From Pseudomonas saponiphila (GTDB taxonomy: Bacteria > Pseudomonadota > Gammaproteobacteria > Pseudomonadales > Pseudomonadaceae): DNA of 64,000 nucleotides. Every line of letters begins with the position of its first letter. The stretch's first letter is position 1. A model generated the notes under the pieces. It worked only from the letters and a program-made list of their open reading frames with translations. It was not told the DNA's origin and did not search any database. Positions 1 through 64,000 of this stretch are shown one piece after another. Made by a program: the position numbers and the translations under genes. The stretch lies in contig NZ_FNTJ01000001.1 of NCBI RefSeq assembly GCF_900105185.1, forward strand, positions 1 through 64,000. Direction: 5' to 3'.

Positions 1-514
1 GGATCTCCGAGCGCAGCGCGGGCAGCGGCTGTTCGGCCAGCGATTGCCGTGCCTCCCTGCCGATGATGGTGGTGCTGACGCGCCGGTTGATGACGAAGGC
101 CGCGCGCAGCGCTGGCCGGAACACCTGTGCTTCGCGGATCAGTGCGACCATCTCGGCAGAAGCCCATACGTCGTAGGGGCTGGGCTGCACGGGGATCAGC
201 ACGCGCTCGGCCGCCAGCAGCGCGGAACGCGCGAGGGCGGCGATGCGCGGCGGGCCGTCGATGATGATGTGATCGGCCCGCCTGGCGAGTTCTGGCGCTT
301 CCTGATGCAGCGTTTCGCGGGCAAGGCCCACGGCGCTGAACAGACGGGGCAGGCCCTGCTGGCTACGCCGCTGCGTCCAGTCGAGCGATGACCCCTGCGG
401 GTCGGCATCCAGCAGGATGACATGCAGGCCGCGCATCGCCAGTTCGCCGGCGATGTGCGTGGCGAGCGTGGTCTTGCCGACGCCGCCTTTCTGGTTGAGA
501 AACGCGAAGATCAT
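1..514 (-). CDS. parA: ParA-family partition ATPase (partial, 3' end outside window)
   Basis: Deviant Walker-type ATPase expected to segregate the ICE while it is extrachromosomal. The reading frame opens with ATG at 514 (MIFAFLNQKGGVGKTT), giving the P-loop KGGVGKTT at residues 9-16, followed by LLDADPQGS and IIIDGPP, the motifs of the ParA/MinD family. About 171 codons are visible; small ICE ParAs are about 210 residues, so roughly the last fifth lies off the left edge. It follows repA on the same strand, with an iteron-bearing gap of about 240 bp between them. The start is set by the canonical ParA N-terminus; a shorter start would remove the P-loop. Confidence 0.85.
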   Translation of the reverse strand, partial: MIFAFLNQKGGVGKTTLATHIAGELAMRGLHVILLDADPQGSSLDWTQRRSQQGLPRLFSAVGLARETLHQEAPELARRADHIIIDGPPRIAALARSALLAAERVLIPVQPSPYDVWASAEMVALIREAQVFRPALRAAFVINRRVSTTIIGREARQSLAEQPLPALRSEI

Positions 515-666
515 GGCGCGGCCCTCCGAGCTGGAAAGCCGGCCTGGCCGTGCCGTTTCGTGGTTGTCCACCGAAACGGCGCGCTTCTACTAAAAGTTAT
601 GTATTTCTTGTTAGGTAAGTTAGAGGGAACGCAAACCCGCGCCGTTGTTGGCTTTCCGGCGTTTTC

Positions 667-731
667 GTACTCCTGATAGCACGAGGGTCGTACTCCTGAT
701 AGCACGATACCCGGTACTCCTGATAGCACGA
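667..731. repeat. Three iteron-like 18-bp direct repeats between repA and parA
   Basis: The 18-mer GTACTCCTGATAGCACGA occurs exactly three times, at 667-684, 690-707 and 714-731, with a start-to-start spacing of 23 and 24 bp, about two helical turns. It lies between the end of repA (756) and the start of parA (514). This layout is typical of RepA-binding iterons at a plasmid-like origin. An alternative is a ParB or RepA autoregulatory site for parA. Confidence 0.75.
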
Positions 732-755
732 GGCCGTCCACAGGTTCTCCCGCAG

Positions 756-1600
756 TTATCCCCGTGCCGCGTGCGGCACGGGCCGGAAGGTCAGCAGCTC
801 GGTGTTGTCGTCCGGCATCCGCTCGATGCCGAGGACGTAGCCGGGCAACGACTGCCGCGCCACCAGGGCGCGCACGTCGTAGGCGAAGTCCGAGAAGCGG
901 GCCGCGCTGCCGGATTTGCGGTACAGGTGTCGGAAGTCGAATTGCCAGCCGTGCTCCTGCCGCCCGCCATGCTTGCGCACCAGGCGGTACAGCCAGCGTT
1001 CGATACCGCCCTTCAAGCGGAAATAGGCCGGGTCGATGGTCAGCACCAGGGCGGCGTCGAGCACGCCGGCATAGAACCAGTCCGGCAAGATCAGCTCGAT
1101 GCCCAGCGGGGTGCCGCTGGCGTCGGCGAGTTCCTTCCACTCGTTGATCCACGAGAAGCGATGCAAGCGCCTTCCCGTGGTTTCGCGGATGGACGTGGCC
1201 ACCGTGGTCGATTGCAGCCGGTCGAGGGCGGCCTTCAGGCGCTGGTAGTCGTTGAGGGACGTGCCGCGCCCGATGAAGCGCAAAATCTCGTAAGGCGTGG
1301 CGCGTATCCAGCGCGACGGGCGCAGGCCCGCGTCGCGCGCCTCCACGATCTGCGAGCGGCCCATATCAGCACGTCGGCATCCCATATCGTTGCGATGCCG
1401 TGCTCCTGCGTGCCTTCCACGCGAATGGTGACGTTCCCGCTGCGGAAGTCGATCGGCGCCGTGCGCCGCGACTTGGCAAGCGAGAAGAACGGAAAGGCCA
1501 TCAAGTCCTGGGAATCGCGTGGCGCCATGTCGCCCGGCAGCGCGCGGAACAGATCGAGCTGTTCGCGCTGCGGCAAGGCTTGCCCTGGCGGGCTGGACAT
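756..1600 (-). pseudogene. repA: RepA replication initiator, broken by a one-base deletion
   Basis: Replication initiator of the type found in Tn4371-family ICEs. The N-terminal part (MSSPPGQALPQREQLDLF through WDADVLIWAA) is in one frame, and the rest (SQIVEARDAGLRPSRWIRATPYEILRFIGRGTSL to ELLTFRPVPHAARG) is in another. The frames join if one base is restored near 1356, where the DNA reads GCCGCTCGCAG and the continuous protein needs one more C. Without repair the first frame runs out soon afterwards. Start chosen at ATG 1600; an in-frame GTG at 1612 is also possible. The restored protein would be about 281 residues. Either a real null allele or a sequencing error. Confidence 0.75.
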
Positions 1601-1626
1601 GGCGAAGGCCACCCACGCGCCGACGA

Positions 1627-1941
1627 TCAGCGGCCATCACGGTAGTCGCCCGCGTGGCGCTCGGCGTATTCGGGATCGGACGTGGCCTCGTAGCTGCGCT
1701 GGTCGGCCCAGGCATCGAGGTCGGACACCGCGTACATGACGCGGCGGCCGAACTTGCGGAACTTGGGGCCGCCGCCGATCACCCGCTGCTTCTCCAGCGT
1801 GCGCGGCGACAGCCGCAGGTAGTCGGCGGCTTCGTCGTTTGTCAGGTAGCGTTGAGGCTGCGAGGGTCGCAGTGACGGCAGCGGCGGCAGGCCGCGAGGG
1901 GAGCAGGTCGCATGGGATGTACCTCCATCAAGCCCGGCCAC
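1627..1941 (-). CDS. Small helix-turn-helix DNA-binding protein (AlpA/excisionase-like)
   Basis: A compact MerR/AlpA-type HTH is clear in the middle of the protein (RYLTNDEAADYLRLSPRTLEK ... GGGPKFRKFGRRVMYAVSDLDAW), a family common just upstream of repA in ICEs of this type. It probably acts as a regulator or recombination directionality factor. The 5' end is doubtful: ATG at 1941 has no clear ribosome site, whereas an ATG at 1913 has GGAGG eight bases upstream but is in a different frame. So either the start is non-canonical or another small indel lies near the 5' end. About 104 residues as given. Confidence 0.65.
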   Translation of the reverse strand: MAGLDGGTSHATCSPRGLPPLPSLRPSQPQRYLTNDEAADYLRLSPRTLEKQRVIGGGPKFRKFGRRVMYAVSDLDAWADQRSYEATSDPEYAERHAGDYRDGR

Positions 1942-2023
1942 ACCACGCGGCCGGATAGAGGCACTCTCAAGAAAGCAAGGCTTCTTGCTAAGGGACGATT
2001 CGCACGGGTCGAGAAAGTCCCCC

Positions 2024-2795
2024 CTAATGCGACGGGAACATTGGAAGCTGCGCTAGTCGGCGGTAGCCGCCGTGCATCAGCTCATCGCCGCGGCGTACCA
2101 GCCGCCGTACGCGGGCACGCAATGCACTGTCTTTGTGCCAGTCGGCCGCGACGGCATCCGCGCCGAACAGACCTTCGCCCACCTCGCGCAAGGAGGCTCC
2201 CGCGAGGGTCGCGTCGAGCGCTTGCAAGGTATGCAGTTCCAGCAGCGCGGCGGGCGTGGGGCGGGAGCGGGCTGTTGCCACAGGCGTGGCCACGGTTGCG
2301 GCAGATAGCGCATCCAGCTTCGCAGCGAGCGTGCGGTAGCGCGCACAGGGCGTGGCGCAGGCGCGTGTGGCGTAGAGATAGGCCGAACCATCTTCCAGGT
2401 CGGGTGCGAGTGCCAGCCGAACGCAGCAGCCTGGCCAATGCGATACGAGCACCAGGCGCTTGCCGTCGTGGGTCAGTTGCTTGCGCCCAGGATGCGCCAG
2501 AACTCGAAGGTATGCGCATCGGGTGGTGGGTCGGCGTCGGGGTATAGCTGCACCACGGCATCGTGATCGGGGAACCCAAGCAGGATGTGCGTCGCGCGCA
2601 TCCAGGCCGGGATCTTCCAGCAGGCGCAGGCCCCAGGCCTGCGCCGCATCAGGCTTGCGACGCCGGCGTAGCCAGTCGCGCCGGTAGCTTGGATTCCTGC
2701 GCCAAATACTCCCAAGCCAGCGCTGGGCCATCGAGGTGCAGCGTGTAGAGATACGCGGCCGTGGGATACCAGTGTTGGCTGCTGCGGTCAGTCAT
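2024..2795 (-). pseudogene. DUF6499 + DUF2285 ICE protein with three frameshifts
   Basis: The N-terminal DUF6499-type segment starts at ATG 2795 (MTDRSSQHWYPTAAYLYTLHLDG), with GGGAGG nine bases upstream. The protein then needs three frame changes to stay continuous: after WEYL to RRNPSYRRDW (about 2703), after DAHPAW to FPDHDAVVQLYPDADPPPD (about 2571), and after FEFWRI to PGRKQLTHDGKRLVLV (about 2488). The last frame runs through the DUF2285 domain (PAALLELHTLQALDATLAGASLREV ... LVRRGDELMHGGYRRLAQL). Each break is explained by one base lost or gained in or beside a short G or C run. Function unknown; DUF2285 proteins are DNA-binding-like proteins confined to ICEs. Confidence 0.75.
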
Positions 2796-3136
2796 GGCGA
2801 AACCTCCCTGTTTCTGGGAACGTCGCCACAATTCCGCTGTGCGGGAGCTATCGAATCGCCATCAAGTGGTCATCAAACTCGGGTTACGCTTTAACTGCTG
2901 GTGTCAAGACAGATTCGCTCCAGTGCATTGCCGAAATCGTCTAAATGCGACGACTGCACCGCCCGGAAATGGGGTGCAGCATTGAACACCGTGCCGAATC
3001 TCGCGCCTGGCATCATGACTGTTTTGGTCAGGAGCGCACCACCCTGTGCAAGCATGCGGATCAAGACTTGCCAGGTCTTGGCTAAGACCGAAATAGTCAC
3101 AATGCGATACTTTTTGCCTGGTCGCGCTGGAATGCG
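2796..3136. other. Gap without a recognisable gene
   Basis: This 340-bp stretch between the decayed DUF6499/DUF2285 gene and the DUF2958 gene has open frames on both strands, but none resembles a known protein or has a good ribosome site. Its right part (about 2880-3110) is less GC-rich than its surroundings. It may be remnant DNA of a lost small gene. Confidence 0.4.
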
Positions 3137-3484
3137 TCAATCGGTGATCGAACCGTTTTCCTGAGCCAGTCGAACGTATTCCGACAGCGGCCGCGTCGGC
3201 TGGAAATACCGATCTCGTATCACGGGCTGCTTGAGCGGCCCGACGATGGACGCCAGATCGGACAGCTTCACCGTCGCCAGGGCAGGCATCCCGATCCCGA
3301 GGTCGATCAGGCCGTAGGCCGTATCGCCATCGGTCGGATCGAGCGCGGCCAATAGCCAGGTCGCATGTGCGTCCGGTGTGAACAGGCGCACCACGGGCAG
3401 CGGGTCACATTCCTGGCCTGCGGCGCGGGTGAGGCCGTGGCCAGTAGGTGCACCCCGGTCTTCCTCGGTGACAAGCGTGGTCAA
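3137..3484 (-). CDS. DUF2958 domain protein
   Basis: The protein matches the DUF2958 pattern: TLVTEEDR near the N-terminus, DPLPVVRLFTPDAHATWLLAALDP, then DGDTAYGLIDLGIGMPALATVKLSDLASI, ending in YVRLAQENGSITD. This is a small conserved ICE and plasmid protein of unknown function, usually near repA and DUF736 genes. The frame is open further upstream to ATG 3574, but homology appears to begin near codon TTG 3484, which has GGAAGG upstream; about 115 residues result. TTG is inferred as the start. No disabling mutation is visible. Confidence 0.65.
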   Translation of the reverse strand: MTTLVTEEDRGAPTGHGLTRAAGQECDPLPVVRLFTPDAHATWLLAALDPTDGDTAYGLIDLGIGMPALATVKLSDLASIVGPLKQPVIRDRYFQPTRPLSEYVRLAQENGSITD

Positions 3485-3770
3485 GGCCGCGCCCCTTCCA
3501 CGACACACGCAATCGCCGAGGCGCATCTGTGCCTGCGGACGGATGCACGTATGCGCAAGCGCACGAAGCCGCAAAAGCGGAGAGGCACGAAGGCGTATTG
3601 GTGGAAGTCAGGAAAGACACGGATGCGGTTCCCTGGGTCTGAGGAAATCCGCAGATGCGGATCTCCGTAAAAGCACGGAAAAGGAAAACATCACCACCAA
3701 ATGAACACTATAGATTGTAGTCCTATAGGGCGCAATGGGCTGTCATCTTGGTTTTTTGGGGAAACCATAG
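3485..3770. promoter_or_regulatory. Divergent regulatory region of the Xre gene, with CTATAG inverted repeat
   Basis: This region separates the leftward DUF2958 gene from the rightward Xre regulator. An inverted repeat, CTATAG (3708-3713) and CTATAG (3723-3728), lies about 45 bp upstream of the Xre start in AT-richer DNA. It is a plausible autoregulatory operator or promoter for the divergent genes. The rest (3485-3700) shows no gene. Confidence 0.4.
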
Positions 3771-4064
3771 GTGGCAGCGAAGAACTCATTGGCAGCGGCG
3801 ATTCGGACGGTAAGGAAGGCGCGTGGTTTGAGCCAGGAAGCGTTCTCCAACGTGTCCAGTCGCACCTACATGAGCACGCTGGAGCGCGACCTGAAAAGCC
3901 CAACCATCCAGAAGCTGGCCGATCTGTGCGAGGTCATGGAAGTGCATCCGCTCACGCTGCTCACATTGGCTTATGCCGGTGACAGCACCCGCGAAGCTGA
4001 TGAATTGCTGGCACAGGTGCGCCAGGAACTCAGGGCGATATTGGAAGAGCCCGACACGCCTTAG
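3771..4064 (+). CDS. Xre-family transcriptional regulator
   Basis: A 97-residue HTH_3 (Cro/CI) protein: LAAAIRTVRKARGLSQEAFSNVSSRTYMSTLERDLKSPTIQKLADLCEVMEVHPLTLL spans nearly all of it. It starts with GTG at 3771 after a GGGGAA-type ribosome site. It is the only rightward gene among leftward ICE backbone genes here, with an inverted repeat just upstream, so it probably controls itself and the divergent backbone operon. Xre regulators in ICEs often govern excision and transfer, but which promoters this one controls is not shown. Confidence 0.8.
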   Translation: MAAKNSLAAAIRTVRKARGLSQEAFSNVSSRTYMSTLERDLKSPTIQKLADLCEVMEVHPLTLLTLAYAGDSTREADELLAQVRQELRAILEEPDTP

Positions 4065-4092
4065 CGCGTTGGCGTGTGGTACTGAATTGCAG

Positions 4093-4190
4093 CAAGCGGA
4101 GCGCGCAGCGCCGCAGGCGCGAAGGCGTGAGGGATTGAAGCCGGATGGCCGTGACGGCTTGCCGGCACGGGGCGAAGCCCGAAGCCCGGC
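4093..4190 (+). repeat. ICE intergenic structured element, copy 1
   Basis: The stretch starts with CAAGCGGAGCGCGCAG, then a hairpin (GCGCC-gca-GGCGC), then GAAGGCGTGAGGGATTGAAGCC and a second hairpin around GGGCGAAGCCC. Copies at 9057 and 12341 share the flanks but carry different bases in the first stem. It follows the Xre gene by about 30 bp. Confidence 0.5.
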
Positions 4191-4375
4191 GGCGCTTACA
4201 GCGCCGACACGCCACACACCGCTCGTTGACACGGATTGCGAGCCACAAGGCACGCATGCAGGCCCGCCGTGACGGGCGTATCCAGCACGCGGCAGCAGCA
4301 GAAATCCTGCGCGTGCGGTGCTGCGATCAGCAGCATCGCGCCCCGCCGCAGTGGGCGGGACGCGGTAAGCGGCTG
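4191..4375. other. Non-coding gap downstream of the DUF736 pseudogene
   Basis: No convincing gene. A GC-rich inverted repeat, CCCGCC-gcagt-GGGCGGG, around 4339-4357 could act as a terminator-like structure for the leftward DUF736 transcript, although it lacks a T tract. Confidence 0.35.
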
Positions 4376-4691
4376 TCAGGCCGCCTTCGGCTTGTTGCGC
4401 GACCAGATCAGGTCGTGCGTGCCGTCCTCGTTCTCGATCAGGCGGGCATAGACCGTCGCCGGGAACGAAGGGTCGTCGATGGATACGGACAGGTATTCCC
4501 GCCCGGCCTCGCTGGTCTTCTTCCACGCTGCGCCGACTTCGTGGCCAGCCGCTTGCAGGTGGAAGTCGGGGGCGTTCTCGGTGTCGCCCTTGTCGTTGGG
4601 AACCAGCTTGACCTTGACGTTGAGCGTCAGGGGTGCGAAGCGTGCCGGTGAAGCCGTCTTTCTCTGCGGTGAAGGTGCCGATGTTAGCCAT
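4376..4691 (-). pseudogene. DUF736 family protein with a +1 frameshift
   Basis: DUF736 proteins are about 100-residue ICE proteins of unknown function. The 5' frame begins [20 protein letters not shown] from ATG 4691. The remainder ([16 protein letters not shown] ... [30 protein letters not shown]) is in another frame. A run of four G on the plus strand at 4630-4633 would need to be three for a continuous protein. Everything else looks conserved, so the lesion is recent or is an assembly error. Confidence 0.75.
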
Positions 4692-5466
4692 GATGTTTCT
4701 CCTTTCGGGTTGAACAAGGTCGCGCCAGTGCGTCCTTGTTGTGATCCGGCCGGCGGGGGATGGGCTGGTCGCACCGCACAGCGGTCGCAACAACGTGGAG
4801 AACCTGGAAGCGAAAAGAATTTGTCCCGCGAGGAATGCGCGCAGCGCAGGGGAAATTGTTTTCGCTGCAAGGTTGCGGCCATCAAGCACAAGGCGCAGCC
4901 GCGCCACCGCCAGGATTCACAACAAGACAAGGACGCACAGGCCGCCCGCTCCCGAATGGAGACGTGGCCAACTCGGCATCCCCGCGTGACGGCTGCACCG
5001 GCTTGCGCCCTGACGCGGGCCAGGTCAATGCCCCGACGACAAGGCCAGAGCGCCCCTGCCGCAGCTCACGGCCACATACTGAGGCGTGGTGTGGAAGCTC
5101 CATAGAAGCGAGGCTGGGCGGCGTGTCGGTGAACCGTCTTTCGTGACGTACAGACAACGAACCGCCAGCGTCGGGGACGGCACGCTTTCGTGCAACCTGC
5201 CGCAGCAAGCCGGGGCGTAGCCACACCAGCCCCGCCCATTGCGGCGGGGCTCGGTCGAATCGTTGGCGGCGCGATGCGCCGCCACACTTGCTGGCTTCGT
5301 GGATTTCGCGCACGAGCGCCCTTGTGCGTGGCCCCATCGCCGCCTGTCCGAAGGCGGCGATGGGGCGTTTTGGCTTTGAGCAGTGAAACCGGGCGCGGCC
5401 ACCGCCGCGCCCGGAGTTTTCGACCACCGGCCCCAAGGCGGCACGGCTTGGGGCCGGTGCGGCTCG
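4692..5466. other. 770-bp non-coding region with strong hairpins
   Basis: Open frames here are typical GC-rich shadows with no family resemblance. The sequence holds near-perfect hairpins: GCCCCATCGCCGCC (5331-5344) with its complement at 5353-5366, followed by GTTTT, and CACCGGCCCCAAG (5425-5437) with its complement at 5447-5459. A further GC-rich hairpin lies around 5229-5252. The region may encode a structured RNA or carry terminators on both strands. Confidence 0.45.
5331..5370 (+). terminator. Strong hairpin followed by GTTTT
   Basis: A 14-bp stem (5331-5344 with 5353-5366), a loop of about 8 bases and a short T stretch fit a rightward intrinsic terminator. No rightward gene directly precedes it, so the transcript it ends, if any, would be an unannotated RNA from 4700-5330. 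Confidence 0.5.
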
Positions 5467-5676
5467 TTATTCCTTGGTTTCGATGATCCACCACACGGCG
5501 CGCGGCAAGGCGCGGCCCGTGAGGGGATGCAGATCGGTCAGGTCGGCGCGGGCCGTCCAGCCACGCGGCGGACGGTAGCCGCGCACGTCGCCGTCGCCGT
5601 GCCAGCGGCGGGCGCGCACCGTGCCGGAGGCATAGGTCGCAGCTATGCGGGGGCGGTTTGCGGGTTGGTGGGTCAT
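5467..5676 (-). CDS. Small hypothetical ICE protein
   Basis: A 69-residue basic protein (MTHQPANRPRIAATYASGTVRARRW ... LTDLHPLTGRALPRAVWWIIETKE). Start taken at ATG 5676, with GAGG eight bases upstream; ATG codons at 5685 and 5694 are also in frame. It is downstream of parB on the same strand. I do not recognise a domain; small proteins ending in a WWIIETKE-like tail are common beside parB in related elements, which is the main reason to call it real. Confidence 0.5.
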   Translation of the reverse strand: MTHQPANRPRIAATYASGTVRARRWHGDGDVRGYRPPRGWTARADLTDLHPLTGRALPRAVWWIIETKE

Positions 5677-5696
5677 GGCAGGCATCCTCAACATGA

Positions 5697-5722
5697 AGCG
5701 CCCCGGCCGGAACCGGGGCGCT
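5697..5722 (-). terminator. Hairpin downstream of parB
   Basis: AGCGCCCCGG (5697-5706) pairs perfectly with CCGGGGCGCT (5713-5722) just beyond the parB stop at 5738. There is no T tract, so it may stabilise or attenuate the transcript rather than fully terminate it before the small downstream gene. Confidence 0.5.
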
Positions 5723-5737
5723 ATCTACGGTGCGAAG

Positions 5738-7807
5738 TCACGCGGCCAAAGCCTCGGCCTGCGGCTGGTCATCCGCCACGGCGGCCACTTCTTCCTGTGC
5801 TTCGGCTTCGCCATCCGCCGGCGCGTCCTGCCCGGTCTGCTGCGGGCCTTCGGAGCGGAAGATGGCGGGCATCCAGCCGGTGCCAGCGGCCAGCCGTTCG
5901 GCTTCGCTGGCAATGTCGCCCTTCTTCAACTTCGCCAGTCGGGTGACGTGCGAGGGCGCGAACCCGCCAACGGCTTCCAGAATCGCGGCCTTCGGCACAT
6001 GCCGGAAGTAACCCTCATTGGTGGGCTGCCACCACGCGGCCATATCCAGCCCCACGGCCTGCGCCAGTTCCGCGCCGGGCTGGTGCGGCGTGGCGCGAGG
6101 CGTCACCACGTCCACCGTGGAAGCTAAGCACACGGCCAACAGCCGCACCAGTTCATCCTGTGATTTCGCCAGCAGCGCGGCGAACAGTTCGGCGCTGTCC
6201 TCCGGCAAGGTTTCGCCTGCCACCTGTTGCAGTTCGCGCAGCGCCACGGCGGCGGGTGATTCCGGCCAGTCCGGGGCCATGCCTTCCAGCCGGTCTTGCA
6301 CCGTGAGGCGCACACCCAGCGGCAGGTCGTGCCCGTAGTGCCTTTCCTGCAAGACGGTCTGCACCATGCCATGCACCACGGCGGCCAGCGCTGCTTGCGG
6401 ATGCCGTGCAACTTCGATTTGCAGCGCAGCGGTACGGTGCGCGCTCAACCGCTGCGCCAGTCGGTCAGACATGGCGGCGGTCTTGGGCTGCTCGTCGTCC
6501 TCGCCTGCGTCCTCGTTCGCGGCTTCGCCTTCGCTGCCGAAACCCTGCCGCAGCCGCTCCAGCGTGCGCAGTGCCTTGGCCTCCGCTTCGCGCAGCAGCC
6601 CGCGATGAATCGCGGCCTGCCCGTCGCGGTCGATGGTGACAATGGCACCGGCTGCGGCCTTCACGTTGGCCGCATAGTCCAGCAAGCCATCTTCCAGCGC
6701 CTGCAACTGCTCGCCCAGGCGTTCGCCTTCTTCCTGCAAGGCATCGGCCTTTTCCTCGTCCTCGTCGTCCAGCGCGGCATCCACCGCCTCGGCCAGTTCG
6801 TGCAGCTTGGTTTGCAGCTTCTCGATGCGCTGCGCGTCGCGCTTGTTCGGACTGCGGCGTTCCCTTGGCGCACGCTGGAAGGCTTGCAGATCGGCATGGG
6901 TCATGCCCGGCGTGGCATCCACCCACGCCCAGCCCTCGGCCTGCACCTTGGCGGCGATACCTGCCAGCTTGTCCTGCGCCAGCCGTTCCAGCAGTGCGGC
7001 ATCGGTCAGATACACGCCTTTGTCGCCCTCCGCGAACAGGTCGCGGCGGATGCCACCGCCTTCCTGCTCGTAGCCGTCCAGCCCGACAAAGCGCACCAGC
7101 GGATGCCGGTAGGCGTCGATTTCGCGTTCGGTCAGGCGGTCGCGCAGGTTGTGCGGGCCGCGCTGCCATGTGGGCGCATCGTAGAACGCGGCTTCCTGCG
7201 CAGCATGGTCGTCGGTGATGGCGAGGGCCATCAACTGGTCAAGGCTCACGGCCTCGGCCCGGTAGTCGGCCAGCAGGCGCGGCGACACGTTGGCGAGTTT
7301 CAGACGGCGCTGCACCACCAGCGGCGTGACGCTGAAATCCGCTGCAATGTCCTCGATGCTGCGGCCTTCGGCCACGAGCGCGGCGAACGCCTCGAACTGG
7401 TCGGCGGGGTGCATGGCTTCGCGCTGCACGTTCTCGGTGAGGCTGGCCGTGCGGGCGGTGCCATCGGCCACCAGCAGGCAAGGCACCTCCCATTCCTTGC
7501 TAATGCGGTGCTTTTTCGCCAGCAGCTTCAACGCTGCGAGGCGACGGTCACCGGCCACGACCTCGTAATGCTCGCCATCGGCGGCGGCAATCACGATGAG
7601 GTTTTGCAGCAGGCCGACACGCTGGATGCTGGCGGCGAGTTCGGGAATGGACATGCGCGGGGTCTTGCGCACGTTGCGGCCAGTGGGACGCGACACCAGC
7701 CGCGACAGCGGAACCAGAATCAGGTTCTTGGTCGGATCAGCGGCTTCCAGCGGGATAGCGGCGGCGGTGTTGATGGCGCGGGCTTCGGTTTGGGTAACGG
7801 CGTTCAT
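5738..7807 (-). CDS. parB: ParB/RepB/Spo0J-family partition protein
   Basis: A 689-residue ICE ParB. The ParB/sulfiredoxin-like N-terminal domain lies at about residues 30-130 (LVPLSRLVSRPTGRNVRK, VVAGDRRLAALKLLA, SLTENVQREAMHPADQFEAF), followed by a helix-turn-helix (IEDIAADFSVTPLVVQRRLKLANV) and a long acidic, Glu/Asp-rich central coil (about residues 330-470). Start set at ATG 7807 (MNAVTQTEARAINTAAAIPL), with AGGAG upstream; the frame is open further upstream but that part is antisense to the next gene. Much larger than chromosomal ParB (about 290 residues), as usual in these elements. No frameshift seen. Confidence 0.85.
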   Translation of the reverse strand: MNAVTQTEARAINTAAAIPLEAADPTKNLILVPLSRLVSRPTGRNVRKTPRMSIPELAASIQRVGLLQNLIVIAAADGEHYEVVAGDRRLAALKLLAKKHRISKEWEVPCLLVADGTARTASLTENVQREAMHPADQFEAFAALVAEGRSIEDIAADFSVTPLVVQRRLKLANVSPRLLADYRAEAVSLDQLMALAITDDHAAQEAAFYDAPTWQRGPHNLRDRLTEREIDAYRHPLVRFVGLDGYEQEGGGIRRDLFAEGDKGVYLTDAALLERLAQDKLAGIAAKVQAEGWAWVDATPGMTHADLQAFQRAPRERRSPNKRDAQRIEKLQTKLHELAEAVDAALDDEDEEKADALQEEGERLGEQLQALEDGLLDYAANVKAAAGAIVTIDRDGQAAIHRGLLREAEAKALRTLERLRQGFGSEGEAANEDAGEDDEQPKTAAMSDRLAQRLSAHRTAALQIEVARHPQAALAAVVHGMVQTVLQERHYGHDLPLGVRLTVQDRLEGMAPDWPESPAAVALRELQQVAGETLPEDSAELFAALLAKSQDELVRLLAVCLASTVDVVTPRATPHQPGAELAQAVGLDMAAWWQPTNEGYFRHVPKAAILEAVGGFAPSHVTRLAKLKKGDIASEAERLAAGTGWMPAIFRSEGPQQTGQDAPADGEAEAQEEVAAVADDQPQAEALAA

Positions 7808-7887
7808 GGTGATAACTCCTATCGGTTCAGGGATGCAGCAGCGAAGAAAGCGACAAGGGCTGCTGCCTGCCCCTGCCGCGTGGGGAT

Positions 7888-8715
7888 TCAGGCTTTCAAC
7901 TGGCGCATGCCATCGGCCAGCAGCCAGAGGGCGCGATTTAGTCGGATGTTTTGGTCGATGCCCTGCACCGGGCGGGTTTGCTGTCGGCGCCCGTTGGCGC
8001 TGCGGCCACGCAGCCCGCCTTGGGTCAGGTTTTCTTGGGTGCGGTTGAACACGCTCCACAGGTCGGGGCGGCGGTCGTCGAAGCGGCGCGGCATCAGGAT
8101 TTGCGATTCCGTGATGGGCGCGGGCTTGTCGGGGTCGTCGTACTTGAGGGCGAGCGCGGCGCGGGCGAACACTTCGGATTCGCCATCGTCCAAGGTGATG
8201 CCGCGCATGGCATCGCGCGATTCCTTCACCCGATCGAAACCGCTCAAGACTTCGTAAGCCCCCTCAATGACCAGACCGGCCACGTCGCCTTTATGGGGCA
8301 CTCGCACATCGGCCACGGTGTTGCCGCAGACAAGGCCATTGCTGCACACGAACCGGAACATTCCGGCCAGCATCTGATAGCTGCTGGTGCCGTCGTGCGA
8401 GTTCAGCAGCACGATTTCGTTGGCCTCCGCGCCGTTGATCTGGCTGGCATGGCGCAAGCGAATCATGTGTTTGGTGTGCTCGCGCTTGCCTTCGTCGCGC
8501 ACGCGGGTTTGCGTCACCATGAAAGGCTGGAAGCCTTCTTTGCGAAGCTCGGTCAGCACGGCGGCGGTGGGGATATAGGCGTACCGCTGCGAACGGCTCT
8601 CGTGCGGGGCATCCGCGAAGATGGACGGGGCCACGCGGTGAATCTGGTCGTCGGACAGCGGGTAATCGCTGCGCAGCGAGGGGGAGCGGAAAGCGAAACG
8701 GGATGCGAGTTGCAT
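7888..8715 (-). CDS. DUF932 domain protein
   Basis: A 275-residue protein of the DUF932 family, conserved in ICEs and plasmids and of unknown biochemical role. Visible family segments are YAYIPTAAVLTELRKEGFQPFMVTQTRVRD, HTKHMIRLRH, EIVLLNSHDGTSSYQMLAGMFRFVCSNGLVCG and SRDAMRGITL. Start at ATG 8715 (MQLASRFAF) with AGGAGA upstream. It lies 80 bp upstream of parB on the same strand and is probably co-transcribed with it. Confidence 0.8.
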   Translation of the reverse strand: MQLASRFAFRSPSLRSDYPLSDDQIHRVAPSIFADAPHESRSQRYAYIPTAAVLTELRKEGFQPFMVTQTRVRDEGKREHTKHMIRLRHASQINGAEANEIVLLNSHDGTSSYQMLAGMFRFVCSNGLVCGNTVADVRVPHKGDVAGLVIEGAYEVLSGFDRVKESRDAMRGITLDDGESEVFARAALALKYDDPDKPAPITESQILMPRRFDDRRPDLWSVFNRTQENLTQGGLRGRSANGRRQQTRPVQGIDQNIRLNRALWLLADGMRQLKA

Positions 8716-9056
8716 GGTCTTTCTCCTGACAAAAGAGGTTTGCTGTTCACACCGCACACCGGATTTCTAGATTCGGAGCCCAGCCTTTCGGCTGTTTGGT
8801 GCGGTCGGCACGAGGAACCCGGTTGGCCCTGTTGCCACCGTCTTTCCTGAGTTCATCGCCCGCGCCCAAAGGAGCGCGCGGACGGGGGCCGTCAAGGAGC
8901 CAAGCGCAGGGTTGGTGCGGCCCGCAGGCGCAGCCGAGGACACGGCCCTGCGCGCCTTGACGGCACACGGTCGCGGGCTACGGTCGCGGGTAAGGTGATG
9001 AAGTCAGGGGAGACGGCTGGACAAGGCAACGGCCATCCCTTTGTGCTGACCGCACG
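8716..9056. other. Non-coding region with a long inverted repeat (8888-8964)
   Basis: No gene is supported. GCCGTCAAGG followed by GCGCAGGG (8888-8911) is complementary to CCCTGCGC and CCTTGACGGC (8946-8964), forming a large interrupted stem with a GC-rich loop. The DUF932-parB promoter must lie in the left part, but I could not pick out a convincing -35/-10 pair. Confidence 0.45.
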
Positions 9057-9190
9057 CAAGCGAAGCGCGCAGGCCCGAAGCTGGAAGCCGGGCCGTAGGC
9101 GTCAGCGATGCGGAAGGCTGGCGAAGCCAGTCCCGCCAGGGATGAGCGACTAGCGAACCTGGAGCAGCGCGATCCGCGAAGCGGAGACGC
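9057..9190 (+). repeat. ICE intergenic structured element, copy 2
   Basis: Begins CAAGCGAAGCGCGCAG, then the perfect hairpin GGCCCG-aagctggaag-CCGGGCC, then GTAGGCGTCAGCGATGCGGAAG and a second hairpin GCTGGCGAAGCCAG. It sits directly upstream of the RloC-like nuclease gene and ends near the GC-to-AT composition change. Confidence 0.5.
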
Positions 9191-9260
9191 AAGAGGACTC
9201 TTCGTTTACCATTTGTTTCGCAAGCAAATGATGGGAAAGCAAGAACACGGAGATATAGAG

Positions 9261-11564
9261 ATGATTGTCTGCATCAACCGCCTCAAACAGTTCGGAATCT
9301 TCAGCGACTTCAATGGAACGAAGATCCAAAAGTTCGGCCGGTACAACCTGGTCTATGGTTGGAATGGAACAGGCAAGTCAACGTTATCGAATCTATTCTC
9401 TTGCTTTGAGCTTCGCTCGATGGTTCCCCGCTTCAGCACGGGCCAATTTTCAGTAGTTCTGGAGGATGGCTCAACGATCACGGAATCCACACTCCACTCA
9501 TCCCAATTGAATATTCATGTTTTCAATCAACGCTTCGTGCATGAGAACATTGATTGGGACAAATCCGTAAAGAGCATCCTTCTTATTGCGAAAGAGAAGA
9601 TTGATGACTTGCAGAAGCTGGAGAAGCTGAAGAGCGAGCTTCAGTCGAAAAAGAAGGCTCACGACGACAAGCAAAGCGATATCAAGAAGCAGCGTGAGGC
9701 ATTAGAGAAGTTCCTGACCAATGCTGCCAAGAAAATGAAGCTTGGACTTCAGGCGATTGATACGAGCGACAGTTATTACTTGAATTACGACCGCCGCAAG
9801 CTCTTCAACTTCATACAGAATAACGGCGAGACAATTATCAAGGCGGAGTCGGTTCTTCCAGATGAGAGGGTTATCGACCTTACGAATGCCGCCAAGCCAG
9901 ATCAGCTTCCAAGCATTGCTTTCGCCTCAACGGCCATTGAGCCGGACTACTTTAAGAAAGCGGCGGGCCGCATCAGAGATTTGATTGGGACTACGGCGGT
10001 CAATCAAGCAATCCAGCGGCTGACCGATAACCCGGAAATCCGCGAATGGGTTCAAGCAGGCTTGGAAATCCATAAAAACCACGACTCGCAATCCTGCGAG
10101 TTCTGCGGCTCTCCGTTCGCCCAGCTTCGTGCCGAGGCGCTTGCTGCCCACTTCAGCAAGGAGTTCACGGAGTTTCAGAGCCGACTTCAGAACGCGGCGA
10201 CATGGATTGAATCTCAAGGCGCTCCAGCTAATCAGTTTCCCGCATCGACCGAGTTTTATAAAGAACTATCGGCCGAGGCAGAGAAGCTTCAAAAGGACTA
10301 CGCAACTGCTGCTGAAAAGATCGACCAGCAAATCGACGCCTGGCGGGAAGCCCTGAAGGCCAAGATCACAGACCCTGGGAAGACAGACATTCAGATCTCG
10401 GATGTGGTTGAAGACGATGTCACCAATTTCAATGACATCCTGAAATCGATTGTTGCTCTCGTTGGAAAGCACAACAATAAGACTTCAAATTTCAAATCTG
10501 AGACCTCAAAAAGCAAGGTGGCACTGGAGCTTCACTTTGCTGCGGCTGAGGTGCAAGAGTTTGACTATGCTGGAAGTGAGAAGAAGTGCAATGACCTTGA
10601 GTCAGAAGCAAAGAACGACCATAAGGAAATTGAAAAAATTAGTCTAGAGGTCGGAGCCATAGAAGCGGCGCTCTCGAATGAAACGGTCGGGGCAAAGGAG
10701 TTCAATGACATCCTGCATCGCTTCATTGGCCGCTCTGAGCTTTGCCTGAACTTCAATCAGAAGAAGAAAGGCTATGAGATCATCAGAAACGGGGTTGGTG
10801 AGCACGATGGGAATTTGAGCGAAGGTGAGAAAACTGCGATTGCATTTGTCTATTTCATCACGAAGCTCAAAGAAAATGGAAATAACATCAAGGATACGAT
10901 CGTCGTCGTTGACGATCCGGTCTCAAGCTTTGATTCTAATCACTTGTTTCACGCCTACTCGTTTTTGAGAACGCAATGCACTGAAGCCAAGCAACTTTTT
11001 GTGCTGACTCACAACTTCACTTACTTTAAGCTAGTGAGAGACTGGTTCACTGGCACCAATAGGAATCGAGTCAAAAAAGGCAACGCCGAGAATTGCTTCT
11101 TTTATCGCCTGGATGCGCCACCTGGCTCCCCTCGTCACTCCCTACTTGTGGATGCCGACGACTCACTCAAGAACTACGGTTCCGAGTACCACTATATCTT
11201 CAAGAAGCTCTACGAATATAGGGCGCACACAACACTCAATCGAGATGAGGCGTTCTTGACCGCCAACCTCGCCCGAAAGCTTGTTGAATCGTTTTTCACC
11301 TTCAAATATCCAAGGCGTCGAAGCGACATTAGTCAATTGATGGAGGCTGGCCTAAAAGATTGCACCATCACGACACCAGAGCTTAAAGAAAAAATCTACC
11401 GCTTTATCAATAAGTATTCACATAGCGACGTTATTGAGATAACAGAGGAATCCGCAGAAAACTTGGCAGGCGAAAGCCACAGCGTCATCGGGAACATCTT
11501 CCAGTGGCTGGAAGAGGTGGACAAGAAACATTACGACGAGATGATTCAGGTTGCGACGGCCTGA
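9261..11564 (+). CDS. RloC/PrrC-like ATPase-coupled anticodon nuclease (AAA_13 family)
   Basis: A 767-residue ABC/Rad50-type ATPase with a C-terminal RNase-like domain. Walker A is GWNGTGKST (residues 33-41); two coiled-coil stretches flank a CxxC (C279, C282) resembling a zinc hook; the signature LSEGEK is near residue 520; Walker B VVVDDPVSSFD is near 551; LFVLTHN is the H-loop. The C-terminal part carries R672-x3-E676 and RFINKYSH (R714, H721), matching the Arg-Glu-His triad of PrrC-type anticodon nucleases and a HEPN Rx6H motif. Start at ATG 9261 (GGAG upstream); the frame continues upstream but reads through the structured repeat. It is clearly more AT-rich than its neighbours, so a later cargo. 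Likely anti-phage tRNase; the substrate is not known from sequence. Confidence 0.75.
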   Translation: MIVCINRLKQFGIFSDFNGTKIQKFGRYNLVYGWNGTGKSTLSNLFSCFELRSMVPRFSTGQFSVVLEDGSTITESTLHSSQLNIHVFNQRFVHENIDWDKSVKSILLIAKEKIDDLQKLEKLKSELQSKKKAHDDKQSDIKKQREALEKFLTNAAKKMKLGLQAIDTSDSYYLNYDRRKLFNFIQNNGETIIKAESVLPDERVIDLTNAAKPDQLPSIAFASTAIEPDYFKKAAGRIRDLIGTTAVNQAIQRLTDNPEIREWVQAGLEIHKNHDSQSCEFCGSPFAQLRAEALAAHFSKEFTEFQSRLQNAATWIESQGAPANQFPASTEFYKELSAEAEKLQKDYATAAEKIDQQIDAWREALKAKITDPGKTDIQISDVVEDDVTNFNDILKSIVALVGKHNNKTSNFKSETSKSKVALELHFAAAEVQEFDYAGSEKKCNDLESEAKNDHKEIEKISLEVGAIEAALSNETVGAKEFNDILHRFIGRSELCLNFNQKKKGYEIIRNGVGEHDGNLSEGEKTAIAFVYFITKLKENGNNIKDTIVVVDDPVSSFDSNHLFHAYSFLRTQCTEAKQLFVLTHNFTYFKLVRDWFTGTNRNRVKKGNAENCFFYRLDAPPGSPRHSLLVDADDSLKNYGSEYHYIFKKLYEYRAHTTLNRDEAFLTANLARKLVESFFTFKYPRRRSDISQLMEAGLKDCTITTPELKEKIYRFINKYSHSDVIEITEESAENLAGESHSVIGNIFQWLEEVDKKHYDEMIQVATA

Positions 11565-11605
11565 GCATCAGGCCGCGAGGGCCATAGCTATGCCACCAGG
11601 CGCAG

Positions 11606-11628
11606 CAAAAAGGGGCCGAAGCCCCTTG
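11606..11628 (-). terminator. Intrinsic terminator of radC
   Basis: AAGGGGC and GCCCCTT form a tight stem with a CGAA-type loop, and on the minus strand the stem is followed by TTTTTGC. It sits just past the radC stop at 11631 and may also end the rightward nuclease transcript. Confidence 0.75.
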
Positions 11629-11630
11629 GG

Positions 11631-12140
11631 CTAGATCAGCCCATGCTCGGCGAACGATGCCGTTTCGTTGCCCGCAACGATGATGTGATCGAGCACGCGC
11701 ACGTCCACCAGACCCAACGCTTCCTTGAGCCGCTGGGTCAGCGCCCGGTCAGCCGCGCTCGGCTCGGGGTTTCCGCTCGGATGGTTGTGCGAAACGACGA
11801 CCGCCGCCGCATTGAGCCGCAGCGCCTCCTTGACCACTTCGCGCGGATACACCGACGCACCGTCAATAGTGCCGTGGAACATCTCCCTGTATTCGATCAG
11901 ACGATGGCGCGTATCCATGAACAGCACTACGAACACCTCATGCTCGAAGCTGGCCAACTTTGTACGCAAGTATTCCTTGACCGCCGCCGGCGAAGTGAAC
12001 TCTGCTCCGCGCCGCATTTTCCGGTCAATGACCTGGCGCGCAGCTTCCAGAATGTCGTCGGCCGATGCCGGTAGATAGCGCCCGTGCGCGTCGCGCACCA
12101 GCAGACAGGAATCGAACGAGGGAAAGGACAGTTGCGACAT
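11631..12140 (-). CDS. radC: RadC-family JAB/MPN domain protein
   Basis: A 169-residue RadC-type protein. The JAMM metal-binding pattern is present: Glu in YREMFHGTIDGA, then VVVSHNHPSGNPEPSAADRALTQ (HxHxxG followed by Asp). Start at ATG 12140 with GGAG upstream. RadC-like proteins are a constant feature of mobile elements of this family; despite the name, a role in DNA repair is not established. The HTH-bearing N-terminal part of chromosomal RadC is missing, as usual for the ICE form. Confidence 0.85.
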   Translation of the reverse strand: MSQLSFPSFDSCLLVRDAHGRYLPASADDILEAARQVIDRKMRRGAEFTSPAAVKEYLRTKLASFEHEVFVVLFMDTRHRLIEYREMFHGTIDGASVYPREVVKEALRLNAAAVVVSHNHPSGNPEPSAADRALTQRLKEALGLVDVRVLDHIIVAGNETASFAEHGLI

Positions 12141-12340
12141 GATCGTGCTCCGGTTGCTCGGGCGGAATTGCCCGGAACCGGCGGCAGCACTGCGCAGCGC
12201 AAGCAGTCAGGGGTCGCAGACGGCCGCCAGGACGCAAGCGCGCATGGCGCGCGCCGCCCTTGACGGCGAGAACGCCGTGATACGGTGAAGGGAACAGCAA
12301 GACCGCCCACACCCGCCCACTGCACAGAGTCGATTTTTGG
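12141..12340. other. radC upstream region, no gene seen
   Basis: GC-rich non-coding DNA between radC and structured element copy 3. It contains CCGCCCTTGACGGCG (around 12256-12270) and a GGCGCGCGCC palindrome. The CCTTGACGGC word is shared with the 8946-8964 arm, suggesting a common element or processing structure. Confidence 0.35.
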
Positions 12341-12470
12341 CAAGCGGAGCGCGCAGGCCCGGATCAACGAGCCGGGACGGAGGCGTCAGTGATGGAAGCC
12401 CGACAGGGGCGAGACTCGCGCAGCGAAGCTCGATGCGCAGCACGACAGCGCGACGGCGGCACGCCGGGAC
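12341..12470 (+). repeat. ICE intergenic structured element, copy 3
   Basis: Begins CAAGCGGAGCGCGCAG, then a hairpin CCCGG-atcaacgag-CCGGG, then GGAGGCGTCAGTGATGGAAGCC and a second hairpin around CCCGACAGGGG. Further downstream GACTCGCGCAGCGAAGCTCG forms another imperfect stem. It lies about 20 bp beyond the stop of the leftward nuclease gene. Confidence 0.5.
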
Positions 12471-12491
12471 GCCCGACTGCTTGGGACAGGA

Positions 12492-13556
12492 CTACTCGTT
12501 GTCCGTCTTGCGCTGCTCGATTTGCAACTGCGCCCGTTGCGTTGCCTGTTGCAGCCGCTCCACCAGCACGCCCCTCGGCGGCAAGGCGGTCAGATACTCG
12601 GCAACGTGGATGCCGGACTTGTCCAGCTCCAGCAATTCGATCTGCTCGCGCTTCTTGCCGGTGCAAAGGATGATCCCGAGCGGCGAGGCTTCCTCCGGCT
12701 CCCGTTCGTGCTTGTCTAGCCACCGAAGGTAAAGCTCCATCTGCCCTTTGTAGGCCGCCTTGAAGTCACCTACCTTCAACTCCACCGCAACCAGCCGCCG
12801 CAGCTTGCGGTTGTAGAACAGAAGGTCAAGGTGGAAATCCTCGTCGTCGATCGGAATGCGCTTCTGCCGGGCGACGAATGAGAAGCCCGCGCCCAGCTCC
12901 AGCAGGAAGGACTCCATTTCACGGATGATCGCCGCTTCCAAGTCGCCTTCCTGCCAAGTGTCCCGCAGGCCCAGGAAGTCGAGGATGTACGGGTCGCGCA
13001 TGACCAGGGCCGGCGACATGCGCTGCGCATCGCGCAGGGTCGCCAACTCCTGCGCTATGGTTTCTTCCGGCTTTTGGGAAAGCGCCGTGCGCTCGTACAG
13101 CATCGAGTCGATACGCTCGCGCAGCGTCCGCACGCTCCAGCGTTGGGTGCTGGCCATCTGTGCGTAGTAGTCCCGCTGGAGCGGGTCTTTCAGCGGCATC
13201 AGGGCGATGAAGTGCGTCCAGCTCAATTCTCGTATCAGTGATACGAGAATTCGCTCGTCGGGGAAGGTGGCGGCGAACTGCACCATGCGGCGCAAGTTCT
13301 GCTCTGCAAAGCTGCTGCCGTACTCCTCCACCAACTGCGCAGCCAAGGTGGGCAGAACTTCCTTGCCGTAGGCGCCCCGGCGCCTGTCCAAGACCTGCGT
13401 GTGGATGCGTTGGCCGATGCGCCAGTAGAGCATCGTAAGCTCGCTATTCACCGTCGAGGCGGCGCGCAAGCGCGCCGCCTCGATCAGTGCCCGAATGTCG
13501 CCCAGCAGCGCCGCGGGCGCTGCGAGCGATGCTGCTGATGGCCGGCGCCCGTTCAT
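12492..13556 (-). CDS. PDDEXK nuclease domain protein (DUF1016/YhcG family)
   Basis: A 354-residue DUF1016 protein. The N-terminal DUF1016_N helical domain (residues about 15-170: LYWRIGQRIHTQVL, YGKEVLPTLAAQLVEEYG, FSEQNL-type SFAEQNLRRMVQFAATFPD, LSWTHFIALMPL) is followed by a PDDEXK nuclease fold (DFHLDLLFYNRKLRRLVAVELKVGDFKAAYKGQMELYLRWLD) with the D...ExK catalytic signature. Start at ATG 13556 overlaps the integrase stop (ATGA), so the two are translationally coupled. The role is unknown; proposed roles include recombination processing or defence. The frame stays open upstream but that part is antisense-like shadow of the integrase. Confidence 0.85.
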   Translation of the reverse strand: MNGRRPSAASLAAPAALLGDIRALIEAARLRAASTVNSELTMLYWRIGQRIHTQVLDRRRGAYGKEVLPTLAAQLVEEYGSSFAEQNLRRMVQFAATFPDERILVSLIRELSWTHFIALMPLKDPLQRDYYAQMASTQRWSVRTLRERIDSMLYERTALSQKPEETIAQELATLRDAQRMSPALVMRDPYILDFLGLRDTWQEGDLEAAIIREMESFLLELGAGFSFVARQKRIPIDDEDFHLDLLFYNRKLRRLVAVELKVGDFKAAYKGQMELYLRWLDKHEREPEEASPLGIILCTGKKREQIELLELDKSGIHVAEYLTALPPRGVLVERLQQATQRAQLQIEQRKTDNE

Positions 13557-14752
13557 GCCACCGCCTCCGCAAGCTGCCGCGCGCCCGTGATGGCTTGGCG
13601 GCGGCTGGCCACCAGCTCGGCCGCCTCGCGCACCGGCTTGTCCTCGGTGTGGACGTAGTGCATGAACATCGCCACGGTCTTGTGGCCCGTCAGCTTCATT
13701 CCCACTTTGGTCGGCACACCGGAATTGGCAATGTCGGTGGTCGAGCGATGACGGATGCCGTGCGTGCCTACGTGCGGCACGCTGGCGGCCTTGAGCGTCC
13801 GGCACCAGCCGCCATAGTGCTCGCCAAAGGTCAGGTGCTTGGCCGGGTCGTTCGGCGACGGCAGGACGTAAGGGCAGCCTTCCAGACGCGGCGCCGTCGA
13901 AAGCAGCCGATAGGCTTCCTCGCTCATGGGCTTGGAAATGCCGCCAACCTTGCTGTCGGGCCACACCACGCGCCGGTTCTCGAAGTCCAGCCAGCTCCAT
14001 TCGAGCGGGCAGATTTCGGAGCGCCGCGCCGCAAACTCGAATTGCAGCCGGATCGCCAACGGGATGACGTAGTTCTCCAGCCCCTCCGCCTCCAGTTTCT
14101 CCAACTGGCGGAAGATCCGCACCATTTCCTCGTCCACGATGAGCCGGGTTTCCTTGCCCGGCGGGTACATCGGGACGTGGCGGCACGGATTCGTGCCGTC
14201 CGGGCGGAAGCCCCAGACTTCGGCCAAGTTGAACATCTTGCGCAGCACGCCGAAGGTCTTGTTGGCCTCGGTCGGCTTGTAGGCCAGCTTTTCCATGAGC
14301 CCCGCAATGTCGGGCCGCTTCACGTCATGCACCTTCTTGCGGCCCAGCAGCGGGATGATGTTGCGGTCGATGACGCCCTGGTAGCCGTCCTGCGTGCTGA
14401 CCTTGTTGCGCTTCTTGGAGTAGTCCTCCATGAACTTTTTGCACAACTCGGCCATCGTGGGCGCCTTGCGCGCCTCGGCCTTGGCACCGCCGGGATCACC
14501 ACCCCGGCGAACCTCGGCCAGCCAGTCCTGCGCTTTGACCCGCGCCTGTTCGACGGTTAGCTCCCCGTAGAGTCCCAGCGAGGGCTTGCGGGGCTGGCCA
14601 GAGTTCGTGCGGTACTGGAGCATGAACACCCGGCGTCCCGTCGAGGTAATCTTGCAAAGGAAGCCGGGCACGACGGTATCCCGTAGTTCGATGTCCTTCG
14701 CCTGGGGTTGCGCCGACTCTACGGCGGTCTTGGTGAGCTTGATCTTTGCCAT
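13553..14752 (-). CDS. int: Site-specific tyrosine recombinase (ICE integrase)
   Basis: A 399-residue P4/Tn4371-type integrase that mediates integration and excision of the element. The N-terminal DUF4102 arm-binding domain (LTKTAVESAQPQAKDIELRDTVVPGF) is followed by a SAM-like core-binding domain and the catalytic domain with R243 (AARRSEI), H331-x2-R334 (HGIRHRS), H357 (GHKT) and Y366 (MHYVH), so all catalytic residues are present. Start at ATG 14752 with AAGGAG upstream. It is the outermost ICE gene on this side and runs inward, immediately next to the proposed end of the element. Confidence 0.92.
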   Translation of the reverse strand: MAKIKLTKTAVESAQPQAKDIELRDTVVPGFLCKITSTGRRVFMLQYRTNSGQPRKPSLGLYGELTVEQARVKAQDWLAEVRRGGDPGGAKAEARKAPTMAELCKKFMEDYSKKRNKVSTQDGYQGVIDRNIIPLLGRKKVHDVKRPDIAGLMEKLAYKPTEANKTFGVLRKMFNLAEVWGFRPDGTNPCRHVPMYPPGKETRLIVDEEMVRIFRQLEKLEAEGLENYVIPLAIRLQFEFAARRSEICPLEWSWLDFENRRVVWPDSKVGGISKPMSEEAYRLLSTAPRLEGCPYVLPSPNDPAKHLTFGEHYGGWCRTLKAASVPHVGTHGIRHRSTTDIANSGVPTKVGMKLTGHKTVAMFMHYVHTEDKPVREAAELVASRRQAITGARQLAEAVA

Positions 14753-14927
14753 GATGACTCCTTGGAACGACCCGGATTCCAGGAGCCAGATAGGAGCGGC
14801 GCGAGGGAGAACCGGGTCAAGTTTCAGAAAGCACCGGCATATGATGGAAGCGCGTAAGCTATTGATAAACCTGCTGTATCGGGCTACGTCGCAGTCCAGC
14901 GAACTACCGGGCTGGAGTCATCGTGAA

Positions 14928-14935
14928 ACAAAAAA
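14928..14935 (-). other. Candidate ICE attachment site (right end)
   Basis: On the minus strand this reads TTTTTTGT. I recall that Tn4371-family elements insert at 8-bp sites of the form TTTTTYRT, which this fits. It lies between the integrase gene (start 14752) and the core EVE gene (stop 14987), inside what looks like the T tract of that gene's terminator. The partner copy would be beyond the left edge. Confidence 0.45.
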
Positions 14936-14986
14936 GCCCTCACTGCCGCCGCAGCCCGGGTCGGGCCCCGGCGACGAGCAGGATGC

Positions 14987-15436
14987 TCAGAGCAGGGCGA
15001 GGACGGCAGCCCATTGTTCGGCGGTGACTGGCATCACCGACAAGCGGCTGCCCTTTTGCACCAGGGGCATTTCGGCGAGCGCGGTCTGCTGCTTGAGGAA
15101 GTCCAGGCGCAGGACCTTGTCGAAAGTTCGCACGTGGGCCACGTCGATTGCGCTCCAGGCATTTTTTTCGGCGCTGGCCTTGGGGTCGAAGTAGTGACTG
15201 TCCGGCTCCAGGGCGGTCGGGTCCGGGTAGGCCGCCTTGATGATCCGGCCGATACCGGCGATGCCGGGCTCCGGGCAGCTGGAGTGATAGAAAAAGAACT
15301 CGTCACCGACGGCCATGGTGCGCAGAAAATTGCGCGCCTGATAGTTGCGTACGCCATCCCAACGGGCTTGGCCAAGCTGCTGCAGGCCGAGGATCGAGAG
15401 TTCGTCCGGCTCGGATTTCATCAGCCAATAGGCCAT
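14987..15436 (-). CDS. EVE domain-containing protein
   Basis: A 149-residue EVE (PUA-like) protein: MAYWLMKSEPDELSI at the N-terminus, WDGVRNYQARNFLRTMAVGDEFFFYHSS, then GIGRIIKAAYPDPTAL. EVE domains bind modified bases in RNA or DNA. It is the first core-chromosome gene to the right of the ICE; the element lies about 50 bp beyond its stop, possibly within its terminator. Full length for the family. Confidence 0.85.
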   Translation of the reverse strand: MAYWLMKSEPDELSILGLQQLGQARWDGVRNYQARNFLRTMAVGDEFFFYHSSCPEPGIAGIGRIIKAAYPDPTALEPDSHYFDPKASAEKNAWSAIDVAHVRTFDKVLRLDFLKQQTALAEMPLVQKGSRLSVMPVTAEQWAAVLALL

Positions 15437-15633
15437 GTTTCTTACCCTCCAAAGGGTGATTGGGCAGGTCGTCGGAGGATTTTATGACAAACCGACGGTC
15501 GGTTGACGCCAGCGTTTGCGTGTCGGTTCACGTTATCGCAAAATGCCGGGATTTTAAGCTTGACGCTGCTGCACGGCCTGTTATGGAAACCGTTGCTGTC
15601 ATCGTGTGTGACTTGCCCGAGGGGGGGCAATCG

Positions 15634-15780
15634 ATGAAACGCCAACCGGATTTACTATGGATTTTGGTTATTTTGTTCGGTTTGGGCGTTGTAACTACCG
15701 GTTATGCGCAAAGCTTGTGGGCCAACAAGACCGATGCTCCGATCGAGATCGCCCAACAGCCGCAACCCTTCAAGCGCTGA
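15634..15780 (+). CDS. Small single-pass membrane protein
   Basis: A 48-residue protein (MKRQPDLLWILVILFGLGVVTTGYAQSLW ... QPFKR) with one hydrophobic segment at residues 8-23. Start at ATG 15634; upstream in-frame sequence has no such character and a G-rich ribosome site (GAGGGGGGG) is adjacent. It sits between the EVE gene and the folate cyclo-ligase gene, as in other pseudomonads as I recall. No function known. Confidence 0.6.
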   Translation: MKRQPDLLWILVILFGLGVVTTGYAQSLWANKTDAPIEIAQQPQPFKR

Positions 15781-15813
15781 ACCTGCCCTGGCGTCTCTGA
15801 GCAAGCACAACGT

Positions 15814-16419
15814 CTATCGGGCGCAGTACCATCCCTGATCCGTCACGCTGCCTTGCAGCGGCACATCCCAGCTGGCCTGATCCAGTCTCGCGACTTTCTG
15901 GCACTCATGAGCCAGGCCCAGCAGTGTCGGCTTGCGCCAGCTCTGTCGGCGCGCCAGGTACGCCAGGCTGCGGTCGTAGAAGCCTCCGCCCATTCCCAGG
16001 CGACCTCCCTCTTCATCGAATCCCACCAGGGGCAGGAGCACCAGATCCAGTGCCCAGACCTTGCGCTGGCGTGCGGCGTTGATCCGTGGTTCGAGGATGC
16101 GAAAGCGGTTGAGACGCAGTTTTTCTCCTGGGCGGATGCGCTGGAACACCATCTTGGTTCGTGGCCAGGCACTGAGCACAGGCAAGTAGGTGGCCTTGCC
16201 CCGGCGTTGGGCGGCGCGCAGCAGCAGGCGCGGATCGATTTCGCCATCGGTGGGCAAATACAGGGACAGGTGTCGGGCCCGACGAAACACCGGGTTCTGC
16301 GCCAGTTGGCGGTACAGGTCATGGGCGGCCTGGCGTTGCTGGGCTGGCGTGAGGGCGCGACGGGCTTTACGCAGCATGCGTCGAAGTTGCGGGCGGGAAA
16401 GCGGCGCAGGTTCGGTCAT
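15814..16419 (-). CDS. ygfA: 5-formyltetrahydrofolate cyclo-ligase
   Basis: Converts 5-formyl-THF to 5,10-methenyl-THF with ATP. The 201-residue protein shows the family pattern: RPQLRRMLRKARRALTPAQQRQAA, LSLYLPTDGEIDPRLLL, and LVLLPLVGFDEEGGRLGMGGGFYDRSLA, the conserved GGGFYDR segment near residue 150. Start at ATG 16419 (MTEPAPLS); the open frame extends upstream without conservation. It lies directly downstream of ssrS on the same strand, the usual ssrS-ygfA arrangement. Confidence 0.92.
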   Translation of the reverse strand: MTEPAPLSRPQLRRMLRKARRALTPAQQRQAAHDLYRQLAQNPVFRRARHLSLYLPTDGEIDPRLLLRAAQRRGKATYLPVLSAWPRTKMVFQRIRPGEKLRLNRFRILEPRINAARQRKVWALDLVLLPLVGFDEEGGRLGMGGGFYDRSLAYLARRQSWRKPTLLGLAHECQKVARLDQASWDVPLQGSVTDQGWYCAR

Positions 16420-16506
16420 TGAGGAGGCTATGGAGAGTCGGACATGGCAGAACAGCCTACCCGGAAAAACCAATGCCAGCATGGATAACTGGCATTGGCT
16501 GACAAT

Positions 16507-16686
16507 TCAGGCTCCCCGGGCGAACCGCTGTCGACTTAGCCCTTGAACCCGAAAGTTCAAGGCGGAAGATGCAGCAGGCTTTAAGGCTTTCCGTCTAGCG
16601 GACATGCACACCAGCCCAACGTGCAACTTCCAGGGTAGTGCGAATCGGCTCAGGGACATCGCCAACTGGCAAGCACCCCAGGGAGT
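16507..16686 (-). ncRNA. ssrS: 6S RNA
   Basis: The gap between zapA and ygfA, on the minus strand, reads like Pseudomonas 6S RNA: GCCAGTTGGCGATGTCCCTG in the 5' half, GTGCATGTCCGCTAGACGGA in the middle, TTGAACTTTCGGGTTCAAGG as a hairpin, and AGCGGTTCGCCCGGGGAGCC at the 3' end. A -10 TATACT lies at 16693-16698, putting the start near 16686 and the length near 180 nt. 6S RNA sequesters sigma-70 RNA polymerase in stationary phase. Ends are estimates. Confidence 0.9.
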
Positions 16687-16710
16687 GGCGGGAGTATACC
16701 GCAACCGCTG

Positions 16711-17034
16711 TCAGGAATCAGCTTTGCTTGCGTCCGAATCGGTGGCCAGGACCAGGTCAACACGATCCAGCAGATCCCGTACCTGTTCGCGAGTGGTGGC
16801 GCTGGCCTGCACGTCCGGACGCTCCTGGCGATGCAGCAGGTCGTGGGTGATGTTCAGCGCGGCCATGACCGCGATGCGATCGGCGCCGATGACTTTGCCG
16901 CTGCTGCGGATCTCGCGCATCTTGCCGTCCAGGTAACGGGCAGCGCTCACCAGATTGCTGCGCTCTTCCTGGGGGCAGATGATCGAATATTCTTTGTCGA
17001 GGATCTGCACGGTAACGCTATTGCTTGAACTCAT
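16711..17034 (-). CDS. zapA: Cell division protein ZapA
   Basis: A 107-residue FtsZ-associated protein that bundles Z-ring filaments. The N-terminal head (SNSVTVQILDKEYSIICPQEERSNLVSAARYLDGKMREIRSSG) is followed by the coiled-coil tail (GADRIAVMAALNITHDLLHRQ), both typical. Its ATG at 17034 overlaps the upstream coiled-coil gene's stop (ATGA). The ssrS promoter lies just past its stop codon. Confidence 0.92.
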   Translation of the reverse strand: MSSSNSVTVQILDKEYSIICPQEERSNLVSAARYLDGKMREIRSSGKVIGADRIAVMAALNITHDLLHRQERPDVQASATTREQVRDLLDRVDLVLATDSDASKADS

Positions 17035-17240
17035 GAGTCTTGCTCCAGGGCCTTGAGGCGCGAAATCATCGATTCGACCTTACGCCGGGCGATTTCGTTT
17101 TTTTCAATGAGGTGCGCGCGTTCCTCGCGCCAGGTCTTTTCCTGAGCTAATAAGAGTGCGTTTTGACTCTTTAGTTGCTCGACCCGGGTAATAAGCAGTT
17201 CGAGTCTGGCCATCAGTGCGTGCAGGTCGTTGTCTTCCAT
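17031..17240 (-). CDS. TIGR02449-type small coiled-coil protein
   Basis: A 69-residue, almost entirely helical coiled-coil protein (MEDNDLHALMARLELLITRVEQLKSQNALLLAQEKTWREERAHLIEK...). It precedes zapA with an ATGA overlap and is conserved there in gammaproteobacteria, so a cell-division link by analogy with ZapB is likely but not shown. Start at ATG 17240; the open frame upstream lacks heptad character. Confidence 0.8.
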   Translation of the reverse strand: MEDNDLHALMARLELLITRVEQLKSQNALLLAQEKTWREERAHLIEKNEIARRKVESMISRLKALEQDS

Positions 17241-17475
17241 TGTGTCCCACTGAAGTTGGTCTGATGAGTGGCAACTGGCTGGACAGCGCCTTGGGGGCCT
17301 GAACGGTCCTTGCGCATTCGGTGCTGTCCGGTCGGCAATCTGTCCGTCGTCCAAGGCCCGGCGAACCGCTGTAACGGGGCGCTAGGCGCAACGCGGCGCT
17401 GGCAATGAATGATGACACGCCCTACGATACAAGGCCTTCATTCTAGACATTGCGCCGCTTGGCGCCTAGCTGCCC

Positions 17476-18033
17476 ATGCCCATTCAGAATTCCCCGTACA
17501 ACGCCTTCGCCACCCTGCTCAGCAGCAGTGGCCATCCTGTTTCTCCTGCCGAATTGCACGGCCTGTTGCTGGGCCGCAGTTGCGCCGGCGCCGGGTTCGA
17601 GGTCGATGGCTGGCTGGTGGACGCCGCCGAGCTGCTCGAAGGCGAGCCGCAAGACAACGTACGCAACGCCTTGATCGGCCTGCAGGAGATGGTCAAGGGC
17701 GAACTCACCAGCGACGACATGACCGTGGTCCTGCTGCTGCCCAGCGACGACGCTCCCCTGACCGAGCGTGCCGCGGCCCTGGGCCAGTGGTGCCAGGGCT
17801 TCCTCGCCGGTTTCGGCCTCAACTCCCGTGACAGCAGCGCTCTGAGCGCCGAGGCCACTGAAGTGTTGCAGGACCTTGCGGCCATCGCCCAGGTCCAGGA
17901 TGCGCTGGAAGAGTCCGACGACGGTGAAAGCGACTACATGGAAGTGATGGAGTACCTGCGGGTCGCGCCGTTGCTGCTGTTCACCGAAACCAACAAGACC
18001 GTTGCACCGGCTGCCAAGCCTTCTCTGCACTGA
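17476..18033 (+). CDS. ygfB: UPF0149 family protein (YgfB/YecA-like)
   Basis: A 185-residue UPF0149 protein; family features include [30 protein letters not shown] near the N-terminus, [28 protein letters not shown], and the acidic [24 protein letters not shown] near the end. It is divergent from the zapA group and starts the ygfB-pepP-ubiH operon. In pseudomonads a member of this family has been linked to antibiotic tolerance regulation; the role here is inferred. Confidence 0.88.
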
Positions 18034-18056
18034 TCGACAGGGAACTGCATCTGCCC

Positions 18057-19391
18057 ATGATTCATATCCCTAAAACGGAATACAGTCGTCGCCGCAAGGC
18101 GCTCATGGCGCAGATGGAGCCCAACAGCATTGCGATCCTGCCGGCGGCAGCCGTGGCCATTCGCAACCGCGATGTGGAGCATGTCTACCGCCAGGACAGT
18201 GATTTTCAGTACCTCAGCGGCTTCCCCGAACCCCAGGCCGTGATTGTGCTCATGCCCGGTCGCGAGCATGGCGAGTACGTGCTGTTCTGCCGCGAGCGCA
18301 ATGCCGAGCGCGAGCTCTGGGATGGCCTGCGGGCAGGCCAGGAAGGCGCGATCCGCGACTATGGCGCGGACGATGCGTTTCCCATCACCGACATCGACGA
18401 CATTCTCCCGGGCCTGATCGAAGGTCGTGACCGGGTCTATTCGGCCATGGGCAGCAACCCCGAGTTCGATCGTCACCTGATGGAATGGATCAACGTTATC
18501 CGCTCCAAAGCGCACCTTGGCGCCCAGCCGCCGAACGAATTCGTTGCCCTGGATCATCTGCTGCACGACATGCGCCTGTATAAATCGGCGGCGGAAGTGA
18601 AGGTGATGCGCGAAGCCGCACGGATTTCCGCCCAGGCCCATATCCGGGCCATGCAGGCCAGTCGCCCCGGGCTGCACGAGTTCAGTCTGGAGGCCGAACT
18701 GGATTACGAGTTCCGCAAGGGCGGGGCGAAGATGCCGGCTTATGGTTCCATCGTCGCGGCGGGGCGCAACAGTTGCATCCTGCACTACCAACAGAATGAC
18801 GCCCTGCTCAAGGATGGCGATCTGGTGCTGATCGACGCCGGTTGTGAAATCGACTGCTACGCCAGCGATATCACCCGGACCTGGCCGGTCAACGGCACGT
18901 TCTCGCCCGAGCAGAAGGCGATCTATGAACTGGTGCTGGCAGCCCAGGAAGCGGCGTTTGCCGAGATCGCCCCGAACAAGCACTGGAACCAGGCCCACGA
19001 GGCGACGGTTCGGGTCATCACCGCCGGCCTGGTGAAGTTGGGCCTGCTGGAAGGCGCGGTCGATGAGCTGATTGCCAGCGAGGCCTACAAAGCGTTCTAC
19101 ATGCACCGCGCCGGACACTGGCTGGGCATGGATGTACACGATGTCGGCGAGTACAAGGTCGGCGGCGAGTGGCGGGTGTTGGAGGTTGGCATGGCGCTGA
19201 CCGTGGAGCCGGGCATCTATATCTCCCCGGACAACCAGCAGGTGGCTAAGAAGTGGCGCGGCATTGGCGTGCGCATCGAGGACGACGTGGTAGTGACCAA
19301 GCAGGGCTGTGAAATTCTGACGGGCGGCGTACCGAAGAGCGTCGCCGAGATCGAGGCGTTGATGGCCGCAGCACGGGTCCAGGCGTCATGA
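18057..19391 (+). CDS. pepP: Xaa-Pro aminopeptidase P
   Basis: Cleaves N-terminal residues preceding proline. The 444-residue protein has an N-terminal AMP_N domain (PKTEYSRRRKALMAQMEPNSIAILPAA) and a pita-bread metallopeptidase domain with two-metal ligands in LIDAGCEIDCYASDITRTW (two Asp), HRAGHWLGMDVHDVGEY (His), TVEPGIYI (Glu) and GVRIEDD (Glu). It lies 23 bp after ygfB and overlaps ubiH by ATGA, supporting one transcript. Confidence 0.95.
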   Translation: MIHIPKTEYSRRRKALMAQMEPNSIAILPAAAVAIRNRDVEHVYRQDSDFQYLSGFPEPQAVIVLMPGREHGEYVLFCRERNAERELWDGLRAGQEGAIRDYGADDAFPITDIDDILPGLIEGRDRVYSAMGSNPEFDRHLMEWINVIRSKAHLGAQPPNEFVALDHLLHDMRLYKSAAEVKVMREAARISAQAHIRAMQASRPGLHEFSLEAELDYEFRKGGAKMPAYGSIVAAGRNSCILHYQQNDALLKDGDLVLIDAGCEIDCYASDITRTWPVNGTFSPEQKAIYELVLAAQEAAFAEIAPNKHWNQAHEATVRVITAGLVKLGLLEGAVDELIASEAYKAFYMHRAGHWLGMDVHDVGEYKVGGEWRVLEVGMALTVEPGIYISPDNQQVAKKWRGIGVRIEDDVVVTKQGCEILTGGVPKSVAEIEALMAAARVQAS

Positions 19392-20575
19392 GCCGGGTCA
19401 ATCTGGCCATCATCGGTGGCGGCCTGGTCGGCGCCAGCCTGGCCCTGGCCCTGCAGGCCGGAGCCAAGGCCCGGGGCTGGAAGATCGTGCTGATCGAACC
19501 GTTCGCTCCCGGCGACAGCTTCCAGCCCAGCTACGATGCTCGCTCCTCGGCGCTGTCCTTCGGCGCCCGGCAAATCTACCAGCGCCTGGGCCTGTGGCAG
19601 GCGATTTCCCGGCGGGCCGAGCCGATCAAGCAGATTCACGTGTCCGACCGCGGGCGCTTCTCCACGGCGCGCTTGTCGGCCATGGAAGAAGGCGTACCGG
19701 CCCTGGGCTATGTGGTGGAAAACGCCTGGCTCGGCCAATGCCTGTGGCAGGGCCTGGACAAGGACGTGATCAGTTGGCGCTGCCCGGCGGAAGTCACCCG
19801 CCTTGAGCCCCTGGAGGGCGGCTATCGGCTGACCCTGAATGACGAAACCACCCTGGAATGCGACCTGGCGGTGCTTGCCGATGGCGGTCGTTCCGGCTTG
19901 CGCGAACAGCTGGGGATCGGGGTCAGGAATCGTCCTTACAACCAGAGTGCGCTGATTGCCAACATCACCCCCAGCGAAGCTCACAACGGCATGGCCTTCG
20001 AGCGCTTCACCGACGATGGCCCGATGGCGCTGCTGCCCTTGCCGGACAACCGCTGCGCGCTGATCTGGACGCGCCAGGGCATGGACGCTCAGCGTCTGGC
20101 CGATCTGGACGAGCGCAGTTTCCTCAGCGAACTGCAGGGCGTGTTCGGTTATCGCCTGGGCACCCTGAAACAAGTGGGGGCGCGGCATCTGTATCCGCTG
20201 TCCCTGGTGGAGGCCGAAGAACAGGTCCGCCCGCATCTGGTGGTGCTGGGCAACGCCGCCCACAGCCTGCACCCGATTGCCGGCCAGGGCTTCAACCTGT
20301 CGCTGCGTGACGCCCAGGCCCTGGCGGATGCCTTGCTGGCCAGCGAGCAGTTGCCGGGGGATTTTGCCGTGCTGCAGGCCTATCGCGAGCGCCAGCGCCT
20401 GGATCAGAGCCTGACCGTGGGGTTCTCTGACCAGGTCACCCGACTGTTTGGCAGCAAGCTGCCGCTGCTGTCGGTGGGCCGCAATCTCGGTTTGCTCGGA
20501 CTGGACCTGCTGCCCCCGGCCAAGCGCTGGTTCGCCCGCCAGGCCATGGGCCTGGGTACTCGTCCGGATGCGTGA
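19388..20575 (+). CDS. ubiH: 2-octaprenyl-6-methoxyphenyl hydroxylase
   Basis: FAD-dependent ring hydroxylase of ubiquinone biosynthesis. In 395 residues it shows the Rossmann motif IIGGGLVGASLALAL at the N-terminus, VLADGGRSGLRE in the middle, and the second FAD motif GNAAHSLHPIAGQGFNLSLRDA near residue 285. Its ATG overlaps pepP (ATGA) and its end overlaps the DUF4442 gene. The pepP-ubiH-ubiI order matches that of enterobacteria. Confidence 0.92.
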   Translation: MSRVNLAIIGGGLVGASLALALQAGAKARGWKIVLIEPFAPGDSFQPSYDARSSALSFGARQIYQRLGLWQAISRRAEPIKQIHVSDRGRFSTARLSAMEEGVPALGYVVENAWLGQCLWQGLDKDVISWRCPAEVTRLEPLEGGYRLTLNDETTLECDLAVLADGGRSGLREQLGIGVRNRPYNQSALIANITPSEAHNGMAFERFTDDGPMALLPLPDNRCALIWTRQGMDAQRLADLDERSFLSELQGVFGYRLGTLKQVGARHLYPLSLVEAEEQVRPHLVVLGNAAHSLHPIAGQGFNLSLRDAQALADALLASEQLPGDFAVLQAYRERQRLDQSLTVGFSDQVTRLFGSKLPLLSVGRNLGLLGLDLLPPAKRWFARQAMGLGTRPDA

Positions 20576-21053
20576 GTGGCTGACCCGACGGTTCGGCAAG
20601 GCCCGCCTGTTGCGCTGCTTGATGAGCCTGTATCCACCCTATCTGGGGGCCGGAGTGCGGGTACGTCGGATCAGCGCGGATTTCCGCGAGGTCGAGGTTC
20701 GCATGGGCCTGGGCTGGTACAACCGCAACTATGTCGGCACCCAGTTCGGTGGCAGCCTGTATTCCATGGTGGACCCGTTCTTCATGCTGATGCTGATGGA
20801 GAACCTGGGGCGCGACTACATCGTCTGGGACAAGGCGGCAGCCATCGATTTCATCGCCCCGGGCAGGGGACCGGTGTTCGCCCGGTTCAGTCTCGACCCG
20901 GCGCTGCTTGACGAGATCCGCCGGCAGACCGCCAGTGGCGAGAAGTACCTGCCGCAGTTGCAGGTCGAGATTCATGACGGCTCCGGCACCCTGGTGGCGC
21001 GGGTCGATAAAACCCTTTATGTGCGGCGCAAGCCGCCAGTGAGACAGGCCTAA
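20568..21053 (+). CDS. DUF4442 hotdog-fold protein (putative thioesterase)
   Basis: A 161-residue protein (MREWLTRRFGKARLLRCLMSLYPPYLGAGVRVRRISADFREVEVRM ... YVGTQFGGSLYSMVDPFFMLMLM) resembling DUF4442 hotdog proteins related to acyl-CoA thioesterases. It is inserted between ubiH and ubiI, overlapping ubiH by eight bases and four bases from ubiI, so it is co-expressed with quinone biosynthesis genes. A metabolic link to ubiquinone is only suggested by position. Confidence 0.75.
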   Translation: MREWLTRRFGKARLLRCLMSLYPPYLGAGVRVRRISADFREVEVRMGLGWYNRNYVGTQFGGSLYSMVDPFFMLMLMENLGRDYIVWDKAAAIDFIAPGRGPVFARFSLDPALLDEIRRQTASGEKYLPQLQVEIHDGSGTLVARVDKTLYVRRKPPVRQA

Positions 21054-21056
21054 AGC

Positions 21057-22280
21057 ATGGAAATGCGCGCAGATGTGCTGATTGTCGGAGCCGGAATGGT
21101 CGGCAGTGCCTTGGCGTTGGCGTTGCAGGGCAGCGGCCTGGAAGTGCTGCTGCTCGATGGCGGCTCCTTGAGTGTCAAACCCTTCGCCGCCGAGTCAGCG
21201 TTCGAACCCCGGGTCAGCGCCTTGTCGGCGGCCAGCCAGCGCATTCTCGAACGCCTGGGCGCCTGGGACGGCATCGTCCGGCGTCGCAGCAGCCCCTACT
21301 GTGAGATGCAGGTCTGGGATGGCAGCGGCACCGGGCAGATCCACTTCTCGGCGTCCAGCGTGCATGCCGAGGTGCTGGGGCATATCGTCGAGAACCGGGT
21401 GGTGCAGGACGCCCTGCTCGAACGTCTGCACGAATGCGATGTCGGCCTGCTGGCCAATGCCCGCCTGGAACAGATGCGCCGTTCCGGCGATGACTGGCTG
21501 CTGACCCTGGCCGATGGCCGGGTGTTGCGGGCACCGCTGGTGATCGCCGCCGACGGCGCCAACTCGGCGGTACGCCGCCTCACCGGTTGTGCCACCCGCG
21601 AATGGGACTACCTGCACCACGCCATTGTCACCAGCGTGCGCAGCAGCCGGCCTCACCAAATGACCGCCTGGCAGCGCTTCACCGATACCGGCCCGCTGGC
21701 CTTCCTGCCGCTGGTGCGGGATGGGCAGCAGGATTGGTGCTCGATTGTCTGGTCCACCACGCCCACTGAAGCCGAGCGCCTGATGGCCCTGGACGACGAG
21801 AGCTTCTGCTTTGAGCTGGAGCGCGCCTTCGAAGGCCGTCTAGGCCAGGTGCTCGGTGCCGACCCGCGGCTCTGCGTACCGCTGCGCCAGCGGCACGCCA
21901 AGCGCTATGTGGCCGAAGGCCTGGCGCTGATTGGCGATGCTGCCCACACCATCCATCCGTTGGCGGGGCAGGGGGTCAACCTGGGCTTCCTCGATGCCGC
22001 GGTACTGGCCGAAGTGCTGCTGCAAGCGGCCGGTCGTGGCGAGCGCCTGGCCGAGGTCAAGGTCCTCAGTCGTTTCGAGCGCCGGCGCATGCCTCACAAC
22101 CTGGCGCTGATGGCGGCCATGGAAGGCTTCGAACGGTTGTTCCAGGCCGATCCGCTGCCACTGCGCTGGCTGCGCAACACCGGCCTCAAGGTGATCGAGC
22201 AGATGCCCGAGGCCAAGGCGGTCTTCGTGCGCCAGGCCCTGGGCCTGAGCGGCGATCTCCCTGAGCTGGCCAGAGCCTAG
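21057..22280 (+). CDS. ubiI: UbiH/UbiI/VisC-family FAD-dependent hydroxylase
   Basis: A 407-residue flavin monooxygenase, paralogous to ubiH two genes upstream. Motifs: [28 protein letters not shown] (FAD), [16 protein letters not shown], and [25 protein letters not shown]. Probably the C5-hydroxylase (UbiI/VisC) of ubiquinone synthesis; a C6 hydroxylase role (UbiF-like) cannot be excluded from sequence alone. Start ATG 21057. Confidence 0.85.
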
Positions 22281-22300
22281 GAGCCGGTTCGCCGGCGAAA
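22281..22300. repeat. Partial Pseudomonas REP-like element
   Basis: GAGCCGGTTCGCCGGCGAA immediately after the ubiI stop is the half-palindrome core of common Pseudomonas REP sequences. No paired inverted copy is seen close by. Confidence 0.5.
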
Positions 22301-22417
22301 CGTGCTGGAGGGCGGCCCCACGCAACATCTGGTAACGCCTCGGCGCCGGGTTCGGTTGAGCTAGCAAATGGGACTCCTTATCATTTCGCCTCATTTCGAA
22401 ATCGAGAGACTGCTCCC

Positions 22418-23419
22418 ATGTTGGCACCGAAGCGTCTACTGACCGCCCTGGCCCTCACATTCATTGGCAGCGCCGCCCAGGCCGCCGATGAAGTCGTGGT
22501 CTACTCCTCGCGTATCGATGAGCTGATCAAGCCGGTGTTCGATGCCTACACCCAGAAGACCGGGGTGAAGATCAAGTTCATCACCGACAAGGAAGCGCCG
22601 CTGATGCAGCGGATCAAGGCCGAAGGCGAGAATGCCACCGCCGACCTGCTGCTCACCGTGGATGCCGGCAACCTCTGGCAGGCTGAGCAGATGGGCATCC
22701 TCCAGCCGTTCACTTCCAAGGTCATCGACAGCAACATTCCCCTGCAATACCGCTCTTCCAACCATGCCTGGACCGGCCTGAGCCTGCGGGCGCGGACCTT
22801 GGCCTACTCCACCGAGCGGGTCAAACCTTCCGAGCTGACCACCTACGAAGCCCTGGCCGACAAGCAGTGGGAAGGCCGCCTGTGCCTGCGCACCGCGAAG
22901 AAGGTCTACAACCAGTCCTTGACCGCCACCCTGATCGAAACCCACGGTGCGGCGAAGACCGAAGAGATCGTCAAGGGCTGGGTCAACAACCTGTCCACCG
23001 ATGTGTTCTCCGATGACATCGCCGTGCTGGATGCGATCAATGCCGGGCAATGCGACGTCGGCATCGTCAACACCTACTACTACGGCCGCCTGCACAAGCA
23101 GAAGCCGAACCTGGCGGTGAAGCTGTTCTGGCCGAACCAGGGCGACCGCGGGGTGCACGTCAATCTGTCGGGCATCGGCCTGACCCAGCATGCGCCGCAC
23201 CCGGAAGCGGCCAAGGCCCTGGTGGAGTGGATGACCACGCCCGAGGCGCAGAAGATCTTCGCCGACGTCAACCAGGAGTTCCCGGCCAACCCGGCAGTGG
23301 CACCTTCGGAAGAAGTGGCCAGCTGGGGCAAGTTCGTGGCCGACACCCTGCCGGTTGAAATCGCCGGCAAGCGTCAGGCCGAAGCCATCCGCTTGATGGA
23401 CCGCGCTGGCTGGAACTGA
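22418..23419 (+). CDS. Periplasmic Fe(III) ABC transporter binding protein (FbpA-like)
   Basis: A 333-residue extracellular solute-binding protein with a signal peptide ([22 protein letters not shown]). The mature start [29 protein letters not shown] and the tyrosine cluster NTYYYGRL around residue 220 fit the FbpA/SfuA class that binds ferric iron through paired tyrosines. An intrinsic terminator separates it from the downstream permease gene, but the pair is still probably one transporter. Upstream AT-rich TTATCATTTCGCCTC could be a Fur site, weakly supported. Confidence 0.88.
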
Positions 23420-23432
23420 GCCTGCCGTTATA

Positions 23433-23463
23433 CTGCGCCCCGCCTCTGCGGGGCGTTTTGTTT
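23433..23463 (+). terminator. Intrinsic terminator after the iron-binding protein gene
   Basis: GCCCCGC and GCGGGGC form a stem with a CTCT-type loop followed by GTTTTGTTT, 15-40 bp after the stop codon. A partial REP (GGAGCGGGCTCGCTCGCGA) follows at about 23479. Confidence 0.75.
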
Positions 23464-23546
23464 AACGGCCTGCCGGTAGGAGCGGGCTCGCTCGCGATGG
23501 TGCCGCCGCTTCCCCTTTGTACGTTCCACCTGCCCGAGAGTTTTTT

Positions 23547-25163
23547 GTGGCCCATCCCGCCCAACGTCGCTGGTATCCCCTGGTCTTTGCCGTAGCGGCC
23601 CTGGTCTTGCTGCCGCTGAGTGTGCTGCTGTTGTCCTGGCAGGCCGTCGATGCGCAGATCTGGTCCCATCTGTGGGACACGCAGATGCCGCGTCTGTTGA
23701 GCAACACCCTGACCCTGGTGCTCGGGGTGGGGGTTGGCGTCACGCTGTTGGGGGTGAGCCTGGCCTGGCTTACCAGCCTCTGCGAGTTTCCCGGGCGGCG
23801 CTGGCTGGACTGGGCGCTGATGCTGCCCTTCGCGATTCCGGCCTATGTGCTGGCGTTCGTCTTCGTTGGCCTGCTGGACTTTTCCGGGCCGGTGCAGAGC
23901 CTGCTGCGGGAATGGTTCGGCAGCGGCCTGCGACTGCCGCGGGTGCGCTCCACTGGCGGGGTGATCCTGGTGCTGGTGCTGGTGTTCTATCCCTATGTCT
24001 ACCTGCTGGCGCGCAACGCTTTCCTGGCCCAGGGCAAGGGGTTGATGGAGGCTGCGCGAGTGCTCGGCCAATCACCCTGGCAGGCGTTCTGGCGTGTGGC
24101 GCTGCCCATGGCGCGGCCGGCCATCGGTGCCGGCGTGGCCCTGGCGCTGATGGAAACCCTGGCGGATTTCGGCGCGGTGGCGGTGTTCAACTTCGATACC
24201 TTCACCACCGCCATCTACAAGACCTGGTATGGCTTCTTCAGCCTTTCCAGCGCTGCGCAGCTGGCTAGCCTGTTGCTGCTGGCAGTGATGCTGGTGTTGT
24301 ACGGCGAGCGCCGCGCACGGGGCGCCAGCCGCACCGGTAACGAGCGGCCCCGGGGCAAGGCCCTGTATCACCTGCGGGGAATCAAGGCCGTGGCGGCCAC
24401 GGGCTGGTGCCTTCTGGTCTTTGCCTGTGCCTTCGTGATTCCGCTGCTGCAGCTGCTGGCGTGGTTCTGGCAGCGCGGGCGCTTCGATCTGGACGAACGC
24501 TATGGCGGATTGATCGTACATACCCTGTACCTGGGGGGCATGGCGGCGTTGATCACCGTCAGCGTGGCCCTGCTGCTGGCCTTCGCCCGTCGCCAGGCGC
24601 CGACCCGCGGCATCCGCGCCGGGGTCAGCCTGGCCAACCTGGGCTACGCCTTGCCCGGTTCGGTGCTGGCGGTGTCGATCATGCTGGCTTTCAGTTACCT
24701 GGACCGGGAACTGGTAATCCCGTTGTCCGGCTGGTTGGGCGGGGCCGGCAAGCCACTGTTGCTGGGCAGCCTGTCGGCCTTGCTGCTGGCGTATCTGGTG
24801 CGTTTCATCGCGGTGGCCTACGGGCCGCTGGAAAGCAGCCTGGAGCGGATTCGCCCATCACTGCCCGAAGCGGCGCGCAGCCTGGGGGTGGGTGGGCCGC
24901 GACTGTTTTTCAAAGTGTATCTGCCGCTGTTGCTGCCCGGGACCCTGAGCGCGGCCTTGCTGGTGTTCGTCGACGTGCTCAAGGAAATGCCCGCGACCTT
25001 GCTGATGCGCCCGTTTGGCTGGGACACGCTGGCGGTGCGGATCTTCGAGATGACCAGCGAAGGGGAGTGGGCCCGGGCGTCGTTGCCGGCGCTGACCCTG
25101 GTGCTGGTTGGACTGCTGCCGGTGATTGGCCTGATCCGTCGCTCGGCCCATCGAATCGGTTAG
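23547..25163 (+). CDS. Fe(III) ABC transporter permease (FbpB-like, fused two-domain)
   Basis: A 538-residue inner membrane permease with about twelve hydrophobic segments and two BPD_transp_1 domains, each with an EAA loop: EAARVLGQSPWQAFWRVALP near residue 175 and PEAARSLGVGGPRLFFKVYLPLLLPG near 445. Start taken at GTG 23547 (VAHPAQRRWYPLVF); upstream TTG 23517 would add ten residues. Partner of the upstream binding protein. No ATPase subunit follows, so the ATP-binding component must be encoded elsewhere. Confidence 0.85.
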   Translation: MAHPAQRRWYPLVFAVAALVLLPLSVLLLSWQAVDAQIWSHLWDTQMPRLLSNTLTLVLGVGVGVTLLGVSLAWLTSLCEFPGRRWLDWALMLPFAIPAYVLAFVFVGLLDFSGPVQSLLREWFGSGLRLPRVRSTGGVILVLVLVFYPYVYLLARNAFLAQGKGLMEAARVLGQSPWQAFWRVALPMARPAIGAGVALALMETLADFGAVAVFNFDTFTTAIYKTWYGFFSLSSAAQLASLLLLAVMLVLYGERRARGASRTGNERPRGKALYHLRGIKAVAATGWCLLVFACAFVIPLLQLLAWFWQRGRFDLDERYGGLIVHTLYLGGMAALITVSVALLLAFARRQAPTRGIRAGVSLANLGYALPGSVLAVSIMLAFSYLDRELVIPLSGWLGGAGKPLLLGSLSALLLAYLVRFIAVAYGPLESSLERIRPSLPEAARSLGVGGPRLFFKVYLPLLLPGTLSAALLVFVDVLKEMPATLLMRPFGWDTLAVRIFEMTSEGEWARASLPALTLVLVGLLPVIGLIRRSAHRIG

Positions 25164-25317
25164 GTGCCAGCCTTGCACCTTGCAGCTACAATGCGCGGCA
25201 TTCGGTGCGGCCTGTTGTTTGGCCGGGACGCTGAAATCGGCTGCAAGCCATCTATTTCAAGGCTTTCACCCTAGCAGCGCCAGTCCGCACCCTCGCCACG
25301 CCCGGAAGGAGAAACCC

Positions 25318-26400
25318 ATGGGACAGCGTACGCCTCTGTATGACCTGCATCTCGCCCTCGGCGCGAAAATGGTCGATTTTGGCGGTTGGGATATGCCTTT
25401 GCATTACGGTTCGCAGGTCGAGGAGCACCATCAGGTGCGACGTGATTGCGGTGTGTTCGATGTATCCCATATGACCGTGATCGATGTCAGCGGCGCCCAG
25501 GCCAAGGCCTGGCTCCAGCGCTTGCTGGCCAATGATGTCGAACGTCTGCAAAGGCCCGGCCAGGCCTTGTACAGCGCCATGCTCAATGAGCGCGGCGGCA
25601 TCGTCGACGACATGATCGTCTATCGCCTCGAAGACGCTTATCGCCTGGCGCTCAACGCCGCGACCCGGGACCAGGACCTGGCCTGGATGCAGGCGCAACT
25701 GGGGGACTTCCAGGTGCAGCTGCACGAACGCCCGGAGCTGGCGATGCTGGCGATCCAGGGCCCGCAGGCACGCAACAGGATTGCCGAACTGGTAACCCAG
25801 TCACGCGGCACCCTGATCCAGCAGCTCAAGCCATTCGAAGCGGGTTTCGACGGTGACTGGTTCATCGCCCGTACCGGCTACACCGGCGAGGACGGTCTGG
25901 AGATCGTCCTGCCCGCCGACCAGGCCCCGGCCTTCTTCAACGATCTGGTGGGGGCGGGAATCTCGCCCATCGGCCTGGGCGCCCGGGACACTTTGCGTCT
26001 TGAGGCCGGCATGAACCTCTATGGCCAGGATATTCACCAGGATGTCTCGCCCCTGGCGGCGAACATGGCCTGGAGCATTGCCTGGGAACCTGCGTCGCGC
26101 AAATTCATCGGTCGTACCGCCCTAGAGGCAGAGCGAGCGTCGGGCGTGAAGCAAAAGCTGGTGGGTTTGGTACTGGAGGAACGTGGGGTTTTGCGTGCTC
26201 ATCAGGTGGTTCGCATCGCCGATGTTGGCGAAGGCGAGATCACCAGTGGTAGTTTCTCCCCTACGCTGAGTAAATCGATCGCACTGGCGCGGGTGCCAAT
26301 GGCCACCGCTGACCGTGCCGAAGTGGAAATCCGCGGCAAGTGGTACCCGGTGCGAGTGGTCAAACCGACCTTCGTGCGTCACGGCAAAGCCTTGATCTAA
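25318..26400 (+). CDS. gcvT: Glycine cleavage system T protein (aminomethyltransferase)
   Basis: Transfers the aminomethyl carbon of glycine to tetrahydrofolate, releasing ammonia. The 360-residue protein shows MGQRTPLYDLHLALGAKMVDFGGWDMPLHYGSQVEEHHQVR, FDVSHM, and TGYTGEDGLEI. Start at ATG 25318 with AAGGAG upstream. It is followed by gcvH 51 bp later. A TACAAT -10-like box lies near 25187-25192. I saw no glycine riboswitch in the leader. Confidence 0.94.
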   Translation: MGQRTPLYDLHLALGAKMVDFGGWDMPLHYGSQVEEHHQVRRDCGVFDVSHMTVIDVSGAQAKAWLQRLLANDVERLQRPGQALYSAMLNERGGIVDDMIVYRLEDAYRLALNAATRDQDLAWMQAQLGDFQVQLHERPELAMLAIQGPQARNRIAELVTQSRGTLIQQLKPFEAGFDGDWFIARTGYTGEDGLEIVLPADQAPAFFNDLVGAGISPIGLGARDTLRLEAGMNLYGQDIHQDVSPLAANMAWSIAWEPASRKFIGRTALEAERASGVKQKLVGLVLEERGVLRAHQVVRIADVGEGEITSGSFSPTLSKSIALARVPMATADRAEVEIRGKWYPVRVVKPTFVRHGKALI

Positions 26401-26451
26401 CTTTTTCAGCCGGCATCGCGCCGCTGACATTTCTTCCTGAGGACACAGAAC

Positions 26452-26835
26452 ATGAGCGATATCCCTGCCCACCTGCGTTTTGCCGAGAGCCATGAATGGG
26501 CCCGTCTGGAAGCCGACGGCACGGTGACCGTGGGTATTAGCGATCACGCCCAGGAAGCCCTGGGCGACGTGGTGTTTGTCGAGCTGACGCAAGTCGGCAA
26601 TGTGTTTGGCGCGGGGGACCAGGCCGGTGTGGTGGAGTCGGTGAAAGCCGCTTCCGACATCTATGCCCCGGTGGCCGGTGAAGTGATCGCGGTCAACGAA
26701 GAGCTGAGCTCCAGCCCCGAGTTGCTCAACAGCGAGCCTTACGACGCCTGGATCTTCAAGCTCAAGCCAAGCAACCTGGCCGAGCTGGACAAGCTGCTGG
26801 ACGCCGCCGGCTACAAGGCCGCCATCGGCGAGTAA
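26452..26835 (+). CDS. gcvH: Glycine cleavage system H protein
   Basis: The 127-residue lipoyl carrier. The lipoylated lysine is in the motif [25 protein letters not shown] (about residue 65). N-terminus [33 protein letters not shown] is typical. It lies after gcvT and ends in a strong terminator. Confidence 0.95.
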
Positions 26836-26849
26836 GCCGTTCATGCAAG

Positions 26850-26884
26850 CAGGCCCGCTCCCGTTTCCCGGGAGCGGGCCTGTT
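26850..26884. terminator. Terminator between gcvH and the aminotransferase gene
   Basis: CAGGCCCGCTCCC (26850-26862) pairs perfectly with GGGAGCGGGCCTG (26870-26882). It lies between two convergent genes and probably serves both; the T tract is short. Confidence 0.7.
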
Positions 26885-26895
26885 CGCGAAGGCAT

Positions 26896-28035
26896 TTAAG
26901 CCTGCAACACCTCTTTCACCGCCGCCACCGCACGTTCCACGTCGGCCTTGCCCATGGCGGTGAACATCGGCAACGAGACGATCAACCGACCAACCCGTTC
27001 CGCCACCGGGAACATTCCCTCCTTGAAACCGCGCTCGCGGTACAGGCTCAGCAAATGAATCGGCGGGTAGTGATAGCCGATGCCAATGCCGCGTTCCTGC
27101 ATCTGCTCCATGAAGGTGGCGCGGGCCGGCTTGCCATCTTTACGCTCCGGCAGCACCAGCTGGAATAGGTGCCAGTTGCTGTTGCTGAAATCTGCCGGCG
27201 GTAGCTGGGCGCCATAGCGGGCCTCGAAGTCGCTGCCGAAGCATTCGAAGTAGTGCCGGGCCAGCTCGCGGCGATGGGCGGTGATTGCCTCGATATGGGC
27301 AAACTGGCCCAGGCCGATGGCGGCCGCGACGTCGGTCATGTTGAACTTGCCGCCGAGCACGTCCACGTCCAGGCCGTCGAAGCCGCTGCGGGTCACGCCT
27401 TGCAGGCGGTACTTCTCGGCCAGGCGCACTTCCTCCGGAGTGTTGAGTACCAGGCAGCCGCCCTCGGAGGAGGTGACGTTCTTGTTGGCCTGGAAGCTGA
27501 AGGACACGAAATCGCCACCAGCGCCGATGCGCTGGCCGTTCCAGCTGGAGCCCAGGGCCTGGGCCGCGTCTTCCACCACCCGCAGGCCGTGTTTCCTGGC
27601 CAGGGCGTACAGGCGAGTCATGTCCACCGGCAAGCCGGCCAGAAACACCGGGATGATGGCCTTGGTGCGCGGGGTGATCGCCGCTTCGACCTGGGCCAAG
27701 TCGATGTTGCGGGTGATCGGGTCGATGTCGGCGAACACCGGCGTGGCGCCCACTTCGAGAATCACGTTGGCGGTGGCGACCCAGGAAATCGGCGTGGTGA
27801 TGACTTCATCTCCGGGGCCAATGCCGGCGATGCGCAGGGCGATCTCCATGGTGCAGGTGCCGGAGTTGAAGGTACGCACCGCGCGCCCGCCGAAGAACTC
27901 CGAAAGCTGGGCTTCGAAAGCCTGGACCTTGGGACCGCTGGTGATCCAGCCCGAACGCAGCACTTCGCCGACGGCGGCGATGGTGGCTTCATCAATGGTG
28001 GGTTTGGAGAACGGCAGGAATGGCAGTTGGCTCAT
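26896..28035 (-). CDS. DegT/DnrJ/EryC1/StrS-family aminotransferase
   Basis: A 379-residue PLP-dependent sugar aminotransferase. The N-terminus LPFLPFSKPTIDEATIAAVGEVLRSGWITSGPKVQAFE, the DAAQALGS segment, and the PLP lysine in FSFQANKNVTSSEGGCLV are typical of the ArnB/StrS group. Start at ATG 28035 (MSQLPFLPF); an upstream extension lacks conservation. It is divergent from gcvP and convergent with gcvH, with no sugar-nucleotide genes nearby, so its product is uncertain; surface polysaccharide modification is a guess. Confidence 0.88.
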   Translation of the reverse strand: MSQLPFLPFSKPTIDEATIAAVGEVLRSGWITSGPKVQAFEAQLSEFFGGRAVRTFNSGTCTMEIALRIAGIGPGDEVITTPISWVATANVILEVGATPVFADIDPITRNIDLAQVEAAITPRTKAIIPVFLAGLPVDMTRLYALARKHGLRVVEDAAQALGSSWNGQRIGAGGDFVSFSFQANKNVTSSEGGCLVLNTPEEVRLAEKYRLQGVTRSGFDGLDVDVLGGKFNMTDVAAAIGLGQFAHIEAITAHRRELARHYFECFGSDFEARYGAQLPPADFSNSNWHLFQLVLPERKDGKPARATFMEQMQERGIGIGYHYPPIHLLSLYRERGFKEGMFPVAERVGRLIVSLPMFTAMGKADVERAVAAVKEVLQA

Positions 28036-28224
28036 GACAGTGGGACACCCGATAAGCGGACGATGGGAGCAGGGGTTGAGGCGCGCCGGGGCTGGCGCGC
28101 GAACGCCCTGCATGATGGTACCGATTGCCTCGGGACGCCAGTGCGTCGAGCGGTGGAATCGGCTGCTATGCTGCTTTGCACCCTGTTGTACCGACGCTGA
28201 GCACCGCTTATCGGAGAGCCTGCC

Positions 28225-31098
28225 ATGTCCCAGTCGCCGTCCCTGAGCCAGTTACGCGAGCCCAACGCTTTTCTCAACCGGCACCTGGGTCCCGACGCCG
28301 AGGAGCAGCAGGCGATGCTCGCCAGCCTCGGGCTGGGCAGCCGGAGCGAGCTGATCGAGCAGACGGTGCCGCCGGGAATCCGCTTCAACCGCCCCCTGGA
28401 CCTGCCACCAGCGCTGGATGAACAGGCCGCCCTGGCCCGGCTCAAGGGCTATGCGGCGCAGAATCAGGTCTGGACCAGTCTGATCGGCATGGGCTATCAC
28501 GGCACCCTGACGCCCACCGTGATCCTGCGCAACGTGCTGGAGAACCCCGGCTGGTACACCGCCTACACGCCCTACCAGCCGGAAATCGCCCAGGGCCGGC
28601 TCGAAGCGCTGCTCAACTTCCAGCAGATGACCATCGACCTCACCGGCCTCGACCTGGCCAACGCTTCGTTGCTCGACGAGGCAACGGCGGCCGCTGAAGC
28701 CATGGCCCTGGCCAAGCGCGTGACCAAGTCCAAGAGCAATCTGTTCTTTGTCGATGAACACTGCCATCCGCAGACCATTTCCGTGGTGCGTACCCGGGCC
28801 GAAGGCTTTGGCTTCGAACTGATCGTCGACGCTGTGGATAACTTGCCCGCGCACCAGGTGTTCGGTGCCCTGTTGCAATACCCGGATACCCACGGCGAGA
28901 TCGTCGATCTGCGGCCGCTGATCGACCACCTGCACGCACAGCAGGCGCTGGCCTGCGTCGCTGCCGATCTGCTCAGCCTGCTGGTGCTGACCCCACCCGG
29001 CGAGCTGGGGGCCGACGTGGTGCTGGGTTCCTCCCAGCGCTTCGGCGTGCCCATGGGCTACGGCGGTCCGCATGCGGCGTTTTTCGCCTGCCGTGACGAG
29101 TACAAGCGCGCCATGCCCGGGCGCATCATCGGCGTGTCCAAGGATGCCCGGGGCCAGGTGGCGCTGCGCATGGCCCTGCAAACCCGCGAGCAACACATTC
29201 GCCGCGAAAAGGCCAACTCCAACATCTGCACCGCCCAGGTGCTGCTGGCCAACATCGCCGGCTTCTATGCGGTCTATCACGGCCCGGCGGGGCTCAAGCG
29301 CATTGCCCAGCGGGTGCATCGGCTGACCTGCATTCTCGCCGCCGGCCTTGAGCGCAAGGGGATCACCCGGGTCAACCGGCACTTCTTCGACACCCTGACC
29401 CTGGAGGTCGGGAGCAGCCAGACGGCGATCATCGAGAGCGCCAGGGCGCTGCAGATCAACCTGCGGATTCTCGGGCGCGGCCGGCTGGGCCTGAGCCTGG
29501 ATGAAACCTGTGACGAAACCACCGTGGCCCGGCTGCTGGATGTGTTTCTCGGTGCCGATCACGGGCTGGACGTCGCTGAACTGGACGCCGAGGCGCTGGA
29601 GTCAGGGCTGCCCGACCAACTGCTGCGGCGCAGCCCCTGCCTGACCCATCCGGTGTTCAACGGCCATCACAGCGAAACCCGGATGCTGCGCTACCTCAAG
29701 CAGCTGGAGAACAAGGACCTGGCGCTCAACCAGTCGATGATCCCCCTGGGCTCCTGCACCATGAAGCTCAATGCCAGCAGCGAGATGATCCCCATCACTT
29801 GGCCGGAATTCGCCAACCTGCACCCTTTCGCCCCGCGGGAGCAGGCCGTCGGTTACACCTTGATGATCGAGGAGCTGGAGCGTTGGCTGTGCGCCATCAC
29901 CGGGTTCGACGCGGTTTGCATGCAGCCCAACTCCGGGGCCCAGGGCGAGTACGCCGGGTTGCTGGCGATTCGTCGCTACCACGAGAGCCGTCAGCAAGGC
30001 GGGCGGCATATCTGCCTGATACCGGCCTCGGCCCATGGCACCAACCCGGCGTCGGCGCAGATGGCCGGGATGCAGGTGGTGATCGTCGAGTGTGACGAGT
30101 CCGGCAACGTCGATCTCGAGGACCTGAAAGCCAAGGCCGCCGAAGCCGGTGATCGTCTGTCCTGCCTGATGGCGACTTATCCATCGACCCACGGTGTCTA
30201 TGAAGAGGGCATCAGCCAGGTCTGCGAAGTTATCCACAGCCACGGTGGCCAGGTGTACATGGATGGCGCCAACCTCAACGCCCAGGTGGGGCTGGCCAGG
30301 CCGGCGGACATCGGCGCCGACGTCTCCCACATGAACCTGCACAAGACCTTCTGTATTCCCCACGGCGGCGGTGGCCCGGGCATGGGGCCGATCGGCGTGC
30401 GCGCCCATCTGGCGCCCTTTGTCGCCAATCACCCGGTGGTGCCGATCGACGGGCCGCTGGCGGACAACGGCGCGGTCAGCGCGGCGCCCTGGGGCAGCGC
30501 CAGCATCCTCCCCATCAGCTGGATGTACATCGCCCTGATGGGGCCGCAACTGGCGGATGCCAGCGAAGTGGCGATCCTGGCCGCCAATTACCTGGCCGAC
30601 CAGCTAAGCGGGGCCTTCCCGGTGCTCTACAGCGGGCGTAATGGCCGGGTGGCCCATGAATGCATTCTCGACCTGCGACCGCTCAAGGCCCTGACCGGCA
30701 TCAGCGAGGAGGATGTGGCCAAGCGCCTGATGGACTACGGCTTCCATGCCCCGACCATGTCGTTCCCGGTCCCGGGCACCTTGATGGTGGAGCCCACCGA
30801 AAGCGAGTCCAAGGCCGAGCTGGATCGCTTTGTCGAGGCCATGCTGAGCATCCGCGCCGAGATCGCCCAGGTCCAGGAGGGCAACTGGCCGGCCGAGGAC
30901 AATCCGCTCAAGGGCGCGCCCCATACCCTGGCGGATATCGCCGGGACCTGGGAGCGGCCTTACAGCATCGAGCGGGCGGTGCTGCCCAGCGCCCACACGC
31001 GGGCCCACAAGTACTGGCCGACGGTCAACCGGGTGGACAACGTCTACGGTGACCGCAACCTGTTCTGCGCCTGTGTCCCGGTGGCGGCCTATCGCTGA
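28225..31098 (+). CDS. gcvP: Glycine dehydrogenase (decarboxylating), P protein
   Basis: PLP-dependent decarboxylase of glycine cleavage, 957 residues, the usual full length. N-terminal half includes [14 protein letters not shown] and [45 protein letters not shown]-terminal half includes [23 protein letters not shown] and the PLP-binding lysine in [26 protein letters not shown]. Separated from gcvTH by one opposite-strand gene. It converges on the phl cluster. Confidence 0.96.
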
Positions 31099-31105
31099 GT
31101 TCGCC

Positions 31106-32038
31106 TCAGTAGTGCTGGCGTAGCCGCGTCGGGCGGGTGCGGTGGGTGCGGCCCCGGTGTGGCTGGCTCTCCAGGGGATAGAGGTGCAGCAGCTCTTCTT
31201 CGCTGACCTGGTTGCTCAGGCCCAGCTCCAGCTCCGGGCAGTCCAGGTCCAGCCAGTCGCCGTGCTGCAGCTGCAGTTCGTTCTCGCGCCGGCTGGCGCT
31301 GTGGAACACGTAGTGGACCATGCCCGGTTGCAGGAACTGCTCGTTTTGTTCGAGGAACGTCTGGGAATACTTGCGCAGCGCCCACCAGTTCTGCAGATCC
31401 AGGTGGTAGCCGAGGTAGGACAACTGCGCGCCCTGGCGTTCCACCCGGACATTGAGTGACAGGCTGTGCTGCAGTTCGCCAAGGATCAGTGCCGGGGCGA
31501 TGGCGCATTGGCGCAGCCGCGATTGCGCGCAGGAGCTGGCATCCTGGTGGCTCAACAGCGGGTCGTGGATGTCCTGGCCCAGGCTGAAACCGACAAACCG
31601 CAGTTGCTTGAAGTGATCCACCAGGTACACGCAGACCACCCCTGGCTGACTGCTGATGCTCAGGGCGTGGTAGGGGATCGCCAGCGCCTCGCCATCGGTC
31701 TTGAGCAGGTTGCCGTTGCCCTTGTAGAACCAGCCCTGGTGCGTGTGCGCGGTGTTCAGAGTGACCTCGCAGACCTGGGCCAGCAGGTTGTCGCTGGGCT
31801 TGAGCGGCGGGCGCAGCGGTCCTTGCGGATGGCCTTCGGCAGGCAGCCGGGGATGGGCCGGGAGGCTACGCAGGTGTTCGCTCCAGTTCAGATGGCGGCG
31901 GGCGCAGAACTGCAGGGTTTCGTACAGCCCGCCATGTTCGGAAAGGGCGCGCAGGCTCTGGCCATTGTGAAAGTCGAACAGCCCGATGGCGCGTTGATCC
32001 TTGTGGCAGACATCCAGCAACAGCAGGTAATCATCCAT
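31106..32038 (-). CDS. phlI: PhlI, conserved protein of the DAPG cluster (FAH-like fold suspected)
   Basis: A 310-residue protein, distal gene of the phlACBDE transcript unit, six bases after phlE. The C-terminal half (VVCVYLVDHFKQLRFVGFSLGQDIHDP ... PALILGELQHSLSLNVRVERQG ... PGMVHYVFHSASRRENELQLQHGDWLDLDCPELELGLSNQV) resembles the order of motifs in fumarylacetoacetate hydrolase/GguC proteins, where the equivalent of LGQDIHD is LGNEFSD. This fold assignment is from memory and weak. If correct, a role on acylphloroglucinol or diketone chemistry would be plausible. No role is established to my knowledge. Confidence 0.6.
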   Translation of the reverse strand: MDDYLLLLDVCHKDQRAIGLFDFHNGQSLRALSEHGGLYETLQFCARRHLNWSEHLRSLPAHPRLPAEGHPQGPLRPPLKPSDNLLAQVCEVTLNTAHTHQGWFYKGNGNLLKTDGEALAIPYHALSISSQPGVVCVYLVDHFKQLRFVGFSLGQDIHDPLLSHQDASSCAQSRLRQCAIAPALILGELQHSLSLNVRVERQGAQLSYLGYHLDLQNWWALRKYSQTFLEQNEQFLQPGMVHYVFHSASRRENELQLQHGDWLDLDCPELELGLSNQVSEEELLHLYPLESQPHRGRTHRTRPTRLRQHY

Positions 32039-32044
32039 GATTCT

Positions 32045-33322
32045 CTAGTCCTTGAGGGGCAAGCGGGCGGGGAGGATAGGCAGCGGCCCGCAGGCCAGCG
32101 CGCGCTGGGGTTGGCGCGTACTGTCCTTGAGCAGCAATGACAGGAACAAGCCCGCCAGGCTGCCGCTCAGGGCCACGTACAGGATCGACGGCAGGCCGAA
32201 ATGGCTGGCGGCAAACCCGGCCACGGCCGGGGACAGCCCGCCGCCGAGGATCTCGCCGAAACCCACGACGATCCCGGTCGCCGTCGGTAACAGGGCGGGG
32301 GCCACGGACTCGCTGGTCAGCGGGCCCACCGTCATGCAGATCAGGCTGAAATTGAAGAACGACAGCAGGAACAGCAGCAGGAACAGCAGCCAGGGAATCG
32401 CCGGGCTGACGATCAGCAGGCCCACCAGGGTGCTGCTGGTCATGAAGCACACCGACACCACCGGCTTGCGCCCGAGGCGGTCGGACAGGCCGGGAATGAT
32501 CAGTTGGCCGATGCAGCCGCCCAGGCCGATGGCCGAGATGACCAGGGCCATGGACAGGTTCTGCAGGTGCAGATGGTCGGTCAGGTAGCTGGGCAGCATG
32601 GCGCAAAGCACGAACTGGCAAGTGAGGATGCAGAACATGATGAGGATGTTCAGGCTGACGTTGCCGCTCTTGAAGGCCGCCAGCCAGTGGCGCCCGGCGC
32701 TGGCGTCGGACCCTGTACGGGGTGTTGCCGGCAGCGGCCGGTAGGCCTTCCACAGGTAGCCGGCCAGAAGCAGGCCGGGCAGGGCGATGATCGCGAAGAC
32801 CGCACGCCAGGAGCCGGTCAGTTGCAGCAGGCCGGCCGCGATCAGCGGCCCCAGGCACAGGCCGAGTATCGGAAACAGCGCCTGCTGGATGCCCAGGTTC
32901 AGTCCGCGCCGGTCGGGGCGCGAGACTTCGTCGGTGACAATGATGCTGGTCGGGGTGAAGGCGCCTTCGCAGATGCCCATCAGCCCGCGCAAGATGACCA
33001 GCCCGAGGACCCCGGTGGCCAGCGCGGAGAAGCCGGACAGCAGCGACAGTACGGTGATGGAGATCACCAGCACGCGGCGAGTGCCCAGGCGCTCGATCAC
33101 GCTGCCCATGCCCAGGGCGGACAGTCCCCAGGTGAAGGCCAGCGCGGCGGACAAGTAGCCCAGGTCCTGATAGTCCAGTTGCAGGTCGTGCATGATCACC
33201 GGGAACAGCGGCAGGATGATGAAGCGGTCCAGCCCCACCAGCCCGAAGCTCAGTGACAGCAGCAGCACCATGGTTCTTTCGTAACGGCTGTCGGCAGCCG
33301 TGGTCGGTATTCCAGCGTTCAT
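32045..33322 (-). CDS. phlE: PhlE, major facilitator superfamily permease
   Basis: A 425-residue MFS transporter with about twelve transmembrane segments (LLLSLSFGLVGLDRFIILPLFP, YLSAALAFTWGLSALGMGSVIERLG ...). It is adjacent to phlD on the same strand and matches the known DAPG cluster gene order; phlE has been implicated in export of phloroglucinol compounds and stress tolerance. Start at ATG 33322. Confidence 0.9.
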   Translation of the reverse strand: MNAGIPTTAADSRYERTMVLLLSLSFGLVGLDRFIILPLFPVIMHDLQLDYQDLGYLSAALAFTWGLSALGMGSVIERLGTRRVLVISITVLSLLSGFSALATGVLGLVILRGLMGICEGAFTPTSIIVTDEVSRPDRRGLNLGIQQALFPILGLCLGPLIAAGLLQLTGSWRAVFAIIALPGLLLAGYLWKAYRPLPATPRTGSDASAGRHWLAAFKSGNVSLNILIMFCILTCQFVLCAMLPSYLTDHLHLQNLSMALVISAIGLGGCIGQLIIPGLSDRLGRKPVVSVCFMTSSTLVGLLIVSPAIPWLLFLLLFLLSFFNFSLICMTVGPLTSESVAPALLPTATGIVVGFGEILGGGLSPAVAGFAASHFGLPSILYVALSGSLAGLFLSLLLKDSTRQPQRALACGPLPILPARLPLKD

Positions 33323-33433
33323 CGCTCAGCTTCCTTGTGAAACCATGAACCCGGCGCGGTGCGCCGTGGGGGTGCGACCCGAGGTGGCCGTGCAGCCCGG
33401 CAACCTCGGGTCGGACAGACGCAGGGCGCTACT

Positions 33434-34483
33434 TCAGGCGGTCCACTCGCCCACCGCCATTTCTGCGGTGAAGCCCGGGCCAAAGGCCGCCAGCAGGCCG
33501 ACGTCGCCCTGATTCAGATTGGAATCGAACTGACGCTTGAGCACGTCGAACACCACCACGCTGGCAATGTTGCCGGCTTCCGACAGGCTGCTGCGCGATT
33601 GCGCCACCCGGTTCGAGGCCAGGTCCAGGTGCATCACCAGTTCGTCGAGGATCTTGCGGCCACCGGTGTGGAAGATGAAGAAGTCGTTGTGCGCGCAGTT
33701 CTGTTCGAAGCTGTCGTAGTTGAGCTTCTCCATCACCGGCGCCACATCCTTGATGGAGTTCATCACCGCCTTGTCGAGGGTGAAGTGGAAGCCCGTGTCC
33801 TTCACGTCGTACTTGATGTAGTGCTCGCTCTTGGGCAGGAAGAACGACTCGGTCTTCTTGATCTTGAAGCCGCCGGCCTGGTCATCGGCGCGCAGCACGC
33901 AGGCCGACACCGCATCGCCGAACAGCGCCGCGGAGATGAAGGCATGCAGCTTGGTGTCGTCCGGCTGATAGCACAGCGAAGAGAACTCCAGGGACACGAT
34001 CAGTACGTGGTTGCGCGCATCGAGCCGGGCGAAATCGTTGGCCCGGTTGATGGCCGCGGCACCGGCCACGCAGCCCAGCTGGGCGATCGGCAGTTGCACG
34101 GTGGAGTTGGGCAGGCCGAGGTCGTTGATCAGGTGCGCGGTCAGCGACGGCATCATGAAGCCGGTGCAGGAGGTGACGATGACCATGCGGATATCGCTGA
34201 TCTGCAACCCGGCATTCTCGATGGCCTGGCGTGCCGCAGCGGACGACATCTGCCGGGCTTCACGCTCGTAGACGATGCTGCGGTGGGTAAAGCCGGTGTG
34301 CACCGCCAACTCGTCGATCGGCAACACCAGATGGCGCTCGTTGACTTCGGTGTTGGCGATCATGCGCTTGGCCAGGGCCATGCGTGGGTGATCGGCGTGC
34401 AGGTTTTCCAAGTGATCAACCATTTGTTGCTGGGTGATCTTGTGTTGCGGAAACATTACATGTGGGAGGCAAAGTGTAGACAT
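33434..34483 (-). CDS. phlD: PhlD, type III polyketide synthase (phloroglucinol synthase)
   Basis: Condenses three malonyl-CoA units to phloroglucinol. The 349-residue chalcone-synthase-like protein has the catalytic Cys138 in [14 protein letters not shown], with the His (about 272, FIFHTGG) and Asn (about 305, SEAGNIASV) of the triad. It is the diagnostic gene of DAPG producers. It is separated from phlB by 208 bp that include a strong hairpin, and it has no visible ribosome site of unusual type. Start at ATG 34483. Confidence 0.97.
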
Positions 34484-34691
34484 GATGGGTCCTTGGCTAT
34501 AGGTAGGCCAATAATTAAGTTGTGGGGATAGTCCCCGTTAAATAGGCAAAGGAATCTTTAGGACCTAAAGGAAATCAGGACCTTAAGGCAACTTCTAGGC
34601 GTGAAGTGGCCGTTGATGTAACTTTTAAGTTGGATTTTATTTTAATGACTAACTTCAAGGTGCCTTATATGAAGGCACCTTGAACAACAAC
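34484..34691 (-). promoter_or_regulatory. phlB-phlD intergenic region with attenuator-like hairpin
   Basis: An AT-rich gap holding a perfect 11-bp stem, CAAGGTGCCTT (34656-34666) with AAGGCACCTTG (34672-34682), loop ATATG, ten bases past the phlB stop. On the minus strand it is followed by AT-rich DNA without a clean U run. The region also contains TTAGGACCTAA (34558-34568), a perfect odd palindrome. It could reduce read-through from phlACB into phlD and hold a phlD promoter. Confidence 0.6.
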
Positions 34692-35132
34692 TTATATATC
34701 CAGTACGAACTTATAAGCGTATTGCCAGGCCAGGTTGCTTTCGCGCACATGCTTGCGAATCACCATGCGCACCGGCGCACCGACTTTCAGCTGTTGCGGG
34801 TCGCAGACGTCGACGATTTCCGAGGCGATCACCAGGCCGTCGTCCAGGCGCACCATGGCCATCATGCGCGGCACGGTTTCGCCGTAGCCCATGGCAGCCA
34901 GGACCGGGTTCTCGGCGTGGGCCATGACTTCGATCTTGCCCGTGCGCTTGCAGCGGTAGGGCTTCACGCTCAGGGAGTTGCAAGCGCCGCAGACGGTGCG
35001 CCGGGGGAAGAAGATCTCGTTGCATTCTTCGCACTGGCTGCCTTCGAGGCGGTATTTGCCGCCATGCTCGCGCCATTCGCGGAGCATGCTGGCGGTGGTC
35101 ATTCTGTGGATCTGTTCTGGGTACATGGACAT
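34692..35132 (-). CDS. phlB: PhlB, OB-fold/zinc-ribbon subunit of the acetyltransferase complex
   Basis: A 146-residue DUF35-type protein with a rubredoxin-like zinc ribbon [18 protein letters not shown] (two CxxC pairs) and an OB-fold C-terminal half. With PhlA and PhlC it forms the multi-subunit acetyltransferase that turns monoacetylphloroglucinol into DAPG. Twelve bases after phlC. Start at ATG 35132 ([17 protein letters not shown]), with GGAGA-type site upstream. Confidence 0.95.
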
Positions 35133-35144
35133 GGTCCGGTCTCC

Positions 35145-37459
<2,315 letters not shown>

Positions 37460-37650
37460 TTTCCTCTTGATTCCATTCATTTTGAGAAAACTGGGTCGTG
37501 CTTGCTCAGAAGCACTCTTGAAACATACGGAAAACAGTTTGTGCTGCCCGACTCTGGCCGACACCGCGTAAACCCTCAGGCCAGAGGGGTTTCAGAGCAG
37601 GTTCCAAAAAGGGGAAAACCCGCTCGAAAGCTGTTTTTCTTCACCTCGCT
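37460..37650 (-). promoter_or_regulatory. phlA leader region
   Basis: AT-variable leader upstream of the phlA start. CTCTGGCC (37552-37559) pairs with GGCCAGAG (37579-37586), and GGA motifs occur just before the start codon (ATGGAATC and AGAGGAAA), as expected for Rsm (CsrA-type) translational repression in Gac/Rsm-controlled phl genes. Rsm binding is inferred from known biology, not shown. Confidence 0.45.
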
Positions 37651-37655
37651 GTGCT

Positions 37656-37681
37656 ATGATACGGAACGTTTCGTTTAATAA
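37656..37681. promoter_or_regulatory. Candidate PhlF operator (phO) at the phlA promoter
   Basis: The stretch containing ATGATACGGAACGTTTCGTT is an imperfect palindrome centred on AACGTT and closely matches the published PhlF operator (ATGATACGAAACGTACCGT...), as I recall it. It lies about 200 bp upstream of phlA, where phO is expected near the transcription start. Confidence 0.75.
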
Positions 37682-37837
37682 TAATTTCAGACGATCCAGT
37701 CTCTTAAGAGGAAAGGGTTTAAGCCTAGAATTCGAGGAACCCAGAGTTACAAGGCTTGATCAGCTCAACCCTTACGAGAAATTTTAAGAACTAGATGGAT
37801 CGGTGTAAGAAATTCATGATTCTTTCAAGAATGAAAT

Positions 37838-37870
37838 GAAATGAAACGAAACGGACCGTTTCATTTCGAT
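37838..37870. promoter_or_regulatory. Second PhlF-operator-like palindrome upstream of phlF
   Basis: GAAATGAAACGAAACGG-A-CCGTTTCATTTC is a long inverted repeat whose core AAACGGACCGTTT resembles the phlA-side operator. It lies about 65 bp before the phlF start, within a run of repeated ATGAA units, so PhlF may autoregulate here. Confidence 0.55.
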
Positions 37871-37931
37871 TCGAGGGAATCCTATACCCTGCGTTGCGAT
37901 TGTCAAGCGCCCTGCCTGGAGATTTTTTATT

Positions 37932-38534
37932 GTGGCTCGTACCCCATCTCGCAGCTCCATCGGCTCTTTGCGAAGTCCGCATACCCACAAAGCCATCCTC
38001 AGTTCCACCATCGAGATCCTCAAGGAATGCGGTTATTCCGGGCTCAGCATTGAGTCGGTCGCGCGCCGGGCGGGCGCCAGCAAACCGACGATCTATCGGT
38101 GGTGGTCGAACAAAGCGGCGTTGATCGCGGAAGTCTATGAAAACGAGAGCGAACAGGTGAGAAAGTTTCCTGATCTCGGCTCATTCAAGGCGGATCTTGA
38201 CTTTTTGCTGCGTAATCTCTGGAAAGTCTGGCGAGAAACCATTTGCGGAGAGGCGTTTCGCTGTGTGATTGCCGAAGCCCAGCTGGATCCAGCTACATTG
38301 ACCCAGCTCAAGGATCAGTTCATGGAGCGCAGAAGGGAGATGCCGAAAAAGTTGGTGGAAAATGCCATCAGCAATGGTGAGTTGCCCAAGGACACCAATC
38401 GCGAATTGCTGCTCGATATGATTTTCGGTTTTTGCTGGTATCGGCTGCTGACCGAGCAGTTGAGCGCGGAACAGGATATTGAGGAATTCACTGATTTACT
38501 GATCAACGGTGTCTGTTCTGGCGCCCAACGTTGA
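37932..38534 (+). CDS. phlF: PhlF, TetR-family repressor of phlACBDE
   Basis: A 200-residue TetR-type repressor released by DAPG. The N-terminal HTH is ILSSTIEILKECGYSGLSIESVARRAGASKPTIYRWWSNKAALIAEV (residues about 22-68). The start is GTG at 37932 (GTGGCTCGTACC...), with TGGAGA upstream, giving the known N-terminus ARTPSRSSIGSLRSPHTHKAIL. It is divergent from phlA across a 470-bp regulatory region. Confidence 0.96.
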   Translation: MARTPSRSSIGSLRSPHTHKAILSSTIEILKECGYSGLSIESVARRAGASKPTIYRWWSNKAALIAEVYENESEQVRKFPDLGSFKADLDFLLRNLWKVWRETICGEAFRCVIAEAQLDPATLTQLKDQFMERRREMPKKLVENAISNGELPKDTNRELLLDMIFGFCWYRLLTEQLSAEQDIEEFTDLLINGVCSGAQR

Positions 38535-38585
38535 TCCTTTGACTGCATTGAGCCTGCACTGGATGCGGGCTCAATGACCGGAGTT

Positions 38586-39470
38586 TCAGGCCGAAGCGGT
38601 AGCGAACTCCCGATACAGGTCCGGCAGAAAGCTGGCCAGATGATTGAACTCGCACATGTCGTGAACGGCGAACTCATAGGCCAGGGTTTCCAGCTCGGCT
38701 TCGCCGAAACCGCTTTCCTTGAGCAGTGCCGATGCTTTTTCTGCCCCGGGAAAGCGGGTCATCGACGGGTGCGAACCGACCCAGTAGCGGCTGGTCAGGT
38801 ACATGCCGCCCGGAACCTCCTTGAACAGATGCACCATCAGTGACACCGGCACCTGCGGATGCTCGGCCAGACTCATCAGGGCGCTGACGCTGCCATCGAT
38901 TTTCGCTTCGCGATACAGGTCGGGGTCCAGGCCCAGGCTGGCCGGCTCCTTGAAATCGATATGCAGGTGCATCAGGCGGTCGCCAACATATTCCGAGGCA
39001 CAGAAGGTATTGCCGTACAAACGCTCCTCGAAACTCAAGGACGCGTCACCCAGGCGCTGGTGGTTCACGCATGGATTACTGACATGGGCGTAGGGGAACC
39101 ACAGGGTATAGCGCTCCGCTTCCGCCGGGTGCCACATGAACCACCACTTGAACATTTGTGCGCTGCAGCCGGGGAAGAACTTGCGGCTCTGCACATAGGC
39201 CATCGGGCCGGGCAGCAGGGCATAGCCGGACTCTTCGCTGACGAAGTCCGGGTCGAGCAGGCGATTGATGTCCTCCACACTCGGAGTCAGGGTGTCTTTG
39301 AGGTCCATGGGGCCTTGCTGGATCTTGCGCACGGCGGACAGCGGCACACGCATTTCCGAGCGGAAATATTTGCCATAGGGCTTGTTCCTGACCGCCGCCT
39401 GGTTGCGCAGGAACAGCTTCTGCATGGGCAGGGAGAAGTAGGTGAAGGGGGTCATGACGCGCGCTTCCAT
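38586..39470 (-). CDS. phlG: PhlG, 2,4-diacetylphloroglucinol hydrolase
   Basis: Zinc-dependent C-C hydrolase that converts DAPG to monoacetylphloroglucinol plus acetate. The 294-residue protein has the zinc ligands of the characterised enzyme at H129, E160, H270 and E274, counted from the start at ATG 39470 ([20 protein letters not shown]). An upstream ATG at 39572 adds 34 unconserved residues; AAAGGA precedes 39470. It converges with phlF and is divergent from phlH. Confidence 0.96.
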
Positions 39471-39578
39471 GCTGATATCCTTTGGCTTGACTAGACGAGT
39501 GGCCGGCCTCTTCCTGTACTCCCTCATGCGTGGTTGCACGAGAAACTGGCGCTTTGTAGCTAAGCAGCGCATAAATAA

Positions 39579-39600
39579 AAGTCAAATTTGAATTTAACTT
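39579..39600. promoter_or_regulatory. Candidate PhlH operator between phlG and phlH
   Basis: A 22-bp AT-rich near-palindrome (AAGTCAAATTT then GAATTTAACTT; 9 of 11 arm positions match) lies 13 bp before phlH and 109 bp upstream of phlG. TetR repressors such as PhlH usually bind their own divergent intergenic region. Confidence 0.6.
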
Positions 39601-39612
39601 AGTGAGAAAGCC

Positions 39613-40287
39613 ATGGATCTTTCCGCTTCCCCGCAGACGCCTGCGGCCCGTGCACCGCGCCAGGATGGCCAGGCGACTCGCCAGCAGATTCTGGAAACGG
39701 CCGGCCAGCTGTTTGCCGAGCAGGGGTACGCCAACACCACCAGCAAGCAGATCTGCGAGAACTCCAAGGCCAACAATGCCTCGGTCAATTATCACTTCGA
39801 AAACAAGGACGGCCTGTATCGGGCGGTGTTGCGCGAAGCCCATGACCGCCTGCTGCGGATCGAGACGATGATCACCCTGAGCCAGAGCCAGGACCGCGCC
39901 GAGGACAAGCTGCGAGCCATCGTCACCGTGCTGATCGAGGGGCTGGCCAACCAGCGCGAGGGCTGGGCGCTGAAGGTGCTGACCCGCGAGCTGCTGTCGC
40001 CCTCGTCGGTGTTGCCGGAGGTGCTGGAGGAGCAAGCCTTTCCCAAGGCGCAGATCGTGCGCAACATTCTCGGCCAGATCATGCAACTGCCGCCGGACGA
40101 CCCGGCCACGTTGCGCAGCGCGGTCAGCGTGTTTGCGCCATGCCTGTTTCTGCTGATTGCCCATGAGCCGCTGACGCGCCATGTGTTGCCTGGGTTGGCC
40201 CTCGATCCGCCGGCGTTGATCGAGCACATGATGAGTTACGCCCTGGCCGGCCTGGCTGCCGTGTCTCGGGCTTCGACTCCCGTATAG
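39613..40287 (+). CDS. phlH: PhlH, TetR-family repressor of phlG
   Basis: A 224-residue TetR regulator with the HTH GQATRQQILETAGQLFAEQGYANTTSKQICENSKANNASVNYHFENKDGLYRAVL (residues about 19-72). Divergent from phlG, which it is known to repress in related strains, with phloroglucinol derivatives as inducers. Start ATG 39613; AGAAAG-type site precedes it. It ends in a shared terminator with the DUF2388 gene. Confidence 0.92.
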   Translation: MDLSASPQTPAARAPRQDGQATRQQILETAGQLFAEQGYANTTSKQICENSKANNASVNYHFENKDGLYRAVLREAHDRLLRIETMITLSQSQDRAEDKLRAIVTVLIEGLANQREGWALKVLTRELLSPSSVLPEVLEEQAFPKAQIVRNILGQIMQLPPDDPATLRSAVSVFAPCLFLLIAHEPLTRHVLPGLALDPPALIEHMMSYALAGLAAVSRASTPV

Positions 40288-40302
40288 GCCATTGTCCGGG
40301 CA

Positions 40303-40334
40303 AAAAAACGCCGACCCAGAGGTCGGCGTTGTTG
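40303..40334. terminator. Bidirectional terminator between phlH and the DUF2388 gene
   Basis: AACGCCGACC (40307-40316) pairs with GGTCGGCGTT (40321-40330), preceded by AAAAA and followed by GTTGTTT, so it works for both convergent genes. Confidence 0.85.
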
Positions 40335-40357
40335 TTTGGCGATTCCAGGGCCGGTTC

Positions 40358-40675
40358 TTACTCCTGGGCGACGGCGTTCTTGGCCAGGATGGCGTTGGCC
40401 AGCTCCATGTCGGTGGCCTTGAGGCCAGGGTTGTCGGCGCGGACTTTCTGCATCGCGGCTTCCAGGTATGGGCCGCGGATGCTGCCTTCGCTGGCGACGA
40501 AGCTACCGGCGTCGTCCTGAGCGGCGACGATCAGTTTGTGGTCCTTGAAGGTCAGGTAAGTGGAGCCAGTGGTGGCACCGGAGGAAATGACGTTACGCCA
40601 GAAGGTGTCGGCCATCGCCGAACCAACGGGAAGGGAAAGCAGGGCAAGGGTGGCGACAGCTATTTTCAGACGCAT
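40358..40675 (-). CDS. DUF2388 domain-containing exported protein
   Basis: A 105-residue protein with a signal peptide (MRLKIAVATLALLSLPVGSAMA) and a body DTFWRNVISSGATTGSTYLTFKDHKLIVAAQDDAGSFVASEGSIRGPYLE typical of DUF2388, a family restricted mainly to Pseudomonas. Start at ATG 40675; an upstream ATG (40690) would weaken the signal peptide. Function unknown. It probably marks the return to core genome to the right of phlH. Confidence 0.85.
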   Translation of the reverse strand: MRLKIAVATLALLSLPVGSAMADTFWRNVISSGATTGSTYLTFKDHKLIVAAQDDAGSFVASEGSIRGPYLEAAMQKVRADNPGLKATDMELANAILAKNAVAQE

Positions 40676-40746
40676 GATGGGTGACTCCAACAGGGGGGGA
40701 TCTGCACGGTTTGATTCTAGATACCCCAGCGGAGTTCCGTGACCTA

Positions 40747-41196
40747 TCAGTCAAGGTTTTCGACCAGCAGGACGGCGCCCTCCTGACCTATCACCCGCAC
40801 CCGAGACCCCACCGGCGCGTCGGCGCCCTTGGCGATCCACACCCCGTCGGCGACCTTGATCCGGCCGCGGCCATTGATGATTGCCTGATGCACGACGAAG
40901 GTCTTGCCGATCAGTTCCTGGCCCCGCAGGTTCAGGTTCGGCTGGTCGCTGGGGCGGGCCACGCTGCGCTGACGTCGCCACCAGTACAGGGCCGTCAGCA
41001 CCGATAGCAGGCCGAACAGGAAAAGCTGCACCTCCCAGGACAGACCGGGAATCAGGAATGTCATGGCCCCGACGAAAGCGGCGGCCAGCCCTATCCACAG
41101 CAGGTAGCCGCCGGCACCGAACACCTCGAAGATCAGCAGCAGGGTGCCCAGGGCGAGCCAATCCCAGAACGACAGGGTTTGCAGGTATGCCAGCAT
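40747..41196 (-). CDS. NfeD family membrane protein
   Basis: A 149-residue NfeD-like protein: two to three hydrophobic segments (DWLALGTLLLIFEVFGAGGYLLWIGLAAAFVGAMTFLI, and VQLFLFGLLSVLTALYWW), then an OB-fold C-terminal domain (LNLRGQELIGKTFVVHQAIINGRGRIKVADGVWIAKG). Start at ATG 41196, ten bases past the stop of the SPFH gene; an ATG further upstream overlaps that gene. NfeD and SPFH proteins form membrane pairs. Confidence 0.88.
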   Translation of the reverse strand: MLAYLQTLSFWDWLALGTLLLIFEVFGAGGYLLWIGLAAAFVGAMTFLIPGLSWEVQLFLFGLLSVLTALYWWRRQRSVARPSDQPNLNLRGQELIGKTFVVHQAIINGRGRIKVADGVWIAKGADAPVGSRVRVIGQEGAVLLVENLD

Positions 41197-41206
41197 GGTG
41201 CGTGCC

Positions 41207-42148
41207 TCAGCCTTTCTTGCCGTCGAACGTGGCCTTGACGATTTCGCCAATGCCGCCCACGGCGCCGATCACCTGGCTGGCCTCCAGCGGCATCAGGATC
41301 ACCTTGCTGTTGTTGGCTGCCGCCAGCTTGCCCAGGGCATCGATGTATTTTTGCGCCACGAAGTAGTTGATCGCCTGAACGTTGCCGCTGGCGATTGCTT
41401 CGGACACCACCTGGGTCGCCCGGGCTTCAGCTTCGGCTTGACGCTCCCGGGCTTCGGATTCGAGAAACGCCGCCTGACGCTCGCCCTCGGCTTCCAGAAT
41501 CTGCGCCTGTTTCTTGCCTTCGGCCGTGAGGATGGCCGCCGCCCGCAGACCCTCGGCCTCAAGGATCTGTGCGCGCTTGACCCGTTCGGCCTTCATCTGC
41601 CCGGACATGGCCGCCATCAGGTCGGCGGGTGGGCTGATGTCCTTGATTTCGATCCGGGTGATCTTGATGCCCCAGGGCGCGGTGGCTTCGTCGACGGTAC
41701 GCAGGAGTTTCTCGTTGATAGCGTCACGCTGGCTGAGCATCGCATCCAGTTCCATGGACCCGAGCACGGTACGGATATTGGTTTGCAGCAAGTTGCGGAT
41801 GGCGTGCTCGAGGTTGTTGACCTCGTAGGCGGCCTGGGCCGTGTTGACCACTTGAAAGAAGCACACGGCGTCGATTTTCACCGTGGCGTTGTCGGCGGTG
41901 ATGACTTCCTGGGGAGGGATGTCCAGCACGCTTTCCATGACATTGATCTTGCGACCGATGCGGTCCATCACCGGAATGATGATGTTCAGCCCCGGCTTGA
42001 GGGTGTTGGTGTAGCGGCCGAAGCGCTCCACGGTCCATTGATAGCCTTGGGGCACGACCTTGAAGCCCATGAAGACCAGGGCCACCGCCAGGGCGACGAA
42101 AAGTAACAGTACGCTTCCGATCTGCATCACATTCACCTGCTCAGTCAT
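41207..42148 (-). CDS. SPFH/Band 7 (stomatin-like) membrane protein
   Basis: A 313-residue QmcA-like protein. One N-terminal membrane helix ([18 protein letters not shown]), then the SPFH domain [65 protein letters not shown] and a coiled coil rich in AE repeats ([20 protein letters not shown]). Forms membrane microdomains with its NfeD neighbour. Start ATG 42148. Confidence 0.92.
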
Positions 42149-42209
42149 TGCTCAAGGGGGACGGCGCGCACGAGTGTAGGGGGGCTGCCCGTCCTGGCGT
42201 CCGATCCGC

Positions 42210-43817
42210 TCAAAGCCGGAAGCGGGTGACCGACGTCTGCAACGTGGCCACGGAGTTTTCCATCTGCTCCACCGTGAGGGTCAGGTCCCGCATGGCCTGG
42301 CTGTTGCGCCGCGCTACCTGACTGATCATTTCCACCCGCTGGGCCACTTCGCTGCCGGCCTTGGACTGTTCGCCGATGGTGTGGGAAATCTCCTCCACCA
42401 TCAGTGCCGAGCGCTGGGCGCCCTGGCGTATCTCATTGATCGAGGTCCCCGCTTGCTGGGCCATGTGGACCCCGTCGTTGACCCGGCTGACCCCGGTTTG
42501 CATGCTGCTCACCGCCTGTTCGGTGGTTTCGCGGATGCGCTGGATCATGTCGGTGATCTCCCGGGTCGATTGCGCGGTGCGCGCCGCGAGGTTGCGCACC
42601 TCGTCGGCGACCACGGCAAATCCGCGTCCGGCCTCGCCGGCCCGGGCCGCCTCGATGGCGGCATTCAGGGCCAGCAGGTTGGTCTGCTCGGCAATGCCGT
42701 TGATCACCTGGATGATCGAATGAATCTCTTCCGAGGACTGTCCCAGGGCGGTGATGCTCTGGGACGAGTTGTTCACCGCTTCGGCAATGTGGCTCATGCC
42801 GTCCACCACCCCGAGGATGACCTGGCCACCGCTGCCGGCCAGGGATTCGGACTGGGCGGCAATGCTCTGGGCATTGCGCGCGTGCTCGGCGACCTGGGCA
42901 ATGTTGCTGATCATCTGTTCCATGGCCGCGGCCATGTTGGTGGCGCCGTCGGCCTGCTCGGTGGCGCCGTCGGCAATGCCCAGTGAGGTGTCGCTGAGAC
43001 TGTGGGAGCGTCCTCGCAGCTCCTCGCTCTCGTGGCGGATGGTGGTGATCATCTGCCGCAGGTTGTCCTGCATTTCACCCAGGGCCTGCTGCAACTGCCC
43101 GGCTTCGTCCCGGCTGTCGATACTGATAACGGTGGTCAGGTTGCCCTGGGCGATGGCCCGGGCGGTGGCGACCGACTTTTCCAGGGGTTTGAGTACCCGG
43201 ATGAGCAACTGGCGGGTCAGCAGGCACAGGGCCAGGGCGGCAATCAGGCTGCCGCCGATCAGCCACCCAGCCGCCTGGCGCACGGCACGTTCACTGTCTT
43301 GGCGAGTCTGTGCCGAAATCGCTTCGATCTTGCTGCTCAATGCCGTGTTGCGAGTTTCCACTTCACTGAAACGTTGGGAAAACTCTTGCATGTGCAGGCG
43401 TGCCGCCTGCGGGTCCTTGAGGGCCTGGTCGGCGATGCTCTCGGCGGCATGAATGTAGTTCTCCAGGACCGGTTGCAGCTCGCTGATGGCATCGCGGATA
43501 TCCGCTGCCAGGGGCAGCTTGGCGTTTTCTGCCAGAGACTTGCGGAACCAGTCGCCGTGTTCACGCAGGCTGCTACGCACCTCCTCGCCGGCCGCACTGT
43601 CGCCGGGTTCGCTGCTCAGCGCCTCCAGCACATCGGCCCGCAGGGCGTCGTGCATCATGTCGGCCTCCAGGTGGTTGCGCAGGGCGCTGGCATTGAGTTC
43701 ATTGTCATGCAGTGCGCCGGCCAGGCGCGATTGTCCCCACAGACCGAGACCCGCCACCAGGGCAATGGCCAGTAGGCTGAGAACCCCGGAGGCGATCATG
43801 TTTTGACGAATATTCAT
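42210..43817 (-). CDS. Methyl-accepting chemotaxis protein (HBM-type sensor)
   Basis: A 535-residue chemoreceptor. N-terminal membrane helix ([19 protein letters not shown]), a periplasmic helical region of about 150 residues (like the HBM bimodular sensors), second membrane helix ([23 protein letters not shown]), HAMP ([20 protein letters not shown]) and a long signalling coil with the hairpin tip [45 protein letters not shown]. The ligand is unknown; HBM sensors often sense organic acids. Start ATG 43817. Confidence 0.92.
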
Positions 43818-43894
43818 GCCTGGCTTCCTGCTCGTTTTGGCGGTAACTGAAGCGTAGTTCAGTGCTCGGGGTTCGCCGCCTGGCGAGTTGTCGG

Positions 43895-45673
43895 CTAGCT
43901 ATCCCGGTTCTGCGGCGTGACCCGCAATACCTCCTCGAAACTGGTCAGGCCTTCGGCAAGCTTGCGGGCGGCGGCCTGGCGCAGGCTGTACATGCCGTCC
44001 TCGGCGGCCTGGCGGCGCAACTCGGCGAGGTCGAGGTCGCTTTGGATCAGGGCCCGGAGCGCGGCGCTCAAGGGCATGACTTCGTAGACCGCAGTGCGTC
44101 CGTGATAGCCGGTGCCCCGGCACTCGGCGCAGCCCACGGCCCGCATGCCATGGCGCGGTGGCGGGGATTGCCGGGGGTGGATCAGGTTCTGCCAGTCATC
44201 GCTGGCGAGTTCGGCGGGGGCCTTGCAGTGTCGGCACAGGGTGCGCACCAGGCGCTGGGCCATGACCCCGACCAGGGTGGCTCTGAGCAAATAGGGCGGC
44301 ACGCCCAGTTCCAGCAGGCGGCTGATGGCGGCCGGGGCGTCGTTGGTGTGCAGGGTGGATAGCACCAGGTGCCCGGTGAGCGCGGCCTGGATGGCCATTT
44401 CCGCGGTTTCCAGATCGCGGATCTCGCCGATCATGATGATGTCCGGGTCCTGGCGCATCAGCGCCCGTACGCCGCTGGAAAAACCCAGGTCGATGTTGGG
44501 CTGGACCTGCATCTGGTTGAATGCCGGCTCGATCATCTCGATCGGGTCTTCGATGGTGCAGAGGTTGATTTCAGGCGTCGCGAGCTGCTTCAGGGTGGTG
44601 TAGAGGGTGCTGGTCTTGCCCGAACCGGTGGGACCGGTGACCAGGATGATGCCGTGGGCCTGGGAGGTCATGGCTTGCCAGCGGCTCAGGTCGTCGGTGC
44701 CAAAGCCCAGTTGGTTGAAGTCCTTGAGCAGCACCTGGGGATCGAAGATGCGCATGACCAGTTTTTCGCCGAAGGCCGTGGGCAGGGTCGACAGGCGCAG
44801 CTCGATTTCGCTGCCTTCGGGAGGGCGGGTCTTGATTCGGCCGTCCTGGGGCTTGCGCTTTTCTGCGACGTTCATGCGTCCCAGGCTCTTGAGGCGGCTG
44901 ACCATGGCCAGGGTGACCTGGGGCGGAAACTGATAGACGTTGTGCAGCACACCGTCGATGCGAAAGCGCAGGGTGCCGTGTTCGCGGCGTGGTTCGATAT
45001 GAATGTCGCTTGCCCGTTGCTGGAAGGCGTACTGGAACAGCCAGTCGACGATGTTGACGATATGGGCATCGTCGGCATCCGGTGCCTGGTCGTTGGCTCC
45101 CAGCTTGAGCAGTTGTTCGAAGCTGCCCGGGCCGCTGGTCTTCTGTTCGCTGCTGGCGCCGCTGACCGACTTGGCCAGGCGGTAGAACTCCAGGGTCAGG
45201 CGCTGGATATCCGCCGGGCTGGCCACGACCCGTTGGATCGGGCGCTTGAGCACATGGGCCAGATCGGCCTCCCAGCCCCTGACATAGGGTTGGGCGCTGG
45301 CCACGGTAACGCTGTGGGCATCCACCGCGACGGCGAGGATCTTGTGCCGCTGGGCGAAGGCGAAGGACATCAAGGGGGTGATGCCGGCCACGTCGATCTG
45401 TAACGGATCGATGCGCAGGTACGGCTGGCCGGCCTGCTGCGCCAGCCAGGCAGTGAGGCTGTCCAGATCCAGGTGTCGCCCAGGATGCTGTCGGTCAGGC
45501 AACTGCTGGCTGGCGATGAACTCAAGAGGATGCAGGCTCGGATCGGCCCCCTGGCGACGGTCGCTCATGGCCTGTTCGGCGGCGTCCTGGCTGATGCGCT
45601 CCTGGGCCAGCAGTTCACTGAGCAGCTCGCTGAGATCCAGCCAGCGGTCCGGGGACACCTGGGCGGCGTGCAT
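43895..45673 (-). CDS. GspE/PulE-family type II secretion ATPase-like protein
   Basis: A 592-residue GspE-type ATPase. An N-terminal GspE_N (MshEN) region precedes the ATPase core with Walker [16 protein letters not shown], the Asp box TIEDPIEM, Walker [16 protein letters not shown] and a tetracysteine zinc motif (CRHCK ... [12 protein letters not shown]). Start at ATG 45673 ([18 protein letters not shown]), with AGGAG upstream. No secretin, pseudopilin or GspF gene is adjacent, so it is an orphan; a type IV pilus or secretion function is not certain. Confidence 0.88.
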
Positions 45674-45784
45674 GGGGACTCCTTGGGAGCGTGGTCCAGA
45701 GTCGTGTCTCTGGCCGCAAACAGCCAAGGATAGTCGCATCGGACGGCGCAGCCGCCGGCCAAGGGTTGCAGGGTTTTACCGGCC

Positions 45785-46114
45785 TCAGCCGGTGGCTTGC
45801 AGGGGCGAGGCCTCCAGCAATTGCAGCTCCACCGAGATGACACTGATCAGGTTGCGCAGCTTGTCGCCGATCACTCGGGCCCGGTGCCAGCTCAGGCCCG
45901 CGAGTTCCACCTCGATATGCAGCGTGTCGTCCTGCTGGATGACCGCGACCCGCTGCGGCACCAGGAGCTGCAGGGCGAAATGATTGAGTACCCGGCACAA
46001 CACATCGGCCTCGACATCGGCGAGCAGTTGGTAGTGCACGTGGCACTGGGCATTGTCGTGGTTCCAGACATCGGCGCGGGTCGCAGGGCTCGGGACGGGG
46101 CTGTGAAAGGGCAT
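45785..46114 (-). CDS. Hypothetical small protein
   Basis: A 109-residue protein of unknown function (MPFHSPVPSPATRADVWNHDNAQCHVHYQLLADVEADVLCRVLNHFALQLLVPQRVAVIQQDDTLHIEVELAGLSWHRARVIGDKLRN...). The alternating pattern resembles ACT-like alpha/beta folds, which would be fitting beside an Lrp gene, but this is only an impression. It is divergent from the Lrp-family regulator, with 124 bp between. Confidence 0.6.
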   Translation of the reverse strand: MPFHSPVPSPATRADVWNHDNAQCHVHYQLLADVEADVLCRVLNHFALQLLVPQRVAVIQQDDTLHIEVELAGLSWHRARVIGDKLRNLISVISVELQLLEASPLQATG

Positions 46115-46238
46115 GGCGATCTCCAGGTCAGTGGAGAAATTTTTACATTCGGTTTCGGGTTTTTCTTATCTAAGATGGAGTGAATTTGCCTGTTGGCAAA
46201 TTGCATGATTCGTATTTTGACGATTTCGGGGGTTAGTT

Positions 46239-46709
46239 ATGCAAAGCGAGCTGGATGCCTACGATCGCCGGATCCTTGCGTTGCTGCAAGACGACGCGTC
46301 GCTTTCCAGTGCCCAGATTGCCGAACGGGTGGGGTTGTCCCAGTCGCCTTGCTGGCGGCGGATTCAGCGCATGAAGGATGAAGGGGTGATTCGCGGCCAG
46401 GTGACCTTGCTCGACCGCAAGAAGATTGGCCTGAACACGCAGATCTTTGCCGAGATCAAGCTCAACGCCCATGGCCGCTCCAACTTCACCGAGTTCACCG
46501 AAGCCATTCGCGGTTTTCCCGAGGTGCTGGAGTGTTATGTGCTGATGGGCGCGGTGGACTTCCTGTTGCGCATCGTGACGGCGGATATCGAGGCCTACGA
46601 GCGGTTCTTCTTCGAGAAGCTGTCCATGGTGCCTGGCATTCAGGAGGTGAACTCGATCGTCGCCCTGTCGGAGATCAAGTCCACCACCAGCCTGCCGGTA
46701 TTGCGCTGA
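46239..46709 (+). CDS. Lrp/AsnC-family transcriptional regulator
   Basis: A 156-residue Lrp-type protein: HTH LDAYDRRILALLQDDASLSSAQIAERVGLSQSPCWRRIQRMKDEGVIRG (residues about 3-52), then the RAM/ACT domain (FTEAIRGFPEVLECYVLMGAVDFLLRIVTADIEAYERFFFEKLS). It senses amino acids by family rule; the target is unknown, possibly the divergent small gene. Start ATG 46239. Confidence 0.9.
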   Translation: MQSELDAYDRRILALLQDDASLSSAQIAERVGLSQSPCWRRIQRMKDEGVIRGQVTLLDRKKIGLNTQIFAEIKLNAHGRSNFTEFTEAIRGFPEVLECYVLMGAVDFLLRIVTADIEAYERFFFEKLSMVPGIQEVNSIVALSEIKSTTSLPVLR

Positions 46710-46719
46710 GGGCGATTGA

Positions 46720-48087
46720 TTACAGGCGCAGCAGGGTCTTCCAGGCGCGGTTCTGGAACACCGCGATGGCTTGCTGCTTGCGAGCATCTAGGGCTTCGTC
46801 GGTGATTGGTTCGTTGGCCAGTTGGGCCAGTTTGTTCAGTTCACCGTAGAGGCGATCGAGCTCCGGGATCTCCAGGGCGGCGCGGGCGTGGTGCAACCAG
46901 GCCTGGATGCGCTCGATCCGCGGCAGTTGCTCGGCCAGGTCTTCAGGCTGCTGCTGGTAGCGCGGCAGTTGCAGGGAGGTGGCCTCTTCGGCCAGCAGGC
47001 GTGGCAGCCAGCTGCCCAGTTGCGCCGCGCCCTGGCGGTTGCCACGGGTGTTGCGTTCGGCGGTCCAGGAGCGGGCCAGCAGCCAGCGCGAAGTATTCAG
47101 GGAGAACAGGCCCCAGCGCACGTCCTGCAGCTCTTCGATGAATTGCTCCGGTGCGGCCTTGCGCACGTCTTCATCGTCGAGGCCGGCCTGCACCAGCGGG
47201 CGCCAGTCTTCCAGCAGGGCATCCAGGGCACTGCGCAGTTCGGCGGTGGACTGGCGCGGCGCGGCCTGGCCCAGGCTGCTGGCCAGGGCCCGCAGTTCGG
47301 CGAGGTTGTCTACCCAATCCTGCAGCAGGCGCCAGTGGCCGTTGAAGCGATACTGTTCGGCCAGGCGCTGGCTGCTGCCCAGCAGATGCCAGGCCAGGGC
47401 GGCGAAGGCGTCGTCCAGCGGGGTTTCGGCACTCAGCTGTGGCGCCGGCAGGCTCAGGGAGTAGCTGCCGGCATCGAACAGGCGATAGCCGCGCTCGGCC
47501 TTGCTGATATCGCAGGGCATCAACGGCAGGGTGAGGGCCAGTTCCGCAGCCAGTTCCAGCAACGCGGCCGGTTCACCTTCGCGCAGTTCCAGTTCCAGCT
47601 CGCAGATTTCTTCCTTGTGCTTGCCGGCAATCACCTGGCCCAGGTCCAGAGCGGCTTCGATCACCACCTTGGCCTTGCCCCGGCCCCAGGCGATTTCTGC
47701 GCGCTCGCGGACAAAGTCGGTGGTGAACAGTGGCTTGAGGGTCTTTTTGTCCAGATCGGCGAGGGCTTCGGGCCAGCATTCGCCGTCGAGCTTCTTCAGG
47801 TCGAGCTTGGCCTTGGCCAGTTGCCAGTCGTATTCGTTGCGCTCGGAAAGGCCGGCGACGCTCTGACCGCTGGTCTTGAGGGTCTGGATCACCGCATCAC
47901 CGTCGCGGCGCAGGCGCAGGGCGACTTTGGCCCGGGCCAGATCGCGTTCTGGGGTGTCGAAGTACTGGTTCATCAGCTCACGGCGTTCCCAGCCACTTTT
48001 GTTGCGTTTTTTCAGGAGCGGGTGCTCGCGCAGGGCGGCGAGGGTTTCGCGGCTGACGCGGAGTTTGATTTCGGTTTCTTTCTGCAT
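46720..48087 (-). CDS. CYTH-CHAD domain protein (inorganic triphosphatase-like)
   Basis: A 455-residue protein with an N-terminal CYTH domain carrying the ExExK motif (MQKETEIKLRVSRETLAAL) and a C-terminal helical CHAD domain (residues about 215-450, with histidine- and arginine-rich helices that bind polyphosphate). Related to YgiF, a triphosphatase. Convergent with the Lrp gene. Start ATG 48087. Confidence 0.9.
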   Translation of the reverse strand: MQKETEIKLRVSRETLAALREHPLLKKRNKSGWERRELMNQYFDTPERDLARAKVALRLRRDGDAVIQTLKTSGQSVAGLSERNEYDWQLAKAKLDLKKLDGECWPEALADLDKKTLKPLFTTDFVRERAEIAWGRGKAKVVIEAALDLGQVIAGKHKEEICELELELREGEPAALLELAAELALTLPLMPCDISKAERGYRLFDAGSYSLSLPAPQLSAETPLDDAFAALAWHLLGSSQRLAEQYRFNGHWRLLQDWVDNLAELRALASSLGQAAPRQSTAELRSALDALLEDWRPLVQAGLDDEDVRKAAPEQFIEELQDVRWGLFSLNTSRWLLARSWTAERNTRGNRQGAAQLGSWLPRLLAEEATSLQLPRYQQQPEDLAEQLPRIERIQAWLHHARAALEIPELDRLYGELNKLAQLANEPITDEALDARKQQAIAVFQNRAWKTLLRL

Positions 48088-48246
48088 GGCCGGAAAATCC
48101 AGGATCGGGAGTGCAGCCGGAGGAAGAGTTGGCTGCCAAGGCCGTGCAGTGTACAGGACCGGGCGCGTGGAGGCGCCACGACGGTTCCTTCCTCTCGCCT
48201 GATGCCTCTATGATGCTGCTCATCTTGGGATTTCCGGAGCCAGCTC

Positions 48247-49401
48247 ATGCCATTGCCGTCCTTGAAGGAGCAGTTCGCCGCACTGATCGCCGCGCCGTCG
48301 GTGAGCTGCACCCAGCCTGCGCTGGACCAGTCCAACCGTGAGGTGATCGACTTGCTGGCCGGTTGGCTCGGCGACCTGGGGTTCAACTGCGATATCCAGC
48401 CGGTCAGCCCCGGCAAGTTCAACCTGCTGGCCAGCTACGGCAGTGGTCCTGGTGGACTGGTGCTGGCCGGGCACAGTGACACCGTGCCGTTCGACTCCGC
48501 GTTGTGGCAGAGCGATCCGCTGAAGCTGACCGAGGTCGACGGCCGCTGGGTCGGTCTGGGCAGTTGCGACATGAAGGGTTTTTTCGCCCTGATCATCGAA
48601 GCGGTGCGGCCGTTGCTGGAGCAGCCGTTCAAGCAGCCGCTGCTGATCCTGGCCACTTGCGACGAAGAGAGCTCCATGGCCGGGGCGCGGGCCCTGGCGG
48701 AAGCCGGGCGCCCTCTGGGGCGCGCGGCGGTGATCGGCGAACCCACCGGACTCAAGCCGATCCGCCTGCACAAGGGGGTGATGATGGAGCGCATCGACAT
48801 CCTCGGGCGCAGCGGCCACTCCTCTGACCCGAGCCTGGGCCGCAGTGCTCTGGAAGCGATGCACGACGCCATCGGCGAGCTGCGCGGGCTCCGGCTGCTG
48901 TGGCAACGCGAGTATCGCAATCCGCAGTTCAGCGTGCCGCAGCCGACCCTGAACTTCGGCTGCATCCATGGCGGCGACAACCCCAATCGCATCTGTGGCC
49001 AGTGTTCCCTGGAGTTCGACCTGCGGCCCTTGCCGGGCATGGACCCGCAGATGTTGCGCGAGGCCATTCGTCAGAAGCTGGCGCCGATCGCCCAGCGCCA
49101 TGAAGTGCAGATCGACTATGCCCCGCTGTTTCCTGCCGTGCCGCCGTTCGAGCAGCCCGAGGACGCCGAGTTGGTGCGGGTGGCTGAGCGGTTGACCGGG
49201 CATCGCGCCGAAGCAGTAGCGTTTGGCACCGAAGCGCCTTATCTTCAGCGCCTTGGCTGCGAGACCCTGGTGCTCGGTCCGGGTGATATCGCCTGTGCCC
49301 ACCAGCCGGGGGAATACCTCGAAATGTCACGCTTGCAGCCTACCGTGCATCTATTGCGAGAGCTGATCGAGCATTACTGCCTGACACCGGCCCAATTGTA
49401 A
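48247..49401 (+). CDS. argE: Acetylornithine deacetylase
   Basis: A 384-residue M20 metallopeptidase-family enzyme that deacetylates N-acetylornithine. Metal-site motifs: VLAGHSDTVPFD, the SCDMKGFFALIIEA segment, TCDEESSMAGARAL, and a C-terminal HQPGEYLEMSRL. It is followed by argA, as in other pseudomonads. Start at ATG 48247, with CCGGAG upstream. Confidence 0.93.
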   Translation: MPLPSLKEQFAALIAAPSVSCTQPALDQSNREVIDLLAGWLGDLGFNCDIQPVSPGKFNLLASYGSGPGGLVLAGHSDTVPFDSALWQSDPLKLTEVDGRWVGLGSCDMKGFFALIIEAVRPLLEQPFKQPLLILATCDEESSMAGARALAEAGRPLGRAAVIGEPTGLKPIRLHKGVMMERIDILGRSGHSSDPSLGRSALEAMHDAIGELRGLRLLWQREYRNPQFSVPQPTLNFGCIHGGDNPNRICGQCSLEFDLRPLPGMDPQMLREAIRQKLAPIAQRHEVQIDYAPLFPAVPPFEQPEDAELVRVAERLTGHRAEAVAFGTEAPYLQRLGCETLVLGPGDIACAHQPGEYLEMSRLQPTVHLLRELIEHYCLTPAQL

Positions 49402-49446
49402 GTAAATTGCCGGTATTCCTGTCCGTACCCATTGAGGAGAGTAAGC

Positions 49447-49473
49447 GTGTTGCCAAGCCTGTTCCGACGATAA
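49447..49473 (+). CDS. Candidate 8-residue leader peptide upstream of argA
   Basis: GTG at 49447, nine bases after GAGGAG, opens a short frame encoding MLPSLFRR and then TAA. The last two sense codons are the CGA CGA pair for arginine, a rare codon in pseudomonads. AGCCTGT in the coding part (49456-49462) can pair with ACAGGCT (49529-49535), close to the argA start at 49543. A ribosome stalled on the arginine codons could thus alter argA translation. It is too small for homology evidence, so this is a pattern-based call. Confidence 0.35.
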   Translation: MLPSLFRR

Positions 49474-49542
49474 CCATCAGCCCGCTGTGCGTTTTCCGTT
49501 TCGTCCTTTTATAGGCTGCTATTTATTTACAGGCTCAGGTTC

Positions 49543-50841
49543 ATGCCCGAATACGTCAATTGGCTTCGCCATGCGTCTCCCTACATCAATGCTCACCGGG
49601 ATTGCACCTTTGTGGTCATGCTCCCCGGCGACGGTGTTGAACACCCCAACTTCGGCAATATCGTTCACGACCTGGTGCTGCTGCACAGCCTGGGGGTGCG
49701 TCTGGTACTGGTGCACGGTTCCCGCCCGCAGATCGAAGCGCGCCTGGCGGCTCGTGGCCTGACCCCGCATTACCATCACGGCCTGCGCATCACTGATGCG
49801 GCGACCCTGGAGTGCGTGATCGACGCCGTCGGCCAGTTGCGCATTGCCATCGAGGCGCGGCTGTCCATGGACATGGCTTCGTCGCCGATGCAGGGCTCGC
49901 GGTTGCGGGTGGCCAGCGGCAACCTGGTGACGGCGCGGCCGATCGGCGTGCTGGAAGGCGTCGACTTCCACCACACCGGCGAAGTGCGTCGGGTCGATCG
50001 CAAGGGCATCAACCGCCTGCTGGATGAGCGCTCCATCGTGCTGCTGTCGCCCCTGGGTTATTCGCCCACCGGTGAAACCTTCAACCTGGCCTGCGAGGAC
50101 GTGGCGACCCGTGCCGCCATCGACCTGGGGGCCGACAAGCTGCTGCTGTTCGGTGCCGACCCTGGGCTGCTGGATGAAAACGGCAAGCTGGTGCGTGAGC
50201 TGCGTCCGCAACAGGTGCCGGCCCATCTTCAGCGCCTGGGCAGCAACTACCAGGCCGAGCTGCTGGATGCCGCCGCCGAGGCTTGCCGTGGCGGGGTGGG
50301 GCGCAGCCATATCGTCAGCTATGCCGAAGATGGGGCGCTGTTGACCGAGCTTTTCACCCGTGATGGCGGCGGCACCCTGGTGGCCCAGGAGCAGTTCGAG
50401 CGGGTGCGCGAGGCGGCGATCGAAGACGTCGGCGGATTGCTGGATCTGATCAGTCCGCTGGAGGAGCAGGGCATCCTGGTGCGGCGTTCCCGCGAGGTGC
50501 TGGAGCGCGAGATCGAACAGTTCAGCGTGGTCGAGCGCGAGGGCATGATCATTGCCTGCGCGGCCTTGTACCAGATTGCCGATTCCGATGCCGGTGAACT
50601 GGCCTGTCTGGCGGTGAACCCGGAATATCGCCATGGCAAACGTGGCGATGAACTGTTGGAAAGGATCGAAGCCCGGGCCCGGGCCCAGGGCCTGAAAACC
50701 TTGTTCGTGCTCACCACCCGCACCGCGCACTGGTTCCGTGAGCGAGGTTTTGTGCCCAGCAGCGTCGAGCGCCTGCCTTCGGCCAGGGCTTCGCTGTACA
50801 ACTATCAGCGCAACTCGAAGATCTTCGAGAAGGCTCTCTGA
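49543..50841 (+). CDS. argA: Amino-acid N-acetyltransferase (N-acetylglutamate synthase)
   Basis: First enzyme of arginine synthesis. The 432-residue protein has an N-terminal amino-acid-kinase-like domain (LPGDGVEHPNFGNIVHDLVLLHSLGVRLVLVHGSRPQIEARLA) and a C-terminal GNAT acetyltransferase domain (GELACLAVNPEYRHGKRGDELLERIEARARAQGLKTLFVLTTRTAHWFRERGF). Start at ATG 49543 (MPEYVNWLRHASPYINAHR). Feedback inhibition by arginine is expected from the kinase-like domain. Confidence 0.95.
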   Translation: MPEYVNWLRHASPYINAHRDCTFVVMLPGDGVEHPNFGNIVHDLVLLHSLGVRLVLVHGSRPQIEARLAARGLTPHYHHGLRITDAATLECVIDAVGQLRIAIEARLSMDMASSPMQGSRLRVASGNLVTARPIGVLEGVDFHHTGEVRRVDRKGINRLLDERSIVLLSPLGYSPTGETFNLACEDVATRAAIDLGADKLLLFGADPGLLDENGKLVRELRPQQVPAHLQRLGSNYQAELLDAAAEACRGGVGRSHIVSYAEDGALLTELFTRDGGGTLVAQEQFERVREAAIEDVGGLLDLISPLEEQGILVRRSREVLEREIEQFSVVEREGMIIACAALYQIADSDAGELACLAVNPEYRHGKRGDELLERIEARARAQGLKTLFVLTTRTAHWFRERGFVPSSVERLPSARASLYNYQRNSKIFEKAL

Positions 50842-50865
50842 GTCCTCCGCTCGTCCCGCAATCGG

Positions 50866-50905
50866 CAACGCCTCGGTCCCTGGATCGAGGCGTTGTGCTT
50901 TAGGG
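50866..50905 (+). terminator. argA terminator
   Basis: CAACGCCTCG (50866-50875) pairs with CGAGGCGTTG (50886-50895), followed by TGCTTT, 25 bp after the argA stop codon. Confidence 0.7.
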
Positions 50906-51339
50906 ACATGTCAGAAAAATTTCATTTCGATACAAAAACTGTAACAAATTGACGGGAGGATAGGCTCTTAGCCATGATTGCGTCGCTTTTTTGATCCTGT
51001 TCGACGTTTTTCGTCTAAAACGCTCCGGATCATGGGCAGCAAGATCGGAAAATTCTTTTTAGCAATGAGCTTGCAAGTGTCTACGCTGGGTAGTTCGGCG
51101 TGTTGATGGTCAGCTTTATTCCTGAAAGGCATGAAAAAGAATTAAACAATTCTTTTTGGGTTTATGAGTAATTCATTACCCTGCAGGGACCAAATTACGG
51201 CGATTAGACCATGGTCGTAGACACAGATCGTTACGATTGACTTATCAGTCACGGTCTGGCGCTAATCGCGCATCTGTGGCACCCGGGCGTTCGATCCGGG
51301 GCCAGGAACCACAAGAATTAGAAACGAGAGGAGCGAAAC
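50906..51339. other. Regulatory region upstream of the OprD-family porin gene
   Basis: About 430 bp of lower-GC DNA without a supported gene. Short frames here show no family resemblance. AGGAGCG precedes the porin start at 51340. The porin promoter should lie here; I could not assign -35/-10 boxes with confidence. Confidence 0.5.
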
Positions 51340-52737
51340 ATGAACAAGTCCACCTTGGCCCTGGCTGTGGCCGTAGGGGTTTTGGCGCAGCAGGCAGGCG
51401 CCGCCGGTTTCATCGAAGACAGCAAGGCCACCTTGGGGCTGCGTAACTTCTATATCAATACCGATAACCGTGATGGTGATACCAAAGCCGCCAAAGCCCA
51501 GAACAAGCAGGAAGAATGGGGCCAAGGCTTCATCTTCAACTTCACCTCTGGCTACACCGAAGGCACCGTAGGTTTCGGTCTGGACGCTATCGGCTTGCTG
51601 GGCGTGCGCCTGGATTCCGGTGGCGGCACCAACGGCGCAACCACCACATCTGCTGGCGGCACCATTTTCCCGACTCACTCCTCCAGCGGCAAAAACGCTC
51701 AAGCGGTGAACGACTACTCCAGCCTGGGCCTGACCGGCAAGGTCAAGGTTTCCCAGACCGAGCTGAAGATCGGCACCCTGCAACCGAACAACCCGGTGAT
51801 CAAGTACAACGACGGTCGTCTGTTGCCACAAACCTTCCAGGGCGGCCAGATCACTTCGAACGAGATCAAGGACCTGACCCTGACCGCAGGTCAGATCGAG
51901 CACGCCAAAGGGCGTAACTCGAGCAACAACGAAGGCCTGTCCATCGCCGGTGCCAACGCCAGCTCCAACTACGATGCCGGCAAGTTCAGCAACAAGTTCT
52001 ACTACGCTGGTGCGGACTACAAGATCACCAAGGATCTGACCGCTTCGTACTACTACGGTGAGCTGAAAGACTTCTACTCGCAGAACTTCCTGGGCCTGGT
52101 ACACAACTGGTCCATCGGTCCTGGCGTGCTGAAAAGCGACCTGCGCTACTACCGCAGCCGCGACAACGGCTCCAACGGCGACACTGCTGCCTACTACACC
52201 ACTGGCTACTACCCGGACAAAGGCCTGTCGGCAATCACCAAGGGCAAGGTTGACAACAACCTGTACAGCTACCTGGCCCTGTACTCGGTTGAAGGTCACA
52301 CCTTCGGTGGCGGCTACCAGTACAGCAACGGTGACAGCGACTTCCCTTGGCTGAACCAGGGTGACGGTTCGTCCAACAGCACCATCACCGACATGCAGAT
52401 CCAGAAGTTCGCCCGTGCCGGCGAGCGTACCTGGCAGGCTCGCTACGCCTATGACTTCGCCAAGGTTGGCGTGCCTGGCCTGACCGCCGGCATCATCTAC
52501 CTGCGCGGCAACAACATCGACACCGCCGGTAAAGTCGGTGCTGCTCAGAAGCTCACTCTGGGCACTGGCGGCACCGAGTGGGAACGCGACCTGACCCTGT
52601 CCTACGTGGTTCCGCAAGGTCCGCTGAAGAACCTGGGTCTGACCTGGAAAAACGCCATGTGGCGTAACGACATTCCGGGCCAGCGCGACCAGGACGAAAA
52701 CCGTCTGATCGTCAGCTACTCGATCCCGTTGAAGTAA
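51340..52737 (+). CDS. OprD/OprE-family outer membrane porin
   Basis: A 465-residue porin with signal peptide MNKSTLALAVAVGVLAQQAGA and mature start AGFIEDSKATLGLRNFYINTDNRD, typical of OprD-family substrate-specific channels. The rest shows the alternating aromatic/polar pattern of a beta barrel and ends ENRLIVSYSIPLK with an aromatic-free C-terminal strand. Substrate unknown; family members take up basic amino acids or small organic acids. Strong codon bias suggests high expression. Confidence 0.9.
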   Translation: MNKSTLALAVAVGVLAQQAGAAGFIEDSKATLGLRNFYINTDNRDGDTKAAKAQNKQEEWGQGFIFNFTSGYTEGTVGFGLDAIGLLGVRLDSGGGTNGATTTSAGGTIFPTHSSSGKNAQAVNDYSSLGLTGKVKVSQTELKIGTLQPNNPVIKYNDGRLLPQTFQGGQITSNEIKDLTLTAGQIEHAKGRNSSNNEGLSIAGANASSNYDAGKFSNKFYYAGADYKITKDLTASYYYGELKDFYSQNFLGLVHNWSIGPGVLKSDLRYYRSRDNGSNGDTAAYYTTGYYPDKGLSAITKGKVDNNLYSYLALYSVEGHTFGGGYQYSNGDSDFPWLNQGDGSSNSTITDMQIQKFARAGERTWQARYAYDFAKVGVPGLTAGIIYLRGNNIDTAGKVGAAQKLTLGTGGTEWERDLTLSYVVPQGPLKNLGLTWKNAMWRNDIPGQRDQDENRLIVSYSIPLK

Positions 52738-52747
52738 TTCGCGGTTC

Positions 52748-52780
52748 AAGCCTCGCCCGGCGCAATGCCGGGCGAGGTAC
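52748..52780 (+). terminator. Porin gene terminator
   Basis: CCTCGCCCGGC (52751-52761) pairs with GCCGGGCGAGG (52767-52777), 13 bp after the porin stop. No marked T tract follows, but the stem is strong. Confidence 0.65.
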
Positions 52781-53010
52781 TGCTTCAAGTCAGGCCCACC
52801 CCCGTGAGCCCTTCCTGAATTCCCCTCTTTGTACAGCGACTCAAGGCCTTCTCGAACCTTGTTGAGAAGGGTGGTCTTCGCCTGCGCGTGAGTCCAGTGA
52901 AGAGATTTTTAATATTCCTTTCGGGTCTTAATAAATCGATATTTATTCTTTTTAAATAAGCTCCAGCGCAGGCAGAGTAGCTTCATCACGCACTCACAGG
53001 AGCAGCACCC

Positions 53011-53649
53011 ATGAGCCTCAGACTGGGCGACATCGCCCCCGACTTCGAACAGGATTCCAGTGCCGGCAAGATTCGTTTCCACGAGTGGCTGGGCGACAGC
53101 TGGGGCGTGCTGTTTTCCCATCCGGCGGACTTCACTCCTGTGTGCACCACCGAGCTGGGCTTCACTGCCAAGCTCAAGGACGAATTCGCCCAGCGCGGGG
53201 TGAAAGCCATTGCCCTGTCGGTGGACCCGGTGGACTCCCATCACAAGTGGATCGAGGACATCAACGAAACCCAGAACACCCGGGTCAACTTCCCGATCCT
53301 GGCGGACGCCGATCGCAAGGTGTCGGACCTCTACGACCTGATCCACCCCAATGCCAGCGACACCTTGACCGTGCGTTCGCTATTCATCATCGACCCGAAC
53401 AAGAAGATCCGCCTGACCATCACCTATCCAGCCAGCACCGGGCGCAACTTCCATGAAATTCTCCGGGTGATCGATTCGCTGCAACTCACCGACAACTACA
53501 AGGTGGCCACGCCGGCCAACTGGCAGGACGGTGACGAAGTGGTGATCGTGCCTTCGCTCAAGGACGAGGACGAGATCAAGCGCCGCTTTCCCAAAGGCTA
53601 TCGCGCAGTGAAGCCCTACCTGCGCCTGACTCCACAACCCAACCGCTGA
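53011..53649 (+). CDS. lsfA: 1-Cys peroxiredoxin (LsfA-like)
   Basis: A 212-residue Prx6-type peroxidase: DIAPDFEQDSSAGKIRFHEWLGDSWGVLFSHPADFTPVCTTELGF carries the single peroxidatic Cys (about residue 46), and the long C-terminal part lacks a resolving Cys. It lies just upstream of the ssu operon, the setting of lsfA in other Pseudomonas, where it is induced by sulfate starvation. Start ATG 53011. Confidence 0.9.
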   Translation: MSLRLGDIAPDFEQDSSAGKIRFHEWLGDSWGVLFSHPADFTPVCTTELGFTAKLKDEFAQRGVKAIALSVDPVDSHHKWIEDINETQNTRVNFPILADADRKVSDLYDLIHPNASDTLTVRSLFIIDPNKKIRLTITYPASTGRNFHEILRVIDSLQLTDNYKVATPANWQDGDEVVIVPSLKDEDEIKRRFPKGYRAVKPYLRLTPQPNR

Positions 53650-53662
53650 CCCACTCACCGCT

Positions 53663-53746
53663 GCAGGAGCCGGCTTGCCGGCGAAGGCGGTCGTGAGGTC
53701 GATGCAAGGTTTTGCGGGCTTGTTCGCGGGCAAGCCCGCTCCTACG
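53663..53746. repeat. Paired Pseudomonas REP elements
   Basis: AGGAGCCGGCTTGCCGGCGA (from 53665) and the inverted GTTCGCGGGCAAGCCCGCTC (from 53722) form a typical convergent REP pair between lsfA and the ssu operon. Confidence 0.8.
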
Positions 53747-53784
53747 GAGAGCTCAGGGGTAACAGAACCACAAAGCAGGGGTTT

Positions 53785-53813
53785 TAAGGCCGTTTCGACG
53801 GCCTATTTTTTTG
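53785..53813 (+). terminator. Intrinsic terminator downstream of lsfA
   Basis: AGGCCGT (53787-53793), TTCG loop, ACGGCCT (53798-53804) then ATTTTTTT: a textbook intrinsic terminator after the REP pair, separating lsfA from ssuE. Confidence 0.85.
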
Positions 53814-53961
53814 CCTGGAAATCACCGTTTCTTATATTCATTAAAGGAATAAACAAATGAAAAAATAAGATTTATGGATATATAAATAGGCTGTTAAGGT
53901 CTGTGCAGTCCGGCGAGATCGCATCCCGCGAATCGCTCATCTTGTTCAAGGAATCCCGTGA

Positions 53962-54555
53962 ATGCTGGTGGTCTCTCTCGGTGGCAGTCCCAGCCAACGC
54001 TCCCGTTCCGGGGTGTTGCTGGAGTTGGCCAAGCGCTGGTTACAGCAGCACGGCGTGGAAGTGGTCAGTTACCAGGTGCGGGACTTCCCGGCCGAGGATC
54101 TGCTCCACGCTCGCTTCGACAGCCCCAAGGTCATCGACTTGCTGCAACAGATCGACCAGGCCGATGGCCTGCTGATCGCCACGCCGGTGTACAAGGCGTC
54201 GTTTTCCGGGGCATTGAAAACCCTGCTCGACCTGCTGCCGGAGCGTGCCCTGAGCCACAAGGTGGTATTGCCCATGGCCACCGGCGGCAGCATCGCCCAT
54301 ATGCTGGCGGTGGACTACGCCCTCAAGCCCGTGCTCTCGGCGCTCAAGGCCCAGGAAATGCTCCAGGGCATCTTTGCCGAGGACAGCCAGATCGCCTATG
54401 GCGAAGGCAGTGTCCAGCCGCAGCTGGCCGAGGCCCTGGAACTGCGCCTGCGCGAGGCGTTGGAGCAGTTCCATAGCGCCATGGCGCGCCGCCCCAAGCC
54501 GCTGGACCCGCATCTGTTGAATGAACGTCTGTTGAGTGCTCGCTGGAGCATTTGA
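53962..54555 (+). CDS. ssuE: NAD(P)H-dependent FMN reductase
   Basis: Supplies reduced FMN to SsuD. The 197-residue flavodoxin-fold protein has [30 protein letters not shown] at the N-terminus and [28 protein letters not shown] in the middle. Start at ATG 53962, nine bases after AAGGA. First gene of the ssuEADCB operon; the upstream AT-rich region likely holds a sulfur-starvation promoter. Confidence 0.92.
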
Positions 54556-54646
54556 GCCACACCCCTGATTTGAAGTACTGACCTTACTCGCCCGCCAACG
54601 GGCAAGCAGGTGCAGCCACAACCCCCACAGCAAAAAGGAGAGCGCC

Positions 54647-55612
54647 ATGCGCCCTGTTATTTTGCGTCGCGGTCTGGTCGCTCTGTTTGCTGCGGCTGTG
54701 TCCTTCGGCGCCATCGTTCAAGCTCAAGCCGAAACCCTGCGTATCGGTTATCAGAAGTACGGCACCCTGGTGCTGCTCAAGGCCAAGGGCACCCTGGAAA
54801 AGCGCCTGGCGCAGCAAGGCGTGGACGTGAAGTGGACCGAGTTTCCCGGTGGTCCGCAGTTGCTGGAAGGGCTGAACGTCGGTTCCATCGACTTCGGCGT
54901 GACCGGCGAAACCCCGCCGGTGTTCGCCCAGGCCGCCGGTGCCGATCTGCTCTACGTGGCCTACGAACCTCCGGCGCCCCATAGCGAGGCGATCCTGGTG
55001 CCCAAGGACTCGCCGATCAAGTCGGTGCAGGACCTCAAGGGCAAGAAAGTGGTGCTGAACAAGGGCTCCAACGTTCATTACCTGCTGGTCCGTGCCCTGG
55101 AAGACGCCGGCCTCAAGTACAGCGACATCCAGACCGTGTTCCTGCCCCCGGCCGATGCCCGCGCTGCGTTCGAGCGCGGCAGCGTCGACGCCTGGGTCAT
55201 CTGGGACCCCTACCAGGCGGCGGCTGAGCAGCAACTGCAGGCGCGCACCCTGCGCGACGGCAGCGGCATCGTCGACAACCACCAGTTCTACCTGGCGACC
55301 AAACCCTACGCACAGCAGCACCCAGAAGTGATCAAGGCCCTGGTGGAAGAGGTACGGGCGGTGGGCGAGTGGTCCAAGGCCAACCCGCAGGAGGTCACCG
55401 AGCAGGTGGCGCCGCTGCTCGGCCTGTCCACTGACATCACCCTGACCTCGGTGAAGCGCCAGGGCTACGGCGCGGGCTTCCTGACTCCGGAGGTGATCGC
55501 CGCGCAGCAGAAAATCGCCGACAGCTTCTATCAGCTCAAGCTGATTCCCAAGCCGCTGAGCATCAAAGACGTGATCTGGACGCCCACCGCCGCCGTGGCC
55601 AAAGCGCCGTAA
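54647..55612 (+). CDS. ssuA: Aliphatic sulfonate ABC transporter binding protein
   Basis: A 321-residue periplasmic protein with signal peptide (LRRGLVALFAAAVSFGAIVQAQA). The body ETLRIGYQKYGTLVLLKAKGTLEKRLAQQGVDVKWTEFPGGPQLLEGLNVGSIDFGVTGETPPVFAQAAGA is typical of SsuA. Start at ATG 54647 with AAAGGAG upstream. Delivers sulfonates to SsuCB. Confidence 0.94.
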   Translation: MRPVILRRGLVALFAAAVSFGAIVQAQAETLRIGYQKYGTLVLLKAKGTLEKRLAQQGVDVKWTEFPGGPQLLEGLNVGSIDFGVTGETPPVFAQAAGADLLYVAYEPPAPHSEAILVPKDSPIKSVQDLKGKKVVLNKGSNVHYLLVRALEDAGLKYSDIQTVFLPPADARAAFERGSVDAWVIWDPYQAAAEQQLQARTLRDGSGIVDNHQFYLATKPYAQQHPEVIKALVEEVRAVGEWSKANPQEVTEQVAPLLGLSTDITLTSVKRQGYGAGFLTPEVIAAQQKIADSFYQLKLIPKPLSIKDVIWTPTAAVAKAP

Positions 55613-55636
55613 ATCGAACCCTTAGGAGACAACTCC

Positions 55637-56785
55637 ATGAGCCTCAACATCTTCTGGTTTCTGCCCACTCACGGCGACGGCCATTACCTTGGCACCGCCG
55701 AAGGCGCTCGCGCCGTGGATCATGCCTACCTGCAACAGATCGCCCAGGCCGCCGACCGCCTGGGCTTTGGTGGCGTGCTGATTCCCACCGGACGCTCCTG
55801 CGAGGATTCCTGGCTGGTGGCGGCTTCGCTGATTCCGGTGACCCAGCGCCTGAAGTTCCTGGTCGCCCTGCGCCCCGGGATCATTTCCCCGACGGTGGCG
55901 GCGCGCCAGGCTGCGACCCTGGATCGGCTGTCCGGTGGCCGGGCGCTGTTCAACCTGGTGACCGGTGGCGATCCGGACGAGCTGGCCGGTGACGGCCTGT
56001 TCCTCGACCATGAAGAGCGTTACCAGGCCTCTGTGGAGTTCACCCGTATCTGGCGCCGGGTGCTGGAAGGCGAAACCGTGGATTACGACGGCCAGCACAT
56101 CAGTGTGAAGGGCGCCAAGCTGCTCTATCCGCCACTGCAAAAACCCCGTCCGCCGCTGTATTTCGGCGGCTCTTCGGAAGCCGCCCAGGACCTGGCCGCC
56201 GAGCAGGTGGAGATGGTCCTGACCTGGGGCGAGCCACCGGCCGCCGTGGCCGAGAAGATCCAGCAGGTGCGCGACAAGGCCGCCAAGCTCGGACGCAGCG
56301 TGCGCTTCGGCATCCGCCTGCACGTGATCGTGCGGGAAACCAATGCCGAAGCCTGGCAGGCCGCCGAACGCCTGATTTCCCATCTGGACGACGACACCAT
56401 CGCCCGGGCTCAGGCATCCCTGGCGCGCTTCGATTCGGTTGGCCAGCAGCGCATGGCGGCCCTGCATGGTGGTCGTCGCGACCGGTTGGAAGTCAGCCCC
56501 AATCTCTGGGCCGGCGTCGGTCTGGTACGTGGCGGTGCCGGCACCGCTCTGGTGGGAGACGGCCCTACGGTGGCGGCGCGGATGAAAGAGTACGCGGACC
56601 TGGGCATCGATACCTTCATCTTCTCCGGTTATCCACACCTGGAAGAGTCCTATCGCGTGGCCGAGTTACTGTTCCCGCACCTGGATATCGAACGGCCCAA
56701 ACTGCCTGAAGCGGCCGGTTACGTCAGCCCGTTCGGGGAGATGGTCGCCAACGACATCATTCCCAAAGCCGCGTCCCAGAGCTGA
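55637..56785 (+). CDS. ssuD: FMNH2-dependent alkanesulfonate monooxygenase
   Basis: Releases sulfite from alkanesulfonates using FMNH2 from SsuE and O2. The 382-residue luciferase-fold protein has [53 protein letters not shown], and [28 protein letters not shown], all typical. Start at ATG 55637 with TTAGGAGA upstream. Confidence 0.95.
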
Positions 56786-56794
56786 GGTGCGGTC

Positions 56795-57583
56795 ATGAAT
56801 GGACAACGCATAGTGCAGCGTCTGGCGCCCTGGGGCCTGCCCTTGCTACTGCTCGCGGTGTGGCAGCTGTCGGTGTCGGCGGGGTGGCTCTCGACCCGCA
56901 TCCTGCCGGCCCCCAGCGCGGTGATCGAAGCCGGGATCAGTCTGGTACGCAGCGGTGATATCTGGACCCACCTGGCCATCAGTGGCTGGCGCGCGGGGCT
57001 GGGGTTTGTCATCGGTGGCGGTATCGGCCTGGCCCTGGGCTTCATCACCGGCCTGTCGAAGTGGGGCGAGCGGCTGCTGGACAGCTCGGTGCAGATGATC
57101 CGCAACGTGCCGCACCTGGCGCTGATTCCGCTGGTGATCCTGTGGTTCGGCATCGATGAGTCGGCGAAGATTTTCCTGGTGGCCCTGGGCACCCTGTTTC
57201 CCATCTACCTCAACACCTACCACGGCATCCGCAACGTCGATCCGGCGCTGGTGGAGATGGCGCGCAGCTATGGCCTGTCCGGCTTTGCGCTGTTTCGCCA
57301 GGTGATCCTGCCGGGGGCCTTGCCCTCGATCCTGGTGGGCGTGCGCTTTGCCCTGGGCTTCATGTGGCTGACCCTGATCGTCGCCGAAACCATCTCCGCC
57401 AGCTCGGGCATCGGCTACCTGGCGATGAACGCCCGGGAATTCCTACAGACCGACGTGGTGGTGCTGGCCATCGTCATGTACGCAGTGCTCGGCAAGCTGG
57501 CGGATCTGGCCGCGCGTGGCCTGGAACGGGTCTGGCTGCGCTGGCATCCGGCCTACCAAGTGGCCAAGGGGGATGCCCAATGA
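56795..57583 (+). CDS. ssuC: Aliphatic sulfonate ABC transporter permease
   Basis: A 262-residue inner membrane permease with about six membrane segments and the EAA-type loop [31 protein letters not shown]-terminus [30 protein letters not shown]. It starts nine bases after ssuD and overlaps ssuB (ATGA). Confidence 0.93.
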
Positions 57584-58386
57584 CGGCTCAACAACCTCCA
57601 CGGCTGCTGCGGGGCATTCCCCTGGCCGTGCGCAAACTGCAAAAGACTTTCGGCTCGCGCCAGGTGCTGCGGGAAATCGACCTGCACATTCCCGCCGGCC
57701 AGTTCGTCGCGGTGGTGGGGCGCAGCGGTTGCGGCAAGAGCACCTTGCTGCGCCTGCTGGCCGGACTCGACCAGCCTTCGGCCGGGGAGTTGCTGGCGGG
57801 CTCCGCGCCCTTGAGCGCCGCCATCGAAGACACCCGGCTGATGTTCCAGGAAGCGCGTTTGCTGCCCTGGAAGAAAGTCATCGACAACGTCGGGCTCGGT
57901 CTTGCGGGCAACTGGCGGCCCCAGGCCCTGGAAGCCCTTGAGGCGGTGGGCCTGGCCGATCGCGCCAATGAGTGGCCGGCGGCGCTGTCTGGTGGCCAGA
58001 AGCAGCGTGTGGCGCTGGCCCGGGCCCTGATCCATCAACCGCGGCTGTTGCTGCTGGACGAACCGTTGGGGGCGCTGGATGCCCTGACCCGGATCGAGAT
58101 GCAGCAGTTGATCGAGCGCCTGTGGCAGCAGCACGGTTTTACCGTATTGCTGGTGACCCACGATGTCAGCGAGGCGGTGGCGATTGCCGATCGGGTGATC
58201 CTGATCGAGGACGGCGAGGTGGGACTGGACCTGCACGTCGAGCTGCCGCGTCCGCGCGTGCGGGGTTCCCATCGTCTGGCGGCCCTGGAAACCCAAGTCC
58301 TCAACCGCGTGCTGTCACTGCCCGGCTCGCCGCCGGAACCGGAACCCGTTTCACCCTTGCCCACGCAGTTGCGTTGGGCGCTCTAG
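57580..58386 (+). CDS. ssuB: Aliphatic sulfonate ABC transporter ATPase
   Basis: A 268-residue ABC ATPase: Walker [13 protein letters not shown]-loop [11 protein letters not shown], signature [16 protein letters not shown], Walker [13 protein letters not shown], switch LLVTHD. Start at ATG 57580 overlapping the ssuC stop; upstream open frame is ssuC shadow. Completes the SsuABC transporter. Confidence 0.95.
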
Positions 58387-58495
58387 AGCAGCGGCAAGTG
58401 TTCAGCTGCAAGCGACAGGCAAGAGCCCCGTGCTCCCGCTTGCCGCTGACCGCTTGAAGCTTGCAGCTCTGTTTTTCGACCCCAGGAGAAATACC

Positions 58496-58711
58496 ATGAC
58501 TATCAAAGCCATCAACGTACGCAACCAGTTCAAGGGCACCATCAAGGAAATCGTCGAAGGCGACGTGCTCTCGGAAATCGATGTCCAGACCGCTTCCGGG
58601 ATTGTCACTTCGGTGATCACCACCCGTTCGGTCAAGGAACTGGAACTGTCCATCGGCAGCGAAGTGATTGCCTTTGTGAAGTCCACCGAGGTGTCGATCG
58701 CCAAGCTATGA
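58496..58711 (+). CDS. ssuF: TOBE-domain molybdopterin-binding protein (SsuF-like)
   Basis: A 71-residue single TOBE domain (MTIKAINVRNQFKGTIKEIVEGDVLSEIDVQTASGIVTSVITTRSVKELELSIGSEVIAFVKSTEVSIAKL). Such proteins bind molybdate or oxyanions. At the end of the ssu operon it corresponds to SsuF of P. putida, needed for sulfonate use, although its exact role is unclear. Start at ATG 58496 with CAGGAGA upstream. Confidence 0.85.
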   Translation: MTIKAINVRNQFKGTIKEIVEGDVLSEIDVQTASGIVTSVITTRSVKELELSIGSEVIAFVKSTEVSIAKL

Positions 58712-58726
58712 GCGAGGCCAGAGATC

Positions 58727-58762
58727 AGCCCCGAAGGGTGCGAGCCCTTCGGGGCTTTTTCA
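58727..58762 (+). terminator. ssu operon terminator
   Basis: AGCCCCGAAGGG (58727-58738) pairs with CCCTTCGGGGCT (58745-58756), followed by TTTTC, 16 bp past the ssuF stop. Confidence 0.9.
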
Positions 58763-58828
58763 TGGGCGCTGTAAATACCGGTCAGATTTGATACTTTCCC
58801 TGCTTTCGGCAAGACCTGAACAGTAAAC

Positions 58829-59746
58829 ATGACAACAGAGCAGGGTCCAAACGCAGGGTATCTGGAGTTCGATCGCGACCACTGGTCGGCGTTACGGGCC
58901 GGAGAACCCATGAACCTGTCGCCGTCCGAGATGGACTCGCTGACCAGTCCGACCCAGCCCATGGCGTCTGAAGAGGTGCGGCAGATCCTGCTGCCCCTGT
59001 CGCGCCTGCTGCATTTGCATGCGGCCCAGGTGCAGTCGCTCAAGGTGCCCCAGACCGGCTTCAAGGCCCCCTATGTGATCGGTGTGTCCGGCAGCGTGGC
59101 GGTGGGCAAGAGCAGTTTTGCCCGGGTCCTGGCGGCGCTCCTGGCCTATTGGCCGGGCAAACCCAATGTGCACCTGGTAACCACGGACTCGTTTCTGTTC
59201 CCCCTGGCCACCCTGCAGGAAAAAAACATCCTGCACCGCAAGGGGTTTCCCGAGTCCTACGATGAACCGCTGTTCGTGGATTTTCTCCAGGCCGTGTGCC
59301 GCAGGGGCGAGGCGGCGCGGATTCCCATCTATTCCCATGTGCGCTACGACATCCTGGCCGATGAGGCGCAGTCGGTGGAGGCGCCGGACATCATCATCCT
59401 CGAAGGCCTGAATGTGCTGCAGGGGGAGCGGGGCCAGGGCTTGAATCCCTTGGACTTCATCGACTTCTCCATTTACGTCGACGCGCCCGAGGAGACGATC
59501 AAGGCCTGGTATCTGGAGCGTTTTGTCTATTTGAAGAACACTGCCTTCCAGTCCCGAGACTCCTATTTCAACAAGTACAAGGGGCTCTCGGACCCCGAGG
59601 CCTTGTCGATGGCGTCCGATACCTGGGACCGGGTCAACTTGAAGAACCTGCTGGAAAACATTCTGCCCACCCGGGAAAGGGCCAACCTGATCATCCACAA
59701 GTCAGCGGATCACAGCATCGACCGGCTGTTGTTGCGCCAGGTCTGA
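58829..59746 (+). CDS. coaA: Type I pantothenate kinase
   Basis: Phosphorylates pantothenate in the first CoA step. A 305-residue P-loop kinase: Walker A GVSGSVAVGKSSFARVL (about residue 90), VTTDSFLFPLATLQEKNILHRKGFPESYD and IILEGLNVLQ. This is the E. coli CoaA class. Pseudomonads usually rely on the unrelated type III enzyme CoaX, so this may be an extra kinase. Start at ATG 58829. It follows the ssu terminator. Confidence 0.92.
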   Translation: MTTEQGPNAGYLEFDRDHWSALRAGEPMNLSPSEMDSLTSPTQPMASEEVRQILLPLSRLLHLHAAQVQSLKVPQTGFKAPYVIGVSGSVAVGKSSFARVLAALLAYWPGKPNVHLVTTDSFLFPLATLQEKNILHRKGFPESYDEPLFVDFLQAVCRRGEAARIPIYSHVRYDILADEAQSVEAPDIIILEGLNVLQGERGQGLNPLDFIDFSIYVDAPEETIKAWYLERFVYLKNTAFQSRDSYFNKYKGLSDPEALSMASDTWDRVNLKNLLENILPTRERANLIIHKSADHSIDRLLLRQV

Positions 59747-59750
59747 GCCC

Positions 59751-60389
59751 TCAAAGCGGGGCGGGGCGCTTGGGCAGGTAGGGCGGTAGATAAAGACTCA
59801 GGTAGGCATCGAACACGCGCATGCCTTCCTCGGCCATGCGCGGGGTGATCTGCCCGTGCTGCTGCACCGAGCGGGCATACACCCGATCCCCGAGCTCCAT
59901 GGCCAGGGCGAACACGTCCACGTCGGCGGGCAATCTCGGCAGCTCGAAGTGCTGATTGAACAGTGTGTGCATCAGGTCCCCCAGCTCGAGGTCGTGCTGG
60001 CGATCGGCCTGGGTGACCTCGGTCAGCCCGTGCTGGGCGAGGATCAGTTGGCGGGCCGCCGCGTCCGCGCCGTAGATGTCGAGCATGCGCTGTTCCACCA
60101 GGCGTGACAGGTCACGCCAGCCCTGGAGTCGCTGGTGGTCGATGGGGGCTTGCAGGCAGGCGCGAAAAGCAGCGTGTACATCGGCGGTCAGGGCCTCCAG
60201 CAGGGCCGGGACGCTGGCGAAGAAGTGATAGACCGACGACGGTGGAATCTGCGCCCGTTCGGCCACGCTGTAGATCGACAGGCTGGCCACGCCCTCGCTG
60301 GCCAGCAGGGTCCGGGCGGCCTCGAGTATCGAGTCGATCCGGGCCTGGCTGCGTGCACGGGGTTTGCGTAGCGGGGCGGTGCGCGTCAT
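59751..60389 (-). CDS. TetR-family transcriptional regulator
   Basis: A 212-residue regulator with HTH RIDSILEAARTLLASEGVASLSIYSVAERAQIPPSSVYHFFASVPALLEAL (residues about 18-67). Convergent with coaA by four bases. Target unknown; the nearest candidate is the polyamine ligase gene to its right, which shares a terminator with it. Confidence 0.88.
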   Translation of the reverse strand: MTRTAPLRKPRARSQARIDSILEAARTLLASEGVASLSIYSVAERAQIPPSSVYHFFASVPALLEALTADVHAAFRACLQAPIDHQRLQGWRDLSRLVEQRMLDIYGADAAARQLILAQHGLTEVTQADRQHDLELGDLMHTLFNQHFELPRLPADVDVFALAMELGDRVYARSVQQHGQITPRMAEEGMRVFDAYLSLYLPPYLPKRPAPL

Positions 60390-60470
60390 CGGTGTCTCCT
60401 ACTGGGCAGCGGGCATTGTACGCGACAGTGCGAGGATTCCTGAATCCGCCGGCCATGGATCCGAGGCACA

Positions 60471-60510
60471 AAAAAACGCCGCGAGCGGTGAGCTACGCGG
60501 CGTTTTTTTT
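60471..60510. terminator. Intrinsic terminator between the TetR and glutamine synthetase genes
   Basis: AAAAAACGCCGCG (60471-60483) pairs with CGCGGCGTTTTTT (60496-60508), so a T tract follows the stem in both directions. It ends the leftward ligase gene at 60522. Confidence 0.9.
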
Positions 60511-60521
60511 GCGACAACCGC

Positions 60522-61898
60522 TTAGACGGTGTGCAGGTACCAGTTGTACTCGAGGTCGGAGATGGAGTGTTCGAACTCCTCCAGCTCGCTCTCTTTGCAG
60601 GCCACGAAGATATCGATGTACTTCGGATCGATGTACTTGGCCATCACTTCACTGTCGTCCAGCTCGCGCAGGGCATCGCGCAAGTTGTTTGGCAGGCTTT
60701 GTTCGTTCTGCTCGTAGCTGTTGCCTTCAGTCGGTGCCGGCGGCTCGATCTTGTTGGTCAGGCCGTGGTGCACGCCCGCCAGGACCGAAGCCATCAGCAG
60801 GTACGGGTTGGCGTCGGCACCGGCGACCCGGTGCTCGATGCGTACCGCATCAGCGGAACCGGTCGGTACGCGAATGGCCACGGTGCGGTTGTCCAGGCCC
60901 CAGCTTGGCGAGTTCGGCACATAGAACTGGGCGCCGAAACGACGGTAGGAGTTGACGTTCGGGCAGAGGAAGGCCATCTGCGCCGGTAGGGTCTCGAGCA
61001 CACCGCCGATCGCGTGACGCAGTGCGGCGTTCTGCTCGGGATCCTCGCTGGAAAAGATGTTCTTGCCATCTTTGTCCAGAACCGAAATGTGGACGTGCAG
61101 ACCGTTGCCCGCCTGGCCCGGGTAAGGCTTGGCCATGAAGGTGGTGTCCATCTCATGGTCGTAGGCGATGTTCTTGATCAGGCGCTTGAGCAGTACCGCG
61201 TAGTCGCAGGCCTTGATCGGGTCGGCCACGTGGTGCAGGTTGACCTCGAATTGCGCCGGGGCGCTTTCCTTGACGATGGCGTCGGCCGGAATGCCTTGCT
61301 CCTTGGCGCCTTCCAGAATGTCCTGGAGGCAGTCGACGTATTCGTCGAGATCGTCGATCAGGTAGACCTGAGTGGAATGCGGACGTTTGCCGGAGATCGG
61401 TGAGCGTGGCGGCTGTGGACGGCCGTTCACATTCTCCTGGTCGATCAGGTAGAACTCCAGTTCGAAGGCCGCGCAGATGGTCAGTCCCAGTTCGTCGAAC
61501 TTGGTCACGACCTGGCGCAGCACTTCCCGTGGATCGGCGAAGAACGGGTCGCCTTCAAGTTCGTGCATGGTCATCAGCAGTTGCGCGGTAGGGCGCTTCT
61601 GCCAGGGTTCATTGCACAGGGTATCGGGGATCGGATAGCAGATTCGGTCAGCATCGCCGATGTCCAGGCCCAGGCCGGTGCTTTCCACCGTAGAGCCATT
61701 GATATCCAGGGCAAAGAGGGAGGCCGGCAGGTTGATGCCTTTCTCGTAAACCTTGTGGAGGCTGGTGCGTTCGATGCGCTTGCCGCGCACCACACCATTC
61801 ATATCCGCAATCAGAAGGTCAACGTACAGAACCTCAGGATGTTCCTTAAGGAACGCGTTCGCTTCGTTAAGCTGAACGGCACGCGGGGGTACCGACAT
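60522..61898 (-). CDS. puuA: Glutamine synthetase-family gamma-glutamylpolyamine synthetase
   Basis: A 458-residue GS-family enzyme. N-terminal EHPEVLYVDLLIADMNGVVRGKRI, FELEFYLI (metal site), MDTTFMAKPYPGQAGNGLHVHISV and RIEHRVAGADANPYL fit the PuuA/SpuI type, which glutamylates polyamines rather than making glutamine. It is divergent from puuD, with a second paralogue beyond that. Start at ATG 61898 (MSVPPRAVQLNEANAFL). Confidence 0.88.
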   Translation of the reverse strand: MSVPPRAVQLNEANAFLKEHPEVLYVDLLIADMNGVVRGKRIERTSLHKVYEKGINLPASLFALDINGSTVESTGLGLDIGDADRICYPIPDTLCNEPWQKRPTAQLLMTMHELEGDPFFADPREVLRQVVTKFDELGLTICAAFELEFYLIDQENVNGRPQPPRSPISGKRPHSTQVYLIDDLDEYVDCLQDILEGAKEQGIPADAIVKESAPAQFEVNLHHVADPIKACDYAVLLKRLIKNIAYDHEMDTTFMAKPYPGQAGNGLHVHISVLDKDGKNIFSSEDPEQNAALRHAIGGVLETLPAQMAFLCPNVNSYRRFGAQFYVPNSPSWGLDNRTVAIRVPTGSADAVRIEHRVAGADANPYLLMASVLAGVHHGLTNKIEPPAPTEGNSYEQNEQSLPNNLRDALRELDDSEVMAKYIDPKYIDIFVACKESELEEFEHSISDLEYNWYLHTV

Positions 61899-62176
61899 GA
61901 TGCAACACCTTTGTTGTTAAAAATATCAATCATTGATCTTTTCTGGTTTCAGTCAACCCGAACGGCATGCCGAAGTCAAGTAAGGCTCTTTACGCCCTAA
62001 TAAAGGGCTGGTGAGGCTCTTTTGGGGCAAAACAGGGCATTTTTTGGGACGCGACTGCCTTGGGTAGCGCAGGCTTGAGCGGGCCGTGTTGTATTTTTTA
62101 CGGGGGTGTTGTGTAAAAAAATGAACAAGGCTAAGCTCGAATCAAACCCATAACAGCAATAATACCGGGGTGTTTC
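61899..62176. promoter_or_regulatory. Divergent promoter region puuA-puuD
   Basis: An AT-rich gap of about 280 bp between the two divergent polyamine genes, without a supported gene. It should contain both promoters and any PuuR-type operator; no clear palindrome was found. Confidence 0.5.
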
Positions 62177-62959
62177 ATGTCTCGCCTGCCGTTAATCGGC
62201 ATCACCGCCTGCTCCAGGCAGATCGGTCTGCATGCTTATCACATCAGTGGCGACGAGTATGTCCAGGCAGTAGCCAGCGCAGCCCAGGGCGTGCCGGTGA
62301 TTCTTCCGTCCCTGGCGCAGCTGGTTTCCCCGTCCGATATTCTGGACGGTCTGGACGGCATCCTCTTTACCGGCTCTCCCTCCAATATCGAACCTTTCCA
62401 TTATCAGGGGCCCGCCAGCGCGCCCGGCACTGCTCATGATTCTGCACGGGATGCCGCGACCCTGCCCCTGCTGGACGCCGCCGTTGCCGCGGGCGTTCCC
62501 GTACTGGGCATCTGCCGCGGGTTTCAGGAAATGAACGTCGCCCTGGGCGGCAGCCTCCACCAGAACGTGCATGAAGTGCAGCCGTTCATGGACCACCGCC
62601 ATGATGAAGAGGCCGACCAGCCCCTGGATGCCTGGTACGCACCGGCCCATGACGTGCACGTCCAGGCCGGCGGTGTCCTGGCGGGCCTGGGCCTGCCGCA
62701 GACGATCCAGGTCAACTCGATTCATGCTCAAGGCGTTGATCGTCTGGCGCCGGGGCTGCGGGTCGAGGCGCTGGCTGCCGACGGCCTGGTCGAGGCCATT
62801 TCGGTCGAGGCCAGCAAGGCTTTTGCGTTGGGGGTGCAATGGCACCCCGAATGGCAGGTAAGCTGCAACCCTCACTACCTGGCCATTTTCCAGGCTTTTG
62901 GTGATGCCTGCCGCCAGCGGGCAAAACAACGCGACGCCGAAGCGTCACACAACGCCTGA
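62177..62959 (+). CDS. puuD: Gamma-glutamyl-GABA hydrolase
   Basis: A 260-residue class I glutamine amidotransferase-like hydrolase of putrescine catabolism, releasing GABA and glutamate. Nucleophile elbow VLGICRGFQEMNVALGGSLHQNVHE with the catalytic Cys (about residue 114), and the C-terminal VQWHPEW with the His and Glu. Start at ATG 62177. It lies 38 bp upstream of a second PuuA-type ligase. Confidence 0.92.
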   Translation: MSRLPLIGITACSRQIGLHAYHISGDEYVQAVASAAQGVPVILPSLAQLVSPSDILDGLDGILFTGSPSNIEPFHYQGPASAPGTAHDSARDAATLPLLDAAVAAGVPVLGICRGFQEMNVALGGSLHQNVHEVQPFMDHRHDEEADQPLDAWYAPAHDVHVQAGGVLAGLGLPQTIQVNSIHAQGVDRLAPGLRVEALAADGLVEAISVEASKAFALGVQWHPEWQVSCNPHYLAIFQAFGDACRQRAKQRDAEASHNA

Positions 62960-62997
62960 CTTAATAGAGAGTCAGGAAACTCAGCCTAGAGGCATTT

Positions 62998-64000
62998 ATG
63001 AGTAACAACCTCGACCAGCTCACCGATTGGTTGAAAGACCACAAGATCACAGAAGTCGAATGCATGATCGGCGACCTGACCGGCATCACCCGGGGCAAGA
63101 TCTCGCCGACCAACAAGTTCATTGCCGAAAAAGGCATGCGTCTGCCCGAGAGCGTGCTGTTGCAGACCGTGACCGGCGACTATGTCGAAGACGACATCTA
63201 CTACGAACTGCTGGACCCGGCGGATATCGACATGGTCTGCCGCCCGGACCATAACGCGGTGTACCTGGTGCCCTGGGCCATCGAGCCCACGGCCCAGGTG
63301 ATCCACGACACCTACGACAAGCAGGGCAACCCCATCGAGCTGTCGCCGCGCAACGTCTTGAAGAAAGTCCTCAAGCTCTACGCCGACCACGGCTGGCAGC
63401 CCATCGTGGCGCCGGAGATGGAGTTCTACCTGACCAAGCGCAGTGATGACCCCGACTACCCGCTGCAGCCGCCGATCGGCCGTTCCGGCCGCCCGGAAAC
63501 CGGTCGTCAGTCGTTCTCCATCGAAGCGGCCAACGAATTCGATCCGCTGTTCGAGGACGTCTACGACTGGTGCGAACTGCAGGAGCTGGACCTGGACACG
63601 CTGATCCACGAGGACGGCACGGCGCAGATGGAAATCAACTTCCGTCACGGCGATGCCCTGTCCCTGGCCGACCAGATCCTGGTGTTCAAGCGCACCATGC
63701 GCGAAGCCGCGCTCAAGCACGATGTGGCCGCCACCTTCATGGCCAAGCCCATGACCGGCGAGCCCGGCAGTGCCATGCACCTGCACCAGAGCATCATCGA
63801 CATCAACACCGGCAAGAACGTCTTCTCCAACGAGGACGGGACCATGAGCCAGCTGTTCCTCAACCACATCGGCGGCTTGCAGAAGTTCATCCCCGAGCTG
63901 CTGCCGCTGTTCGCGCCCAACGTCAACTCGTTCCGCCGCTTCCTGCCGGACACTTCGGCACCGGTGAACGTCGAGTGGGGCGAAGAGAACCGCACCGTGG
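62998..64000 (+). CDS. Glutamine synthetase-family polyamine ligase (partial, 3' end outside window)
   Basis: At least 334 codons of a PuuA/SpuB-type GS family enzyme: NNLDQLTDWLKDHKITEVECMIGDLTGITRGKISPTNKF, MEFYL, TAQMEINFRHGDAL, ATFMAKPMTGEPGSAMHLHQSI. Start at ATG 62998, with CTAGAGGC upstream. It runs off the right edge, about three quarters of the usual 450-residue length. With puuD it forms an spuAB-like pair; it is a paralogue of the 60522-61898 gene. Confidence 0.9.
   Translation, partial: MSNNLDQLTDWLKDHKITEVECMIGDLTGITRGKISPTNKFIAEKGMRLPESVLLQTVTGDYVEDDIYYELLDPADIDMVCRPDHNAVYLVPWAIEPTAQVIHDTYDKQGNPIELSPRNVLKKVLKLYADHGWQPIVAPEMEFYLTKRSDDPDYPLQPPIGRSGRPETGRQSFSIEAANEFDPLFEDVYDWCELQELDLDTLIHEDGTAQMEINFRHGDALSLADQILVFKRTMREAALKHDVAATFMAKPMTGEPGSAMHLHQSIIDINTGKNVFSNEDGTMSQLFLNHIGGLQKFIPELLPLFAPNVNSFRRFLPDTSAPVNVEWGEENRTV

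What the first reader, a model, noticed from the sequence alone, without database searches (positions are those of the whole stretch)
9261..11564. AT-rich RloC/PrrC-like anticodon nuclease as ICE cargo
The 767-residue protein combines an ABC/Rad50 ATPase core, a CxxC pair (C279, C282) in the coiled coil and a C-terminal segment with R672-x3-E676 and R714-x6-H721. That is the layout of RloC-type tRNases and also fits a HEPN active site. It stands alone with no restriction-modification genes next to it, and its lower GC content against a GC-rich ICE backbone suggests late acquisition. It is probably an abortive-infection or tRNA-targeting defence gene, perhaps controlled by the structured repeat immediately upstream.
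Basis: partly seen in the sequence, partly recalled or inferred. Interest (0 to 1): 0.75.

Follow-up and report, generated by a model that had tools for sequence, protein, structure and literature searches.

The report
RloC-type tRNA-cutting defence gene on ICE
A mobile DNA element carries a gene that looks like a known kind of bacterial self-poisoning defence, a tRNA-cutting enzyme switched on by broken DNA, and beside it lies a folded DNA signal that may switch on other genes of the element when it enters a new cell.

The parts
9261..11564 (+). rloC-type gene, 767 aa, ABC ATPase with CXXC hook and C-terminal HEPN-like nuclease domain
   Evidence: AAA_13 3.3e-209; PDC-S06 3.1e-174, PrrC 3.6e-9
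9357..9383 (+). Walker A, residues 33-41
   Evidence: invariant in 103 of 103 near-full-length close relatives
10095..10106 (+). CXXC hook, C279-C282
   Evidence: both Cys in 344 of 344 and in 64 of 64
10818..10832 (+). ABC signature SEGEK, residues 520-524
10899..10934 (+). Walker B and D-loop, residues 547-558
11130..11561 (+). C-terminal HEPN-like domain, residues 624-767
11274..11276 (+). R672 of the triad
   Evidence: 344 of 344 and 64 of 64
11286..11288 (+). E676 of the triad
   Evidence: 344 of 344; 62 of 64, Asp in 2
11421..11423 (+). H721 of the triad, Ser before it
   Evidence: 342 of 344 and 64 of 64
9211..9229 (+). palindrome ATTTGTTTCGCAAGCAAAT before rloC, possible operator or promoter part
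   Evidence: kept with few changes in most ICE copies, diverged in L010; one place in the window, 0.07 matches expected
8870..8990 (+). covarying structured element, candidate single-strand promoter of the divergent DUF932-parB genes
8957..8984 (+). TTGACG-16-TACGGT hexamers in and at the foot of the hairpin
   Evidence: pattern TTGAYN-N14-19-TACNGT in 34 of 39 distinct copies, spacing 16 in each of the 34
7888..8715 (-). DUF932 gene of the ICE
   Evidence: PF06067 3.1e-56
5738..7807 (-). ParB-like gene of the ICE
   Evidence: PF02195 6.2e-7
11631..12140 (-). RadC-like JAB gene
   Evidence: PF04002 2.4e-47
12492..13556 (-). YhcG/DUF1016 PDDEXK gene
   Evidence: PF17761, PF06250
13553..14752 (-). 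tyrosine integrase of the ICE
   Evidence: PF00589 4.2e-16
14928..14935 (-). TTTTTTGT, right end of the ICE
   Evidence: read; identity with most near-identical copies at other sites stops at 14935-14944 (L002 at 14776); the same 8 bases flank ICETn43716385 (PMC6123621, passages)

Best explanation
The gene is an RloC-family anticodon nuclease carried in the variable, defence-rich region of a Tn4371-family ICE. Shown here: family motifs, CXXC hook, Rad50-type head, HEPN-like C-terminus (modest strength), ICE location, strong purifying selection. Inferred from studied RloC proteins: the Rad50-like head and zinc hook hold the nuclease silent; DNA ends (phage attack on host DNA, other damage) trigger activation; R672/E676/H721 then cut tRNA at the anticodon and excise the wobble nucleotide; translation stops and infection aborts. 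The AT-rich composition may help to keep basal expression low.
Confidence: 0.8

Rival explanations
1. An ABC-HEPN ribonuclease of the RloC family whose target is not the anticodon wobble position (another tRNA site, mRNA or rRNA).
For: HEPN domains cut many RNAs (PMC3710099, passages); the substrate is not predictable from the motifs; relatives diverge to about 20% identity.
Against: The two characterised RloC proteins in the passages read are anticodon nucleases.
Confidence: 0.13
2. Same nuclease, but its main role is conflict between mobile elements (exclusion or policing of incoming plasmids or ICEs) rather than phage defence.
For: Carried by conjugative elements: 87 of 88 plasmid records with a >=99% copy are predicted conjugative; some genomes hold several DUF932 loci of this kind and this genome holds two copies of the ICE.
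Against: Nothing here separates phage from plasmid triggers; other occupants of the region match anti-phage families.
Confidence: 0.25
3. A Rad50/SbcC-like repair or structural ATPase without nuclease activity.
For: Head and coiled coil match Rad50/SMC.
Against: R672, E676 and H721 are among the only five positions beyond 600 kept at 95% or more in the diverse set (N669, R672, E676, S720, H721), outside the ATPase.
Confidence: 0.03

Closest known systems
RloC anticodon nuclease (Geobacillus kaustophilus, Acinetobacter baylyi; PMC2610378, PMC3874168, passages)
   Same: ABC ATPase, CXXC hook, Arg-X3-Glu-X44-His with Ser before His, no R-M gene annotated beside it
   Different: 767 aa against 826 aa for the A. 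baylyi protein; carried on a Tn4371-family ICE; activity and tRNA target unknown
PrrC
   Same: Related ATPase and nuclease region (PADLOC PrrC 3.6e-9 over 517-751)
   Different: PrrC has no zinc hook and is linked to a type I R-M system (PMC2610378); neither holds here
PADLOC PDC-S06 candidate defence family
   Same: Full-length match 3.1e-174
   Different: PDC-S06 is a label for candidates; the library attaches no mechanism
RloC-bearing defence ICE of P. aeruginosa DFU58 (PMC13231603, section 19)
   Same: RloC on an ICE with integrase and T4SS genes
   Different: That ICE also carries type IIG R-M and AbiE; whether it is a Tn4371-family ICE was not compared
Frpo/ssi single-strand promoters (PMC11541004, PMC7736820, passages), for the upstream element
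   Same: Hairpin with -35/-10-like hexamers before genes transcribed from the folding strand, several copies in some plasmids
   Different: No sequence comparison with known Frpo was made; found in Tn4371 ICEs and beta/alphaproteobacterial plasmids; the four alphaproteobacterial copies lack the hexamers; ssDNA transcription not tested

Membership tests
RloC | ABC ATPase motifs (Walker A, signature, Walker B/D-loop, switch His) | tested here: met
RloC | CXXC motif inserted in the ATPase domain | tested here: met
   C279-C282, 344 of 344 and 64 of 64
RloC | CXXC at the tip of a coiled coil (zinc hook) | tested here: inconclusive
   long helices 111-166 and 334-471 in the model, hook between short helices at pLDDT 66-68
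RloC | C-terminal Arg-X3-Glu-X36-52-His, often Ser-His | tested here: met
   R672, E676, X44, S720-H721
RloC | C-terminal domain of the HEPN fold | tested here: inconclusive
RloC | Usually no linked R-M system | tested here: met
   annotated neighbours in L025, Pfam of seven window neighbours
RloC | Wobble-nucleotide excision from tRNA, activation by DNA breaks | not testable with these tools
   needs biochemistry
PrrC | Linked type I R-M system | tested here: not met
PrrC | ATPase domain without a CXXC hook insert | tested here: not met
   CXXC present
Tn4371-family ICE | int, parB, repA, parA and relaxase genes, TTTTTTGT-type ends | tested here: met
   99.9% identical copy L025 annotated; RepA, ParB, Int in window; right end at 14928-14935. 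The far end and the trb genes of the window's own ICE were not looked at
Frpo-type single-strand promoter (element 8870-8990) | Foldable hairpin carrying -35/-10-like hexamers before a gene transcribed from the folding strand | tested here: met
   hexamers in 34 of 39 copies
Frpo-type single-strand promoter (element 8870-8990) | Position in the leading region, folding strand = T-strand | tested here: inconclusive
   gene orientation fits, oriT of the family is between traF and traI (PMC11448139), direction of transfer not shown
Frpo-type single-strand promoter (element 8870-8990) | Sequence similarity to known Frpo/ssi | not tested
   no known Frpo sequence was fetched
Frpo-type single-strand promoter (element 8870-8990) | Transcription by host RNA polymerase from ssDNA | not testable with these tools
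   needs in vitro transcription

The most novel reading that the evidence does not exclude
The structured repeat at 8870-8990 is a new family of single-stranded-DNA promoters (Frpo-like) shared by Tn4371-family ICEs and unrelated beta- and alphaproteobacterial plasmids, and it works as a strand switch. Folded on the incoming T-strand it starts DUF932-parB transcription. Once the DNA is duplex, its TTGACG-16-TACGGT hexamers face the other way, into the region that holds rloC, Lamassu, Thoeris or Shedu genes. Establishment genes come first and the suicidal defence gene later, so a tRNase triggered by DNA ends is not made while the element enters. I put the first half alone (Frpo-like promoter of DUF932-parB) at about 0.5; the probability given is for the whole statement.
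Probability: 0.13. Interest if true: 0.85.

Novelty: new member of a known kind. Interest (0 to 1): 0.48.

Why it matters
The gene adds a well-conserved RloC to a broad-host-range ICE that is found nearly identical on 88 plasmid records from eight genera, so a predicted translation-stopping defence travels with clinically important plasmids. It corrects two inferences: low GC here does not mean recent arrival, and the R-x6-H match is not the family's active site. The neighbouring element, if confirmed, would extend single-strand promoters to Tn4371-family ICEs and to plasmids of beta- and alphaproteobacteria, and would make testable how an element orders establishment genes and toxic cargo during entry.

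Tried and rejected
R714-x6-H721 as HEPN active site: rejected at family level. Late acquisition: rejected. Phage origin: tblastn against phages gave 4 records, all <60% identity; 100% copies in two IMG/VR contigs (L065, L066) were not pursued and may be ICE DNA binned as virus. Known Rfam RNA for the upstream element: only matches below threshold. Tandem repeats at 8700-11700: none. Foldseek against viral structures with the C-terminal model: nothing with E <= 0.001. PrrC/RloC in PDB by sequence: none; none appeared among the rows listed by structure. Papers: the listings (held library only; listings seen, not the texts) showed none on rloC in a Tn4371-family ICE, but PMC13231603 reports RloC on a P. 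aeruginosa ICE (section 19 read). The listings showed none on an Frpo promoter in a Tn4371-family or Pseudomonas ICE.

In the loci that hold rloC, ParB, DUF932, RadC, YhcG and Int showed no IS split, though DUF932 in L011 and ParB in L021 are frameshifted and some loci lack a neighbour. I did not treat this as proof of toxicity: AT-rich targets may attract insertions, and of the 60 of 88 plasmid rows shown only one is split.

Against the structured element: the automatic consensus fold found only 8 pairs at -7.63 kcal/mol with a covariation term of -0.53; the larger structure counted was drawn by me. One of its five measures (further pair types) was reached by 10 of 500 shuffles. The window's lowest-energy DNA fold keeps the outer stem but pairs the inner part differently, and the apical GCA mini-hairpin is not in it. 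The outer stem of the alphaproteobacterial copies is misaligned in A5.

Rows dropped: L001-L006 (near-identical) and L017, L018, L021, L023 (split or frameshifted) were left out; L009 and L019 are nearly the same element. In one search, 344 of 361 proteins (length 700-830) were aligned, the window's own included. In some searches, 20 of 99 listed ORFs, from 12 of 17 rloC-less loci, were scanned. One search kept copies with E <= 1e-4, so three weaker copies are not counted. In one search the covariation count mixed reverse-complement matches and was discarded; replace it.

Full report
Observation. The reading frame 9261-11564 (+) is open and gives 767 residues. GC is 48% in a 63-65% neighbourhood. 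The start at 9261 agrees with relatives, which begin at the same ATG or GTG.

Family. Pfam AAA_13 covers residues 10-748 at 3.3e-209. PADLOC's candidate family PDC-S06 covers 1-764 at 3.1e-174, and its PrrC model matches 517-751 at 3.6e-9. The paper that defined RloC (PMC2610378; passages seen) names an ABC ATPase with a coiled-coil CXXC zinc hook and a C-terminal Arg-X3-Glu-X36-52-His, Ser often before His; mutating any triad residue of the G. kaustophilus protein abolished activity and toxicity. Here the spacing is X44 and S720 precedes H721. In 344 aligned sequences from three searches (the window's own included), C279, C282, R672 and E676 are invariant and H721 is kept in 342; R714 is Lys in 229 and Arg in 114. 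Among the 112 kept at under 80% mutual identity all five are invariant. In 63 relatives from IMG/VR contigs plus the query (some identical; median identity 20%), C279, C282, R672 and H721 are kept in 64 of 64 and E676 in 62; R714 is Arg in 23. Only 17 of 767 positions are invariant there; beyond residue 600 the only ones kept at 95% or more are N669, R672, E676, S720 and H721. So the triad, not R714-x6-H721, is the conserved active site.

Context. The window neighbours are RepA, ParB-like, DUF932, RadC-like, YhcG and a tyrosine integrase. A copy on a P. aeruginosa plasmid is 99.9% identical over window 1-14935 and is annotated with relaxase, S26 peptidase, ParA and RepA. The right end, TTTTTTGT on the minus strand at 14928-14935, equals the flanks of ICETn43716385 (PMC6123621, passages). 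This is a Tn4371-family ICE; its far end lies outside the window. A second copy, 99.88-100% identical over window 1-14935, lies about 3.64 Mb away on the same contig with an insertion in rloC. The stretch after int is known to vary between Tn4371-like elements (PMC2789088, passages).

Region. Of 398 genomes of the host's family, 46 have a DUF932 match at E <= 1e-90 and 7 an rloC match at E <= 1e-100 (two of these at 47-48% identity); rloC lies beside DUF932 in 5 of them by the listed coordinates. Of 20 elements fetched, 3 have rloC (one intact, two split) and 17 hold other genes beyond DUF932, up to int or, where no int was seen, to the end of the stretch. In 12 of the 17, scanned with 20 proteins, 6 gave a PADLOC match at 1e-20 or better: ThsB, HerA (a general helicase type), LmuA/LmuB twice, Ppl (a partial match), and a different PDC-S06 lying between RadC and int; 6 gave none at that level. 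An annotated plasmid relative has a Shedu gene there.

Age. In seven divergent ICE copies (L008-L011, L013, L019, L020; L009 and L019 nearly the same) rloC dS from the window is 0.68-0.94, while neighbours range from 0.29 to 1.16. rloC omega is 0.036-0.059, against 0.099-0.705 for the neighbours. rloC GC is 43-48% in all 14 loci whose remaining sequence is 60-70%. Low GC is therefore a lasting property of this rloC lineage, not a sign of late arrival; the differing base composition may bias the dS comparison. PMC2610378 notes rare codons in RloC genes and predicts low expression.

Spread and prior reports. In the plasmid collection 88 records hold the gene at >=99% identity over at least 80%, from eight genera, 87 predicted conjugative; the first-listed copy, on a P. 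aeruginosa plasmid, is split by ISPa33. RloC on a P. aeruginosa ICE is already reported (PMC13231603, section 19 read). PDC-S06 was predicted in 38 P. aeruginosa strains, 74.4% of them phage resistant (one passage of PMC10855318), which is correlation only.

Mechanism. Inferred from PMC2610378 and PMC3874168 (passages): the Rad50-like head and zinc hook keep the nuclease off; DNA ends activate it; it cuts tRNA at the anticodon and translation stops. None of these steps was shown here for this protein.

The structured repeat. Window 8870-8990 folds as ssDNA better on the + strand (-42.8 kcal/mol, z -3.95, 0 of 200 shuffles) than on the - strand (-32.3, z -1.59, 14 of 200). Its core recurs in plasmids of Burkholderia, Pandoraea, Paracoccus, Phaeobacter and others: 185 records match, 60 were shown, and in rows H243-H271 no annotated gene lies under the match, though a few of these records are hardly annotated. 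On 29 sequences (28 distinct) a structure drawn by me has 93.1% of cells paired (shuffles 81.6%), 12 of 20 pairs with changes on both sides (0 of 500 shuffles), and at most 42.9% paired when slid. The automatic consensus was smaller: 8 pairs, 7 with a kept change on both sides, covariation term -0.53. A TTGAYN-16-TACNGT pair is present in 34 of 39 distinct copies, always with spacing 16; the pattern occurs twice in window 1-17000 on both strands, the copy itself included. The four alphaproteobacterial copies and one Pandoraea copy lack the strict pattern. All 39 have an ORF of at least 60 codons starting within 400 nt on the complementary strand, a weak criterion in GC-rich DNA; 29 of the 39 distances are 100-161 nt by an automatic rule that sometimes picks wrong starts. 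In two plasmids with annotation, Paraburkholderia dioscoreae (3 copies in the 50 kb fetched) and B. multivorans ATCC 17616 (7 copies), each of the 10 copies precedes an annotated gene on the complementary strand, 135-270 nt away and 135-155 nt in 7; one of these genes is ParB-like (positions compared by eye). The oriT of Tn4371-family ICEs lies between traF and traI (PMC11448139, passages), so DUF932-parB would enter with the T-strand as template if transfer runs toward int; that direction is inferred. Frpo promoters work in this way in leading regions (PMC11541004, PMC7736820; passages). I read the element as an Frpo-like promoter of DUF932-parB (about 0.5). On duplex DNA its hexamers would point toward rloC, which is the basis of the bold case; published Frpo promoters are described as recognised only in single strands, which counts against a duplex role. 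That the GCA loop closed by C-G is of the stable d(C-GNA-G) type is recalled, not from a call, and the loop is not in the lowest-energy fold of the window copy.

A second small feature, the palindrome ATTTGTTTCGCAAGCAAAT at 9211-9229, lies 31 nt before the start, is kept with few changes in most ICE-borne copies, and occurs at one place in the window. It is a candidate operator or promoter part of rloC itself.

Verdict. The finding is real and the RloC reading is well supported; the gene is a new member of a known kind. The secondary claims (R714-H721 site, late acquisition) fail. The repeat beside it is the more novel lead.

Noticed in passing
window 8870-8990 (+): Covarying hairpin with TTGAYN-16-TACNGT hexamers (34 of 39 copies) before DUF932-parB, shared with beta- and alphaproteobacterial plasmids; candidate new Frpo-like single-strand promoter family, no Rfam match at threshold.
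   Followed up: partly
L151 40096-47723, L152 32074-47996: Copies of the same element precede successive operons in a Paraburkholderia plasmid and in Burkholderia multivorans ATCC 17616.
   Followed up: partly
G000:C1 about 3639200-3655700 (L029, L030): Second near-identical ICE copy in the same genome; its rloC is split by an insertion whose transposase resembles IS1380 (family name recalled; a plasmid copy of this gene is annotated as split by ISPa33, IS1380-like).
   Followed up: partly
L017, L018, L058: Three further rloC copies split by insertions at different places; the insert in L058 was not identified.
   Followed up: partly
L024 (OW967598.1): The same ICE region lies on an IncL/M,IncP-typed Klebsiella plasmid that also carries blaOXA-48 (annotation).
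   Followed up: no
window 9211-9229: Conserved palindrome just before rloC, possible operator.
   Followed up: partly
window 16509-16687 (-) and 61992-62171 (-): 6S RNA and Pseudomonas sRNA P1 (Rfam), consistent with a Pseudomonas chromosome.
   Followed up: no
window 12492-13556 (-): YhcG/DUF1016 PDDEXK gene next to the integrase recurs in many of these ICEs; role unknown.
   Followed up: no
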